Below, one piece after another: positions 1 through 64,000 of a stretch of DNA of 64,000 nucleotides. The stretch spans positions 41,440,987-41,504,986 of the forward strand of contig NC_012878.2 of NCBI RefSeq assembly GCF_000003195.3. Reading direction: 5' to 3'. How positions within the stretch are numbered: position 1 is the stretch's first letter; each line of letters begins with the position of its first letter. The position numbers and the translations under genes are program-made. The notes under the pieces are model-generated. The model was not told the origin of the DNA, searched no databases, and saw only the letters and a program-made list of their open reading frames with translations. Source of the stretch: Sorghum bicolor. Taxonomy: Eukaryota > Streptophyta > Magnoliopsida > Poales > Poaceae.

Positions 1-13
1 AGAGAAGGAGATA

Positions 14-1422
14 TTGAAAGGTCAGCTAGAGGATGAGAAACTGAAGGAGATAGCTCAGAATGTGGTGTTAGGAAAGGCACCAGGATTCAAAATAGATGAC
101 AATGGTACACTTTGGTTTGGGAATAGGATATGTGTTCCTGAAGTAAAGGCTATTCGTGATATGATTCTGCAAGAGGCCCATGAATCAGCTTACTCCATTC
201 ACCCTGGTAGTACTAAGATGTATCTAGATCTTAGGAGAAATATTAGTGGTATGGGTTAAAGAGAGATGTAGCTGAATATGTTGCTTTGTGTGATACTTGT
301 CGGCGAGTGAAAGCTGAACACCAGAGGCCAGCTGGACTATTGCAACCAATGAAGATCCCTAAATGGAAGTGGGAAGAAGTAGGCATGGACTTCATAGTGG
401 GTTTGCCTCGTACACAGAGTGGATATGATTCAATATGGGTAATAGTGGATCGATTGACTAAAGTTACTCACTTCTTGCCCGTCAAAACCACTAATTCAGG
501 AGCTTGATTAGCAGAGTTGTATATGAAGAGGATAGTATGTTTGCATGGAGTGCCTAAGAAGATTGTATTTGATAGAGGAACTCAGTTCACCTCTACTTTT
601 TGGAAGAAAGTGCATGATTCCTTGGGTACAAAACTGAATTTTAGTACAACTTATCATCCTCAGTCAAATGGACAGACAGAAAGGATAAATCAGATACTAG
701 AAGATATGTTGAGAGCTTGTGCTTTGCAGTATGGAACCAGTTGGGATAAGAGTTTGCCGTATGCGGAGTTTTCCTACAACAATAGTTATCAGCAAAGTCT
801 TAAAATGGCACCATTTGAGGCATTATATGGTCGTAAATGTAGAACAACTTTGTTTTGGAATCAAACCGAAGAGACTCAAGTGTTTGGTCCAAATGTGCTG
901 AGACATGCAGAACAACAAGTATGGATCATTCAGGATAATATGAGAGTTGCTCAGTCTCATCAGAAAAGCTATGCAGATACACGTAGGAGAGAACTAGCTT
1001 TCGAGGAAGGTGATTATGTCTATCTAAAAGTGTCACCCATGAGGAGTGTAAAGAGGTTTAATGTGAAAGGGAAGCTAGCTCCAAGGTATGTTGGTCTGTT
1101 TAAAGTTTTGCAAAGGTGTGGAGAAGTGGCTTATCAGTTGGAATTTCCTGAAAGTCTATCTGGTGTGCATGATGTGTTCCATGTGTCACAACTTAAGAAG
1201 TGTTTGTGTGTACTTGAGCAGATACCTTTAGAAGAGCTTTCTATTAAAGGTGACCTCACTTATGAAGAGTATCCAGTTAAGATTTTGAAAATAGCTGAGC
1301 AAGTTACTAGAAGTCGGGTTATTAGAATGTGCAAAGTGCAATGGAATCGATATTCAGAAGCAGAAGCAACTTGGGAAAGAGAGGATGATCTCAGGAAATC
1401 ATATTCATATTTGTTCGAGTAA
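14..1422 (+). pseudogene. pol remnant: integrase and chromodomain-like C-terminus
   Basis: This is the C-terminal part of a gypsy polyprotein. It opens with the integrase zinc region (the H...H part near base 190, then CDTCRRVK near 290), followed by the catalytic core: MDFIVGLP with the first Asp near 388, VFDRGTQF with the second near 570, and NGQTERIN with the Glu near 680. After the core come a GDYVYLKVSP segment and a tail, ATWEREDDL, typical of the degenerate chromodomain of Tekay-type elements. Integrase would insert the cDNA; the tail would steer it to marked chromatin. The frame changes between about 259 and 286, and a TGA at 505-507 interrupts it, so it cannot make a full product. 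The upstream part of pol is outside the window. Confidence 0.9.
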
Positions 1423-1450
1423 GCACTGCTCAATCTCGAGGACGAGATTC

Positions 1451-1469
1451 TTTTAAGGGGGGTAGAGTT
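1451..1469 (+). other. polypurine tract of the Tekay-like element
   Basis: A purine-rich run containing AAGGGGGGTAGAG lies directly before the TGTAACACCC that opens the LTR. This is where plus-strand DNA synthesis would be primed, and it fixes both the orientation and the 5' edge of the LTR. Confidence 0.85.
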
Positions 1470-4406
1470 TGTAACACCCAAAATTTGATTTCCAATTAAT
1501 AGGATTTAGTTTGATTTATTTGAATATTTTTGTGATCATTTAAATTAGTAAATAAATAAATTTTGTTGAAAATAAAATCCAACATAGGGATAGAAACATG
1601 TTGGTGCATTTCATGCTGGAGCATATTTTATTTTATGCTTGTTGCTTTTGGTTTGAAATTAATTGCATTCAAACTCCTATTTAGAAAAGGTTTTGGGAAA
1701 AAGAAAGAATAAAAAAAGAGAATGCTCACCTGCACCCTCGGCCTGTTGGCCCAGAACCACTCAAGACGCCTCCTCAGCCCAGCCAGCCCCCTCTCCCCCT
1801 ATGCGCTCGGCCCTGCGAGTGGCCCAGCTCACCCCCGCGCACACCTCCCCCTCTCTCTCTCAAGCTGGTGAGCAGGCCCCACCCCTTCTTTCACCGCCAG
1901 CCGAGTCCCACGCGTCAGCTCTCTCCCACCTTTCCTTCCTTCTTCTCTACGCGTCGTGTCCGAGCCGGACGCGGTCGAAAATTTGACTCGATTTCCTGAG
2001 ATTCCCTGCCAACCATGCAAACCGATTCCTCTACAAGGCCGTGACTCTTCTCCGCAATCTCCTCCTCGTTTTCAATCCTCTAAATCGAGCCCCAGCTGCA
2101 CTCGCGTCGCCGTCGGATCTTGCAGGCTGGCCAGAGTCGCCGCTGCGGTGGAGGGCCTTGTTCTCTGCGGTTTTCATGAAATCAAGACCCTACCGGGCTT
2201 CTCGTCAAGGTTGCGCGGCTCCCCAAGACTCCACCTCTCTTTTTCTCCCTCTCTACGTTGCTCTAAATGTTGCTGAACCTCGCAGGGGAGCTCTCGTCCG
2301 CCGCTACACGCTGCACGGCATCTCCAGTCGATTTGCGACCCCAAAACGTCCCTAGGTGAGTTCGCATTGGTTCCCTCTTGCTCCCCATACTTTTGGATCC
2401 GAGTTTGGTGAACCGTAGAGTGTTTTCCGTCAACACCGGTGAGGTTCCGGCCATGGAACCGCTGCCGGAGACACTGTTCCGGCCGGCAGCTGCCCCTTCT
2501 CTCCCCAGCTCTAATCTGCGCCATCCAATCTAAGATCAACGGCTCCCAATCAAAGATACCCTTTCGGCTAGCATAATTTCTAAAGATCCCCTCCCCTTTT
2601 TTATAATAGAACCCGCAGTCCCTAGCGTATTCCACTGAATATGTTTTCTCAACTTTAAATACGTATTTTCGTCGGTTAAAAGCAAAATACATTTTCTGCT
2701 ACTTACAAGTTTGCCACTGATTGTATAATGCTCATAAAATACTCATTTTAAATCCAATTTGGTCCATTCAAATTGCGTTAGGTTCATATTTACGAGCTCT
2801 ACATGTTAGAAGTATTATTTCACTATTTTGAAACTTTTTAATTTCGTGATACTATTTAATTAATTATTATTCTATAGGAAATCTTAGAAAAAATCATAAC
2901 TTCTCCGTTTTAATTCCCATTTTCGTGAACTTTACGTTTGTGTGATCGTAGCGCTGCGTAGAATATTTTTATAAACTTTTATATTTGTTTTATCGTTGTT
3001 TGGTGTATTGTTCTAATTATAGTTTGTTTGCTTTGTGTATGATTGTCCATTGGAATGTGTGTTGTTGATTGATGATCGAGTATAGACGGTAAGCAATACG
3101 TTGGTGACCAAGGGCAATCTTTTGACGACCAGCAGCAGGAGTTTCAGGAAAGCTTTGATCAAGGCAAGTATAACTTGGGACTATCCTTGTTACCTACACA
3201 CTTATAATTATACATATATCATATGCATGTGTCCACATTGATGACCTTAGCAAAATCATAGATGCTTGTTATCTGAATTACTTGTTACCTATTTGGATAT
3301 GCATTTGGGTAGTTCTTGCTAGTGCTTGATTATAATCCATGATGTTGTAACATGAATATTTGGATATACAATAAACAATAAAATAAGCTTTCTAGCAACT
3401 TGAACATAAAGGGTGGAAAGAACTCTAGCTTTTTCTAGATTGATCTTGACCCTCCATAAGGACTTATCCCTTGGCAAAAGCTGGGACAACTCGTACAAAC
3501 CATGAGGGCTATATGGCTCTGGCTTTAGCTCGGTATCAACACCTTATCTAGCATGTTAGAGGTTACCTGAAAGTGCACTAGAGGGGCTTGCCGTTTTGGG
3601 TATAGTGTGGCCTCTGTCCTTATGTGTATAGGCTGCGAGTCATTGTGCCATTTGGAAGGGGGCTCTATATCTGCGCGCTCGGGAAACCTTGTGGCCCTAA
3701 CTTGATAGATGAACTTTTGAAAGGCTTCATAGTGATCCCTGCCGACCTCCCTAGGAAGGGGGTTAAGAGACTCGCGACCTCGGGCGAAAGGGTAAATCAT
3801 GACTCATGGGTAAAGATGTACAACCTCTATAGAGTGTTAAATCCAGTATACTAGCCATGCCCACGGATACGGGCGGCCCGAAAAACTAACGGAATAGATG
3901 GACACTGATAAACATGATTAATGATGATAAATGATGACTTATTATTATGTTTATATGTGTTATTCTTAATTCTTGTATACATTGATCATGTGGTTATGGG
4001 AGTTAATTATGCTACCTTGACATTTGCTATCTAAATATGAACATGCTATCTACATATAAAAGCTAAATGCAGTCAAACCAGTGTGAGCTAATTGAGCCTC
4101 ATGAACCCCTGGTTATACTTGTTGAGTATGATATGTGCTCACTCTTGCTATTCCACAACACCTCAGGATATTCTAATGAAGATGACCGAAATGAGGACTA
4201 CCGTTATGAGTACTAGGCTTGGAGTCAACCAGTTGATTGTGTCCCTGTGTGGTGCTTCCGTCGAGAGTATCTTTATTTGTTTGGGATTATGTAATAAACA
4301 CTGTAATGGTACATTTGAGATTTGTCTACTTATGTGTGCAACTGTTTCTGGGGCACATATGAGTCTTTTATGCATCCTATTTTGTTCTTAAAATATGGGT
4401 GTGACA
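1470..4406 (+). repeat. 3' LTR of the Tekay-like element
   Basis: The repeat begins TGTAACACCC right after the PPT and ends GGGTGTGACA, so it has TG...CA ends and near-inverted termini. At 2.94 kb it is in the long size class usual for Tekay/Del elements. It holds a GC-rich block (about 1700-2500) with chance open frames and an AT-rich second half. No host gene is visible. The partner LTR is outside the window, so the right edge rests on the terminal motif alone. Confidence 0.8.
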
Positions 4407-4429
4407 CTCAATCTAATACCATATTCTAC

Positions 4430-5430
4430 ATTCAGAAAGCTCGGTAAAAAGGCAGAAGATTTATGCCCTACGATATGTGGTTGACATATTTTAGTGGAAA
4501 TATTTTAGTGACCAAGGGTGTTGTATGTGTTGAACTAACAGTTGGTAGTAAGAGCTTGCCTACTACTTTCTTTGTAGTTGATGCTAAAAGAACATACAAT
4601 ATACTTCTTGCCATCTACTATGAACCAAAGTTTTATTCAATGGGTTGGAGATAATGTGGAAGTTGTGCTAGCTGACTCTTCTGTTAGTACTTCTTATGCT
4701 GAGGCAGATGAGTGTAATTTTGAAGGCATGGAATGTTTTTATAGGAAGATATATGAAGGAGACATCATCAAGGTATTTGAAGATGGTCAACAGCTGATAC
4801 AAGCAGTTGGCTCTCAAAGTTTCAATTAATGGATTCTTTAGTCGATGAAGACGAAGGCAAGATGGGCGAAGGATTTATGTTGGCCAATGAGTTCGAGGCA
4901 GTAGACACAGGTGATGGTGACAAACCTAGGCCAACATATGTTAGTGCTAAGTTGGATCTTGAGTATAAGCAGGAGTTAATAACTTTACTAAAAGAATACA
5001 AAGATTGTTTTGCTTGGGAATATTTTGAAATGTCTGGTCTTGATAGAAAGTTAGTTGAGCATTGACTACCAATTAAACCTAGATATTGGCCTTTCAAGCA
5101 AGCTCAGAAGAATCAAACTAGAAGTTATTGCTGATGTCAAGGTAGAAATCACCGGATTATATAAAGCAAAATTTATTCGGCAATGTCGGTATGCTGAATG
5201 GATTTCTACTGTGGTTCCTGTGTATAAGAAAAATGGTAAAGTAAGGATCTGTATTGACTTCAGAGATTTAAATAAGGCCACTCCCATAAATAGTTATCCA
5301 ATGCCTATTGCTGATATGTTAGTTGATGATGTAGCAGGACATAAAGTGATTAGTTTTATGGATGGTAATGCTGGGTATAACCAGATATTTATGATAGAGG
5401 AAGATATTCTTAAAACTGCACACGCAATCT
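4430..5430 (+). pseudogene. gypsy protease/RT fragment, non-chromoviral
   Basis: Broken frames here read as the end of a protease-like segment (TTFFVVDAKRTYNILLA, about 4556-4610) and then the start of reverse transcriptase. The RT part shows the linker with CFAWEYFEMSGL (about 5006-5045), RQCRYAEWISTVVPVYKK (about 5180-5230), ICIDFRDLNKATP (about 5249-5287) and SFMDGNAGYNQIF (about 5352-5390). The wording is that of the Tat/Athila side of plant Ty3/gypsy, not of chromoviruses. The frame changes at least three times, and RT stops before the catalytic YxDD motif. The left edge is cut by the Tekay-like LTR and the right edge fades at about 5430. Which family it belongs to is not resolved. Confidence 0.75.
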
Positions 5431-5737
5431 TTGGAAGATATATATAAAAAGAAAACATAAGCATAGATAGATTATCTTTCCATTAGGTTGAGCGATCTGA
5501 TCTGACAAATGATTTAAATACTACACTCATGATCTTATTATCCATCAACTTTGTCTTGCTCACTATGCTTAAGGTTAGAGAAGAACAAATACACTTTTGG
5601 TTTTGTTGGTGTTTTCCACCAATAGGGCCCATGCACTTGATCTCTGCCTTGTCTTTATGAGCAGGTACACTTCGAGCAAAATATGGAGGAGTTTTACAAC
5701 TCCCAGACTCCATCAAGTGAAGAACCTGGATCTACGA
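5431..5737 (+). other. junction region with a gag-leader-like stretch
   Basis: No intact gene is visible. From about 5664 the bases can be read as the beginning of an Athila-like gag (NMEEFYNSQTPSSEEP), preceded by an AT-rich leader with no LTR edge that I could find. The stretch joins the RT fragment on the left to the gag remnant of family A copy A1 on the right. I cannot place the exact break. Confidence 0.4.
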
Positions 5738-6816
5738 GCACAAACACACTGGAGATACTGGACACTCAGGCAATCACTGCCCTGAGATGCTTGAGGACGT
5801 AACTACTGGAGTAACCCCGTTGTAGAAGTAATTACTGACCTTCTGCCGGTGAAGAGAGACAACCCAGGACGCCCTGTCATCCCGATCTCCATTGGCATGG
5901 TGGACTTCCTAGAAGCACTCTGCGACTTTGGCTCCAGCGTCAACTTTATGCCCAGGGGAGGCCATTCCTAAATACCCCAGGAGCTGTCATCTACGCTAGT
6001 GCTGCCAAGATCAGTTTCTACATCAAGGGAAGGAAGGAGACATTTTCCTTCAAGAACAAGACTACACAAATCTCAGAGCAATCCCGACATGAACCAAGGA
6101 AGAGGACCAACATGAGGAACAGGAACAAGCAACTGTGGACCGAGTCAGCTAAGATGGTCACTACAGTTCAAGGAGGTCAAGATCGTCGACTTAAGTCACC
6201 GTTCCTGACCAAAAAGGACGACCCAAGTATGCCAAGCATCCAGTGCTCCATTAATGGATACAACTTCCAGAAGATGTTTTGCAACACCGGGTCAGGCGTC
6301 AACATAATGGCCGCAGCCACCTAGTAGCTCCTGTTCGGAACCATGCCTCTAAAACCAACATACATTCAGCTACAAATGGCAGATCAGACATTCTGAAAGA
6401 TTGAGGGTTATTGACATGGGAGAAGACGAGTACGATCCACCCATCATCCTTGGAAGACTGTTCCTCAGCACCGTTAAAGCAATCATCAACATTGGAACCG
6501 GAGAAGTCCACATGCACTTCCCCTCTGAGAGGGTACACCGCTATTTTACTAACCATAACTATATAGTTGAAGAATCTAAGCAGGTCAGGACAAGAAGATG
6601 ACGATGCAATCGCAACCAGAGGAGGCAAATCATCAAGGACGGATGGGCAGACTACGAAGGAGAAGTGATAAGGTCTGAAGACATACAGCTTGAATAGTAC
6701 TGTCCTGAGGAGACCGTAGCACCGAGTCAGGTGTGTAGAAAGAAGATAGTTATACACGAAGAGCAGGCTCCGCCGGAACCACTGACTACGCCATCCAGCG
6801 AATCCCAGGACGACTA
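5738..6816 (+). pseudogene. A1 gag-protease remnant
   Basis: The start reads as the gag zinc knuckle (its first Cys codons altered, then GDTGHSGNHCPEMLED, about 5753-5798). A deletion then jumps to the end of gag (PGRPVIPISIGMV). The first protease-like domain is mostly deleted between about 5955 and 5965. The second keeps GSGVNIM (near 6295) and the IILGR...STVKAI segment (about 6447-6490). The frame ends near 6816 at a stop after ESQDD. In-frame stops include TGA at 6394-6396 and TAG at 6695-6697, which sit at CGA and CAG codons in sister copies. The product would have been a capsid-protease precursor; this copy cannot make it. Confidence 0.8.
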
Positions 6817-8723
6817 AGAAAACGGAGAGTCCCGTTCGGAGGACTTAAAAACACCGAACGCCTTGCCAAGAGGTAAACTTGGTAGTTATCTTTTTCATTT
6901 TAATTATTTAAAATAGTTTGCTTAGTTAATCAGGTTCATATCATCTCGAAAAGAAAATAAAAATGTTAAAAATAGTAAGCCCCATGTGGGTATGCTCATG
7001 GCATAAAACCCATAAGTACATTCACTGTGGTGGCGTAAAAATAAAATAAATATATTCCTGTCCTATAAAAATAAAATTATAAAAATAAATTTATGATCCT
7101 ACTAAAGAGGGTAACATTTATTGAGGAGGCTCAACATGATAAAGGCTAGATATTTATGCTAACACTTAACTAGTTCCACAAAGCTTTGTTGTCTATTTGA
7201 GCTCCACAGAATTCAAGGATCAAAGAAGACTAGCAGACGGAGGACAACCTAATCGCTGTCAGAGTGCTGCCGACATTCAAATACACCTCCGTCACCTGCT
7301 AGCTACATCAGAAGAAATTGCGTCGAAATCTAGTTGGGGGAGAGCACCCCCATTTATCCAGCTAATTATTCTACTCACATTTATACTTTACTCTAATAAT
7401 AAAATGATGCATAATCATAAGAACCCAAATAAAGATTTTGTGCTTATATATATATATATATCTTTGCATAGTTTGCTAAATAATAAATAAATAAATAAAG
7501 TTTGCTATGAACCCTCATGATAAGCTCTCACATGGAAATGATGAATAGTTGCTCTGCTATGACTAGTTCTCAAATTGAAATCTCTCTCAAGTTTAGGCAT
7601 GAATGTTATTAATTAATATTTGCTCTAAACCTGAACTTATGGGAAGAGTACTGGATCTAAAGTCTAAGTTGTTAATGGATATGATATGGGAAGGTTGAGC
7701 TATTGTTTATCTGTTCCTAGAGATGCTAGAATTCTGGAGAATTTTATCTTTGAAAATCTTTAAAATATCACATGATGAGTTCATGTATGATGAGAGTTTA
7801 AAATCCTACCACAGCCATATATACATGCTTATTAGACTATGAACCACACATTTGCTTTTTACTGCTTATAAGCATTGAGTGTGGTCAAGCTGTGTAGACC
7901 CTTAGGAGCTTGTCATGTGGTTAAATCAAGATTCGCTTGCACGTTCACTCACACATGCTGCTTCTACTCCGGAAGTACGCATCCACATATATCCACCCAT
8001 TTCCATCTCTAGAACCATCCACAAATATTCTACTCCTAATCCGGGAGAGAATAGCTAAAAACATTTTTGTTTTCCCCTGTGAAATAAATGCTCCAGTTAT
8101 CTTGGTTACTACCACTTGCTACATTATTTCAAGAGATGAGTGCTCTCTAAAAAAAGAGAAGAGAGAAAAAAAGATACGAGGAAATAAAAAGGGGCAAGTG
8201 CCCGGAACCTCGAAAGAAAAGAAAAAGTGAGACGAGAGGTAAAAATGGACAAGTGTCCGACAGTAGAATTAGGGGTACAAGATACCCACCTGAGAGAAAA
8301 GAAAAAAAAATGTAGAGCATCTCATTCTCCTCAAAAAGTTTCAAAAGAGCAAGAAAGGTATGTATCCCCTAAAAAGAGCACAAGTAGAATTAGACTTTCA
8401 CCATTGTTATCACCATCATCACCATACACCATTCATTCGCCACACATGCACATCTTGATTTGACTTATTGACTTGTTTCTTCTGGATCCATGGTTTGACT
8501 ATGCAATAAATGTCTTGTAAGTATGTATTAGCTGTCTCCCACCTATGAGCTCCAGATATCAAAACCTTATTAGAGTAGGGTGAGAGAGAAGGCAATGTCA
8601 CTATGCCTCATACCAAAAATACCACATACTTTGAGAGAAGGCTTATACCATTACTACCTTGGTAAGGATCCAGAAATACCACAAAAGAGAGATTAGAGAG
8701 AGTCATGCAAGGAATCTCTGAGT
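6817..8723 (+). other. A1 3' noncoding region
   Basis: This is about 1.9 kb of AT-rich DNA between the protease stop and the LTR, with no credible ORF. The same sequence recurs in A2, A4, A6 and A7, so it is part of the element. In Athila elements this interval often holds an env-like ORF; none is seen. It includes a short TA microsatellite (about 7447-7461) and a purine-rich block with hairpins (8177-8287). The last 300 bases, including the PPT seen in A2, are deleted, and the element jumps from GAATCTCTGAG straight to the LTR. Confidence 0.75.
8177..8287 (+). other. row of conserved short hairpins in family A RNA
   Basis: GGGCAAGTGCCC (8192-8203) lies inside an outer stem CGAGG/CCTCG (8177-8181 with 8208-8212). 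GGACAAGTGTCC (8247-8258) and GGGTA-CAAGA-TACCC (8273-8287) follow. Each small stem carries a CAAG at its tip. The same row is present in A2, A6 and A7, and in part in A4. The function is unknown. Confidence 0.6.
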
Positions 8724-10010
8724 TGTTGACGGTCCTTAAGTATCAAATTTAATTATCAAATAAACAAAAAAAGGATCCAAATGAAATCAACATCTAGACT
8801 TAGGGTTTATCTCATAGAATTCCACGAGTTTTGGTGTTTGTCTATTTCCACAGGGGGTTATCAGGAAATACGGAAGAAAGGCCCTCATGTCGGGATTACA
8901 TAGAGATATTAATGTATCACGCAATTATCTTATATCTAGAAGACTCCAGAAGCCACGAGACCGAAGCGGAGACGAAACGGGGCCAGAGGCAGGGCGCTCG
9001 CCCTATTCCCGTAGGCGCCCGCCCCCTCCCTGAGTCCAATCAGGACTCAGCTTCGTGGGAGATCTCCACCGACCTAAAGGATGAATCTAAACCATACAAC
9101 CTATGTCGGTTTGATCCAACGGCCCATATTCACTTGAAGGGACTATAAAACCAGACCCCCTGGCCCCTGGAGGAGAGAGCCTCTCAACCCTAATTCATTA
9201 TTCCTCAAGGGAGAAGAAGCCCCTGATCAAGATTAGAGCCACCACATCAATTAGACATCTAGATTAGCATAGCTACATAGGATTAGAACTAGAAGGAGTC
9301 AATCTTCGATTGGTTTCCGGATCTGTCAGGAGGATTCTTGGTAATTCTCTAATTGTGCTTCTAATTGCTTTCTAATCATCTTTGTTCTTCAATATTATGA
9401 ATATGACTTTGTTCTACTTCAATATATTGCTTATGACTTTGCTCTACTTGTTTATATTCAAGATTATATTGTTCTTAGTTTATCATAGTTATGTACTTGG
9501 CTTAGTTAGATTGGATCTATATACATGCTTAGGATCGTATAGCGTTTATCCATCGGATCCATGTGTAAATGATAGATATTGTGTAGGCGTGGTGCTTATA
9601 CCGTATTTATCTGCGATTGTACCCAATATGCCAGATCGTGGGGTAGTTCGTGATAGTGACAGCTTCATTGATTCTTATATAGTCCCCCTCTCGTGTATTG
9701 GGCTGGCAGAGCAATATTATTAGAGTGATTGCTATGTTTCTCATTTACCTTGTTAATATCACTATGCATGGGCGTAGTCTTGTCTCACAATGATTGCTAA
9801 GTATGCTTGCACTAACTATGATAATGCTAGACTATATAGTTGAGAATAACTTAGGGAATATTCTTGTAGTTCGTTCTAATTCCATGCTAATGACTTTCTA
9901 GAGTATCTAATTGAGGTGCTTATCATATTTATATGTGGCTGATCAGACTAATTATCTTTGTCACTATTCATTATTTCATATATCTTTTATGTGACACTTA
10001 TCCCTATAGG
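8724..10010 (+). repeat. A1 LTR, 3' end lost
   Basis: The repeat starts TGTTGACGGTCC and follows the family A LTR for about 1.29 kb. It stops inside GACACTTATCCCTATA, where it is fused to the second protease domain of copy A2. The last third of the LTR and its CCCAACA end are missing. It holds a TATA box at 9143-9150 and an open frame at 9382-9723 that recurs in the other LTR copies. Confidence 0.85.
9143..9150 (+). promoter_or_regulatory. TATA box of family A LTR
   Basis: CTATAAAA lies in the middle of the LTR and is matched at the same place in the other copies: 13058-13066 (+), 16731-16738 (-), 28917-28925 (-), 33595-33602 (-) and 38794-38802 (-). About 120-150 bp upstream lies a pair of GC-rich near-palindromes of the form GGGCGCCCGCCC. 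This is the likely Pol II promoter of the family. Confidence 0.7.
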
Positions 10011-10470
10011 AACAGTAACTGATGTCCCAGTCAAAATAGACGATCATTTTGTCTACACAAATTTTTAGGTTATTGACATGGGAGAAGATGAATACGATCC
10101 ACCCATCATCCTTGGAAAACCGTTCCTCAGCACCGTTAAAGCAATTATCTACATTGGAACTGGAGAAGTCCATATGCACTTCCCCTCAGAAAAGGTACGC
10201 CGTTATTTTACTGACCCTAATTATATCGTTGAAGAATCTAAGCAGGTGAGGAAACGACGCAACCGCAACCAGAGGAGGCAAATCATCAAGGATGGATGGG
10301 CAGACTATGAAGGAGAAGTTGTAAGGTTAGAAGACGTAGAGTTTAAACAGAATTATCCGGAGGAGACCGTAGCACCGAGTCAGGTATGGAAAGAGAAGAC
10401 AACTATACATGAAGAGGATGCGCTGTCGGAAGTACCGACTATGCCACCCAACGAATCCCAGGACAATTGA
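10011..10470 (+). pseudogene. A2 second protease-like domain and gag-pro C-terminus
   Basis: The piece starts abruptly inside the second protease-like domain (TDVPVKIDDHFVY). It keeps the IILGKPFLSTVKAI segment and ends at a clean TGA (10468-10470) after NESQDN. The Asp of the active site lies upstream and is missing. From 10078 on, the frame is open for 130 residues. The charged tail (KRRNRNQRRQI and an acidic end) is common to all copies. It is fused to the A1 LTR at about 10010, and no gag is left. Confidence 0.8.
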
Positions 10471-12621
10471 GAAAGAGGAAAGTCCCGTTCGGAGGACTTA
10501 AAAACACTGAACGCCTTGCCAAGAGGTAAACTTGGTAGTTATCCTTTCCCTTTTAATTATTTTAAATAGTTTACTTAGTTATGTTCATACTATCTCAAAA
10601 TGAAAATAAAAATGTGAAAAACAGTAAGCCCCATGTGAGTATACGAGTGGCATGAAACCCATAAGTACATTCACTGTGGTGGCATAAAAATAAAATAAAT
10701 ATTTCTTTTCTGCTTTATAAAATGAAAATATAAAAATAGGGAGTAATAATTATTAAGGAGTCTCAACATGACAAAGGCTAGATATTTATGCTAACACTTA
10801 ATTAGTTCCACAAGCTTTGTTGTCTATTTGAGCTCCACAGAATTTAAGAATCAAGAAGACTAGCAAACGGAGGACATTCTAATCGCTGTCAGAATGCTGC
10901 TGACTTTCAAATACACCTCTGCCACCTGCTAGCTACTTCAAGAGAAATTACGTCAAAATTCAGCTTGGGGGATAGCACCCCCATTTATACTGATAAGTAT
11001 TTCTATCTATCTATCTTTATACTTATACTATATTAAAATATAAATATACATAAACCAGGAAAAACCAAATAAAGATTTTGTGCTTATATATATATCTTTT
11101 GCTTAGTGTGTTTAATAAATAAATAAAGTGGCTATGCTAATCTGTATCTAAATAAAACTCTAGCATGGATATGATGAATAGTTGCTCTGCCTAATTTGTA
11201 AATTTTAAGTTCTCTCAAGTTTAGACATAACTGTTATAATTTAAAGCTTGCTCTAGACCTAAACTTGTGGGACGAAAACTTGATCTGAAGTCTAAGTTGT
11301 TAACGGATATGATATGGGAAGGTTGAGCTGCTGTTTATCTGTTCCTAGAGATGCTAGAATTCTAGAGAATTTTATCTTTGAAAATCTTTAAAATATTGCA
11401 TGATCAGTTCCTGTATGTTGAGAGTTTAAATTCCTACCACAGCCATATATACATGCTTGCTAGACTTTGAGCCACACATTTACTATTTACTGCTTATGAG
11501 CATTGAGTGTGGTCAAGCTGTGTAGACCCTTAGGAGCTTGTCATGTGGTTAAATCAAGATTTCACTTGCACGTTCACTCATACAAGTTACTTCTACTCCG
11601 GAAGTACCATCCACATATATCCACCCATTTCCATCTCCAGAACCATCCACAAATATTCTACTCCTAATCCGGGAGAGAATAGCCAAAAACATTTTTGTTT
11701 TCCCCTGTGAAATAAATGCTCAAGTTATCTTGGTTACTACCACTTGCTACATTATTTCAAGAGATGAGTGCTCTCTAAAAAAAGAGAAGAGAGAAAAAAA
11801 GATACGAGGAAATAAAAAGGGGCAAGTGCCCGGAACCTCGAAAGAAAAGAAAAAGTGAGACGAGAGGTAAAAATGGACAAGTGTCCGACAGTAGAATTAG
11901 TGGTACAAGATACCCACCTGAGAGAAAAGAAAAAGAAAATGTAGAGCATCTCATTCTCCTCAAAAAGTTTCAAAATAGCAAGAAAGGTATGTATCCCCTC
12001 AAAAGAGGACAAGTAGAATTAGACTTTCACCATTGTTATCACCATCATCACCATACACTATTCATTCGCCACACATGCACATCTTGATTTGACTTATTGA
12101 CTTGTTTCTTCTGGATCTATGGTTTGACTATGCAATAAATGTCTTGTAAGTATGTATTAGCTGTCTCCCACCTATGAGCTCCAGATATCAAAACCTTATT
12201 AGAGTAGGGTGAGAGAGAAGGCAATGTCACTATGCCTCATACCAAAAATACCACATACTTTGAGAGAAGGCATACACCATTACTACCTTGGTAAGGATCC
12301 AGAAATACCACAAAAGAGAGATTAGAGAGAGTCATACAAGGAATCTCTGAGTTTTATTTGAAAATCTGCAAAAACTCCAGAGCTATAGTTAATCGAAGAA
12401 CAGGAGACATGGCGCTTGACTCGACCGTTCTATCTTTTAACTGCTCAAGACACAAGTGACGGTTGCAAGCCCCATGGTGAAAGGTAATATGAGTAAGTTT
12501 AAATCTTAACAGTTACGCTAACCCAGAGATGAGATCTTGTTTGAACACATGTGTATCTTTAAGGCATGAAACCACTGCAGAAACTCTTGAGTTCATCTTT
12601 GCTCAGGGACGAGCAAAGGTT
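10471..12621 (+). other. A2 3' noncoding region
   Basis: This is the fullest plus-strand copy of the family A noncoding tail, running without a gap from the gag-pro stop to the PPT. It carries the hairpin row (11820-11831 and 11875-11886, the third stem weakened by one change) and the 300 bp before the PPT that A1 lacks. I see no credible gene in it. Confidence 0.75.
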
Positions 12622-12636
12622 AAGCTTGGGGGAGCT
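12622..12636 (+). other. polypurine tract of family A copy A2
   Basis: AAGCTTGGGGGAGCT lies directly before the LTR start TGTTGACGG at 12637. The same tract in reverse lies next to the minus-strand LTRs at about 17161, 29346 and 34022, so it defines the 3' end of the internal region in this family. Confidence 0.8.
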
Positions 12637-13478
12637 TGTTGACGGTCCTTAATGCTCACATTTAACCATCAACTAATCATGGAAAAGGATCCAAATGCAA
12701 CTAACACCTAGACTTAGGGTTTTATTAGACATAATTCCACGAGTTTTGGTGTTTGTCTATTTCTACAGGGGGTTATCAGGAAATACGGAAGAAAGGCCCA
12801 CACGTCAGGTTTGCATAGAGATATGAACGTGCTGCGCAATTTTCTATCATCTAGAAGACTCCAGAAGCCACGGGAACAAAGCGAAAGCTGAGAGGACTCA
12901 GGGATAGGGCGCCCGCCCTACTCTCCTGGACGCCCGCCCTCACATAGAGTCCAATCAGGACTCTCTTTCGGGATATTGCTCCACCGACCTAAAGGATCAA
13001 GGATAACCGTTCAATCAATGTCGGTTTGATCCAATGGCCCAGATTCATTTGAAAAGACTATATAAGCAAGGCCCCATGGCCCCTGGAGATCATAACTCTT
13101 CTACAGAATCAAAGTTAGGGTTTCAATTATTCATCCAAGTAGAGAGGATCCCTCTAGTTCTTCTAGTTCTACCTCTAGTTCATCTAGTTCTAGTTCTAGT
13201 TCATCTAGTTCTAGTTCTAGTTCCTCTAGTTCTAGTTCTAGTTAGTTCTAGATGTAATCTAGAAAATAGGGAGAGAGAGAAGAGGAGAGCGGAGGAGGAG
13301 GAGCCAGATCTGTCGGATCATCCTCAACATTGTACTTTTGCAGCAACTGGTTCGTTCTTCATCGTTCTCCAGGTTCTTCAATTCATAATTCCTGAGTTCT
13401 TTAATTATTTTTATTTACATTCAAGTTATTTATTGGATTCCTGCTTGCATCAAGTGCTCTAATCTTTGAAACATTAGA
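12637..13478 (+). repeat. A2 LTR, variant form, 3' end lost
   Basis: The repeat starts TGTTGACGGTCC after the PPT but differs from the main LTR type downstream (AATGCTCACATTTAACC) and contains a TAGTTC-rich microsatellite. The same variant occurs in reverse at 38643-39223. It has a TATA box at 13058-13066 and two GC-rich near-palindromes at about 12906-12940. It breaks at about 13478 into reversed family A noncoding DNA, so the element strand flips here. Confidence 0.8.
13155..13255 (+). repeat. TAGTTC-type microsatellite in the variant LTR
   Basis: Imperfect tandem copies of CTAGTTCTAGTT run for about 100 bp. A shorter version in reverse lies at about 38650-38705 in the other variant LTR, so the tract has changed length since the two copies separated. 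Confidence 0.8.
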
Positions 13479-15330
13479 CAGAGGTGGATTTGAAAGTCGG
13501 AAATACCTTGACAGCGATTAGAATGTCCCCCGTCTGCTAGTCTTGTTCTTGAAGAAAAATGTCTCCTTTCTCCCTTTGATGTAGAAACTGATCTTGGCAG
13601 CACTAGCGTAGATGACAGCTCCCGAGGTGTTTAAGAATGGCCTCCCTAAGATGATGGGTGCCCTCTCATCATTACCGGTCTCTATCACCATGAAGTCTAC
13701 TGGGGCATACAAGCTACAAACTCGGACACAAAGGTTCTTCAATATTCCTTTTGGGAAACTTAACGACCAATCTGCAAATTGCAAACACATGGTTGTTTCT
13801 AATAAAGGATATGTAAAGAATAATGTTGACACTGGAGCCAAAGTCGCAGAGTGCTTCTGGGACGTCCACCATGCCGATGGAGATCGAGATGACGGGGCGT
13901 CCTGGATCGCCTCTCTTGACCGGCAGAAGGTTAGTAGTAACTTCAGTGATGGGGTTACTCCAGTTACCTGCATCAAACATGTCTACAAGATTTGCAGATT
14001 TTAATCCTTCTGGTTGTGCTGGTATACCGGGGTTAGTAGCAGGAACAGCAGCAGCTATTTGATTTAACTGAGATTCAATCATTTTATTAAAGCTAATTTG
14101 ATTCTTGATGGCAGTAGAGAAATTATCCATTCTATTATTTATATTTTCTAGCATTTTATCATTAGATGCCAATTTCTTAGATAGGTTATCCATTAGCTTT
14201 CCTTGATTAGACACTAACTCTCTCAGAGGTGGAAAATTATTATTATTTTTGTAAGAATTGTTACCTTGATAATTACCTGAGTAGTTAGGCCTCTGTTGAT
14301 TCCAACCTTGATTTTGTTGAGGACAGTTGTAGTAGTAGTTGTTGTTGTTGTTGATGTAGTTCACATCCTCAAGCATCTCAGGGCAGTGATTGCCTGAGTC
14401 TCCAGTGTCTCCACAATCCTCACATGTCATGTGAGAGTTGTAGATGTGCATAACTTCTTTCTTATCTCCAGCTCTATCATCGAGCTTCTTCATGAGCAGG
14501 TCTAGCTTTGCAGACAACATGTCTACCTCCTTGAGCTGATGCATACCTCCACCTCTCTTGCGTGTCTGGGTCCTCTCTTCATTCCAGCTTTGGTTGGACG
14601 CCATCTTCTCCACAAGAGCTGTGGCTTGTGGTATGGTGAGTGATAAGAATGCTCCTCCAGCTGCATCATCCATGGTCTCTCGGGCACTGTTGCCGAGCCC
14701 ATGATAAAACGTCTGCATCAGTAGCCAACTCTCCATTCCATGATGGGGACATTCTAGGATGTAGTCTTGGAAGCGCTCCCATGCTTCTGGAACGGATTCA
14801 TCATGTTGTTGCTGAAAACTTGTAATTTGGTCTTGCCAATGGGAAAGAACTTAGCCAGAAAGTTCGTGGAGCAGAGTGCCCACGTAGTATTTTTCTCCTT
14901 TGTAGCGTAGAACCACTGCTTCGCTCTTCCTAATAGTGAGAATGGAAAGAGGTGAAGTAGTATAGCATCTCTGGGGACTCCTGATATGGTAAATGTGCTG
15001 CAAATCTTGAGAAAGTATTGGAGATGAGCACTAGCATCTTCATGTGCCTTCCCACATAACTGGTTGGATTGCACCATGTTGATAAGTCTAGGCTTGAGCT
15101 CAAAGTTGCCGTCGATATCTACAGCAGGTCCAGTGCGGATGTTGTCCGTAGTGGGAGCTGAGAACTCACGGATTGATTTGTTTGCCATGGCTTCGAATTC
15201 TGAAGACAAGTTCCGGTGATCTTCTTCATTGGATGAAGCTTCTTGCTGAAGTGTTGATGATCTCTTCTTGAGCTTGGCTCTAGTTTTTCTGAATAATGCT
15301 TCGGGATTGGCAACAAAATTTCCTGGAAGA
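13479..15330 (-). pseudogene. A3 gag and first protease-like domain
   Basis: Read on minus from the primer site, this is gag. An N-terminal part with NLSSEFEAMANKS lies at about 15210-15170. The capsid domain follows (HLFPFSLLGRAKQWFY, about 14960-14915), then a zinc knuckle with its His changed to Asp (CEDCGDTGDSGNHC, about 14422-14381) and an Asn-rich linker. The first protease-like domain comes last: FGSSVNI, then IILGRPFLNTSG. There is a frameshift near 14750. At about 13543 the frame jumps into 3' noncoding DNA through a shared TAGTCTT, so the second protease domain is deleted. This is the only family A copy that keeps its primer site. The true start codon is unclear. Confidence 0.8.
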
Positions 15331-15472
15331 TGTCTTCTATTCTACCTTGCATAAGATAAAATAGAAAAAATATCGGGATAAAACTGTATGAGAGAATCGA
15401 TAAGCTCAATCATATTAGTGATGCGAATGATAACTCGAAAATCTATATCCATTCCTGATTAGTAATCAACCT

Positions 15473-15490
15473 TCCCCGGCAACGGCGCCA
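15473..15490 (-). other. primer binding site, tRNA-Asp type
   Basis: On minus the bases read TGGCGCCGTTGCCGGGGA, complementary to the 3' end of plant tRNA-Asp(GTC) as I recall it and as known for Athila elements. It sits 8 nt inside the LTR end CCCAACA. This fixes the minus orientation of A3 and supports the Athila assignment. Confidence 0.85.
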
Positions 15491-15498
15491 AAAATGCT

Positions 15499-17159
15499 TG
15501 TTGGGTATTCTTAACATCATTACCAAAAGTAGACTTGTTTTTCTAATTCTAGTAACGGTGCCAAAAATGCCAAACCTATCCCTCATACCTCTTAAGCCAA
15601 GTTGTTATCCCCAGCATGACATGAGAGACACGGTATTGAAATATGCAATTGTTCTTCTAAATAAATAATGAATGGGATCTGCAAGCGCACAGATTAATAC
15701 AGATGTAACATTTTAACTGGGAAGTATTCCACGTATCGTTATTTATATTTTTACCACTGGGAAGAGATTAGTAACCATCAATGTTGATTATACAATAGAA
15801 TATGAGATTGAGTATCTATCATTGCATTATAATTGAGAACATTTATCTAACTCTCTCATACAGGGTTAAGTGTCACATAAAGGATATATATAAAGTATGA
15901 ATAGTGATAAAGATAATTAATCTGATCAGCATAACTTAGCCACATAATAAATATGATAAGCACCTCATTTAGATATTCTAGAAAGTAATTAGCATGGTAT
16001 TAGAACGAACTACAAGAATATTTCTTAAGTTATTCTCAACTATATAGTTTAGCATTATCATAGTTAGTGCAAGCATACTTAGCAATCATTGTGAGACAAG
16101 ACTACGCCCATGCATAGTGATATTAGCAAGGTAAATGAGAAACATAGCAATCACTCCCCTGTAATAATGTTGCTCTGCCAGCCCAATACACGAGAGGGGG
16201 ACTATATAAGAATCAATGAAGCTGTCACTATCACGAACTACCCCGCGATCTGGCATATTGGGTACAATCGCAGATAAATACGGTATAAGCACCACGCCTA
16301 CACAATATCTATCATTTACCCATGGATCCGATGGATAAACGCTATACGATCCTAAACATGTATATAGATCTAATCTAACTTAGCCAAGTACATAACTATG
16401 ATAAACTAAGAACAATATAATATTGAATATAAGCAAGTAGAGCAAAGTCATAAGCAATATATTGAAGTAGAACAAAGTCATATTCATAATATTGAAGAAC
16501 AAAGATGATTAGAAGAACAATTATAAGCACAATTAGAAAATTACCAAGAATCCTGTTGACAGATCTGGAAACCAATCGAAGATTGACTCCTAGTTCTAAT
16601 CCTATGTAGCTATGCTAATCTAGATGTCTAATTGACGTGGTGGCTCTAATCTTGATCAGGGGCTTCTTCTCCCTTGAGAATAATGAATTAGGGTTGAGAG
16701 GCTCTCTCCTCCAGGGGCTAGGGGGTCTGGTTTTATAGTCCCTTCAAGTGAATATGGGCCGTTGGATCAAACCGACATTGATTGAACGGTTATCCTTGAT
16801 CCTTTAGGTCGGTGGAGATTGATCCCGAAAGAGAGTCCTGTTTGGACTCCAGGAGGGGGCGGGCGCCCAGGGCAACTGGGCGGGCGCCCAGTGCCTAGCC
16901 CCGTTCGGCCTCCGCTTCCTTCTTGTGGCTTCTGGAGTCTTCTAGATGTTAGATAATTGCGCGGCACGTTGATATCTCTATGTAATCCCGTCGTGTGGGC
17001 CTTTCTTCCGTATTTCCTGATAACCCCCTGCAGAAATAGACAAACACCAAAACTCATGGAATTCTATCAGATAAAACCCTAAGTCTAGTTGTTTATTTCA
17101 TTTGGATCCTTTTCTTTGTTTATTTGATAATAAAATTTGATACTGAAGGACGAGGAACA
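15499..17159 (-). repeat. A3/A4 shared LTR
   Basis: The LTR is full length, 1.66 kb. On minus it runs from a degenerate start (TGTTCCTCG where others have TGTTGACGG) to CCCAACA. The primer site of A3 lies on one side and the PPT of A4 (reverse of ACTCCCCCAAGCTT, about 17161) on the other. It therefore serves as the 5' LTR of A3 and the 3' LTR of A4, as in a tandem array. TATA box at 16731-16738. Confidence 0.85.
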
Positions 17160-19289
17160 AACTCCCCCAAGCTTACCTCTTGCTTGTCCCTGAGCAAGGA
17201 TAGTCTCAGCGATGGATCAGAAGTTGCTGCAATACTTTTAAAAATTGACGGTACATATACTTTTAAATAAGGTCTCATCTCTGAGTTAGAGTAAACTGTC
17301 AAGACTTAAAACTTACTTACTTACCTTTCACCATGGGACTTGTAACCGTCACTTCTGTCTTGAGTAGTTAAAAGATAGAACAGTCTAGTCAAGTGCCATG
17401 TCTCTTATCCTTGATTAGCTATAGCTCTGGAGTTTTTGCAGATTTTCAAATAAAACTCAGCGATTCCTTGTATGACTCTCTCATATCTCTCTTTTGTGGT
17501 ATTTCTGGATCCTTACCAAGGCAGTGATGGTATATGCCTTCTCTCTCAAAGTATGTGGTATTTGTGGTATAAGGCATAGTGACATTGCCTTCTCTCTCAC
17601 CCTACTCTAATAAGGCTTTATATCTGGAGCTCATAGGTGGGAGATAAAATATACATACTCACAAGATATGTATTGTATAGTCAAACCATGGATCCAAAGA
17701 AACAAATCAATAAGTCAAATCAAGATGTGCATGTGTGGTGAATGAATGGTGTATGGTGATGATGGTGATGATAACAATGGTGAAAGCCTAATTCTACTTT
17801 TGCTCTTTGAGGGGATACATACCTTCCTTACTTTTTGAAATTTTGTGAGGAGAATGAGATGCTCTTCTTTTTTCTTTTTCTTTCTTCTCAGGTGGGTATC
17901 TTGTACCCCTAATTCTACTATCGGACACCTCTCGTCTCACTCTTTTCTTTTCTTCCGAGGTTCCGGGCACTTGCCCCTTTTTATTTCCTCGTATCTTTTT
18001 TTAGAGCACTCATCTCTTGAGATAATATAGCAAGTGGTAGTAACAAGTTAACTTAAGCATTTATTTCACAAGGGAAAAACAGAAATGTTTTTGGTTATTC
18101 TCTCCCGGATTAGGAGTAGAATATTTTTGGGTGGTTGTAGAGATGGAAATGGGTGGATATATGTGGATGGTACTTCCGGAGTAGAAGTAGCATGTATGCG
18201 TGAATGTGCAAGTGAATCTTGATTTAACCACATGACAAGCTCCGAAGGGTCTACCCAGCTTGACCACAATCAATGCTCATAAGCAGTAAATAGTAAATGT
18301 GTGGCTCAAAGTCTAGCAAGCATGTATATATGGCTGTGGTAGGAATTTAAACTCTCATCATACAGGAACTCATCATGTAATATTTTAAAGATTTTAAAAG
18401 ATAAAATTCTCCAGAATTCTAGCATCTCTAGGAACACATAAACAGCAGCTCAACCTTCCCATATCGTATCCGTTAACAACTTAGACTTCAGATCAAGTTT
18501 TCATCCCACAAGTTTAGGTTTAGAGCAAGCTTTAAATTATAACAGTTATATCTAAACTAGTGAGAGAACTTTAAATTTGCAAATTACGCAGAGCAACTAT
18601 TCATCATATCCATGCTAGAGTTTTATTTAGATATAGTTTAGCATAGCCACTTTATTTATTTATTAAACACACTAAGCAAAAGACATATATATTTATATAG
18701 GCACAAAACCTTTATTTGGTTTTTCCTAGTTATGTATATTTATATTTTAATATAATATAAGTATAAAGATAGATAGAAATACTTGTGGGGATAAATGGGG
18801 GTGCTCTCCACCAAGCTGAATTTTAACGTAATTTCTCTTGATGTAGCTAGCAGGTGGCAGAGGTGTATTTGAAAGTCAGCAGCATTCTGACGAATGTCCT
18901 CCGTTTGCTAGTCTTCTTAATTTTTGATTTCTGTGGAGCTCAAATAGACAACTATGCTGGCCGAACTGATTAAGTGTTAGCATAAATATCTAGCCTTCAT
19001 CATGTTGAGACTCCTCAATAAATGTTACTCCCTGTTTTTTTATATTTTTATTTTATAAAGCAGAAAAGAAATATTTATTTTATTTTTATGCCACCACAGT
19101 GAATGTACTTATGGGTTTCATGCCACTCGTATACTCACATGGGGCTTACTGTTTTTTAACATTTTTTTCTTTTTAGGATAGTATGATTATAAATAATTAA
19201 GTAAATTAATTGAAAGGGAAAGGATAACTACCAAGTTTACCTCTTGGCAAGGCGTTTGGTGTTTTTAAGTCCTCCGAATGGGACTCTCC
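17160..19289 (-). other. A4 3' noncoding region
   Basis: This is a reverse copy of the family A noncoding tail, starting with the PPT. The hairpin GGGC/GCCC remains (about 17966-17977), but the second hairpin of the row is removed by a small deletion near 17929. No gene is visible. Confidence 0.75.
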
Positions 19290-20507
19290 GTTTTCTTAAA
19301 TTGTCCTGGGATTCGTTGGGTGGCGTAGTCTGTACTTCCGGCAGCGCCTCCTCTTCATGTATGGTTATCCTCTTTTTCCACACCTGACTCGGTGCTACGG
19401 TCTCCTCAGGATAGTTCTGTTTAAACTATATGTCTTCTGACCTTACTACTTTTCCTTCATAGTCTGCCCATCTGTCCTTGATGATTTCCCTCCTCTGGTT
19501 ACGGTTGCGTCGTTTCCTAACCTGCTTAGATTCTTCAACGATATAGTTAGGATCAGTAAAATAGCGGCGTACCTTCTCTGAGGGGAAGTGCATATGGACT
19601 TCTCCAGTTCCAATGTAGATGATTGCTTTAACGGTGCTGAGGAACGGTCTTCCAAGGATGATGGGTGGATCGTATTCATCTTCTCCCATGTCAATAACCT
19701 GAAAGTGTGTGTAGACAAAATGATCGTCTATTTTGACTGGGACATCGGTTACTATTCCTTTGACTTCTCAAAAAGTCTGGTCTGCCATCTGGAGCTGAAT
19801 GTATGTTGGTCTTAGGGGCATGGTTCCGAACAAGAGCCGATAGGTGACTGCAGCCATTATGTTGATGCCCGATCCGATGTCGCAAGTTGTCTTGTAGAAG
19901 TTGTATCCATTTATGGAGCAATAGATGCTTGGCATTCCTAGGTCGTCCTTCTTGGTCAGACACGGTGACTTAAGTTGGTGATCTTGGCCTCCATGAACTG
20001 CAGTGACCATCTTAGCTAACTCGGTCCACACATGCTTGTTCCTGTTCCTCCTGTTGGTCCTCTTCCTTTGATGTAGAAACTGATCTTGGCAGCACTAGCG
20101 TAGATGACAGCTCCCGAGGTGTTCAAGAATGACCTCCCTAAGATGATGGGTGCTCTCTCATCATTACCGGTCTCTATCACCACGAAGTCTGCTAGGGCAT
20201 ACAAGGTACCAACTCGGACACAAAGTTTCTTCAATATTCCCTTTGGGAAACTTAACGCCTGATCTGCAAACTGCAAACACATGGTTGTTTCTAATAAAGG
20301 ATATGTAAAGAATTTTTCATAGAGTACCCTGGGTATAATGTTGACACTAGAGCCAAAGTCGTAGAGTGCTTCTGGAACGTCCACCATGCCGATGGCGATT
20401 GGGATGACGGGGCGTCCTAGATCACCTCTCTTGACCGGCAGAAGGTCAGTAGTGAATTCAGTGACGGGGTTACTCCAGTTATTACCTGCATCAAACATGT
20501 CTATCAT
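19290..20507 (-). pseudogene. A4 gag end with two protease-like domains
   Basis: On minus the frame covers the last part of gag (MFDAGNNWSNPVTEF), the first protease-like domain (CDFGSSVNIIP then IILGRSFLNTSG) and the second (CDIGSGINIM then IILGRPFLSTVKAI). The second domain carries Asp-Ile-Gly where sister copies have Asp-Thr-Gly. A TAG at 19426-19428 stands where A1 has CAG. A deletion takes out the linker between the domains near 20070. Upstream, most of gag is missing: the gag end is fused to an LTR at about 20512. Confidence 0.8.
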
Positions 20508-20512
20508 TGCAT

Positions 20513-21579
20513 GTATACCGATGTAGCATTTTAACCGGGAAGTATTCCAAGTATCGTTATTTATATTTTTACCACTGTGAAGGGATTAACAATCATCAAT
20601 ATTGATTACAGAATAGAATATGAGATTGAGTATCTATCATTGCATTTATAATTGAGAACATTGTATCTAACTCTTTCATACAGGGATAAGTGTCACATAA
20701 AAGATATATGAAGTAATGAATAGTGACAAAGATAATTAATCTGATCAGCATACTTAGCCACATAATAAATATGATAAGCACCTCAATTAGATATTCTAGA
20801 AAGTCATTAGCATGGTATTAGAACAAACTACAAGAATATTTCTTAAGTTATTTTCAACTATATAGTTTAGCATTATCATAGTTAGTGCAAGCATACTTAG
20901 CAATCATTGTGAGACAAGACTATGCCCATGCATAGTGATATTAGCAAGGTAAATGAGAAACATAGCAATCACTCCCATGTAATAATGTTGCTCTGCTAGC
21001 CTAATACACGAGAGGGGGACTATATAAGAATCAATGAAGCTGTCACTATCACGAACTTCCCCGCGATCTGGCATATTGGGTACAATCACAGATAAATACG
21101 GTATAAGCACCACGCCTACACAATATCTATCATTTACCCATGGATCCGATGGATAAACGCTATATGATCCTAAACATGTATATAGATCTAATCTAACTAA
21201 GCCAAGTACATAACTGTGATAAACTAAGAACAATATAATATTGAATATAAGCAAGTAGAGCAAAGTCATCAGCAATATATTGAATTAGAACAAAGTCATA
21301 TTCATAATATTTCGGCCTCCGCTTCCTTCCCATGCTTGGCCGCGTTCGGCCTCCGATTCTTCTAGATGTAAGATAATTGCGCGGCACGTTGATATCTCTA
21401 TGTAATCCCGTCGTGTGGGCCTTTCTTCTGTATTTCCTGATAACCCCCTGCAGAAATAGAAAAACACCAAAACTCATGGAATTCTATCAGATAAAACCCT
21501 AAGTCTAGATGTTTATTTCATTTGGATCCTTTTCTTTGTTTATTTGATAAATAAATTTGATACTTAAGTACCGTCAACA
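20513..21579 (-). repeat. A4 5' LTR, internally deleted
   Basis: On minus it starts exactly at TGTTGACGG (21579) and follows the LTR, but about 400 bp holding the TATA box and GC palindromes are deleted near 21309, and the 3' end is fused to gag at about 20512. It lies flush against a plus-strand LTR at 21580, as if A4 had inserted into that LTR. Confidence 0.85.
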
Positions 21580-22776
21580 CTCTCAACCCTAATTCATTAT
21601 TCATCAGGGAGAAGAACCCTCTGATCAAGCCCTAGAGCCACCACATCAATTAGATCTCTAGATTAGCATAGCTACATAGGATTAGAACTAGAAGGAGTCA
21701 ATCTTCAATTGGTTTTCCGGATCTGTCAAGAGGATTCTTGGTAATTCTCAATTGTTCTTGAATTGTTCATCTTTGTTCTTCGATATTATGAATATGACTT
21801 TGTTCTACTTCAATATATTGATTATGACTTTGCTCTACTTGTTTATATTCACAATTATATTGTTCTTAGTTTATCATAGTTATATACTTGGCTTAGTTAG
21901 ATTGGAATTATACACATGTTTAGGATCGTATAGCGTTTATCCATCGGATCCATGGGTAAATGATAGATATTGTGTAGGCGTGGTGCTTATACCGTATTTA
22001 TCTACGATTGTACCCTATATGCCAGATCGCGGGGTAGTTCGTGGTAGTGACAGCTCCATTGATTCTTATATAGTCCCCCTCTCGTGTATAGGGCTAGCAG
22101 AGCAACATTATTGGAGGGAATGATTGCGATGTTTGTCATATTCCTTGATAACATCACTATGCATGGGTGTAGTCCTGTCTCACAATGATTGCTAAGTATA
22201 ATTGCACTAACTATGATATGCTAGACTGTATAGTTAAGAATAACATAGGAAATATTCTTGTAGTTCGTCCTAATTCCATGCTAATGACTTGCTAGAATAT
22301 CTAATTGAGGTGCTTATCATATTTATATGTGGCTAAGTTATGCTGATCAGACTAATTATCTTTGTCACCATTCATTCCTTTATATATATCCTTTATGTGA
22401 CACTTATTCCTATATGAAAGAGATAGATAGATGCTCTCCATTATACATGCAATGATAGATACTCAATTCTATATTCCATTCTATAATCAACATTGATGTT
22501 TAGCAATCCCTTCCTAGTGGTAAAAATATAAATAACGATACCTGGAATACTTCCCAGTTAAAATGCTACATCGGTATTAATTTGTGCGCTTGCAGATCCC
22601 ATTTGATTATTTATTTAGAAGAGCAATTGCATATTTCAATACCGCGTCTCTTATGTCATGCTGGGGATGACAACTTGGCTTAAGTGGCATGAGGGATAGG
22701 TTTGGCATTTTTTGCGCCGTTATCAGAATTAGAAAATTAAGTCTACTTTTGGTAGTGACGTTAAGAATGCCCAACA
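21580..22776 (+). repeat. A5 LTR fragment (plus strand)
   Basis: The fragment begins within the transcribed part of the LTR (CTCTCAACCCTAATT) and continues to an exact CCCAACA end at 22776. No primer site follows; the next bases belong to family B. The 5' half of this LTR is not found next to the other side of the A3/A4 block, so it has been lost or lies elsewhere. Confidence 0.85.
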
Positions 22777-22896
22777 GTGATGTAAATAATGGTATTAGCA
22801 GCATGGGGATCAACACTTGCAGCAAGGCGAGTAATAAGATATGTGCACATGATAACAGTTGAAGTCTTAATGGAATGCAACCAATGATTAACAAGC

Positions 22897-23640
22897 TCAA
22901 CAACAGGTGTAACCTAAATCTTTTTGAGCGCAGCATAAAGCATGTCGTAAGTTAAGATGCATATCATCTGTTGAAAAGAACGAACTAGCAATCCACTTAT
23001 GGAGAAGCCTTAGAGTGGGGTGATGGATGTTGGCAGAATGCCCTTGAAACTTTCCAACGACGTGTTGCCACAAGATCAAATGCCAGAAAGCATGACGTTG
23101 GTAACCCCCAAGGGAGAAACCTATGTTAATGGAGCACCGCTTGTGGAAACCCAAACGGTTGGCAAGATCCTTCCAATAAATACCGAAATCTCTTCCAAAG
23201 CCATGGAAGGTAATACCATAATCGACAATTTGTAGAGTGCCCAAAATTTGGATCTTAAAAAGACGTGACCCAAGCTCATGATCGGGGACAACTCTACTCC
23301 AACCAAGATGCTTGAAAATAGTATCAAACTCAACATCCATACCTATTTGGTGCAAGAATGTGGGCTCGAATGCCGGCGAATGGAGGAACTCGCGTTCCTT
23401 CATGAGGTTGTATGCCTGCATCTCCCGCTCGCTCTCCAAGTCGATGAAGGGGGCGTCGGCCTCGTCAATGGCGTGGCCGTGTGGCTACTCCTCCTCTCCT
23501 CCATGTGTCGGCTGCTCGTTCCTAGTAGGGGTTGGTGGATCTTCCTCGCGTTGGCGGCAGCTCCTGAGCGGGGACACCTCCCCCAAACTTGCTTGATGTC
23601 GTGGGCCCCCTTCAGATATCGAATGCCTTCGGCAAGGGCT
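22897..23640 (-). pseudogene. ATHILA ORF-1-like segment
   Basis: On minus, an open frame of 180 residues (23439-22897), with a Pro/Glu-rich lead-in up to about 23640, contains EMQAYNLMKEREFLHSPAF, LGTLQIVDYGI, FGIYWKDLANRLGF and HPTLRLLHKWIASSFF. I recognise this as the plant ATHILA ORF-1 family (Pfam 'ATHILA ORF-1'), found in Athila-type elements and their derivatives; its biochemical role is unknown. The frame breaks after the last segment at about 22900, so only part of the protein is present. It lies downstream of the family B gag with the whole of pol missing between them, either by deletion or because the element is a non-autonomous form. Confidence 0.6.
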
Positions 23641-23778
23641 CAACATTTATAGTCCATTGGCAAGACTTTCCTTCCTTCATTCTTCTATGGCTGCATGGAC
23701 GAACTTAGTAGAGGTTTCTGGTTGCCCTGGGATCCTCTCTGTGTCAGTGACTGGAATTGATGCAACTATCTATGCTAT

Positions 23779-24982
23779 CTATGTTTCTATCATCTTGTTG
23801 AAACTCGTTTGACTTTTGACAGAAGAACAAAGAGTTTCAAGCTTGGCGTTGATGTTCTCAATGATCTTCTCATTGTAGGACAGCTTCTTGGTCAGATTCT
23901 CGTTGATTTTAGCTTGCCCTATGACTAGATCTCTCAAGGAAGGCTGATTGAAGAAATTACCCTGTGGGCGGTGCTGATTGTTCCACCCGTTGTTACCTTG
24001 CTGTGGTGGCCGAAACCCATTGTTGACATATGCTGCTTCTTGTTGGGTTTCGGGGCAATTGTTCCCCGAATGGCCATTATCATCACAAACTTCACATGAT
24101 GTTTGTGAGTTCATTACTTAGACGGTGCCCATGTTGGGATTTGCAACTTGTCCGTCCATCCTTTGCAGTAGCAAGTCTATTTTTGCGGCTAGCACATCTG
24201 CATCCTTCACAGATTGCGAGCCTTTTGTGTTTTCCTTCCTTCTCCCCAGCTTTGATTTGCCACCATCTTCTCGATGAGGGTAGTAGCTTCATTAATGGTG
24301 AGAGAAAGGAATGCACCTCCAGCTGCGGCATCTACGTGCCCCTTTGACATGGTCGTGAGGCCTTCGTAGAAGTTCTGGAGCACAAGCCAGTCTTCCATTC
24401 CATGATGAGGATAGGCCCGGATGTACTCCTGAAGCCTCTCCCATGCTTCGGGTATGGACTCAAGTGAAGACTGCTGGAAGTTAGAGATCTTCCCCCTCAG
24501 AGCGCTGGTCCTGCTCATGGGTAAGAACTTGGCGAGGAATGCCGCGGAGCACTTTCACAGCTTCCTTGTTCTGATAAAACCATTGTTTCACATTTCTGGT
24601 GAGGGAAAACAGGAAACAGATGAAGCCTGATGCTATTCTGTGCGACGTCCTTGATGACGACAGTGTCGCACAGCTCAAGGAAGTTCTGAAGGTGGGCGTT
24701 GGCATCCTCGCTTGGCAGGCCACAGAATTAGCTCGCCTGCACCATAGAGATGAGGCCAGTGCGGATCTCGAAGCTTCCATTCCCCATATTGACAGCAGGC
24801 CCAGTCGGCAAGTTGGCAATAGCGGGAGTGGAGTAGTCACGGAGTGTCTTGGCCATAGCAATTAGTGCGGTTGGTGCTGGAACGGTTGATTCGCTTGCCG
24901 GTTGCGTTGCATAAGAAGAGACGGTACAAACCCTTCTCTTCCTTAGTAGTGTTTCTGGATCACTGTGGAAGTTTGCCGGCAA
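23779..24982 (-). pseudogene. family B gag (Athila-like)
   Basis: On minus, this reads as an Athila-type gag related to family A but clearly distinct. It has an N-terminal lead-in (NFHSDPETLLRKRR), capsid motifs (HLFPFSLTRNVKQWFY, about 24620-24575), AGGAFLSLTINEATTLIEKM (about 24320-24260), a complete zinc knuckle CEVCDDNGHSGNNC (about 24092-24051) and a Gln/Asn-rich linker. The frame changes at least twice (about 24500 and 24210). It follows a primer site at 25117-25134. After about 23740 it jumps to ATHILA ORF-1-like sequence, so protease and RT are absent. Confidence 0.75.
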
Positions 24983-25116
24983 GTTGAAACCACTTATACA
25001 CTATCCTGTTTTCATTCCAATAAAAAGAGGAAGAAAATAGTAAAGTTATCCTGCTTAATCTATGGCTACCAATGCTTATTATGCAATCAATGTTTATGCT
25101 AGTATGATTTTTGCAT

Positions 25117-25134
25117 TCACCGGCAACGGCGCCA
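25117..25134 (-). other. primer binding site of family B
   Basis: On minus the bases read TGGCGCCGTTGCCGGTGA, the tRNA-Asp site with one change, 8 nt from an LTR end CCAACA at 25143. It marks the start of the internal region of the family B element. Confidence 0.8.
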
Positions 25135-25142
25135 TAAATGCT

Positions 25143-26764
25143 TGTTGGCATTTCTCAGCGTCACTACTAAAAATAGACCATAGATCCATCCTTAGCAATG
25201 GCACCAGAAATGTCGGGTGTTGGCATACCGTAACTATCGCTACATCAGAGAGATAACCCAAGGCAACTCGAGGGCGCCAACCTTAGCAGTGCAGTTTGGT
25301 AACAATATTTAGGAATGCCGGATTGGCCTTCCTAACCATCCTTACATGTGATATGCAAAGTTGTGGCACTACACTTGAAAGTGCACAAGGATTACAATCT
25401 TAAGTAACGGTACTTAGGTACGCCAATCGATAGTTCATGAATGAAGAAGTAATATAACTACAAGCGGACAAAACTATCATTGTAGCATTTCAACCCGTGA
25501 GTATTCAAGGGTGTCGAATTTATAATTCCCATAGGAAGGCAAAGGGATAAAACATGGTGTAAACATGATTACTTATTGAATGCTTGGTAGACATAGAGTA
25601 GACAGGAATAAACATGATATTCAAGATAGTGGACACACATTTGATCAACCTCAAGGATAAAAATAGAAGAGAAATAATAAATAAAGAATAAAGAAATAAA
25701 TCTACTTGAGTAGGCATGGGTCACATATAACTATGCATAGAACTGTTAGCGGATCATCTAATTAGCAATAAATAGAGTTAGAACTAAGCCTGAGATGAGG
25801 GGAGATCCCCGCAGCTGGATACCCAGTCGATAGAGACTTTATAGAACTCCTATCGGAATACCTGATCATGGGGGAATGCAAAGGATGACAGAGCTGTCAC
25901 CACCCTGCCACCTACCCCTCTACCCGAAAGAGAGCCGCACATCCACTGATTCCCGCATACGTGAACACCATGTCCACGTAATTGGAAACAACTCCAAACC
26001 CCCACGGGCCCCACCACTTCGGAGTGACAGGCTAGGCTAAGAGCAACCATCACAGCACAGTGAACCATCATCCCATTCCTAATTCTAATCCTAATCATAC
26101 TAATCTGATGAACAATGAAGAACAATGATGAACATATCAAGAACATAGCTCCAGAACTAAGAACTAGTTCATATACTATAAACATGATGAGAACACAACC
26201 ATACTCTAGTTCATATGCATAATCATATAAAGATGAATAGAACTTGCTCATGGAAGAAGATTTAATATTATTCATACTAAGAAGATCCTTTCATCTAAGG
26301 AGACAAGCTCTCCTTGCTAGCTCTTGCATTGCTCTACTACTAGTCTAGACTAAAGATACAAGTGAGAGGTGTGAGGTAAATTGACTCCAAATGATGTGTG
26401 TTGAAAAGGGGGGAGTGCCTCTCTTTTTATAGTGGAACTAGGATGGTTTGTCGCATCTAAATTTGGTAGTAGGTGAAACCATCCTATACATGGCGGCATG
26501 CAACCGCCTGAGAAAGATGGGCCCGGTTTGCTGCCTCCAGTGGTGCGCCCACACCAGGGTGGGGCCGCACCCCGGGTGGGTCTCCCTGGCCACCGCCTTT
26601 GCATGGTCGGTTTGGCTCTGGGCCTAGATCTCTCCCATGGTTATGATCAGGCCCAGTTCTGTGTTGTTCTGGCCTTTCTCTATTTTCTTGGTTTCCGCAT
26701 TTCTGAATACGTCTTTTGGTACTTTGCGCTTTCTTCGTGGTATGGCACATTTCCACTTGTTGCA
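25143..26764 (-). repeat. family B 5' LTR (far edge uncertain)
   Basis: The LTR end TGTTGG (reverse of CCAACA) next to the primer site is clear. A TATA box lies at about 26424-26434 on minus (reverse of TTTTTATAG). The outer edge is placed near 26764 by a terminal TGCA and the distance from the TATA box only. No second LTR of this type is in the window to confirm it. Confidence 0.5.
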
Positions 26765-27530
26765 CTATAAATCCTACAAAATATAATCACTATGGTACAA
26801 GTGGAAGTTGTTAGTAATAAAATGCATGTGTGTATATAATATGATTGCTTCTTCTCCTTTTGGATCAAGTTGGCAGTTCATGATTGGTCTATAATGACTA
26901 GCAACAGAGAGCGGAGGGACAGGGTGACCACAGCTCACAGGAACTGCGAGCGCATGCTAGTTCATGTGCTTGGTCAGAGGAATGAAGCCAGGCACGAGGA
27001 GGACACCCTGAAGGCCCAACAGCTAGAGCTTGAGCAGCAGCCAGCTACATAACCAGCTCCACCCTCACCTCCTACCTAGAGCAGCTGAGTTAGACTGTGA
27101 GGATGAGATGGATGAGGACCCAGAGATGGAGACAGCCACGTGTGGGGATGACGACAAGGAAGGTTCCAGCATGGACAGCGACCATAGCGAGTAGATGCTA
27201 GGGCTCTAGAGCTAGTCCTTCTTCTTTTGCTGTTGTTATTGCATGATATGTGCTTGTAATCTGTTAAATCTTGGATGTGTAAGACCTTTATGTGTTGAGT
27301 TGTGTTGATGCTGAAAGTCCAGTGTATGTATGCTGGCAATTTTGGATGTATGCGTACCCTGCTGGCTAAATGTTAAGTAATCAGGTTGTGATGTTGTGTG
27401 TGGATGATGAATTATTGTGCCTCTATTTATTGTGCGGATTTATTCTCATCAGTAAATTCAGTATGGCACGATTTTGCATATGTCTACCGGTTGATAACAA
27501 CTCCTAACGACTGCTTATCATTGACACATG
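26765..27530 (+). other. unidentified fragment with an acidic-tailed ORF
   Basis: I do not recognise this region. On plus, a frame from 26870 gives a 60-residue charged, Gln/Glu-rich peptide (CERMLVHVLGQRNEARHEED). Beyond a stop, another frame reads to an acidic end near 27195 (DEDPEMETA, SSMDSDHS). The rest is AT-rich with no ORF. It could be the 3' end of an extra ORF of a gypsy element followed by its spacer, since a gag-like start follows. Low confidence. Confidence 0.3.
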
Positions 27531-27695
27531 CAGATGGTGCAAACGTGTGGCAGGGGTAACCGCAACCCCATTGCTGGAGAAGGTTCCTCCGCGGTGGGGC
27601 TCGCAGGAATGAGGAAAGAGCACCATCACCGCTACCGCCACCACCTCCTCCATACACTGCGGATGTGTTTTTCGCGTTGTTTCTAGGAAGCCAAC
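27531..27695 (+). pseudogene. gypsy gag N-terminus, cut by the A6 LTR
   Basis: After a splice-acceptor-like TGCAG, the bases read as the start of a grass gypsy gag: a basic Gly/Arg part (GGARRNEERAP), a proline run (PPPPPP) and FFALFLGSQ, a motif I associate with the N-terminus of gypsy capsid precursors. At 27696 the frame is cut by an exact family A LTR end. Short and frame-broken, so the element type is not resolved. Confidence 0.45.
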
Positions 27696-29345
27696 TGTTG
27701 GGCATTCTTAACGTCACTACCAAAAGTAGACTTAGTTTTCTAATTCTGATAACGGCGCCAAAAATGCCAAACCCATCCCTCATGCCACTTAAGCCAAGTT
27801 GTCATCCCCAGCATGACATGAGAGACGCGGTATTGAAATATGCAATTGCTCTTCTGAATGAATAATAAATGAGATCTGAAAGCGCACAAATTAATACAGA
27901 TGTAGCATTTTAACTAGGAAGTATTCCAGGTATCGTTATTTATATTTTTAGCACTGGGAAGGGATTGCTAAAAATCAATGCTAATTATGGAATGGAATAT
28001 AGAATTGAGTATCTATCATTGCATGTATAATTGAGAGCATTTATCTATCTCTTTCATACAGGGATAAGTGTCACATAAAAGATAGATAAAGTATGAATGG
28101 TGACAAAGATAATTAATCTGATCAGCATAACTAGCCACATATAAATATGATAAGCACCTCAATAGATATTCTAGCAAGTCATTAGCATGGAATTAGGACG
28201 AACTACAAGAATATTTCCTAAGTTATTCTTAACAATAAAGTCTAGCATATCATAGTTAGTGCAATTATACTTGACAATCATTGCGAGACAGGACTACGCC
28301 CATGCATAGTGATATTATCAAGGAAGATGAGAAATATAGCAAGCACTCCCCTGTAATAATGTTGCTCTGCCAGCCCTATACACGAGAGGGGGACTATATA
28401 AGAATCAATGGAGCTATCACTACCACGAACTACCCCGTGGTCTGGCATATAGGGTACAATCGCAGATAAATACGGTATAGGCACCACGCCAAAACAATAC
28501 TTATTAGTTACCCACTGTACACATGGATAAACGCTATACGATCCTAAACATGCATATAAATCCAATCTAACTAAGCCAAGCATATAACTATGATAAACTA
28601 AGAACAATATAATTGCAAATATAAACAAGTAGAGCAAAGTCATAATCAATATATTGAAGTAGAACAAAGTCATATTCATAATATTGAAGAACAATGATAA
28701 ACAATTGAAGAACAGTAGAGGAATTACCAAGAATCCTCTTGACAGATCCGAAAACCAATCGAAGATTGACTCCTTCTAGTCATAATCCTATGTAGCTATG
28801 CTAAACTAGAGATCTATTGATGTGGTGGCTCTAGGGCATGATCAGAGGCTTCTTCTCCCAAGATGGATAATGAATTAGGGTTCAGAGGTGCTCTCCTCCA
28901 GGGGCCAGGGGGTCTGCTTATATAGTCCTTCCAAATGAATGTGGACCGTCGGAACAAACTGACATTAATCGCACGGTTTTCCTTGATCCTTTAGGTCGGT
29001 GGAGCATAATCCGTGAGGTTGGTTCTGATTGGTCCTCAGACCAGGGCGGGCACCCAAGGGGGAGGGCGGGCACCCTGCCCCTAGGCCCGTCCGGTCTCCC
29101 GTTCGTTCACGTCGCTTCTGGACTCTTCTACATGTTAGATAATTGCGTGGCACGTTAATATCTCTATGTAAACCAGACGTGTGGGCCTTTCTTCCATAAT
29201 TCGTGATAACCCCCTGCAGAAATAGACAGACACCAAAACTCGTGGAATTCTGTTAAATAAAACCCTAAGTCTGGGTGTCGATTGCATTTGGATCCTTTTC
29301 TCTATTTATTTGTTGATTATATTTGATACTTAAGGACCGTTAACA
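27696..29345 (-). repeat. A6 3' LTR, full length
   Basis: On minus it runs from TGTTAACGG (29345) to CCCAACA (27696), 1.65 kb, with the PPT of A6 next to its start. The left flank CCAAC is a candidate target duplication with no partner found. TATA box at 28917-28925. The open frame common to these LTRs spans 28278-28730. Confidence 0.9.
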
Positions 29346-31404
29346 ACTCCCCCAAGCTTACCTCTTGCTCGTCCCTGAGCAAGGATAATGTCAGTGATGG
29401 ATCAGAAGTTGCTGTAATGACTTTAAAAGTTGACGGTACACATGCTTTCAAATGAGGTCTCATCTCTCAGTTAGAGTAAATTGTCAAGACTTAAAAACTT
29501 ACTCATTTTACCTTTCACCATGGGACTTGTAACCGTCGCTTCTGTCTTGAGTTGTTAAAAGATAGAACGTCTAGTCAAGTGTCATGTCTCTTATTCTTGA
29601 TCAGCTATAGCTCTAGAGTTTTTTTTGCAGATTTTCAAATAAAACTCAGAGATTCCTTGTATGACTCCCTCAGATCACTCTTTTGTGGTATTTCTGGATC
29701 CTTACCAAGGCAGTGATGGCAGATTAAGTATACATACTTACAAGACATTTATTGCATAGTCAAACCCTAGATCCAAAGAAACAAGTCAATAAGTCAAATC
29801 AAGATGTGCATGTGTGGCGAATGAATGGTGTATGGTGATGATGGTGATAACAATGGTGAAAGTCTAATTCTAATTTTGCTCTTTTGAGGGGATAAATACC
29901 TTTCTTGCTCTTTGAAACTTTTTAAGGAGAATGAGATGCTCTATATTTTCTTTTTTCTTTCCTCTCAAATGGGTATCTTGTACCCCTAATTCTACTATCG
30001 GACACTTGTCCATTTTTACCTCTCGTCTCACTTTTTCTTTTCTTTCGAGGTTCCGGGCACTTGCCCCTTTTTATTTCCTCGTATATATTTTTTTAGAGCA
30101 CTTATCTCCTGAAATAATATAGCAAGTGTTAGTAAGCAAGATAACTCAAGCACTTATTTCACAGGGGAAAAACATAAATAGGAGAATGTTTTTGGCTATT
30201 CTCTCCCGGATTAGGAGTAGAATATTTTTGGGTGGTTCTGGAGATGGAAATGAGTGGATATATGTGGATGTGTACTTCTGGAGTAGAAGAAGCATGTGTG
30301 AGTGAACGTGCACGTGAATCTTGATTTAACCACATGACAAGCTCCTAAGGGTCTATACAGCTTGACCACACTCAATGCTCATAAGCAGTAAAAAGTAAAT
30401 GTGTGGCTCAAAATCTAGCAAGCATGTATATATGGCCGTGGTAGGAATTTAAACTCTCATCATACTGAAACTCATCATGTGATATTTTAAAGATTTTCGA
30501 AGATAAAATTCTCCAGAATTCTAGCATCTCTAGGAACAGATAAACAGCAGCTCATCCTTCTCATATCATATTCGTTAACAACTTAGACTTCAGATCAAGT
30601 TCTCTTCCCACAAGTTCAGGTTTAGAGCAAGCTTTAAATTATAACAGTTATGTCTAAACTAGAGAGAGAACTCAAATTTGAAAATTAAGCAGAGCAACTA
30701 TTCATCATATCCATGATTAGAGTTTTATTAAGATTTAGTTTAGCATAGCCACTTTATTTATTTATTAAGCACACTAAGCAAAAGATATATATATATAAGC
30801 ACAAAATCTTTATTTAGTTTTTCATGGTTATGTATATTTTTATTTTAATATAGTATAAGTATATAGATAGATAGAAATACTTAGCGGGATAAATGGAAGT
30901 GCTCTCCCCCAAGCTGAATTTTGACATAATTTCTCCTGATGTAGCTAGCAGGTGGTAGATGTGTATTTGAAAGTCGGCAGTACCCTGATAGCGATTAGAA
31001 TGTTCTCCGTCTGCTAGTCTTCTTGATCCTTGAATTTTGTGGAGCTCAAATAGACAATAAAGCTTTGCGGAACTGATTAGGTGTTAGCAAAAATATCTAG
31101 CCTTTATCATGTTGAGCATCCTCGATAAATGTTACTCTCTATTTTTATATTCTCACTTTATAGAGCAGAAAAATATCTTTATTTTATTTTTATGCCACCA
31201 TAGTGAATGTACTTATGGGTTTTATGCTACTCGTATACTCAAATGGGCTTACTATTATTTTAACATTTTTATTTTCTTTTTAGGATAGTATGAAGATGAT
31301 TAACTAAGCAAACTATTTTAAATAACTGAAAGGAAAAAGATAACTACCAAGTTTACCTCTTGGCTAGGCGTTCGGTGTTTTTAAGTCCGAATGGGACTCT
31401 CTGT
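29346..31404 (-). other. A6 3' noncoding region
   Basis: Reverse copy of the family A tail, from the PPT (29346-29360) to the protease stop. The complete hairpin row is present (29971-29985, 30000-30011, 30055-30066). A short deletion near 29720 removes about 130 bp relative to A4. No gene visible. Confidence 0.75.
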
Positions 31405-32370
31405 TTTCTCAGTCGTCAAGGGATTTGCTAGATGGCGTAGTCGGTGGTTCCGGTGGTACCTCCTCTTCGTGTATATCTATCTTCTCTCTCCACACCTGGC
31501 TCGGTGCTACAGTCTCCTCAGGGTAGTTCTATTCAAGCTATATGTCTTCAGACCTTACCACTTCTCCTTCATAGTCTGCCCATCCATCCTTGATGATTTG
31601 CCTCTTCTGGTTGCAGTTGCGTCATCTTCTTCTTGTCCTGACCTGCATAGAGTCTTCAACTATATAGTTAAGGTCAGTAAAATAGCGGCGTACCTTCTCT
31701 GAGGCGAAGTGCATGTGGACTTCTCCGGTTCCAATATAGATGATTGCTTTAACGGTGCTGAGGAATGGTCTCCCAAGGATGATGGGTGGATCGTACTCGT
31801 CTTCTCTCATGTCAATAACCTGAAAGTCTGTATGGACAAAATGATCATCTATTTTGATAGGGACATCAGTTACTATACCTTCAATATTTTGGAATGTCTG
31901 ATCTGCCATCTGGAGCTGAATGTATGTCGGTTTTAGGGGCATGGTTCCGAACAGGAGCCAATAGGTGACTGCGGCTATTATGTTGACGCCCGATCCAGTG
32001 TCGCAAAGTGTCTTGTAGAAGTTGTACCCATTGATGGAGTAATGCATGCTAGGCATTCCTGGGTCATCCTTCTTGGTTAGGAACGGTGACTTAAGTCGAT
32101 GATCTTGACCTTCATGAACTGCAGTGACCATCTTAGCTGACTCGGTCCACACTTGCTTGTTCCTGTTCCTCCTGTTGGTCCTCTTCCTTGGTTCATGTCG
32201 GGATTGCTATGGGATTTGTGCAGTCTCGTTCTTGAAGGAAAACGTCTCCTTCCTCCCCTTGATGAAGAAACTGATCTTGGCAGCACTAGCGTAGATGACA
32301 GCTCCGAAGGTGTTCAGGATGACCTTCCTAAGATGACAGGTGCCCTCTCATCATTACCGGTCTCTATCAC
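31405..32370 (-). pseudogene. A6 protease-like domains, truncated
   Basis: On minus, the first protease-like domain is present only from about ETGNDERAP onward and ends, in translation order, with the linker. The second domain is open for 176 residues (32152-31622) and keeps the canonical triad in CDTGSGVNIIA, then IILGRPFLSTVKAI. The upstream part is replaced at 32371 by an exact LTR end of A7. Either A7 inserted into this domain and the far side was lost, or two elements recombined. Gag and primer site of A6 are missing. Confidence 0.8.
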
Positions 32371-34021
32371 TGTTGGGAATTCTTAACATCATTACCAAAA
32401 GTAGACTTAGTTTACTAATTCTGATAACGGTGCTAAAAATGCCAAACCTATCCCTCATACCACTTAAGCCATGTTGTCATCCCCAGCATGACATGAGAGA
32501 CGCGGTATTGAAATATGCAATTGCTCTTCTAAATAAATAATGAATGGGATCTGCAAGCGCACAGATTAATACCGATGTAGCATTTTAACCAGGAAGTATT
32601 CCAGGTATCGTTATTTATATTTTTACCACTAGGAAGGGATTATCAATCATCAATATTGATAACAGAATAGAATATGAGATTGAGTATCTATCATTGCATG
32701 TATAATTGAGAACATTGTATCTAGCTCTTTCATACAGGGATAAGTGTCACATAAAAGATATATGAAGTAATGAATAGTGACAAAGATAATCAATCTGATC
32801 AGCATAACTTAGCCACATATAAATATGATAAGCACCTCAATTAGATATTCTAGAAAGTCATTAGCATAGAATTAGAACGAACTACAAGAATATTTCCTAA
32901 GTTATTCTCAACTATATAGTCTAGCATTATCATAGTTGGTGCAAGCATCATTAGCAATCATTGCGAGACAAGACTATGCCCATGCATAGTGATATTATCA
33001 AGGTAAATGAGAAACATAGCAATCAGTCCCGTGTAATAATGTTGCTCTGCCAGCCCAATACACGAGAGGGGGACTATATAAGAATCAATGAAGCTGTCAC
33101 TATCACGAGCTGCCCCACGATCTGGCATATTGGGTACAATCGTAGATAAATATAGTATAAGCACCACGCCTACACAATATCTATCATTTACCCATGGATC
33201 CGATGGATAAACGCTATACGATCCTAAACATGTATATAGATCCAATCTAACTAAGCCAAGTACATAACTATGATAAACTAAGAACAATATAATCTTGAAT
33301 ATAAGCACGTAGAGCAAAGTCATAAGCAATATATTGAAGTAGAACAAAGTCATATTCATAATATTGAAGAACAAAGATAATTAGAAGAACAATTAGAGAA
33401 TTACCAAGAATCCTCTTGACAGATCCGAAAACCAATCGAAGATTGACTCCTTCTAGTTCTAATCCTATGTAGCTATGCTAATCTAGATGTCTAATTGATA
33501 TGGTGGCTCTAGGCTTGATCAGGGGCTTCTTCTCCCTTGAGGAATAATGAATTAGGGTTGAGAGGCTCTCTCCTCTAGGGGCTAGGGGGTCTGGTTTTAT
33601 AGTCCCTTCAAGTGAATATGGGCCATTGGATCAAACCGACATTGATTGAACGATTATCCTTGATCTTTGGGTCGGTGGAGATTGATCCCAAAAGAGAGTC
33701 CTGTTTGGACTCCAACAGGGGCGGGCGGCCAGGTCAACTGGGCGGCCGCCCAGTGCGTGGCCCCTTTCAGCCTTCGCTTCCTTCCCGTGGCTTCTGGAGT
33801 CTTCTAGATGTAAGATAATTACGCGGCACGTTGATATCTCTATGTAACCCCGACGTGTGGGCCTTTCTTCCGTATTTCCTGATAACCCCCTGTAGAAATA
33901 GACAAACACCAAAACTCGTGGAATTCTGTTAGATAAAACCCTAAGTCTAGATGTTGATTTCATTTGGATCCTTTTCTTTGTTTATTTGGTAATTAAATTT
34001 GATACTTAAGGACCGTCAACA
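32371..34021 (-). repeat. A7 3' LTR, full length
   Basis: On minus it runs TGTTGACGG (34021) to CCCAACA (32371), 1.65 kb. The PPT of A7 adjoins its start; its end is flush with the broken protease domain of A6. TATA box at 33595-33602. The common LTR frame spans 32958-33374 (138 codons open). Confidence 0.9.
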
Positions 34022-36159
34022 AACTCCCCCAAGCTTACCTCTTGCTCGTCCCTGAGCAAGGATAGATTAGAAGTTGCTGCAGTACTTTTAAAAATTGACG
34101 GTACACATGCTTTTAAATAAGATCTCATCTCTGAGTTAGAGTAAACTGCCAAGACTTAAAACTTATTCATTTTACCTTTCACCATGGGACTTGTAACCGT
34201 CACTTCTGTCTTGAGTAGTTAAAAGATAGAACGGTCTAGCCAAGTGCCATGTCTCTTATTCTTGATCAGCTATAGCTCTGGAGTTTTTGCAGATTTTCAA
34301 ATAAAACTCAGAGATTCCTTGTATGACACTCTCAGATCTCTCATTTATGGTATTTCTGGATCCTTACCAAGGCAGTGATGGTATATGCCTTCTCCCAAGA
34401 TATGTGGTATTTGTGGTATAAGGAATAGTGACATTGCCTTCTCTCTCATCCTATTCTAATAAGGCTTAAATATCTGGAGCCCATAAGTGGGAGATAAAAT
34501 ATACATACTTACAAGACATTTATTGCATAGTCAAACCATGGATCCAAAGAAACAAATCAATAAGTCAAATCAAGATGTGCATGTGTGGCGAATGAATGGT
34601 GTATGATGGTGATGGTGATAACAATGGTGAAAGCCTAATTCTACTTTTGCTCTTTGAGGGGATACATACCTTTCTTGCTTTTTGAAACTTTGTGAGGAGA
34701 ATGAGATGCTCTTCTTTTTTTCTTTTTCTTTTCTCTCAGGTGGGTATCTTGTACCCCTAATTCTACTGTTGGACACTTGTCCATTTTTACCTCTCGTCTC
34801 ATTTTTTTTCTTTTCTTTCGAGGTTCTGGGCACTTGCCCCTTTTTATTTCCTCGTATCTTTTTTCTCTCTCTTCTTTTTTTAGAGCACTCATCTCTTGAG
34901 ATAATATAGCAAGTGGTTGTAACAAGATAACTTGTGTATTTATTTCACAGGGAAAAATAGAAATATTTTGGCTATTCTCTCACGGATTAGGAGTAGAATA
35001 TTTTTGGGTGATTCTGGAGATGGAAATGGGTGGATATATGTGGATGGTACTTCCGGAGTAGAAGTAGCATGTGTGAGTGAACGCACAAGTGAATCTTGAT
35101 TTAACCACATGACAAGCTTGACCACACTCAATGCTCATAAGCAGTAAAAAGTAAATGTGTGGCTCAAAATCTAGCAAGCATGTATATATGGCTGTGGTAG
35201 GAATTTAAACTCTCATCATATAGGAACTCATCATGTGTTATTTTAAATATTTCCAAAGATAAAATTCTCCAGAATTCTAGCATCTCTAGGAACAGAAAAA
35301 CAGCAGCTCAACCTTCCCATATCGTATCCGTTAACAACTTTAGACTTTAGATCAAGTTTTCATCTCACAAGTTTAGGTTTAGAGCAAGCTTTAAATTATA
35401 ACAGTTATGTCTAAACTTGAGAGAGAACTTAAATTTGAAAATTAGGCAGAGCAACTATTCATCATATCCATGCTAGAGTTTTATTTAGATACAGCTTAGC
35501 ATAGCCACTTTATTTATTTATTAAACACACTAAGCAAAAGATATATATATTTATAAGCATAAAATGTTTATTTGGTTTTTTCATAGTTATGTATATTTAA
35601 TATAGTAAAAGTATAAAGATAGATAGAAATACTTATCGGAATAAATGGGGGTGCTCTCCCGCAAGCTGAATTTTGACGTAATTTCTCTTGATGTATCTAG
35701 CAGGTGGCAGAGGTGTATTTGAAAGTGAGCAGCATTCTAACAGCGATTAGAATGTCCTCCGTCTGCTACTCTTCTTGATTCTTATATTCTGTGGAGCTCA
35801 AATAGACAACAAAGCTTGTGGAACTAATTAAGTATTAGCATAAATATCTAGCCTTTATTATGTTGAGTCCTTCGTAAATGTTACTCCCTATATATTTTCG
35901 TTTTTATAAAGCAGAAAAGAAATATTTATTTTATTTTTATGCCACCACAGTGGATGTACTTATGGGTTTCATGCCACTCGTATACTCACATGGGGCTTAC
36001 TGTTTTAACATTTTTATTTTCTTTTTAGGATAGTATGATTATAACTAATTAAGTAAACTATTTTAAAAATAATTGAAAGGGAAAGGATAACTACCAAGTT
36101 TACCTCTTGGCAAGGCGTTCGGTGTTTTTAAGTCCTCCGAACGGGACTCTCTGTTTTCT
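34022..36159 (-). other. A7 3' noncoding region
   Basis: Full reverse copy of the family A tail with the PPT at its right end in element sense (34022-34036). The complete hairpin row is at 34742-34756, 34771-34782 and 34828-34839. No gene visible. Confidence 0.75.
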
Positions 36160-37223
36160 TCAATTGTCCCGGGATTCGTTGGGTGGCGGAGTCGGTACTT
36201 CCGGCAGCGCCTCCTCTTCATGTATAGTTATCTTCTCTCTCCACACCTGACTCGGTGCTATGGTCTCCTCAGGATAGTTCTATTTAAACTGTATGTCTTC
36301 TGACCTTACAACTTCTCCTTCATAGTCTGCCCATCCGTCCCTGATGATTTCCCTCCTCTGGTTGCGGTTGCGTCGCTTTCTGACCTACTTAGATTCTTCA
36401 ACGATATAGTTAGGGTCAGTAAAATAGCGGCATACCTTCTGTGAGGGGAAGTGCATCTGGACTTCTCCAGTTCCAATGTAGATGATTGCTTTAACGGTGC
36501 TGAGGAACGGTCTTCCAAAGATGATGGGTGGATCATATTCGTCTTCTCCTATGTCAATAACCTGAAAGTCTGTGTAGACAAAATGATCATCTATTTTGAC
36601 TGGGACATCAGTTACTATTCCTTTAACTTCTCGAAACGTCTGATCTGCCATCTGGAGCTAAATGTATGTTGGTTTTAGGGGCATGGTTCCGAACAAGAGC
36701 CGATAGGTGACTGCGGCCATTATGTTGACGCCCGATCTGGTGTCACAAGTTGTCTTGTAGAAGTTATATCCATTTATGGAGCAATAGATGCTTGGCATTC
36801 CTGGGTCATCCTTCTTGGTCAGAAACAGTGACTTAAGTTGATGATCTTGACCTCCTTGAACTGCAGTGACCATCTTAGTTGACTCGGTCCACACTTGCTT
36901 GTTCCTATTCCTCCTGTTGGTCCTTTTCCTTGATTCATGTCTGGATTGATCTGGGATTCGTGTAGTCTTGTTCTTGAAGGAAAACGTCTCCTTTCTCCCT
37001 TTGATGTTGAAACTGATCTTGGCAGCACTAGCATAGATGACAGCTCCCGAGGTGTTTAAGAATGGCCTCCCTAAGATGATGGGTGCCCTCTCATCATTAC
37101 CAGTCTCTATCACCACGAAGTCTACTAGGGCATATAAGGTACCAACTCGGACACAAAGGTTCTTCAATATTCCCTTTGGAAAACTTAACGCCTGATCTGC
37201 AAACTGCAAACACATGGTTGTTT
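36160..37223 (-). pseudogene. A7 tandem protease-like domains
   Basis: On minus, two retropepsin-like domains follow gag. The first (about 37290-36985, starting at the end of the gag frame) has IILGRPFLNTSG but Asp-Phe-Gly in place of Asp-Thr/Ser-Gly in sister copies, so it is probably inactive. The second (about 36760-36440) has CDTRSGVNIM, with Arg where A6 has Gly, then a conserved GRPFLSTVKAI. A basic linker and an acidic tail end at TGA (36160-36162). Two TAG codons (36385-36387, 36280-36282) stand at positions that are CAG in other copies. No RT follows. Confidence 0.8.
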
Positions 37224-38642
37224 CTAATAAAGGATATGTAAAGAATTTTTCATAGAGTACCCTGGGTATAATGTTGACGCTGAGCCAAAGTCGCAGAGTG
37301 CTTCTAGGACGTCCACCATGCCGATGGAGATCGGGATGACTGGGCGTCCTGGATTGCCTCTCTTGACCGACAGAAGGTCAGTAGTAACTTCAGTGACGGG
37401 GTTACTCCAATTATTACCTGCATCAAACATGTCTACAAGATTTGCAGATTCTAATCCTTCAGGTTGTGATGGTATACCGGGGTTAGTATCAGGAACAGCA
37501 GCAGCTATTTGATTTAACTGAGATTCAATCATTTTATTAAAGCTAATTTGATTCTTGATGGCAGTAGAGAAATTATCCATTCTATTATTTATATTTTCTA
37601 GCATTTTAGCATTAGATGCCAATTTCTTAGAAAGGTTATCCATTAGCTTTCCTTGATTAGACACTAACTCTCTCAGAGGTGGAAAATTATTATTATTGTT
37701 GTAAGGATTGTTACCTTGATAATTAACTGAGTAGTTAGGCCTCTGTTGATTCCAACCTTGATTTTGTTGAGGACGGTTGTAGTAGTAGTTGTTGTTGTTG
37801 ATGATGTAGTTCACATCCTCAAGCATCTCAGGGCAGTGATTGCCTAAGTGTCCAGTATCTCCACACTCCTCACAAGTCATGTGAGAGTCGTAGATGTGCA
37901 TAACTTCTTTCTTGTCTCGAGCTCTATCATCGAGTTTCTTCATGAGCAGGTCTAGCTTTGCAGACAGCATGTCTACCTCCTTGAGCTGATGCATACCTCC
38001 ACCTTTCTTGCGTGTCTGGGTCCTCTCTTTATTCCAGCTTTGGTTGGACGCCATCTTCTCCACAAGAGCTGTGGCTTGTGATATGGTAAGTGATAAGAAT
38101 GCTCCTCCAGCTGCAGCATCCATGGTCTCTCGGGCACTGTTGCCGAGCCCATGATAAAATGTCTGCATCAGTAGCCAACTCTCCATTCCATGATGGGGAC
38201 ATTCTAGGATGTAGTCTTGGAAGCTCTCCCATACTTCTGGAATAGATTCATCATGTTGTTGTTGAAAACTTGTAATCTTCCCATGGAGAGCATTGGTCTT
38301 GCCCATGGGAAAGAACTTAGCCAGGAAGTTTGTTGAGCAGAGTGCCCACGTAGTATTCTTCTCCTTTATAGCGTAAAACCACTGCTTCACTATTCCTAAC
38401 AGTGAGAATGGGAAGAGGCGAAGTAGTATAGCATCTCTAGGGACTCCTGATATGGTGAATGTGTTGCAAATCTCTAGGAAGTGTTGGAGATTAGCACTAG
38501 CATCTTCATGTGTCTTCCCACAAAACTGGTTGGATTGCACCATGTTGATAAGTCCAGGCTTGAGCTCAAAGTTGCCTTCAATCTTTGCAGAAGGTCCAGT
38601 GCGGATGTTGTCCGTAGTGGGAGCTGAGAACTCACGGATCAA
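37224..38642 (-). CDS. A7 gag, longest open copy in family A
   Basis: A 472-residue open frame on minus. Residues 1-20 match the family gag after its first few dozen residues, so the true N-terminus is missing and the first codon (TTG) is not a real start. Residues about 28-170 are the retrotransposon gag capsid domain (RLFPFSLLGIVKQWFY at 75-90). Residues 257-270 form a complete CCHC zinc knuckle (CEECGDTGHLGNHC). An Asn-rich linker and an amphipathic stretch follow. Capsid proteins of this type package the element RNA in virus-like particles. The frame runs into the first protease domain and shifts near 37290. The 5' side is fused at about 38642 to the middle of a variant LTR, removing leader and primer site. 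Confidence 0.8.
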   Translation of the reverse strand: MIREFSAPTTDNIRTGPSAKIEGNFELKPGLINMVQSNQFCGKTHEDASANLQHFLEICNTFTISGVPRDAILLRLFPFSLLGIVKQWFYAIKEKNTTWALCSTNFLAKFFPMGKTNALHGKITSFQQQHDESIPEVWESFQDYILECPHHGMESWLLMQTFYHGLGNSARETMDAAAGGAFLSLTISQATALVEKMASNQSWNKERTQTRKKGGGMHQLKEVDMLSAKLDLLMKKLDDRARDKKEVMHIYDSHMTCEECGDTGHLGNHCPEMLEDVNYIINNNNYYYNRPQQNQGWNQQRPNYSVNYQGNNPYNNNNNFPPLRELVSNQGKLMDNLSKKLASNAKMLENINNRMDNFSTAIKNQISFNKMIESQLNQIAAAVPDTNPGIPSQPEGLESANLVDMFDAGNNWSNPVTEVTTDLLSVKRGNPGRPVIPISIGMVDVLEALCDFGSASTLYPGYSMKNSLHILY

Positions 38643-39223
38643 TTTTCTAGATTACAACTAGAACTAACTAGAACTAGAACTAGAGGAACTAGAACTAGAT
38701 GAACTAGAGGGATCCTCTCTACTTGGATGAAGAATTGAAACCCTAGCTTTGATTCTGTAGAAGAGGTATGTTCTCTAGGGGCCAGGAGGTTTGCTTATAT
38801 AGTCCCCTCAAGTGAATCTGGGCCGTCGGATCAAACCGACATTAATGGCATGGTTTTCCTTGATCCTTTAGGTCGGTGGAGCACGATCCGCGAAGTTGAA
38901 GCTGATTGGTTCCTGTAGCTGGGCGGGCGCCCAAGGGGGGAGGGCGGGCGCCCTGCCCCCGGCCCCGATCGGCCTCCCGTTCGTTCCCGTGGCTTCTGGA
39001 GTCTTCTAGATGATAGAAAATTGGCGCACACGTTACTATCTCTATGTAAACCCGACGTGTGGGCCTTTCCTCCATATTTCCTGATAACCCCCTGCAGAAA
39101 TAGACAAACACCAAAACTCATGGAATTCTGTCAGATAAAACCCTAAGTCTGGGTATTGGTTGCATATAAGTCCTTTTTCATGATTAGTTGACGGTTAAAA
39201 GTGAGCATTAAGGACCGTCAACA
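38643..39223 (-). repeat. A7 5' LTR, variant form, truncated
   Basis: On minus it starts TGTTGACGG at 39223 and follows the variant LTR of A2, including the TAGTTC-type microsatellite, then breaks into gag at about 38642. TATA box at 38794-38802; GC-rich palindrome pair at about 38921-38962. It inserted into the LTR of the Tekay-like element on its right. Confidence 0.85.
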
Positions 39224-39351
39224 CAAGTTAAATCACACTTTTGCATAAAATGACATGACCCAAGGTAAATGATGATCATGATATGCTTATGAAGATGATG
39301 ATGCTCATGTTATGCATGTGAATGATGCAACCATAACACTGGGGTGTTACA
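39224..39351 (-). repeat. start of the 3' LTR of the second Tekay-like element
   Basis: On minus the LTR opens TGTAACACCCC at 39351, right after the PPT, and continues for 128 bp before the A7 LTR at 39223 cuts it off. The opening matches that of the LTR at 1470, which supports the same lineage. Confidence 0.8.
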
Positions 39352-39370
39352 GCCCTCCCCCCTTACAAAA
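39352..39370 (-). other. polypurine tract of the second Tekay-like element
   Basis: On minus the bases read TTTTGTAAGGGGGGAGGGC just before TGTAACACCCC. It gives the orientation and the LTR edge. Confidence 0.8.
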
Positions 39371-39393
39371 ATCTCGTCCCGAGATTTGAAAGC

Positions 39394-41265
39394 TTAATGA
39401 TTTTCAAAGAAAGTTTTATAAACTTCTTTTAAATAGTCCTCTGTTTCCCAAGTGGCGTCTTCCTCCCTGTGGTTACTCCACAACACCTTGTCGAACTTAA
39501 CCACACGATTATGAGTCACCCGCTCCTTGTGGTCAACAACCGCTACAGGTTTGTCCTCATACACCAAGTCGGATTTCAACTTGATATCTCGAACTTCCAC
39601 TCGTTCTTTCGGAACACGAAGGCATTTCTTCAACTGTGATACGTGAAAGACAGGAATGATAGCTCGAAGCTCAACCGGTAGTTGAACCTTATAAGCTATG
39701 TTCCCTTTTCTCTCGAGAATCCGATAAGGCCCCAGATAACGAGGTGCAAGCTTTCGCTTGACTCCGAACCTTTGCACGCCTTTCATCGGAGACACCTTGA
39801 GATACACATGGTCACCGACTGCAAACTCAATCGGCTTCCTTCTCTTATCAGCATAACTTTTCTGATGAGCTTGAGCAGCTTCCAGATGTTGCTAGATGGT
39901 ACGAACTTGCTGCTCTTCGTTCACGAAATCGATGCCATAATACCTTCATTCCCCGGGCTCCACCCAATTCAACGGGGTTCGACACTTTCGACCATACAGA
40001 GCTTCAAACGGAGCCATCTTGATGCTCTCTTGGTAATTGTTGTTATAAGAGAACTAAGCTAATGGTAACCACTTTACCCAAGAACCTTTTGAAGAGAGAG
40101 CACATGCCCTCAACATGTCCTCTAGGATTTGGTTAACACGTTCAGTTTGGCCGGCCGTTTGAGGATGATACGCAGAGCTACGAACCAAGTGAGTGCCAAT
40201 TTGCTCATGAAGACACTCCCAAAAACGGGCAGTGAACTATAGTCCACGATCTGATATGATAGTCCGAGGCACACCATACTGACGGACAATGTGCTCGAAG
40301 TACAACTCTGCGAACTGGAATAAAACGAGCAACCTTGGTCAAACGATCTACAATCACCCAGATAGAGTCATAACCCTTAACAGAAGATGGGAGTCCAGAG
40401 ATAAAATCCATACTAACTTCTTCCCATTTCCAACTAGGAATTGACAAGGGTTGAAGCAAGCCTGCTTTCATGTGAACTGCCTTCACACGACAACAGTTAT
40501 AACAACGAGCAATAAAAGCAGCAATCTCCTTTTTCATCTTTGTCCACCAAAATAGAGGATTCAGATCCTGGTACATCTTGCTACTACTAGGATGGATAGA
40601 CAACTTGGATGAATGAGCTTCAGATAGGATCTGATTTCTGAGCTCACGGTCTTTTGGGACCACAAGCCGATCTTTGAACCACAGAATTCCGTTCTCATTG
40701 ACCCGGAAATGCTTGGTTTCTTCTTCTTTTATTTTCCTCTTTATATGGTGGATGCCTACATCCATTTGCTGCAATTCGATGACTCGATTGCGAAGAGAAC
40801 TCTCCAGAGCAATCTGGTGGAGCACCAGCGGGTGCATAAGACGTGACAACGATGGATCTTCCATTTGAACTGAATGACAATGCGCTTTCTGACTCAAGGC
40901 ATCCGCAACCACGTTTGCCTTGCTCGGATGGTAGTGCACTTGAAGATTATAATCTTTAATCAACTCAAGCCACCTTCGCTGTTGCATGTTCAATTCAGGT
41001 TGAGTGAAGATGTACTTGAGACTCTTATGATCGGTGTAGATATTGCACAGATTACACAACGAATAGTGCCTCCAGATCTTCAAAGCATGAACAACCGCAG
41101 CCAATTCTAAGTCATGAGTAGGGTAATTGACCTCATGTTTTTGAAGTTGGCATGAGGCATAAGTGATAACACGACCTTCTTGCATCAACACACAGCCCAG
41201 ACTGATACTAGACGCGTCACAAAAGACATCGAAAGGCTTCTCGAAATCGGGTTGAGCTAGGACAG
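39394..41265 (-). pseudogene. pol remnant: RNase H, integrase, chromodomain-like tail
   Basis: On minus, RNase H is seen first ([38 protein letters not shown], about 41240-40880). The integrase zinc region follows (HPSSSKMYQ and CYNCCRVK, about 40600-40480), then the catalytic core (MDFISGLP; the second Asp near a broken stretch at 40240; a core Glu in GQTERVN near 40145). VYLKVSPMKG, HVSQLKKCL and a chromodomain-like end (DATWETEDYL) close the frame at 39394. A frameshift lies near 40300. Stops at 40237-40239 and 39892-39894 (TAG at CAG positions) and 39946-39948 (TGA at a CGA position) fit C-to-T change; the one near 40056 does not. The target duplication of element C is at its right edge. 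Confidence 0.85.
41261..41265. other. target site duplication of element C, left copy
   Basis: GACAG directly before the LTR start TGTCGACG. The same five bases follow the other LTR at 53292-53296, a perfect 5 bp duplication as made by retroviral-type integrases. Confidence 0.95.
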
Positions 41266-41725
41266 TGTCGACGAAAGCTAGTCGGCAGTCTACCTTGGGG
41301 TATACCCACGGTAGTAGTTTATCGGTAAACGGTGCGCAAACTACGAACTCGATGGTGACGCAAGACACGGACAAGCTTTTTATCCAGGTTCGGCCGCCGA
41401 GTTGGCGTAATACCTACGTCCTGCGTCTGGTTGTATTGATTTGTGCTGAGAGAATATGATGTCCTAGGGGGGTCCCTTGCCCCTCCTTATATAGTTTGGA
41501 GGGCAGGGTTACAGATCTGGAAACTAATCCTAGTCGGTTACAATTGCCATAGTTAATTTGATATCAATTCCTATTCTAACCGACTAGAATCCTGCTTGAT
41601 CTCCACGTCTTGTTTCCTTGCGCGAAACTCCGAGCTGTCGGATCAAGCCTTGAACTCGTCTCGTAGTGAGCCAAGCTTCCTGGCTGAAGTCTAGCCGTAA
41701 GGGTATAGGGGTTTATACCCCCACA
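41266..41725 (-). repeat. element C 3' LTR
   Basis: 460 bp; on minus it runs from TGTGGGGGTATAAACC to TTTCGTCGACA. It differs from the other LTR at two sites: GACGCA here against GATGCA, and TTCGGCC against TTTGGCC. TATA box on minus at 41486-41494. Confidence 0.95.
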
Positions 41726-41745
41726 GCTAGTCCCCGAGCACCATG
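41726..41745 (-). other. polypurine tract of element C
   Basis: On minus, GGTGCTCGGGGACTAGC lies directly before the LTR start TGTGGGGG. The core CTCGGGGACT is repeated many times upstream (42018 to 42590), see the tandem repeat entry. Confidence 0.7.
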
Positions 41746-42293
41746 TATTGTGATGCAACACGCCGTCTTGAGCTTCTTCGATCAGCGAGGCTTGGCGTCT
41801 TCAATAAGTGGGGAGATCGCCCAAGCAGTTGCAACAGTTCCTTGACCAACTCGAAAGACAGTTGATCAACATTGACATCGAAGAGGCAGGTTGTTCGAAG
41901 AATGCATGGTGCTCTTAAAAAATTTCTTTCCTGGTGAAGTGTGCCCACTTTACCTTTTTGAAAGGTAAAACCATCAAAAAAGCAAACAAATTCACCGCTA
42001 GGTGAAGTGTGCCCACTTAGTCCCCGAGCCTGGTAGTAGGTGACGTAGGCACGTGGTGCCAGGGTCAAAAGAAAATTCCCCAAAGTAGTTTTGAGACTGA
42101 GATGCATCGCTAGATGCATCGTACCGATGTAGTCCCCGAGCTTGCTGGAAGGCGAATTATGAGCCTTGTAGCAAGGTCTAAAGTGAATTTACCAGTCCCC
42201 GAGCATGTCATGCTCGCCTGCAATTGAAAAGACCAATCGACCAGTCCCCAAGCACTTAGTGTGCTTCTTGGAATTATATGTTGCTATACTGTA
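41746..42293 (-). other. 3' untranslated region with scattered PPT-like modules
   Basis: Noncoding in both strands. On plus, AGTCCCCGAGC-type cores occur near 42019, 42133, 42195 and 42243. Several are followed by a short inverted repeat, such as GAGCATGTCATGCTC near 42201 and AAGCACTTAGTGTGCTT near 42250. The spacing is irregular; the regular 70 bp array starts next to them. A duplicated motif around GGTGAAGTGTGCCCACTT lies near 41933 and 42002. Confidence 0.6.
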
Positions 42294-42635
42294 CGACCAG
42301 TCCCCGAGCGTGGAGTGCTCAGTGGTCGATGCATGCTTTAAAGCTTTGAGCTGATAGACTGAGCGACCAGTCCCCGAGCGTCGAGTGCTCGGTGGTCGGT
42401 GCAGTCCTTGAAGTTCCGAGCTGATAGACTGGGCGACCAGTCCCCGAGCGTCGAGTGCTCGGTGGTCGGTGCAGTCCTTGAAGTTCCGAGCTGATAGACT
42501 GGGCGACCAGTCCCCGAGCGTCGAGTGCTCGGTGGTCGGTGCAGTCCCCGGAGTTCCGAGCTGTTAGACTGGGCGACCAGTCCTCGAGCGTCGAGTGCTC
42601 GGTGGTCGGTGCAGTCCCCGGATTGTTGACTCACT
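42294..42635 (-). repeat. tandem array of about five 70 bp units
   Basis: CGACCAGTCC recurs at 42294, 42364, 42434, 42504 and 42574, an exact 70 bp period. Each unit holds a PPT-like core (AGTCCCCGAG on plus) followed by a stem GAGC...GCTC. Units 2 and 3 look identical; the first is the most diverged and the last is cut short. Tat-lineage elements are known to carry tandem repeats in the 3' untranslated region that can seed satellites. Confidence 0.95.
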
Positions 42636-42907
42636 GGCGTATGTGTCTTCTTACTTTTGAAAAGATCTTTCCAGTTAAAGTTGACGTGACAAGGTCTCCT
42701 GACGATATGTCAGACGGATGCATGAAAAGTTGCACCTGGCAGCTGTACAACCGCTCTTTGCATGGTTTGAGAAAAGGAAACCATTAATTGGTACGAAAAC
42801 TCCGCCGCATTAATTGTCTATAATCATTGTAAACCGAAACGCCGCGTCCGCCGCACGGCCTGCCCACTTCCCGAGAATACAGGAAGTGGGAGAGGTGGAG
42901 TCGCGGG

Positions 42908-42915
42908 TTTATAAG
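42908..42915 (+). promoter_or_regulatory. TATA box of the antisense gene
   Basis: TTTATAAG lies 113 bp before the ATG at 43028, in a GC-rich setting suited to a short 5' leader. A TTGACGTGAC motif (42681-42690), resembling W-box/ACGT elements, lies farther upstream. Both are inferred from sequence only. Confidence 0.6.
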
Positions 42916-43027
42916 GGCCTAATAGGTCCGCCTGTACCGCTTCGCCTGCCATTGCCTTCAAACCTTCCGCTCTCATCTTCTCCAATCTCCTGCATCTTCC
43001 TAACTCCAGCCCACATTCGCACCTCTA

Positions 43028-46000
43028 ATGGCGAAGAGCGACTCCAGGAAGAGGGCCGAACTGATGGCCAAGGAATGGAAGAAGTCTCCCAGCACCACAA
43101 AATCTCTTGGTGACCTCGTCGATATGGGGCTTCTGCACGGCGCAGAGCTCGGTGGCTGGAGGGCACCGGAGGGGGAGAGCTACCCCGACCCTCGCGCCGG
43201 TGAGATCGTCGTTTTTGAAGATTTTGTTAAGAGAGGCTTTGGTGTTCCTGTTCATCCTTTTCTTCAAGGTCTTCTTTTGTACTATGAGATCGGGATTTGC
43301 AATCTGCACCCGAACTCAATTCTCCTTATTTCCACCTTCATCCACCTGTGCGAGGCCTATGTTGGCATAGAGCCACACTTCGATCTTTTCCGGTATCTTT
43401 TCTGCTTGAGGAAGAAGGGAGCAGTTGGAGGCTCCAAGGTTGCAGGTGGAGTATACCTCAACCTTCGTGATGGGATGAAGAATCGCTACCTGCACTGCCC
43501 ATGGAACACTTCCTTGACCGAATGGTACAGGAAGTGGTTCTACATCAGGGAGGAACCGGGTAGCTCCACGTTCTGCGACGTGGGATACGTTCCCGAGAAG
43601 AGGGCGAGCCGGACCGACCGCCCGGAGTTCGACGGTCCAGTGGCGGATCTCATGAAGCTGATCGACTGGTCGCGCCTAGACGGGCTTGGCGTGGTCGGCA
43701 ACTTCATTTGCCGCCGGGTGATGCCCTGCCAGAAGAGGGTGCACTCGGCGTACGAGTATGCCGGAAGCGCAGACCCGACCAGGATGCGGTCGGAGATCTT
43801 GGAGAAAGCGGAGGTACAACAGCTGTTGAACGAGCTGTTTAACTTCGCGGATGGGGGCTTCATCCGTGGCAGTGATCGGGTGCAAGCCTTCAAGTTAGGA
43901 CGACCAGCACCAAAGGTATGTAGCAGATTCTGTTTGATCATTCGTATATCGTCTGCAGTTGACTCATCTCTGTTGCTTTTGCAGGTCGGTGATGTCGACC
44001 GGTGCGCAGTGTATGTATCACTGGCACCGGGGATGGAAAATCCTGTGGGAGAGGTCCCGCCAGAGGAGGACGCTGCTCGGTGTACTCATTACACCAGCAG
44101 TGAGGAAGACCGAGCCCGCCCCGTCCCGACCTCCGAGGAGAGGGTAGCGGGGAAAAGGCCATTTTCGGCAGATCCCTTGCCGACACCGGAGCTGCCGGCA
44201 GATCTACCGGCGGAGAGCAGCCAAGCACCGAAGCGTCGTCGGCTCGTGCGGATCGTCGACGAGGACGACGACGAGGAGGCTGCGTCGTCGTTGGTCCGAC
44301 GGCCTCGGAGCCGCCCAGACACTGCGCCGGTCGCCACTGATCGAGTGGCCAGCGGCGCCGCTGCCCCGCAAGTTGTCGAGACGGGGGCACAGGTGCCGAC
44401 CGGCCGGGCGAGGAGGAGGTTCACCGCGACCCACCGTCGGTCAGACCTGTAAGTGTTCGACTTACGTATTTTGGACTCCTCTTTTTTTTTAACTTTTGTT
44501 CCTGTAGTGCGGCATCGGATGTCGACCCTGGTCAAACTGCCAGCCAGGGAACGGGCGAGCCTGCCCGCGGTTCTGGGGATGCGGCCCCCCAGACCACAGA
44601 GCAGCCAACAACTGCAGTCGCGCCTGGGAGCACCGAGGGGCTCCCGAGCGCGGCGCCGACTACAACAAGCAGCCCGGCCAGGGCTGGAGAGGCTCCCCCA
44701 ACTGACTCCTCGGAGAAGGGAAGATCTCCGACCGCTCCTCCTGCCGGGGGGAGTGAAGTCCCCCGCCGCCCCGAGCAGGAGCCTCTTCGGCTGCGGGCTC
44801 CCCAGGTCTGGTCCAAGGGCCAGTAATGCCTGGGACCACCACCGGGGGTGACGCAGCACAGGAGGAGGAAACCCGGGCGGCCTCCGATGACGAGGTGGAA
44901 GAGATCGAGGGTCGTCCCCGTGATGGCCGCCAACACGTGTATGTGTGGCGCCAACGCGGGGATCACTTTATCGGGCATGAGGAGCTCGCCGAGACCGAAG
45001 AGGCCGCCAGGGTGGAGCGCGCGGCCAAGCGCCTCGTCGACGAAGTCAAGGTAAGCGGCTTTTTGTGCTGCTGCGCATTCTTTTGCCTTGTCTTGCATGG
45101 TCGTTATATGCTTGCTTTGTAGGACGTAATGAAAACGGCGAAGTACCGGAAACGGTGCTTTGACCAGATAGAAGGCGTCATGGCCGAGAACAAGGCCCTT
45201 GCCGCGGAGGTAGACCGGTTGCGGGCGGAGGTCGGGGAGAAGGTGGTCGAGATGAGTGCCGAAAAGGAGCGTCGTCTCGACCTCGCTCGTCGTTTGGCCG
45301 ACCAGTACCGGCTGCAAGAAGGTTAGTCACACACTCCGAGGAGCTTCGCGTACTTGTATAGTTTGCTTTGCTGACCAGTTTAGGATTCACGCAGACTTGG
45401 AGGAGGAGGTGGCGAGCCTCCGACAAGAGAAGGAGCAGCTCAGCCAACAGCTCGCCGGTGCGCAGGAGTCCGGGCGGCGAGCAGAAGAGGAATTGGGTCG
45501 AAAAGACCGGGAGTTAGCTGGTAATGGGTGTCGCCTTGTTGGTTGCTGCCTGCCCCTTTGTTTGTTTAGTATGCCGAAAATAACGCTTCGTTTCGTTTGC
45601 AGTGCTCAAGGTGAACACCAAAAAGCACCTGGATGACCTGATCAAGGACCGGGACTCCTGGAAGGTCAACTGTTGCAGGATCTGGAAAGGAGTGTCCCCG
45701 GTCCTAGACCTGATCAGTCCCGAGCTCCCGGAGAGCCAGCCCCGCGCGCCGCAGTTGACCCCGGTCGAGAAGGCGCAACGGGCGTGGGACTGGCTCCAGC
45801 AGTTTGTGAAGGACGCCGGGGAGTTTGCCGGCGCGCACGTCCTCAGCATGGTGCGCGCCCACTACCCCCTGGTCGACTTGAGCAGGCTGGAGAAGGGGTA
45901 CCCGAAGGAAGTCGGCCCACAGGAAGCGGACGAACTTCGGGGTAATCTGCTGGACTTGTCGTCGACAGTGATCGGCGACATCAATCTGTGCGGAACGGCC

Positions 46001-46177
46001 ACTCCTCCAGACCAGCCGAGCTCAGATAGGTCGGCCAGGGAGTTGTCGGGCGCGTCCGTTGCGGGAGATGGGCGGTCGACGCCTGCGGTCTCGACCAGCC
46101 AGGCGCCGGTGGCCCCGACCCCTTCGTCCGGGCAGCAGGGCCAGGCGGGTGATCAGCCCGAGCAGCTAGGCCAATAA
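43028..46177 (+). CDS. spliced antisense gene inside element C (gypsy type transposon family, coiled coil)
   Basis: Six exons can be read on plus: 43028-43915, 43985-44448, 44508-45050, 45123-45321, 45395-45520, 45603-46177. All five introns are GT-AG, 59-82 bp, and every junction keeps the frame. Exon 1 encodes the 'putative gypsy type transposon' domain (Pfam Transposase_28 family as I recall it): EIVVFEDFVKRGFGVPVHPF, NPNSILLISTFIHLCEAYVG, then LVVGNF-like parts. Exons 2-3 are Pro/Ser/Thr/acid-rich; exons 4-5 form a coiled coil (VASLRQEKEQLSQQL). Exon 6 ends in a conserved helical part and a Gln/Pro/Ser tail. One frameshift lies at about 44801-44826 in exon 3. The gene is convergent with pol (278 bp apart). 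Function unknown; such antisense ORFs are known in grass Tat elements. Confidence 0.8.
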
Positions 46178-46248
46178 AGTAGTCTGTAGGAATAGACTAG
46201 TGTTTGCCCGTCAGGGTATTTATTGTAAACTTTGTATGTAAAGTTTGT

Positions 46249-46254
46249 AATAAA
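46249..46254 (+). terminator. poly(A) signal of the antisense gene
   Basis: AATAAA 72 bp after the stop codon, in an AT-rich stretch with repeated GTAAAGTTTGT-like motifs. Another AATAAA overlaps the stop at 46173-46178. The 278 bp between this gene and pol must hold the 3' ends of both transcripts. Confidence 0.55.
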
Positions 46255-46454
46255 GTTTGCTTTTTGTCATGACTGTTGTTTTGAGCGCTGTAAGAATATC
46301 TGAGTGACGTGTCACCGCATTTGTCTTGGTTGTCGCTAAGAGCATCCGTTGCAGGAGTTTTGCCAAGTGCTGTGTGTGACAAGGTATGGGCCAAAAATAG
46401 AGAATTTCATTATCAAGAATTATCAGATACTTACAAAAGAAAGTCATTAAAACT

Positions 46455-49400
46455 TTATGGATAGAAACGTCGCAGTTTGTCGATGTGCCAAGAGTTAGGC
46501 ACTCGTGTTCCGTCTGGGTATGCCAATCTGTAGGACGTAGGTCGTGTGACCTCGGTCACCACGAAGGGTCCTTCCCAGGGGGTGGATAGCTTGTGCATTC
46601 CCTCCTGGCTTGTTTTCCATCGAAGCACCAGATCGCCGACCACGAAGGAACGGTCCTTGACATTCCTGTTGTAGTATCGCCTGACTGCTGCGAGATATTT
46701 TGCTGTTCGGAGACACGAAACTAAACGCTTTTCCTCCATGCAATTGATTTCGAGTTCTCTGGCGTTGTCGGCGGTCGCCTGGTCGAAGTGCTCGATTCTA
46801 GGAGATCCGAAGTGTATGTCAGACGGCAAGACCGCCTCTGCACCGTACACCATGAAGTAGGGAGACACCCCTGTGTTTCGACTGGTCTGAGTTCGGAGGC
46901 CCCAGACCACTGCCGGCAATTCTTTCATCCATCGACCGGGTGCTCTGTCGTTTTCGGTGTACAACCTTTTCTTTAGGGCGTCAACGATCATTCCATTAGC
47001 ACGTTCAACTTGACCGTTGGCACGTGGATGTGCCACTGACACATATTTTATGACTATGCCTCTGTCATCGCAGAAATCCCAAAAAGTGGTGCCAGTAAAC
47101 TGAGTGCCCAGGTCGGTGATTATGCTGTTCGGGATGCCGAACCTGTGTATGATTTGATTGAGGAACTCCACAGCCTTCTCGGAGGTTGCCTTGACCAGGG
47201 GCATGTATTCAATCCACTTGGAGAACTTGTCGATTAACACGAAGACAAACTTGAAATTGCCCGTGGCTGGTTTAAATGGTCCGATCATGTCAAGCCCCCA
47301 GCAAGCAAAGGGCCAAGACGACGGGATGGTTTGAATTTCATGGGCAGGTACGTGGGTCCTCTTAGCGAAAAACTGACATCCTTCGCAATGCCGAACCAGT
47401 TTTTCTGCGTCGCCGACCGCGGTTGGCCAATAAAAACCTACTCGGAAAGCCTTTCCGACCAGCGTTCTAGATGCGGCGTGGTTGCCGCAGGATCCGGCGT
47501 GTATGTCCTCCAAGAGCTTGATACCATCATCTTGGGGTATGCACTTGAGCAGTACCTCGGAGCTTGCGTTTTTCCGCATGAGTTTTCCGTCGACCAGGAT
47601 GTAGTTCTTTGATCGTCGGATGAGGCGCTCGTTCTCTGTTTTGTCCTGAAAGCCTGTCCCGTCTGATATGTATTTGATGAACGGGGTACGCCAGTCACGC
47701 CCACCGGTTGTCGGAGTGGCGTCATCTATGAGCATTGCCTCGGTGGGTTGCTTGTCGACCAGGGGGGAGCTTACGCTCGGCTCATGGATGTCTTGGACGA
47801 AAATACCCCGCGGGATTTGGGCCCGAGATGAGCCTAACTTTGACAACGCATCTGCTGCTTGGTTCTTATCCCGGACCACGTGGATGTACTCTATGCCATA
47901 GAAGTTAGTTTCCCATTTGCGAATTTCTTTGCAGTAGAGATCCATCTTCTCGTGGGTTGCGTCCCACTCCTTGTTGAGCTGGTTGATGACCAAAGCGGAG
48001 TCGCCGTAGACATAGAGGCGCTTGACCCCCAGTTCAACGGCTAGTCGTATGCCATGTAAGCATGCTTCGTATTCGGCGACATTGTTTGACGCCGGAAAAA
48101 GGATCCGAAGGACGTAACGGAGTTTGTCCTTGTTAGGTGATACGAACAATATCCCAGCGCCTGCACCGTTGATGTTCAAGGACCCATCAAAGAACATAGA
48201 CCAGTGGTATGAGACATCTGGAACAGAAGGCTCGTTGAGATCCGTCCATTCGGCAATGAAATCGACCAGGGCTTGAGACTTAACAGTGGTGCGACTCTGG
48301 AACTCTAGGGAAAATGGACATAATTCCATTGCCCATTTCACGATTCTGCCATTGGCGTCCTTATTGCGCAGGATGTCCCCGAGAGGAAAGCTGGTTGTCA
48401 CCAGGACTCGATGGCCGTCGAAGTAGTGCTTTAGCTTTCTTGACGTTATCAGGATGGCGTATATAAGCTTCTGTATTTGTGGGTACCTGGCCTTGGATTC
48501 GTTTAAAACTTCGCTTATGAAGTAAACGGGTCTCTGGACTTTGAAGGCGTGACCTGGTTCATCTCGCTCGACCACTATTGCCGTGGAAACAACCCTGTCG
48601 GTTGCAGCAATGTAAAGGAGTAGGTCTTCATTGGGCTGAGGCGCTGTGAGGACAGGCGGTGAGGTGAGGAAGGTCTTAAGCTGAGTGAACGCAGCGTCGG
48701 CTTCCTCTGTCCAAGAGAATTTTTCTGACGCTTTCAGTAGTTTGAAGAAAGGGAGGCCTTTTTCTCCCAGCCTTGAGATGAAACGACTGAGGGCGGCCAT
48801 GCATCCGGTTAGCTTCTGAATATCCTTGACGTTCTTCGGTGGTCGCATGTCGAGTACGGCTTTGACTTTTGAAGGGTTTGGTCGTATGCCGTCGCGACTG
48901 ACGACGTTGCCGAGCAGTAGACCGGAAGGAACGCCGAAAATGCATTTCTTGGGGTTGAGCTTCCACTTGTACCTATTGAGTGCCTTGAAGGTTCGGTCTA
49001 AGTTGTCGATTAGGGTGCTCGCGCCCCTTGTTTTTACGACCACGTCGTCCACATAGGCCTCGACGAGGTCATCGCGAATCTCGTCGTGGAGGCATTGCTG
49101 GATGGCCCTTTGATAAGTGGCCCCGGCGTTTTTAAGTCCGAAAGACATGGTAGTGTAACAGTATGCGCTGAAGGGTGTGATGAAGGATGTTTTGATCTGA
49201 TCTTCTTCCTTTAACGAGATCTGGTGATAACCAGAGTAGCAATCTAGAAAGGAGAGGAGTTCGCATCCGGCCGTTGAGTCGACCACCTCGTCGATGCGAG
49301 GAAGACCAAAAGGATCTTTAGGACAGTGTTTGTTGAGATCGGTGTAATCAACGCACATTCTCCATTCATTATTCTTTTTGCGTACAAGAACCGGATTGGC

Positions 49401-49640
49401 GAGCCAATCGGGATGATACACTTCTTTTATGAATCCGGCTGCTAGAAGCCGTGTTATTTCTGTCCTAATAGCCTCCTTTTTGTCACGAGCGAACCGTCGC
49501 AGTCTTTGCTTGATTGGTCTTGCGGTCTTCGAGACATTTAAGGAGTGCTCGATCAGGTTTCGTGGGACACCGGGCATGTCTGCGGGTTTCCATGCGAAAA
49601 CGCTCACGTTATCCCTTAGAAACCTGACGAGCGCGTCTTC
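46455..49640 (-). CDS. pol: element C pol: RT, RNase H, second RNase H, integrase
   Basis: An open frame of 1050 residues counted from the first candidate codon at 49607, open back to the TAG at 49641. RT: residues about 37-215 with [12 protein letters not shown] and the catalytic YVDD at 185-188 (49044-49055). A degenerate gypsy RNase H follows (about 320-450). A second, archaeal-type RNase H at about 470-592 keeps D474, E514, D536 and D586; this pair is a hallmark of the Tat lineage. Integrase: zinc ligands H703, H710, C741, C744; catalytic D773, D832, E868 with the 35-residue spacing. The C-terminus WEGPFVV...LRRFYP is typical of the group. No ATG opens the frame, so it probably needs UAG readthrough from gag-pro, or the TAG is a mutation. 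Looks functional. Confidence 0.93.
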
Positions 49641-52600
49641 CTATTTTGGATCCAGGTTAGCCCCGATGAGGGCTGTCTTCTCGGGGTTGCCTTCGACCAG
49701 CTGCACTTCTTTGTACTCCTTGGATTTCGAATTCTTTCTGGCTGTCTCCTGCTCAGGTAATCGGAGCTGGTCGGGAGGCAGCTGTGCGGCTTGGTTTGCT
49801 GTTTCCGCCATGCGGATCGAGAGGTCAATTGCCTCAGTGATCTTGAAGCTTTCTTCTTCGCAGGTGTACGCAGTGTAGACGTTGCCTCTGATGGTTAGGA
49901 CACCCTTCTCCGTGGGCATCTTAAGGACTAGGTATGAGTAGTGCGGGACTGCCATGAACTTTGTCAGCGATGGGCGGCCCAGTATGGCGTGGTAGGTCCC
50001 GTCGAAATCCGCGACTACGAAGTTGATGAACTCCGTCCGGAAGTGATCGGGTGTGCCGAATTGGACAGGCAATGTTATCTGTCCGAGGGGCACCGAACTT
50101 TGACCTGGCAAAACCCCCCAGAATTGGGCGTCGTAAGGTTTTAGTTGTGCCGGTGATATCTTGAGGGCGCGCAGGCTGTTGCGGAAGAGGATGTCGATGG
50201 AGCTTCCCCCGTCCACGAGCACGCGCTCGAATCTGATGCTATTGATGCAGGGATCAAGAATCAGTGGGAAACGACCCGGCTCTGGGATGGCGGCCCACTG
50301 GTCCTTCCTGCTGAACGAGATCTCCCTGTGGGACCACGCGGGAAATTTTGGATCTGCGATCAGCCCGTCCGTGCTGTCTATGTTGAGGCAGGCTCTCTTT
50401 AATAGCTTTCTTTCTCGCTTGGACTCAGTGGAGACCTTGCCCCCGAAAATGGAGTGGACCACGTCGGTGGGGCTGACGTATTGGTGTCGGGGGTCCCTGT
50501 CTTGGTCCTCATCCTCATCTTCGTGGTCGTGCCCGTCGCGTTTGTTATTTTTCTTGGCGGAGTCCTCTTGGGCGGCCCGCCGTGTATAGATACTTTTGAG
50601 GACGCGACACTCTTCCATGGTATGGTTAGACTTTGGGTGTAGCTGGCACGGTCCCTTCAACGTTTTGTTGTAGTCGTCTTGGTAGTCCCGTCGTCCGTTG
50701 GGACGTTTGACCGTATTTACTTCGTGGTCGTATTCACGAGGGCGCTTTCCTCTGAAGTCGTCGCGGCTGTCGCGCCGCCGATCCCAACCCTCTCGGTGAT
50801 CGCGGTTGTCAGAGCGGCGGTGATTTCTGTTGTCGTAGCGACCACGACCGTCATCTCGCCGAGAAGGCTGGTCGGGGCCTCTCGCGTCGTCTCGGATTAG
50901 TTTTTCTGCGTCATCAGCATCGGCGTAGTTTTTAGCCGTGGCGAGGAGCTCTGCTACCGTTGATGGGCGCTTACGCAACAGCTTGTTCCTCAGCGCTTCA
51001 TGGAAACGCAAGCCCTTGATAAAGGCTGATATGGCCTCGTCATGAGAAATCTTCGAGATTTTGAGGCGCATATCCGAGAATCGTCGGATGTAATCGCGCA
51101 GAGGTTCATTCTTCCTGTCTCTTATCCTTTCAAGGTCATACTTGTTTCCGGGCTGCTCGCATGTGGCGATGAAGTTGTCGATGAAAGCCTGTCGTAGCTC
51201 TTCCCAAGAGTCGAAGGAGTCCTCGGGCAAGCCGAGAAGCCACTGATGACCAGCCTGGTCGAGGACTACGGGGAAGTAGTTAGCCATGACGTGCTCATCT
51301 CCTGCCGCTGATCGAACGGCAATTTCATAGAGAGTGATCCAGTTCTCTGGATTTTCCTTGCCGTCGTATTTTTTAAGTTTTTCGAGCTTGAAATTGCGGG
51401 GCCACACGACCTGGAGGAGGTGCGAGGAGAACTGCCTTAGGCCCGGAGGACCGTGGGTCGCATCGTACTCGATGCGGCGCAGGTTTTCGTGGACTGCTCT
51501 CTCTGCGGCGCGCCTGTTGATGCGGTCCCGGGCATCTTTGGGAGGGATGTTGTGGCGGAGATCCCTGTGTTGATCTTCTTCTTCTTGGCCGCGTACGCGG
51601 TTCTGCTGGCGGCGGCCATCGGCGTCCCGACCACCAGCGTCGCGCCGAGAGTCCCCTCGACGGTTGTCGGGGGAGCGGCTGCGGTGACGCCTGCTGGGTG
51701 AGGCCCGGCTACGATTAGTCTGGTCGGAGGCGGCTTCCGTATAAGAGACTTCCTGGACTCTCTTGAGCAGAGTGGCTGTCTGTCCCATTGCGGCGATCAG
51801 GTGTGCTCGGATGCTGGTCCGGACTCCCTGGCATTCGGGGGTGTCAGGAAGCCGATCCAGGTTGGCCATGGCGACAGCCACGTTGGCGCTTGGCGTTTTG
51901 TAGACCGGCTGGTCCCCGACCATGTCGAAGGCATCGTTGAGGTTACTTGGTGGCATCTGTTGTTGCTCGTCCGCACGCCGTCGGGCGCGATCGGCGTTAC
52001 GCTGTTCGCGGAGTTGCCTCTGGTCATCTGTTTCTCCGTCAACAGCCGGTTCGTCGGCGCTGACATTGAACACGATATCCCCTCGCCGGGGGGGAATATC
52101 GGGAATCGGTCGAAACCCGGAGGGTGTGAAGGAAAATCCAGGTCGTAGCCCTCGTCTTCGGTGTTTATAACCTCGGTGGGGACGGAGCCGGTGCTTGAGT
52201 TGGTGCTGGAAACCTGGCCGTCCCGTAGCTCTCGGATTGTCACCATGTTGACATGGTGACGATTGTTCCTTGTCGGCGACCAGCCCGCTTTGCTGAAAAC
52301 GGATTGGACATGCTGTGAGTAAACAGAGGCCGAGTTGTTCAGGCCGCAAGGATAGTCTTCCTTTTTGAGCTCGACGGATCGTCCTGAGGGGGTTGAGGTT
52401 ATCGTCAGGGACGTTCCTAGCCGTTCGTGTGTGGCGACATGAGTTGGCCGGCGGGATTTCGAAAAATCCGCTCGAGCAGCTTGGTCGGGCCGGCGCAGAA
52501 CTCCATCTATTAGTTGGGAGACTTCGAGTAGCTTGGAGTCAGCGCGATCGAGCGCTTGGAGGAGGTCCGAGCAGTCGATCTCCTTTCCCTTGTAGAGTGG

Positions 52601-52783
52601 GAACGGTGGTCGGGAGCTTGGTGCCGTCATGCGTGTGGTCGGAGACGGCGTGATCTCAGATTGGATCTGGATCTCTTTCGGAACCGTGGTCGCGAAGCCG
52701 CCGCTGCACGTCGTCCACGTGATCTGGCCGACGGTGAACGTGAGGCCTTCGGGCACGGTCGCGGAAGCTGGGATCGTGACCAT
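49641..52783 (-). CDS. gag-pro: element C gag-protease (one frameshift)
   Basis: An ATG at 52783 opens a frame with MVTIPASATVPEGL; an earlier GTG lies in the primer site and is not a start. The frame is lost at a run of seven G (52088-52094) and continues as a 902-residue frame to TAG 49641-49643. Parts in order: N-terminal region, Arg/Asp-rich stretch, capsid domain (about 51420-50900, HQWLLGLPEDSFDSWEELRQ), Arg-rich nucleocapsid part with a C-x2-H-x4-H-x4-C knuckle (CQLHPKSNHTMEEC, about 50650), then protease with VDGGSS at about 50202-50216 and ILGRPSLTKFMA. The G7 change could be a sequencing error, since the rest is open. The TAG at its end lies in frame with pol. Confidence 0.88.
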
Positions 52784-52812
52784 CTTCTTCGCCGGAAAAG
52801 TTGCACGCACAC

Positions 52813-52830
52813 CCCCTACCTGGCGCGCCA
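52813..52830 (-). other. primer binding site of element C
   Basis: On minus the bases read TGGCGCGCCAGGTAGGGG, one base inside the LTR end GTCGACA. Element D has the identical 18 bases at 55192-55209. I do not name the tRNA with confidence. Confidence 0.85.
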
Positions 52831-52831
52831 C

Positions 52832-53291
52832 TGTCGACGAAAGCTAGTCGGCAGTCTACCTTGGGGTATACCCACGGTAGTAGTTTATCGGTAAACGGTG
52901 CGCAAACTACGAACTCGATGGTGATGCAAGACACGGACAAGCTTTTTATCCAGGTTTGGCCGCCGAGTTGGCGTAATACCTACGTCCTGCGTCTGGTTGT
53001 ATTGATTTGTGCTGAGAGAATATGATGTCCTAGGGGGGTCCCTTGCCCCTCCTTATATAGTTTGGAGGGCAGGGTTACAGATCTGGAAACTAATCCTAGT
53101 CGGTTACAATTGCCATAGTTAATTTGATATCAATTCCTATTCTAACCGACTAGAATCCTGCTTGATCTCCACGTCTTGTTTCCTTGCGCGAAACTCCGAG
53201 CTGTCGGATCAAGCCTTGAACTCGTCTCGTAGTGAGCCAAGCTTCCTGGCTGAAGTCTAGCCGTAAGGGTATAGGGGTTTATACCCCCACA
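52832..53291 (-). repeat. element C 5' LTR
   Basis: 460 bp, TGTGGGGG...GTCGACA on minus, flanked by GACAG on the outside and the primer site inside. It differs from the 3' LTR at two sites, both C/T at CpG. Confidence 0.95.
53052..53060 (-). promoter_or_regulatory. TATA box in the element C 5' LTR
   Basis: On minus, CTATATAAG followed by GAGGGGCAAGGG, 231 bp from the 5' edge of the LTR. This is the likely Pol II start of the genomic RNA. Confidence 0.65.
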
Positions 53292-53296
53292 GACAG
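53292..53296. other. target site duplication of element C, right copy
   Basis: GACAG directly after the LTR end; identical to 41261-41265. The interrupted Tekay-like pol continues from here. Confidence 0.95.
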
Positions 53297-53553
53297 GAGC
53301 TGATGTCAGCAATGTCCTCAACTTGTGGAATGCCTCTTCACATTCAAGCGTCCACACAATCTTCTCATCCTTCTGAAGTAGGCGAGTCATAGGCTTGGAT
53401 ATTTTTGAGAATTCTAGAATGAAACGACGATAATACCCAGCCAGACCTAGAAAACTCCGAACCTCGTGCACCGAAGTTGGAACCTTATAATCCAGCACTT
53501 CTTGCACTTTAGCTGGATCCACTGATATGCCTTCTTCCAATAAAACATGGCCT
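53292..53553 (-). pseudogene. RT end of the second Tekay-like element
   Basis: On minus the piece reads [15 protein letters not shown], then [12 protein letters not shown] and [18 protein letters not shown], the connection region between RT and RNase H of a gypsy pol. It continues, across element C, into the RNase H at 41260. Upstream it is cut at 53554 by an LTR that starts TGTTGACACC, so the catalytic part of RT is lost from the window. Confidence 0.85.
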
Positions 53554-54136
53554 TGTTGACACCATTTTCAGACACGTGTCTTTGGATATGCATTTGGAGT
53601 TAATAGATCGGCAGATAGGGCGATGGTGACCAGTCTACAGGGGAGTTACCGATGGAGGTTGGTGTCGATGGGAGAAAGACGGAATATGACTAAGTCTAGG
53701 AAGTAGTAACGGGATCATGCCGATCACTAGCACTGATGGTTGCCGATGCCGGTGAAAGGGGGTCTGCCGATGGTTGTGGAGGAAGATGCAGGGGTAGCCG
53801 ATTGGCTTGTCACAGTATGACGATCGGTTGTGGAGGATAGTTTAATGTTTTCCTTAGTTATTAGAGTTCGTTTTGTATACGGATTCCGTTTGGTTTGGAA
53901 TTCGAGTTCTAGTCATATCTGGTTGTAACTCTTTGGATAGGGTATAAATGTAGACCCTAGGGCAATGTAATGAGACATCTATCAATTAATCAAACACAAG
54001 TTTTTACTCATATTCCAGCATCTACTTTTTCGACGACTTCGTCATATTTTCCTTTTATTACGAGTTCTTAGGAATTCGTCGGGTCAAACTCGGCGCGTTC
54101 TCAAGTTCCGCGTGAGCACCTCTTGGCCGTGACGTC
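53554..54136 (+). repeat. LTR stub of a further element
   Basis: It starts TGTTGACACC exactly where the Tekay-like RT is cut and contains a TATA box (53943-53949) followed by a probable transcribed part (AATGTAATGAGACATC). It ends where a different LTR with its own TATA box starts (TGTCGAGGATATC, 54137). Read as the first 583 bp of an LTR into which element D inserted; the remainder is not in the window. The split from the next LTR is inferred from the terminal motifs. Confidence 0.55.
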
Positions 54137-55189
54137 TGTCGAGGATATCAGTAAGGGGTACCCCAGCTGATGTCCATGTCGGGATTATCCATACGCAATT
54201 CGAGGCCTCTTACTCGACGCTCTGCCTAGTCACGCGTACGGTCATCGACTACTGCAGCCTCGAAGACGGAAAGGTTGTCGAGCGAATCGATCAGGGCTCG
54301 AGCGCCGGCTACCATCGAATACGGAAGCAGGCTCGAGTGAATTGGAAGGCGTCGAGCGCAAGGACGTCGCCCGCCGCCTGACACGGGCACGGGAACCAGG
54401 GCATTTAATGCGCCTGTCGTGTTCGTTCTCACCTAACACGCAGGTCACGGGAAGCGTGATAGGGAACAGGCACCCGTCCCATCATTCTTTTTGCAGCCTT
54501 CCCCACCAAATAACCCAGGGCATGTCTGGACGCAGGAAGCATGGTCGGAACGTCTAATTAAGACCCCCTCGAGATGTCTAAGGTCAGCGTCTGGCTAGCG
54601 AGGCGTTACACAGCAACCGACCCTCGACCAGACACGTTTCCTTCCTGGGGAAGGGTTGGGCGTCGAATGACAACACCACAACCGTTCTGACGTAACCGCC
54701 GCCATGACGTACAGGCGTGCAGCACACAAACCAGCCCAAGACGGCGCGCAGAGCAAGATACAGGGGCACGCGTAATCATCATCAAGCTACCAGGACGGGA
54801 CGGCTCGAGACCACGCCGGTACGGAGGCCTCGAGTTGGTCAGCGCGCCATACCCCTACCCTGACGCCTATACTTGTACCCTAGGCTTCTCCTTAGAACTA
54901 TAAAAGGGGAGGCCTGGGAAGAGATACAGATGACACAATACAACACAACACACCAGCCATACGTAGTAGTGCATCCCACATCACCACACTCCATACCACG
55001 CTTGTATTCACCCCTGTACAAGCACTTAGGTGCAAAATAATACAAACTCTCCCTCCCCCACTGGACGTAGGGCCTTCTCTTGCCCGAACCAGGATAAATC
55101 TTTGTGTCTTTTTGCATCACCATCTGGAAAAGGGAGCACGCATACAAATTTACTCGTTGGTGTGACCCCCCGTGGGGAAAACACCGACA
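54137..55189 (+). repeat. element D 5' LTR
   Basis: It ends ACCGACA two bases before the primer site, so the right edge is sure. The left edge is placed at TGTCGAGGATATC, giving 1053 bp with TG...CA ends. TATA box CTATAAAAG at 54898-54906, followed by a transcribed part. The 3' LTR is not in the window. Confidence 0.75.
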
Positions 55190-55191
55190 GT

Positions 55192-55209
55192 TGGCGCGCC
55201 AGGTAGGGG
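55192..55209 (+). other. primer binding site of element D
   Basis: TGGCGCGCCAGGTAGGGG two bases after the LTR; identical to that of element C. Confidence 0.85.
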
Positions 55210-55247
55210 TCCTGCGTGTTTTTCACCAATTTTCCATTCCTTTCTAG

Positions 55248-57725
55248 ATGGCCACTCTCACTTCGCCAATTCCACGCTCCATGGTGATTTGGTTTGGGAG
55301 TCTCGAGTTCATGTCTACTGGCTCTGGCTACGACATGATCTTGCTCTCGATCAAAGGACCGGGAGGAGCCCGCGTTGCGCCAGCACGGCAGAGGGCCCCG
55401 AGACGTCCTCGCCACCATGCCTCCCCACCCAAGAAGAGGCGTGGACAGCACCACCGTCGCCCCTCCGCCTCATCACGACCGGCAGTTCGTGCCAGGCAGG
55501 AGGTGACACAGGAGTCGACAGCACCACGCGCCAAAACCGTAGGCATGATGGCTCGGCGCCACGAGGATCGCACGACGACAGGAGGTGACGCGCCCCGCGC
55601 GCTCTCCCCCAACGCTAGGTTACTCCCACATGGGTTGTTCGCCCCAAGAAGAGTGTTGCCGTTCGGCCTGGACAATGCCACGGCGTCGCTCGCCAGGACA
55701 ATATGTCCAAACGCCCAGACGTACATGGAGAGACCAATGGTCCTCCCACGCGACCCTGGAGCACAGCTACCGACGTCCGAGCTACCGGATTTCTCCTAGG
55801 TACGAGGCCTCTGTCGCCTGGGCCCTGGGCGATACACGATCACCTCGCTCAGGCAGTGGCTGCTGGAGGAAGGACGTGGATGTTTCTACGCTGCCGAGCC
55901 GGACTCCGATTCCGAGACCGATAGCTACGACCCTACTAGGGAATGCTATCATATCGACGGGGCGGTAGAAATTACCAACGAGACGTAGGACGCCGCGCTG
56001 GCGGTCGAGCCCCTACAGCAAGGGAAGACCCCAGGATGCCTAGGAATGACGGTCAGGTCGACCCCCCTCCACAAGAAGACAGAGCCACGCAAATTGCGCA
56101 GCTACGAGAGCTCAAGGCAAAGCTTGACGAGGATCGCGAGCGCCTCATCCTGCTCGAGCAGATCCTTGAGCAGGACCTGCCTTACCCACCTGGCGGAAGT
56201 GTCCGCAGAAGGGCTCGAGAGGTGCATCGACAGATTGTTGGGGACGAGGAGCCAGAACAACCTGTCAGTTGCTTCCCTCGAGCAGGCCAGAATGTGGTAG
56301 CAGCAACAATGCTGTTGAATAACATGCCCGAGCCCTCAAATTCCCAAGCGCGGCGCATCCGAGACGAGGTGCAGACTCTGCTCCAGGTGGCGGCAGTACA
56401 GCAAGCAGAAAGCTCGGCCTCCCGACGTCGAGGGGCAGCTACTGAAAAGCGCAATGAGCCAGCCCAAAACGAAACGGAGGTGTCGTTCCATCAGCAGCCG
56501 CCACCTCGAGGGAAAAAGACCACACTCGTCCTCCCCGTCGACAACCAACGACGACATGACGCACGACGCGACATCGACAAGAATCGTCGCCGTCAGTATG
56601 GAGACGCAGAGGAGCGCGGTTACAGCGCCCAACGTGGCGGAAGATACGACAGCGATGAGGACTGGATGGCCCTGGAACCACCAAGCCCGCGGGTGTTCAG
56701 TAGGGCGATCCGCAGCACGCCGCTGCCCAGCCCATTTCGACCCCCGACCAGCATTGCGAAATACAACGGCGAGACCAAGCCAGAGCTATGGTGGCAGACT
56801 TTAGGCTGGCCTGTCAGCTAGGAGGCACTCGAGGGGACGATCCAGCCATCATCCGACAGCTACCGCTCTTCCTCTCCGACACCGCCCGCAGATGGCTCGA
56901 GGAGCTCCCGGCCAACCAGATCTACAATTGGGCCAATTTGGTCAGGGTGTTCGAGGGCAACTTCAAAGGAACCTACATACAACCCGGCAACTCGTGGGAC
57001 CTCAGCAAATACAAGCAAAAGTCGGGAGAAACCCTCCGAGAGTACGCTCAACGCTTTTCAAAGCAGCGCACCGAGCTGCCACATATCCCCGACCACGACG
57101 TCATCCTGGCCTTTGTCTCTAGTACCACCAGTCAAGACTTGGTGCGGGAATTGGGCCAGAATCGCCCTCAGACCGTCGACGAGCTGATGGACGTAGTGGC
57201 GAACTACGCGGCAGGGGAAGAAGCGGTCGGCGCCTTCTTCAGCTGTGAAGGAAGGAAAGGCAAGCCGCCCGCCGATGATGACGAGGGCCCCAGTCGAGTT
57301 CCCAAGAAGAACAAAAAGAAGAAGAAAGCCCGACCATTCCAGTGGGAGGATCTCGACGACGATCTTGTCGCCGCCATGGAGCGCAAAAGGCCTCTAGGCC
57401 CTCTAGAGGGGGCATCTTTGACAAGATGCTGAAGGAGCCACGCCCTTACCACAAGGGAGGGGCAAACCACAAGCTCGAGGACTGCCGCATGCTGAAAAAG
57501 CATTTCGATGGTCTGGGGTTCAAGAAGGATGCTCGTGACGACCCAAAGAAAGAGAAGAACGACGACAAGGGGGACGACAAAGACGACGACGGTTTCCCTG
57601 CCGTCCACAACTGCTATATGATCTACGGTGGTCCCTCGATGCAACTGACCGCCAGACAGCGCAAGAGGGAACGCCGTGAAGTCTTTGCGGCAAGGATGGC
57701 AGTGCCCCAGTACCTCAGCTGGTAG
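55248..57725 (+). pseudogene. element D gag
   Basis: An ATG at 55248 opens a basic, Arg/Pro-rich N-terminal part (to TAG at 55797-55799), followed in the same frame by an acidic stretch (EPDSDSETDSYDP). The frame shifts near 56035 to a helical region (IAQLRELKAKLDEDRERLIL) and a charged linker, then near 56795 to the capsid domain (LPLFLSDTARRWLEELP, NWANLVRVFEGNFKGTY, SGETLREYAQRFSKQ, about 56850-57060). It shifts again near 57400 to a degenerate knuckle (YHKGGANHKLEDC, about 57450-57485) and an acidic tail, up to TAG 57723-57725. Capsid precursor of the Tat type, inactive here. Confidence 0.8.
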
Positions 57726-58402
57726 AGCACCCCCATCACCTTCGATCGAGACGATCATCCCGACAAGGTAGTCACCCCTGGCATCTACCCGCTCGTCGTT
57801 GACCCCATCATCGTCAACACCCGACTCTCAAAGGTGCTGATGGATGGCGGCAGCAGCCTCAACATCATCTACCTCGAGACCCTCGACCTCCTAGGCATCG
57901 ACAGGGCACGACTTCAGCCAAGCGCCGACGGCTTCCATGGTGTCGTACCAGGGAAGAAGGTGTTATCGGTAGGTCGAATCGACCTACCTGTTTGCTTTGG
58001 CACGAAGGCCAATTTCAGAAAGGAGACCCTCACCTTTGAGGTGGTGGGGTTCTGAGGCACGTACCACGCCATCATCGGACGCCCGGGTTACGCCAAATTC
58101 ATGGCTATCCCCAACTACACCTACCTGAAGCTAAAGATGCCCGGTCCCAAGGGCGTCATCACCGTCAGCTCCTCCTTCGAGCATGCATACGAGTGCGACG
58201 TCGAATGCGTCGAGTACGGGGAAGCCGTTCAGAGTTCCACCGAGCTCGCCTCGAAGCTCGAGGCCCTGGCTGCAGAGGCTCCAGAGCCCAAGCGCCCGCG
58301 GGCAGCTTCGAGCCGGCAGAAGGAACAAAGAAGATCCTGCTCGACCCCAACAACTCCGACGACAAGGTGCTAACGATCAGCGCCGACCTCGACCCCAAAT
58401 AG
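57726..58402 (+). pseudogene. element D protease
   Basis: Retropepsin-like domain with the active-site Asp in VLMDGGSSLNIIYL (about 57835-57875), LPVCFGTKANFRKETLTFEV (about 57985-58048) and HAIIGRPGYAKFMAIPNYTY. This is Asp-Gly-Gly at the active site, as in element C and other Tat proteases. A TGA at 58053-58055 stands at a probable CGA codon. The frame shifts near 58330, and the part ends with DLDPK and TAG at 58400-58402, the same place as the TAG of element C. Confidence 0.82.
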
Positions 58403-60600
58403 GAAGTCGTGCTCGTCGACTTTCTCCGTGCGAACACTGACATGTTTGCATGGAGTCCCTCGGACATGCCAGGCATACCGAGGGAAGTCGCCGAGCACTC
58501 CTTGTTGATTTGAGCCGGTTCCAAGCCAGTGAAGCAGCGGCCACGTCGCTTCGACGAGGAAAAGTGCAAGATCATTGGCGAGGAAATTCTCAAGCTTTTG
58601 ACTGCTGGATTCAACAAGGAGGTTCACCATCCCGACTGGTTAGCAAATCCTGTACTAGTTAAGAAAAAGAATGGGAAAATGAGGATGTGCGTCGATTATA
58701 CGAGTTTAAATGAAGCATGTCCGAAAGTTCCTTTTCCATTACCACGAATAGATCAAATTGTTGATTCTACTGCGGGATGTGAAACCCTTTCTTTCCTTGA
58801 TGCATATTCTGGTTACCATCAGATAAAAATAAAAGAGTCCGACCAGCTCGTGACGTCTTTCATTATGCCTTTAGGGATGTATTGTTATGTAACTATGTCG
58901 TTCGGGCTTCGAAATGCGGGAGCCACATATCAACGCTGCATGCTCCACGTGTTTGGCAAGCACATAGGGTCGACGGTCGAGGCCTATGTTGACGACATCG
59001 TCATCAAGTCAAAGAAACGAGGAGACCTGATCCAGGACCTCGAGATCGCTTTTAGCTGCTTACGCGCCAACCAGATCAACTCAACCCCGAGAAGTGCGTT
59101 TTCGGCGTGCCTCGAGGCATGCTCCTGGGTTACATCGTTTCCTAGCGCGGCATCGAGGCCAACCCCAAGAAAGTCTCGGCCATCATGAGGATGGGGCCAA
59201 TCCGAGATGTCAAGGGCGTGTAGAGAGTCACGGGATGCTTAGCGGCGCTGAGTCATTTCATCTCGAGGTTGGGAGAAAAGGCGTTGCCACTATATCGACT
59301 TCTGAAGAAAGTCGAGCGTTTCTCTTGGACCCCCAAGGCCGAGGAAGCCCTCGATAACTTGAAGAAAATGCTGACCTCTGCACCAGTCCTAGTCCCGCCT
59401 CAACCCGCAGAACCTCTGCTCCTTTACGTTGCCTCGACGACCCAGGTCGTCAGTGCAGCTATGGTGCTCGAAAGGCAGGAAGAGGGGCATCCATTGCTAG
59501 TCTAGAGGCCGGTCTATTTCATCAGCAAGGTGCTCTCAGAGACCAAGGCGTGTTACCTGCAAATCCAGAAGCTAATCTACGCCGTGATCCTCACCCGACG
59601 CAAGCTACGACATTACTTCCTCGGTCACCCTATCACGGTGGTCTCGTCCTTCCCCTTGGGCGAGATCATCCAAAGTCGGGAGGCCACGGGAAGAATCGCC
59701 AAGTGGTCGGTCGAGCTCATGAGTGAGACCCTCACTTATGCGCCCCGTAAAGCTATCAAATCACAAGCCCTGGTGGATTTCGTCGCGGAATGGATAGACT
59801 CCCAGCTCCCCCCGGCTCAAGTTCAGGCAGAGCTGTGGACGATGTACTTTGACGGGTCTCTCATGAAGACAGGAGCTGGGGCAGGCCTGCTGTTCATTTC
59901 GCCCCTGGGCGTTCATATGAGGTACGTCATCAGGATACATTTTGCCACGTCCAACAACGTCGCGGAGTACGAGGCCCTTGTCAACGGTCTGAAGATCGCC
60001 ATCGAGCTAGGAGTCCGACGCCTCGATGTTCAAGGCGACTCCTAGCTGGTCATCGACCAAGTGATGAAGGCCTCGAACTGCCACGACCCAAAAATGGAAG
60101 CATACTGCAAGGAGGTCTGTCGACTCGAGGACAAGTTTCACGGCCTCGAACTCGTCCATGTCGCCCGATGCTACAACGAGGCGGCCGACGAACTCGCTAA
60201 GATTGCGTCGACTCGAGGAATGGTCCCACCTGACGCGTTCTCAAGAGATCTACACAAGCCATCCGTCGACTTGGGCTCAGGGGCTGGTGTCGAAGCCAGT
60301 CCTGCCCAGCAAACCGACGCTGTCGAAGTGCTACTAATGGCAGCTGAGGTAATGGAGGTGGAACAGCAGCTCGGTCGACCGTTTGACTGGCGCACGCCGT
60401 TCCTCGACTGCCTAATCTGCTGCGAGCTACCAGAAGATCGATCCGAGGCCTGCCGTATCGCTCGACGGGCCAAATCATATGTAATCTACGGCGAAGACAA
60501 TGAGCTATATCAGCCAAGCCCGACGAGGATCTTGCAGCGTTGCATCAACATAGAAGAAGGCCGAAAACTCCTCGAGGATCTACACTCGGGGGGCTTGTGG
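58403..60600 (+). pseudogene. element D RT, RNase H and second RNase H
   Basis: RT reads from the linker (ANTDMFAWSPSDMPGIP) through [41 protein letters not shown] and the catalytic YVDD (about 58987-58998). The frame shifts at about 59075. RNase H (about 59380-59770) and the second, archaeal-type RNase H ([46 protein letters not shown], about 59845-60210) follow. Stops: TGA 58511-58513 at a CGA position; TAG at 59143, 59221, 59503 and 60043 at probable CAG codons. Frame lost again near 60590 before integrase. Confidence 0.85.
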
Positions 60601-61630
60601 TCACCACGCTGCTCCACGGACCCTCGTGGTGAACGCTTTCCGACAAGGCTTCTACTGGCCAACGGCCGTATCTGACACCATCGAGCTCATGCGCTCGTGC
60701 CATGGGTGCCAGTTCTATGCCAAGCAGACGCATCTGCCCACCCACGCTCTCCAGATGATCCCCATCACATGGCCGTTTGCGGTGTGGGGGCTCGACTTAG
60801 TAGGACCTCTACAAAAGGCAAAAGGTAGATACACCCATTTGTTGGTGGCCATTAATAAGTTCTCCAAATGGATCGAGGCTCGACCCATCACCAACATCCG
60901 CTCCGATCAGGCCATCCTTTTCTTCACCGACATCATCCACCGGTTTGGGATCCCCAATGTCATCATCACCGACAACAGCACTCAGTTCACCGGCAGAAAG
61001 TTCTTGGACTTCTACGATCGGCATCACATCCATGTGAACTGGTCTACAGTGGCCCACCCTCGAACTAACGGCCAGGTCGAGCGTGCCAACGGCATGATTT
61101 TACAGGGGCTCAAACCAAGGATCTACAATCACTTGAAGAAATTCGGCAAGAAATGGGTCGACGAGCTTTCCTCGGTCCTATGGAGCTTAAGGACGATGCC
61201 AAGCAGGGCTACAAAATACACCCCATTCTTCATGGTCTATGGCTCTGAGGCCGTGCTACCAACGGACCTCGAGTATGGATCCCCTCGACTCAAAGCATAC
61301 AACGAGCAATCGAATAAAGAAACTCAAGAGAATGCGGTCGACCAACTCGAGGAAGCTCGAGACATGGCCCTCCTCAACTCCGCCAGATACCAGCAGAAGC
61401 TTCGACGCTACCACGACAAGCACGTATGCAAGAGAGATCTGAATGTGGGCGACCTCGTCCTACGGCGGCGGCAAAGAAATCAAGGATGCCACAAGCTGAC
61501 TCCACCTTGGGAGGGCCCGTACGTGGTGGCCGAGGTCCTGAAGCCAGGGACACACAAGCTTGCAGACGAAAAAGGGGCAATCTTCACCAACGCGTGGAAC
61601 ATCGAACAGCTACGTCGATTCTACCCCTAA
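60601..61630 (+). pseudogene. element D integrase, open for 334 codons
   Basis: The open part (60626-61630) begins inside the zinc region ([24 protein letters not shown]); the two His ligands lie in the frameshifted stretch before it. The core has WGLDLVGPL, IITDNSTQFTG and NGQVERAN, the D, D and E with the usual spacing. The C-terminal part NVGDLVLRRRQ, TPPWEGPYVVAEV and LRRFYP matches the end of pol in element C. It is the best preserved part of element D, but has no start of its own and would be made only from the polyprotein. Confidence 0.88.
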
Positions 61631-62166
61631 AATTTCAGAGCTTTATGTTCCCATGTACATTCTGTACCAAGTCCTTATGAACGAGTGCATGAATGAATGA
61701 GATCTTTCCCTCGAGAAATTTGTTTTTTTCACGATGTTAGAAGGGAGTACCAACTATGACCCATCATAGTCGATACCCCCTCGGGGTCTAGCAGGGGGGT
61801 GCCCCCCCTCCCAGTGTCGAAAAAACCAAATAATCCTTTCGTTCCTATCTGTAGACTTCATACGGTCGGATAGTAGAGGCACCTCGAGCCCCTTAGGGGC
61901 CGAGAGACAACGAGCCTGAGAACTCCTACGCCCCCGGGATACAGAAACTCTACTCGATTCCTCACCCTTGAGACTATCGAGGTCGCCTTAAGCAAAATAC
62001 CAAACAAGGAATACAAACATAGGCGCAAAAGCAAAAAGAGCCTCGAGCGGAAAGATGGACAAACGTTCACGAACATTATAAGTCACTTAAAAACACAATA
62101 TTACACAAGATAGAATGGCAAAGTACTATACAAAGGGCCTCAGCACCCAGAGTAGGCACGCAGGCC
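61631..62166. other. spacer between convergent pol and antisense ORF, with three hairpins
   Basis: No ORF. Three perfect stems follow one another: ACTATGA/TCATAGT (61753-61770), ACCCC/GGGGT (61775-61787) and AGGGGGG/CCCCCCT (61793-61809). The interval must contain the 3' end of the antisense transcript. Confidence 0.6.
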
Positions 62167-63409
62167 TCAGTCTGCGTCTCGGCCCTCACCATCCTCGCCC
62201 GCGCCTGAGCTACTCTCAGGAGGAAGTACTTCTGGCTCAAACAACTTAGCCAACCTCTCCCCAGGGACCTCTGCGTCGTCGATCAAGGCGTGGAGCCTCT
62301 CCTCGTTCTCCGCGTCAGTCTTGGAGATGTCGGTGACGAAGCCGTGGGACACCACCTCCATGTCGTACGAAAAGCCCGAGCAGACTACCGCCATCGCCCG
62401 CTTCACACCGACATGAAGAGTGTCCCGCACTCAATCCCTCAGTGCCACGCCTAGATAGCACAGTTGATCGACCAGTGCATCGCCTCGAGCTTCCTCCCTC
62501 GATTCGTCCATAGGCTTAACCTCCCAAGAGGTCGAGAGATCGCTTATCGCCGTCCGCAGCCGACGGTTCAGAGCGACCTCCCCCTCGAGCTGGGCCTTGG
62601 CGGAGCGAGCCTCGACTTGGGCGGCCAGCAGCTCACCTTTAAGCCCTGCAAGGACCAACATGAGGGAATTAGATAACACCAGGCACACCTCAGAAAAGAA
62701 ACTCGACAGTAGAAACGTACCACGGATGCTCTCCTCTAGAGTCGTGTTCTCGCCAACCAAGTTGGTGTTAGCCCTCTCGACCTCCCTGTTGGAGCGCGCC
62801 AGCTCGGTGTTGGCGACACGCAGATCTTCGATCGCCTTGCCGCCCTGCGCGATGGCCCCATCTTTTTCCAACAGCGCTCTCTTCAGACGATCAACGTCGT
62901 CAGAAAGGCTGCGGGATCGAGCCCGCTCCGCCTCGAGATCTTCGAGGGCCTTCTTCTTGGCCTCCTCTACGGCGCTCCTGGCGATCTCGCCATTCACGCA
63001 CTCCACCTTCATCCTTTGGAAGGTTTCCCGTGCGGAGGCGAGTTCAGTCTGGAGGAGGCCCTTCTCCTTATCTAGGTCAGCAGCCACACTCTTGTAAGCC
63101 AAGGCCTCGTCCCTGGCCTTAGACGCAGCCTCCTCGACCGTCATTGACCGCTCCCTCAACAGCACAGCTTCTTCCGCCGCCTTCCTCGAGGCCTCTTGAA
63201 CCTCGGCCAGAGCAGCCTCCCTCTCCTTTTTCTCCTCCTCAAGCGCCAAAAGATCATTGTAGGCCATGAGGAGCTTCTCCCGCGACTCTAGGAGTTTATC
63301 CTTGAGGATTGGGAGTTGCTCCCAGCCGCCTCTCAGCGCGCGCCTTGACGCCTCAGATAATCTCCTCGACGGTTTCGAGAGACCCCCCGTGGTGCAGGAA
63401 CAGGTCGAC
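62167..63409 (-). pseudogene. element D antisense coiled-coil ORF, 5' part cut off
   Basis: On minus, from the cut at 63409, a long coiled coil runs for about 230 residues (LLALEEEKKEREAALAEV, KGLLQTELASARETFQRM, DDVDRLKRALLEKDGAI). A 75 bp GT-AG intron (62720-62646) can be read; it is in frame and has no stop, so it may be retained. A second coiled-coil stretch (LLAAQVEARSAKAQLEGEV) follows, then TGA at 62431-62433, beyond which the frame continues to 62167 with a helical part and an acidic tail. The plan matches exons 4-6 of the antisense gene of element C. The part that would encode the gypsy type transposon domain lies beyond the LTR insertion at 63410. Function unknown. Confidence 0.7.
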
Positions 63410-64000
63410 TGTAACATCCCTGATGTTACGAACACTAAAAAGGGATCATGTCATCATAAGCATTGCAAAGCATATTTGTTAAGCACATCATTATGCATCA
63501 ACTTAAAATAAGTTTATTTTGGTTGATTGTGCTTAGGGAATTAAAGTGTGTTTATCTTGTGAAGTGATGCTTGTGATGGTTGTTTAATCCCTAGTTAAGG
63601 AGGGAGGTAAGGAAATAGCTAAGGAAAAACCCTAATTTCAACCCTAGTTTTTACCCCTTTTTGTGTAACTTAAAAACTAAGCAAAATTTGGGGATGAGTT
63701 CAAAAGAAAAGTTGTAGGTCTTGTTAAGATGTACAACTTTGGTGTTTTGAGTTTTTGAAGTTTCAGCACAAAATTCAAAGTAATGTTGAAAATACAGATT
63801 TCGAGAAAGTGTCCCCTTTTCCAATTTGAATCTCTAATTCAAAATCTAATTAGAATCTTGAAATGTGACCAAAATGAAAGTTGTAGAGCTCATCAAGTTG
63901 AACAACTTTTATTTTGGGAATTTTCAAGTTGTTGAGAAAAATCAAAAGTAATTTTGGAATTTCTATTCTGCCCCAATTCAAATTGGAATTTTTCCGCAAA
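63410..64000 (+). repeat. LTR start of a further element, cut by the window end
   Basis: TGTAACATCCC opens exactly where the antisense ORF of element D is cut. The sequence then becomes AT-rich with two inverted repeats of the AAAGTTGT/ACAACTTT type (63708-63740 and 63877-63909). The start motif and composition fit a Tekay-like LTR. Neither the other end nor an internal region is in view. Confidence 0.65.

Follow-up and report, generated by a model that had tools for sequence, protein, structure and literature searches.

Introduction

Antisense open reading frames (ORFs) are known in Tat LTR retrotransposons (PMC7264820, PMC11963269), as stated for those of grasses in a preliminary description of the locus studied here, and antisense ORFs encoding a Transposase_28 domain (TRP28, PF04195) are a hallmark of the Retand elements (Vicient 2025, PMC11963269). 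In the latter survey antisense ORFs of at least 600 bp were counted separately, with 104 antisense ORFs reported, TRP28 in 57, and separate ORFs with Smc, polIII or other domains. The word "intron" is not present in the main text of that paper, and searches of an open-access collection gave no report of a multi-intron structure of the antisense gene. In the maize element Grande, gene23 (Gomez-Orte 2013, as cited in PMC7264820) is described as an antisense gene located in a long 3' internal region, with transcription from its own promoter and a nuclear protein product. The HBZ gene of HTLV-1 and APH-2 of HTLV-2, as described in PMC10186651, are spliced antisense genes of retro-elements that encode nuclear regulators and have their promoter in the 3' LTR. 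Plant LTR retrotransposons are described as generally intron-less, with a few sense-strand exceptions (PMC12786077). The introns of Ogre and EVADE have the same orientation as the element RNA and are inherited only if some RNAs escape splicing (PMC6317226, PMC12786077).

A 64,000-nucleotide stretch of the Sorghum bicolor genome (the window) contains an LTR retrotransposon with an antisense gene between pol and the 3' LTR (42908-46254, plus strand). Very probably this element, of Retand/Tat type, has here a genuine accessory gene of six exons, equipped with a TATA box and a poly(A) signal of its own, which would be spliced and encode a trans-regulatory protein. The location, the antisense orientation, the domain, the long pol-3'LTR region and the presence of tandem repeats are shared with the Retand elements of PMC11963269, which are reported with separate ORFs, whereas one six-exon gene is found in the sorghum element. 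The likeness to Grande gene23, as described in the source cited above, is one of antisense orientation and of location in the long 3' internal region; the sorghum gene has a conserved TATA box and an NLS-like PKRRR patch. Unlike HBZ as described, the sorghum gene has five introns, whose splicing is suggested by their conservation, an internal TATA box at 42908, about 1.2 kb from the LTR end at 41725, and no Pfam match to bZIP in exons 1, 2, 4 and 6, which were the exons scanned. In contrast to the introns described for Ogre and EVADE, those of the sorghum gene are antisense.

The host element

The element is 12.0 kb long, belongs to the Ty3/gypsy Retand/Tat type and lies on the minus strand of the window. 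Alignment of the LTR pair, with ends read from the sequence, placed the 3' LTR on the left (41266-41725, minus strand) and the 5' LTR on the right (52832-53291, minus strand), both flanked by a 5-bp target duplication GACAG (41261-41265 and 53292-53296). The LTRs are 99.35% identical over 464 aligned bases, so the gene does lie antisense within a young LTR element, as had been proposed. The gypsy order of gag, RT, RNase H and integrase was found together with the LTRs and the target duplication, with a gag region ORF with a Retrotrans_gag match (49641-52538) and a pol ORF with RT, RNase H and integrase matches (46455-49640), both on the minus strand. No Pfam match to a protease was found in the element. 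An in-frame TAG separates the gag and pol ORFs.

The LTR (460 bp), the internal region (about 11.1 kb) and the pol-3'LTR region (about 4.7 kb) are all inside the Retand ranges of 315-1,194 bp, 7,380-12,869 bp and 2,933-6,566 bp, respectively (Vicient 2025, PMC11963269), and according to Pfam the segment from pol to the 3' LTR encodes a Transposase_28 domain in antisense, as in Retand elements. The assignment to the Retand/Tat type is based on domain order, sizes and this antisense domain, the formal criterion being RT phylogeny. Upstream of the predicted antisense promoter there are 70-bp tandem repeats (42267-42616, plus strand), with 3-6 units per locus in 39 loci.

Structure of the antisense gene

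The gene was followed in 36 aligned genomic copies, including that of the window, and in three diverged loci (L050, L051 and L052). All its features are on the plus strand, and the TATA box, the ATG, the five GT-AG introns, the stop codon and the poly(A) signal were all located at the positions given in the preliminary description. The predicted TATA box TTTATAAG (42908-42915) is identical in 36 of 36 copies and is of TTATAA type in the three diverged loci. Exon 1 (43028-43915) starts with the ATG at 43028 and encodes the Transposase_28 domain. It is followed by intron 1 (43916-43984, 69 nt), exon 2 (43985-44448), intron 2 (44449-44507, 59 nt in the window copy and 57-72 nt among copies), exon 3 (44508-45050), intron 3 (45051-45122, 72 nt), exon 4 (45123-45321), intron 4 (45322-45394, 73 nt), exon 5 (45395-45520), intron 5 (45521-45602, 82 nt) and exon 6 (45603-46177), which includes a TAA stop codon conserved in all 36 copies. 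The signal AATAAA (46249-46254) is also present in all of them, and in L051 and L052. The phases of introns 1 to 5 (0, 2, 0, 1 and 1) fit a single reading, as had been claimed, and the introns are T-rich (41% T, versus 17% in exons).

A protein of about 930 residues had been predicted from the window copy. The spliced frame is open for at least 928 codons in 20 of the 36 copies, and the product of open copies has 931 residues. However, the window copy is one of the 16 in which the frame is not open for 928 codons: it is frameshifted within exon 3 and a stop is reached at codon 557. That the proposal came from one copy, itself frameshifted, and that long ORFs arise in GC-rich sequence would both fit splice-like sites chosen by eye and produced by chance, an explanation of almost negligible probability. 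When L029, one of the open copies, was read from ATG to stop with at most five GT-AG introns allowed, the longest reading had 958 codons and five introns, whereas the maximum among 100 dinucleotide shuffles was 688 codons and none of them reached the spliced length. These shuffles, the conservation of the landmarks across copies and loci, and the dN/dS values given below led to the rejection of chance splice sites.

Conservation of introns and exon junctions

All five introns are present in each of the 36 copies. The GT-AG borders of introns 1, 3, 4 and 5 are kept in 36 of 36, and for intron 2 the GT and the AG are each kept in 35 of 36. Introns 1, 2 and 3 occur at the same sites in L050, L051 and L052, intron 4 in L051 and intron 5 in L051 and L052; the stretch of intron 4 is absent from L052, and L050 does not reach it. 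L051 retains all five sites with GT-AG, together with the TATA box and AATAAA, its exons being 69-84% and its introns 44-64% identical. In L052, 69 exon bases are gone together with intron 4 and its surroundings; as evidence this single decayed copy is weak, and it was left out of the argument. Exons 2-3 are disrupted in both L051 and L052.

Several separate unspliced antisense ORFs, one with Transposase_28 and others with coiled coils, would be an improbable alternative to a single spliced gene. Exon 1, intron 1 and exon 2 do form a single open frame of 482 codons, and surveys list antisense ORFs of at least 600 bp individually (PMC11963269). Nevertheless, the five GT-AG sites are kept although the introns diverge, and 14 of 17 distinct indels of non-multiple-of-three length fall in the five introns. 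In addition, homologous segments elsewhere in the genome are bounded by the predicted junctions: among 150 listed of 429 matches, 101 of the 122 segment starts at exon 4 fall on its junction, as do 106 of the 122 ends, and exon 6 starts at its junction in 24 of 27 segments. Separate unspliced ORFs were rejected on the basis of intron-site conservation, these junction-bounded segments and the dN/dS of the spliced frame. Sequence comparison suggests one spliced gene in place of the individual ORFs listed in surveys, and ORF-based counts may have split one gene into pieces. Since intron 1 reads open in frame, it could be retained in some transcripts; in L029 the four-intron reading that retains it is slightly longer (973 versus 958 codons).

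The genomic RNA of the element is the complement of this gene, with CT...AC replacing GT...AG, and would not be spliced there; therefore, reverse transcription would copy the introns intact in every cycle. The presence of all five introns in every copy agrees with their proposed survival through these cycles, as expected if the genomic RNA cannot splice them. A conserved five-intron antisense gene would give an element that replicates through RNA a stable means of retaining introns.

Selection on the protein

Variants common to several copies comprised 53 nonsynonymous and 74 synonymous changes in the spliced frame, versus 86.9 and 40.1 expected, the N/S ratio being 0.33 of expectation, with third codon positions in excess (74 of 127). 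The same ratio was 1.63 and 2.41 in the other plus frames and 0.76, 1.74 and 0.81 in unspliced frames. One minus-strand frame was similarly low (0.37), which shared third positions and its 15 stops explain. Against the diverged loci, dN/dS was 0.184 (L051), 0.201 (L052) and 0.193 (L050), and 1.20-1.90 in wrong frames. Exon by exon, dN/dS was 0.07-0.14 in exon 1 (three loci), 0.28-0.32 in exon 2, 0.19-0.23 in exon 3, 0.29 and 0.19 in exon 4, 0.20 and 0.20 in exon 5, and 0.18 and 0.18 in exon 6. Protein-level selection on the spliced frame is clear from these substitution patterns, and the constraint follows all six exons, which is against separate ORFs. As the constraint is seen with the five introns removed and not in unspliced frames, one multi-exon protein-coding antisense gene is supported. 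Exon and intron rates, compared across copies and loci, were unequal; their equality had been named in the preliminary description as evidence against the gene.

Constraint on singleton variants was weak in exon 3 (1.03) and exon 5 (0.94), and between L051 and L052 the dN/dS of exon 5 was 0.52 (25 codons). The C-terminus of pol is under stronger constraint than the antisense gene (0.11 versus 0.33).

A regulatory antisense RNA, acting as a source of dsRNA/siRNA and a silencing brake with an irrelevant protein, was considered very improbable. The sense genomic RNA overlaps the entire antisense unit, and a dsRNA/silencing-type role of antisense RNA was proposed for Grande (PMC7264820), so that such a role may be an added one; but dN/dS values of 0.18-0.20 and the third-position excess indicate that the protein is selected, and the RNA as sole role was rejected as contradicted by this selection.

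The predicted protein and its origin

The 931-residue product has a Transposase_28 domain, a charged, proline-rich linker encoded by exon 2 with the NLS-like patch near residue 378, a coiled-coil-like stretch in exons 4 and 5, and a conserved C-terminal region. Profile searches of the translated exons confirmed the transposon-type domain in exon 1 (Pfam E 8.7e-23), but gave only weak sub-threshold matches in exon 4, where, as in exon 5, the coiled-coil character was judged by eye, and no Pfam match in exon 6. Structure prediction, also proposed as a means of identification, did not provide one: the exon 1 model had a mean pLDDT of 34.1 with 5 sequences and of 59.8 (pTM 0.58) with 32, without a fold match in the PDB or the viral library at E <= 0.001. 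A PDB sequence search gave no match at E <= 1. Protein searches with the full 931 residues and with the first 310 each returned one protein, P0001, an NCBI gene model without a break across the sites of introns 3, 4 and 5, which is in favour of the spliced reading. The exon 1 alignment search returned 266 proteins; among the 120 listed, one (P0056) came from NCBI/UniRef and the others had jgi, ena or lgn labels only.

The antisense mRNA, once spliced, would be translated into this protein, a probable nuclear product that would act on the element in trans, with transcription of the element or handling of its RNA or cDNA as candidate targets. The Transposase_28 protein of unassigned role becomes a full-length target of 931 residues.

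At slightly less than even odds, a multi-intron antisense gene of single, ancestral origin is common to the whole lineage of Retand and perhaps to all of Tat. If so, the antisense ORFs listed separately as Transposase_28, polIII gamma/tau-like and Smc-like would be exons of one gene, and antisense coding would explain how a gene rich in introns was able to survive repeated reverse transcription from the early flowering plants onward. As to the origin of the sorghum gene, the element could have taken up a host gene in antisense, introns included, and later kept it; this is rather unlikely, and is compatible with a spliced accessory gene. Similarity to TRP28 was not found outside transposable elements by Vicient 2025 (PMC11963269), which is against capture, whereas numerous introns are to be expected in a host gene, and two distantly related Transposase_28 loci (L048 and L049) exist, L049 matching the annotated sorghum protein P0056.

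Structure of the antisense gene

Every landmark that the preliminary description had attributed to a six-exon gene on the plus strand, antisense to its host retroelement, was found in the window sequence: a TATA box (42908-42915), ATG (43028), five GT-AG introns (43916-43984, 44449-44507, 45051-45122, 45322-45394 and 45521-45602), stop codon (46177) and AATAAA (46249). The junction phases of the five introns are 0, 2, 0, 1 and 1. This description of the gene has been retained, but not that of the window copy as intact: a loss of frame within exon 3 brings a stop into its spliced reading at codon 557.

The open copy L029 was used as reference in a chance control, in which the longest ATG-to-stop reading with 0-5 GT-AG introns of 55-120 nt was compared with 100 dinucleotide shuffles. 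With 0, 1, 2, 3, 4 and 5 introns, L029 gave 474, 679, 740, 791, 973 and 958 codons, and the shuffle maxima were 320, 352, 401, 583, 646 and 688 codons. The four-intron optimum (973) exceeds the five-intron one (958), which we read as intron 1 being kept, its 69 nt being open in frame. This intron (43916-43984) has a length multiple of three and contains no stop, and exons 1 and 2 read through it form one unspliced frame of 482 codons. An isoform retaining intron 1 is possible from the sequence; coding constraint on it is disfavoured because its identity to the diverged locus L051 is low (49%).

Conservation of the introns among genomic copies

When exon 1 was used as a DNA query, at least 40 places, window included, were located out of 1,839 first-look candidates. 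The 39 other places were fetched and 35 of them gave one full-length match, resulting in 36 aligned rows with the window. Four loci (L009, L025, L030 and L040) were left out since their match was truncated or split within exon 2, although two of them (L009 and L030) have matched segments that cross all five intron sites. ATG, stop, TATA and AATAAA were identical in 36/36 copies. Both GT and AG were intact in all 36 copies for introns 1, 3, 4 and 5, and each in 35/36 for intron 2. The spliced frame was open over at least 928 codons in 20 of the 36 copies. Relative to L029, 8 distinct indels were present in the exons (2,795 bp), spread over 8 copies, and 6 of these break the frame; the introns (355 bp) contained 17, of which 14 were not multiples of three; intron indels of this last type were carried by 35 copies.

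The intron positions were also apparent in a protein-based search with a segment of 198 residues from P0001. This NCBI gene model, rearranged and 642 residues long, aligns gap-free across the sites of introns 3, 4 and 5. The best 150 of 429 genome matches were classified with the values of the match table. Among the matches listed, 122 were of exon-4 type, with 101 starting at residues 31-34 (intron-3 junction, 32|33) and 106 ending at residues 98-101 (intron-4 junction, 99|100), and 27 were of exon-6 type, with 24 starting at residues 139-142 (intron-5 junction); one belonged to neither class.

Selection on the spliced frame

The spliced frame of the coding antisense gene is under selection. 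Variants were scored at sites where the reference copy has the commonest letter, and expectations were derived from the observed mutation classes. Shared variants (present in at least two copies) comprised 53 nonsynonymous and 74 synonymous changes versus 86.9 and 40.1 expected (ratio 0.33; exons 1-6: 0.17, 0.38, 0.54, 0.48, 0.62 and 0.18). Singletons comprised 166 and 144 versus 210.5 and 99.5 expected (ratio 0.55; exons 1-6: 0.54, 0.44, 1.03, 0.30, 0.94 and 0.41). The contrast between shared variants and singletons gave p 0.027, or 0.014 after removal of methylation-type changes.

In the shared-variant controls, ratios were 1.63 and 2.41 for the other two plus frames, 0.76, 1.74 and 0.81 for the unspliced frames, 0.90 for the upstream region and 1.17, 0.37 and 2.48 for the minus frames; the minus frame at 0.37 has its third positions in common with the antisense gene and contains 15 stops. 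When the introns were scored as coding, ratios were 2.52, 0.53 and 1.01, but the 28 variants behind them are not enough to carry weight. In the C-terminal part of pol (36 copies), 11 nonsynonymous and 43 synonymous shared variants were found versus 37.3 and 16.7 expected (ratio 0.11), the singleton ratio being 0.48. The antisense gene is under constraint, yet a weaker one than pol, since its shared-variant ratio is 0.33 versus 0.11.

Five diverged Transposase_28 loci (L048-L052) were picked from lists of genome matches, and L050, L051 and L052 could be aligned along the antisense gene. The five introns are all present in L051, at matching sites and with GT-AG ends. L052 shares introns 1, 2, 3 and 5 but is missing the segment around intron 4, and L050, which is truncated further on, extends over introns 1-3. 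Between L051 and L029, identity was 82, 72, 69, 76, 72 and 84% in exons 1-6 and 49, 51, 45, 64 and 44% in introns 1-5. Over gap-free and stop-free codons in the L029 frame, dN/dS versus L029 was 0.184 for L051 (910 codons), 0.201 for L052 (893) and 0.193 for L050 (636), with values by exon of 0.07-0.32 for the three loci; wrong frames gave 1.20-1.90. L051 versus L052, themselves both broken in exons 2-3, gave 0.174 overall, with 0.52 in exon 5 on 25 codons.

In L048 and L049 the exon-1 part alone matches, at 21-32% identity, varying with the alignment. L049 (3374-4129, minus strand, on C10) is a distant Transposase_28 locus whose reading matches an annotated sorghum protein (P0056, SORBI_3010G058600), and which could represent a copy of host-like or domesticated type.

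Proposed expression and function

In the genomic RNA of the element the introns are present as their complement, GT...AG being replaced by CT...AC, and they are therefore not spliced out and survive reverse transcription. All five were kept in the 36 aligned copies, a set whose full-length-match requirement could in principle miss intron-less copies. Transcription by RNA polymerase II would start near 42908, and the transcript would end near 46254, leaving about 200 bp to the stop codon of pol. The spliced mRNA would encode a protein of 931 residues, with an NLS-like motif (PKRRR) and a region that appears coiled-coil-like by eye. This product is expected to be a nuclear regulator acting in trans, a role of the kind put forward for proteins of Retand and Grande elements (PMC7264820, PMC11963269). 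Two frame-breaking exon indels were each found in two copies, which would fit help in trans; recurrent mutation is the alternative.

Within both strands of the window, the decamer GTCCCCGAGC is confined to 41730-42510, where it occurs 8 times. Its copies lie in the interval separating the 3' LTR from the antisense promoter (41730-42616), partly inside 70-bp tandem repeats whose unit count ranges from 3 to 6 over 39 loci, and one copy adjoins the LTR, where the polypurine tract is expected. This decamer is a possible target of the antisense-gene protein.

Relation to known antisense genes

Antisense ORFs with Transposase_28 were reported in 97% of Retand clusters, a count based on ORFs of 600 bp or more (PMC11963269), and an earlier survey found this domain in 23% of Retand elements (PMC6317226). 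The word 'intron' was not found in the main text of PMC11963269, and nothing on antisense or splicing in passages of PMC11718148. Among the titles listed in searches of an open-access library, in which subscription papers have little coverage, none reports an antisense gene with several introns in an LTR retrotransposon; an earlier description of such a gene may exist, above all for gene23 of the maize Grande element. Spliced antisense genes as such are already known in HTLV (HBZ/APH-2, PMC10186651).

Host element and surroundings

A Ty3/gypsy element with gag and pol domains lies at 41266-53291 on the minus strand. Its LTR pair shows 99.35% identity over 464 aligned bases and it is flanked by the target duplication GACAG, the exact LTR ends and this duplication being read by eye from the sequence. 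Assuming 1.3e-8 substitutions per site and year, the element would have inserted roughly a quarter of a million years ago. A single in-frame TAG (49641-49643, minus strand) divides gag from the pol ORF in the same frame; it may be a readthrough stop common to the copies or a lesion in the window copy alone.

The element is probably nested in an older one, because another gypsy pol, with RNase H and integrase zinc-binding domains, and an ORF with a tail that is chromodomain-like by eye adjoin it (39394-41413, minus strand). Long direct repeats with spacings of about 4.75 kb and 5.2 kb were observed at 30032-39220, a region that also includes a gag-like ORF (37224-38651, minus strand) with a zinc-knuckle-like motif recognized by eye.
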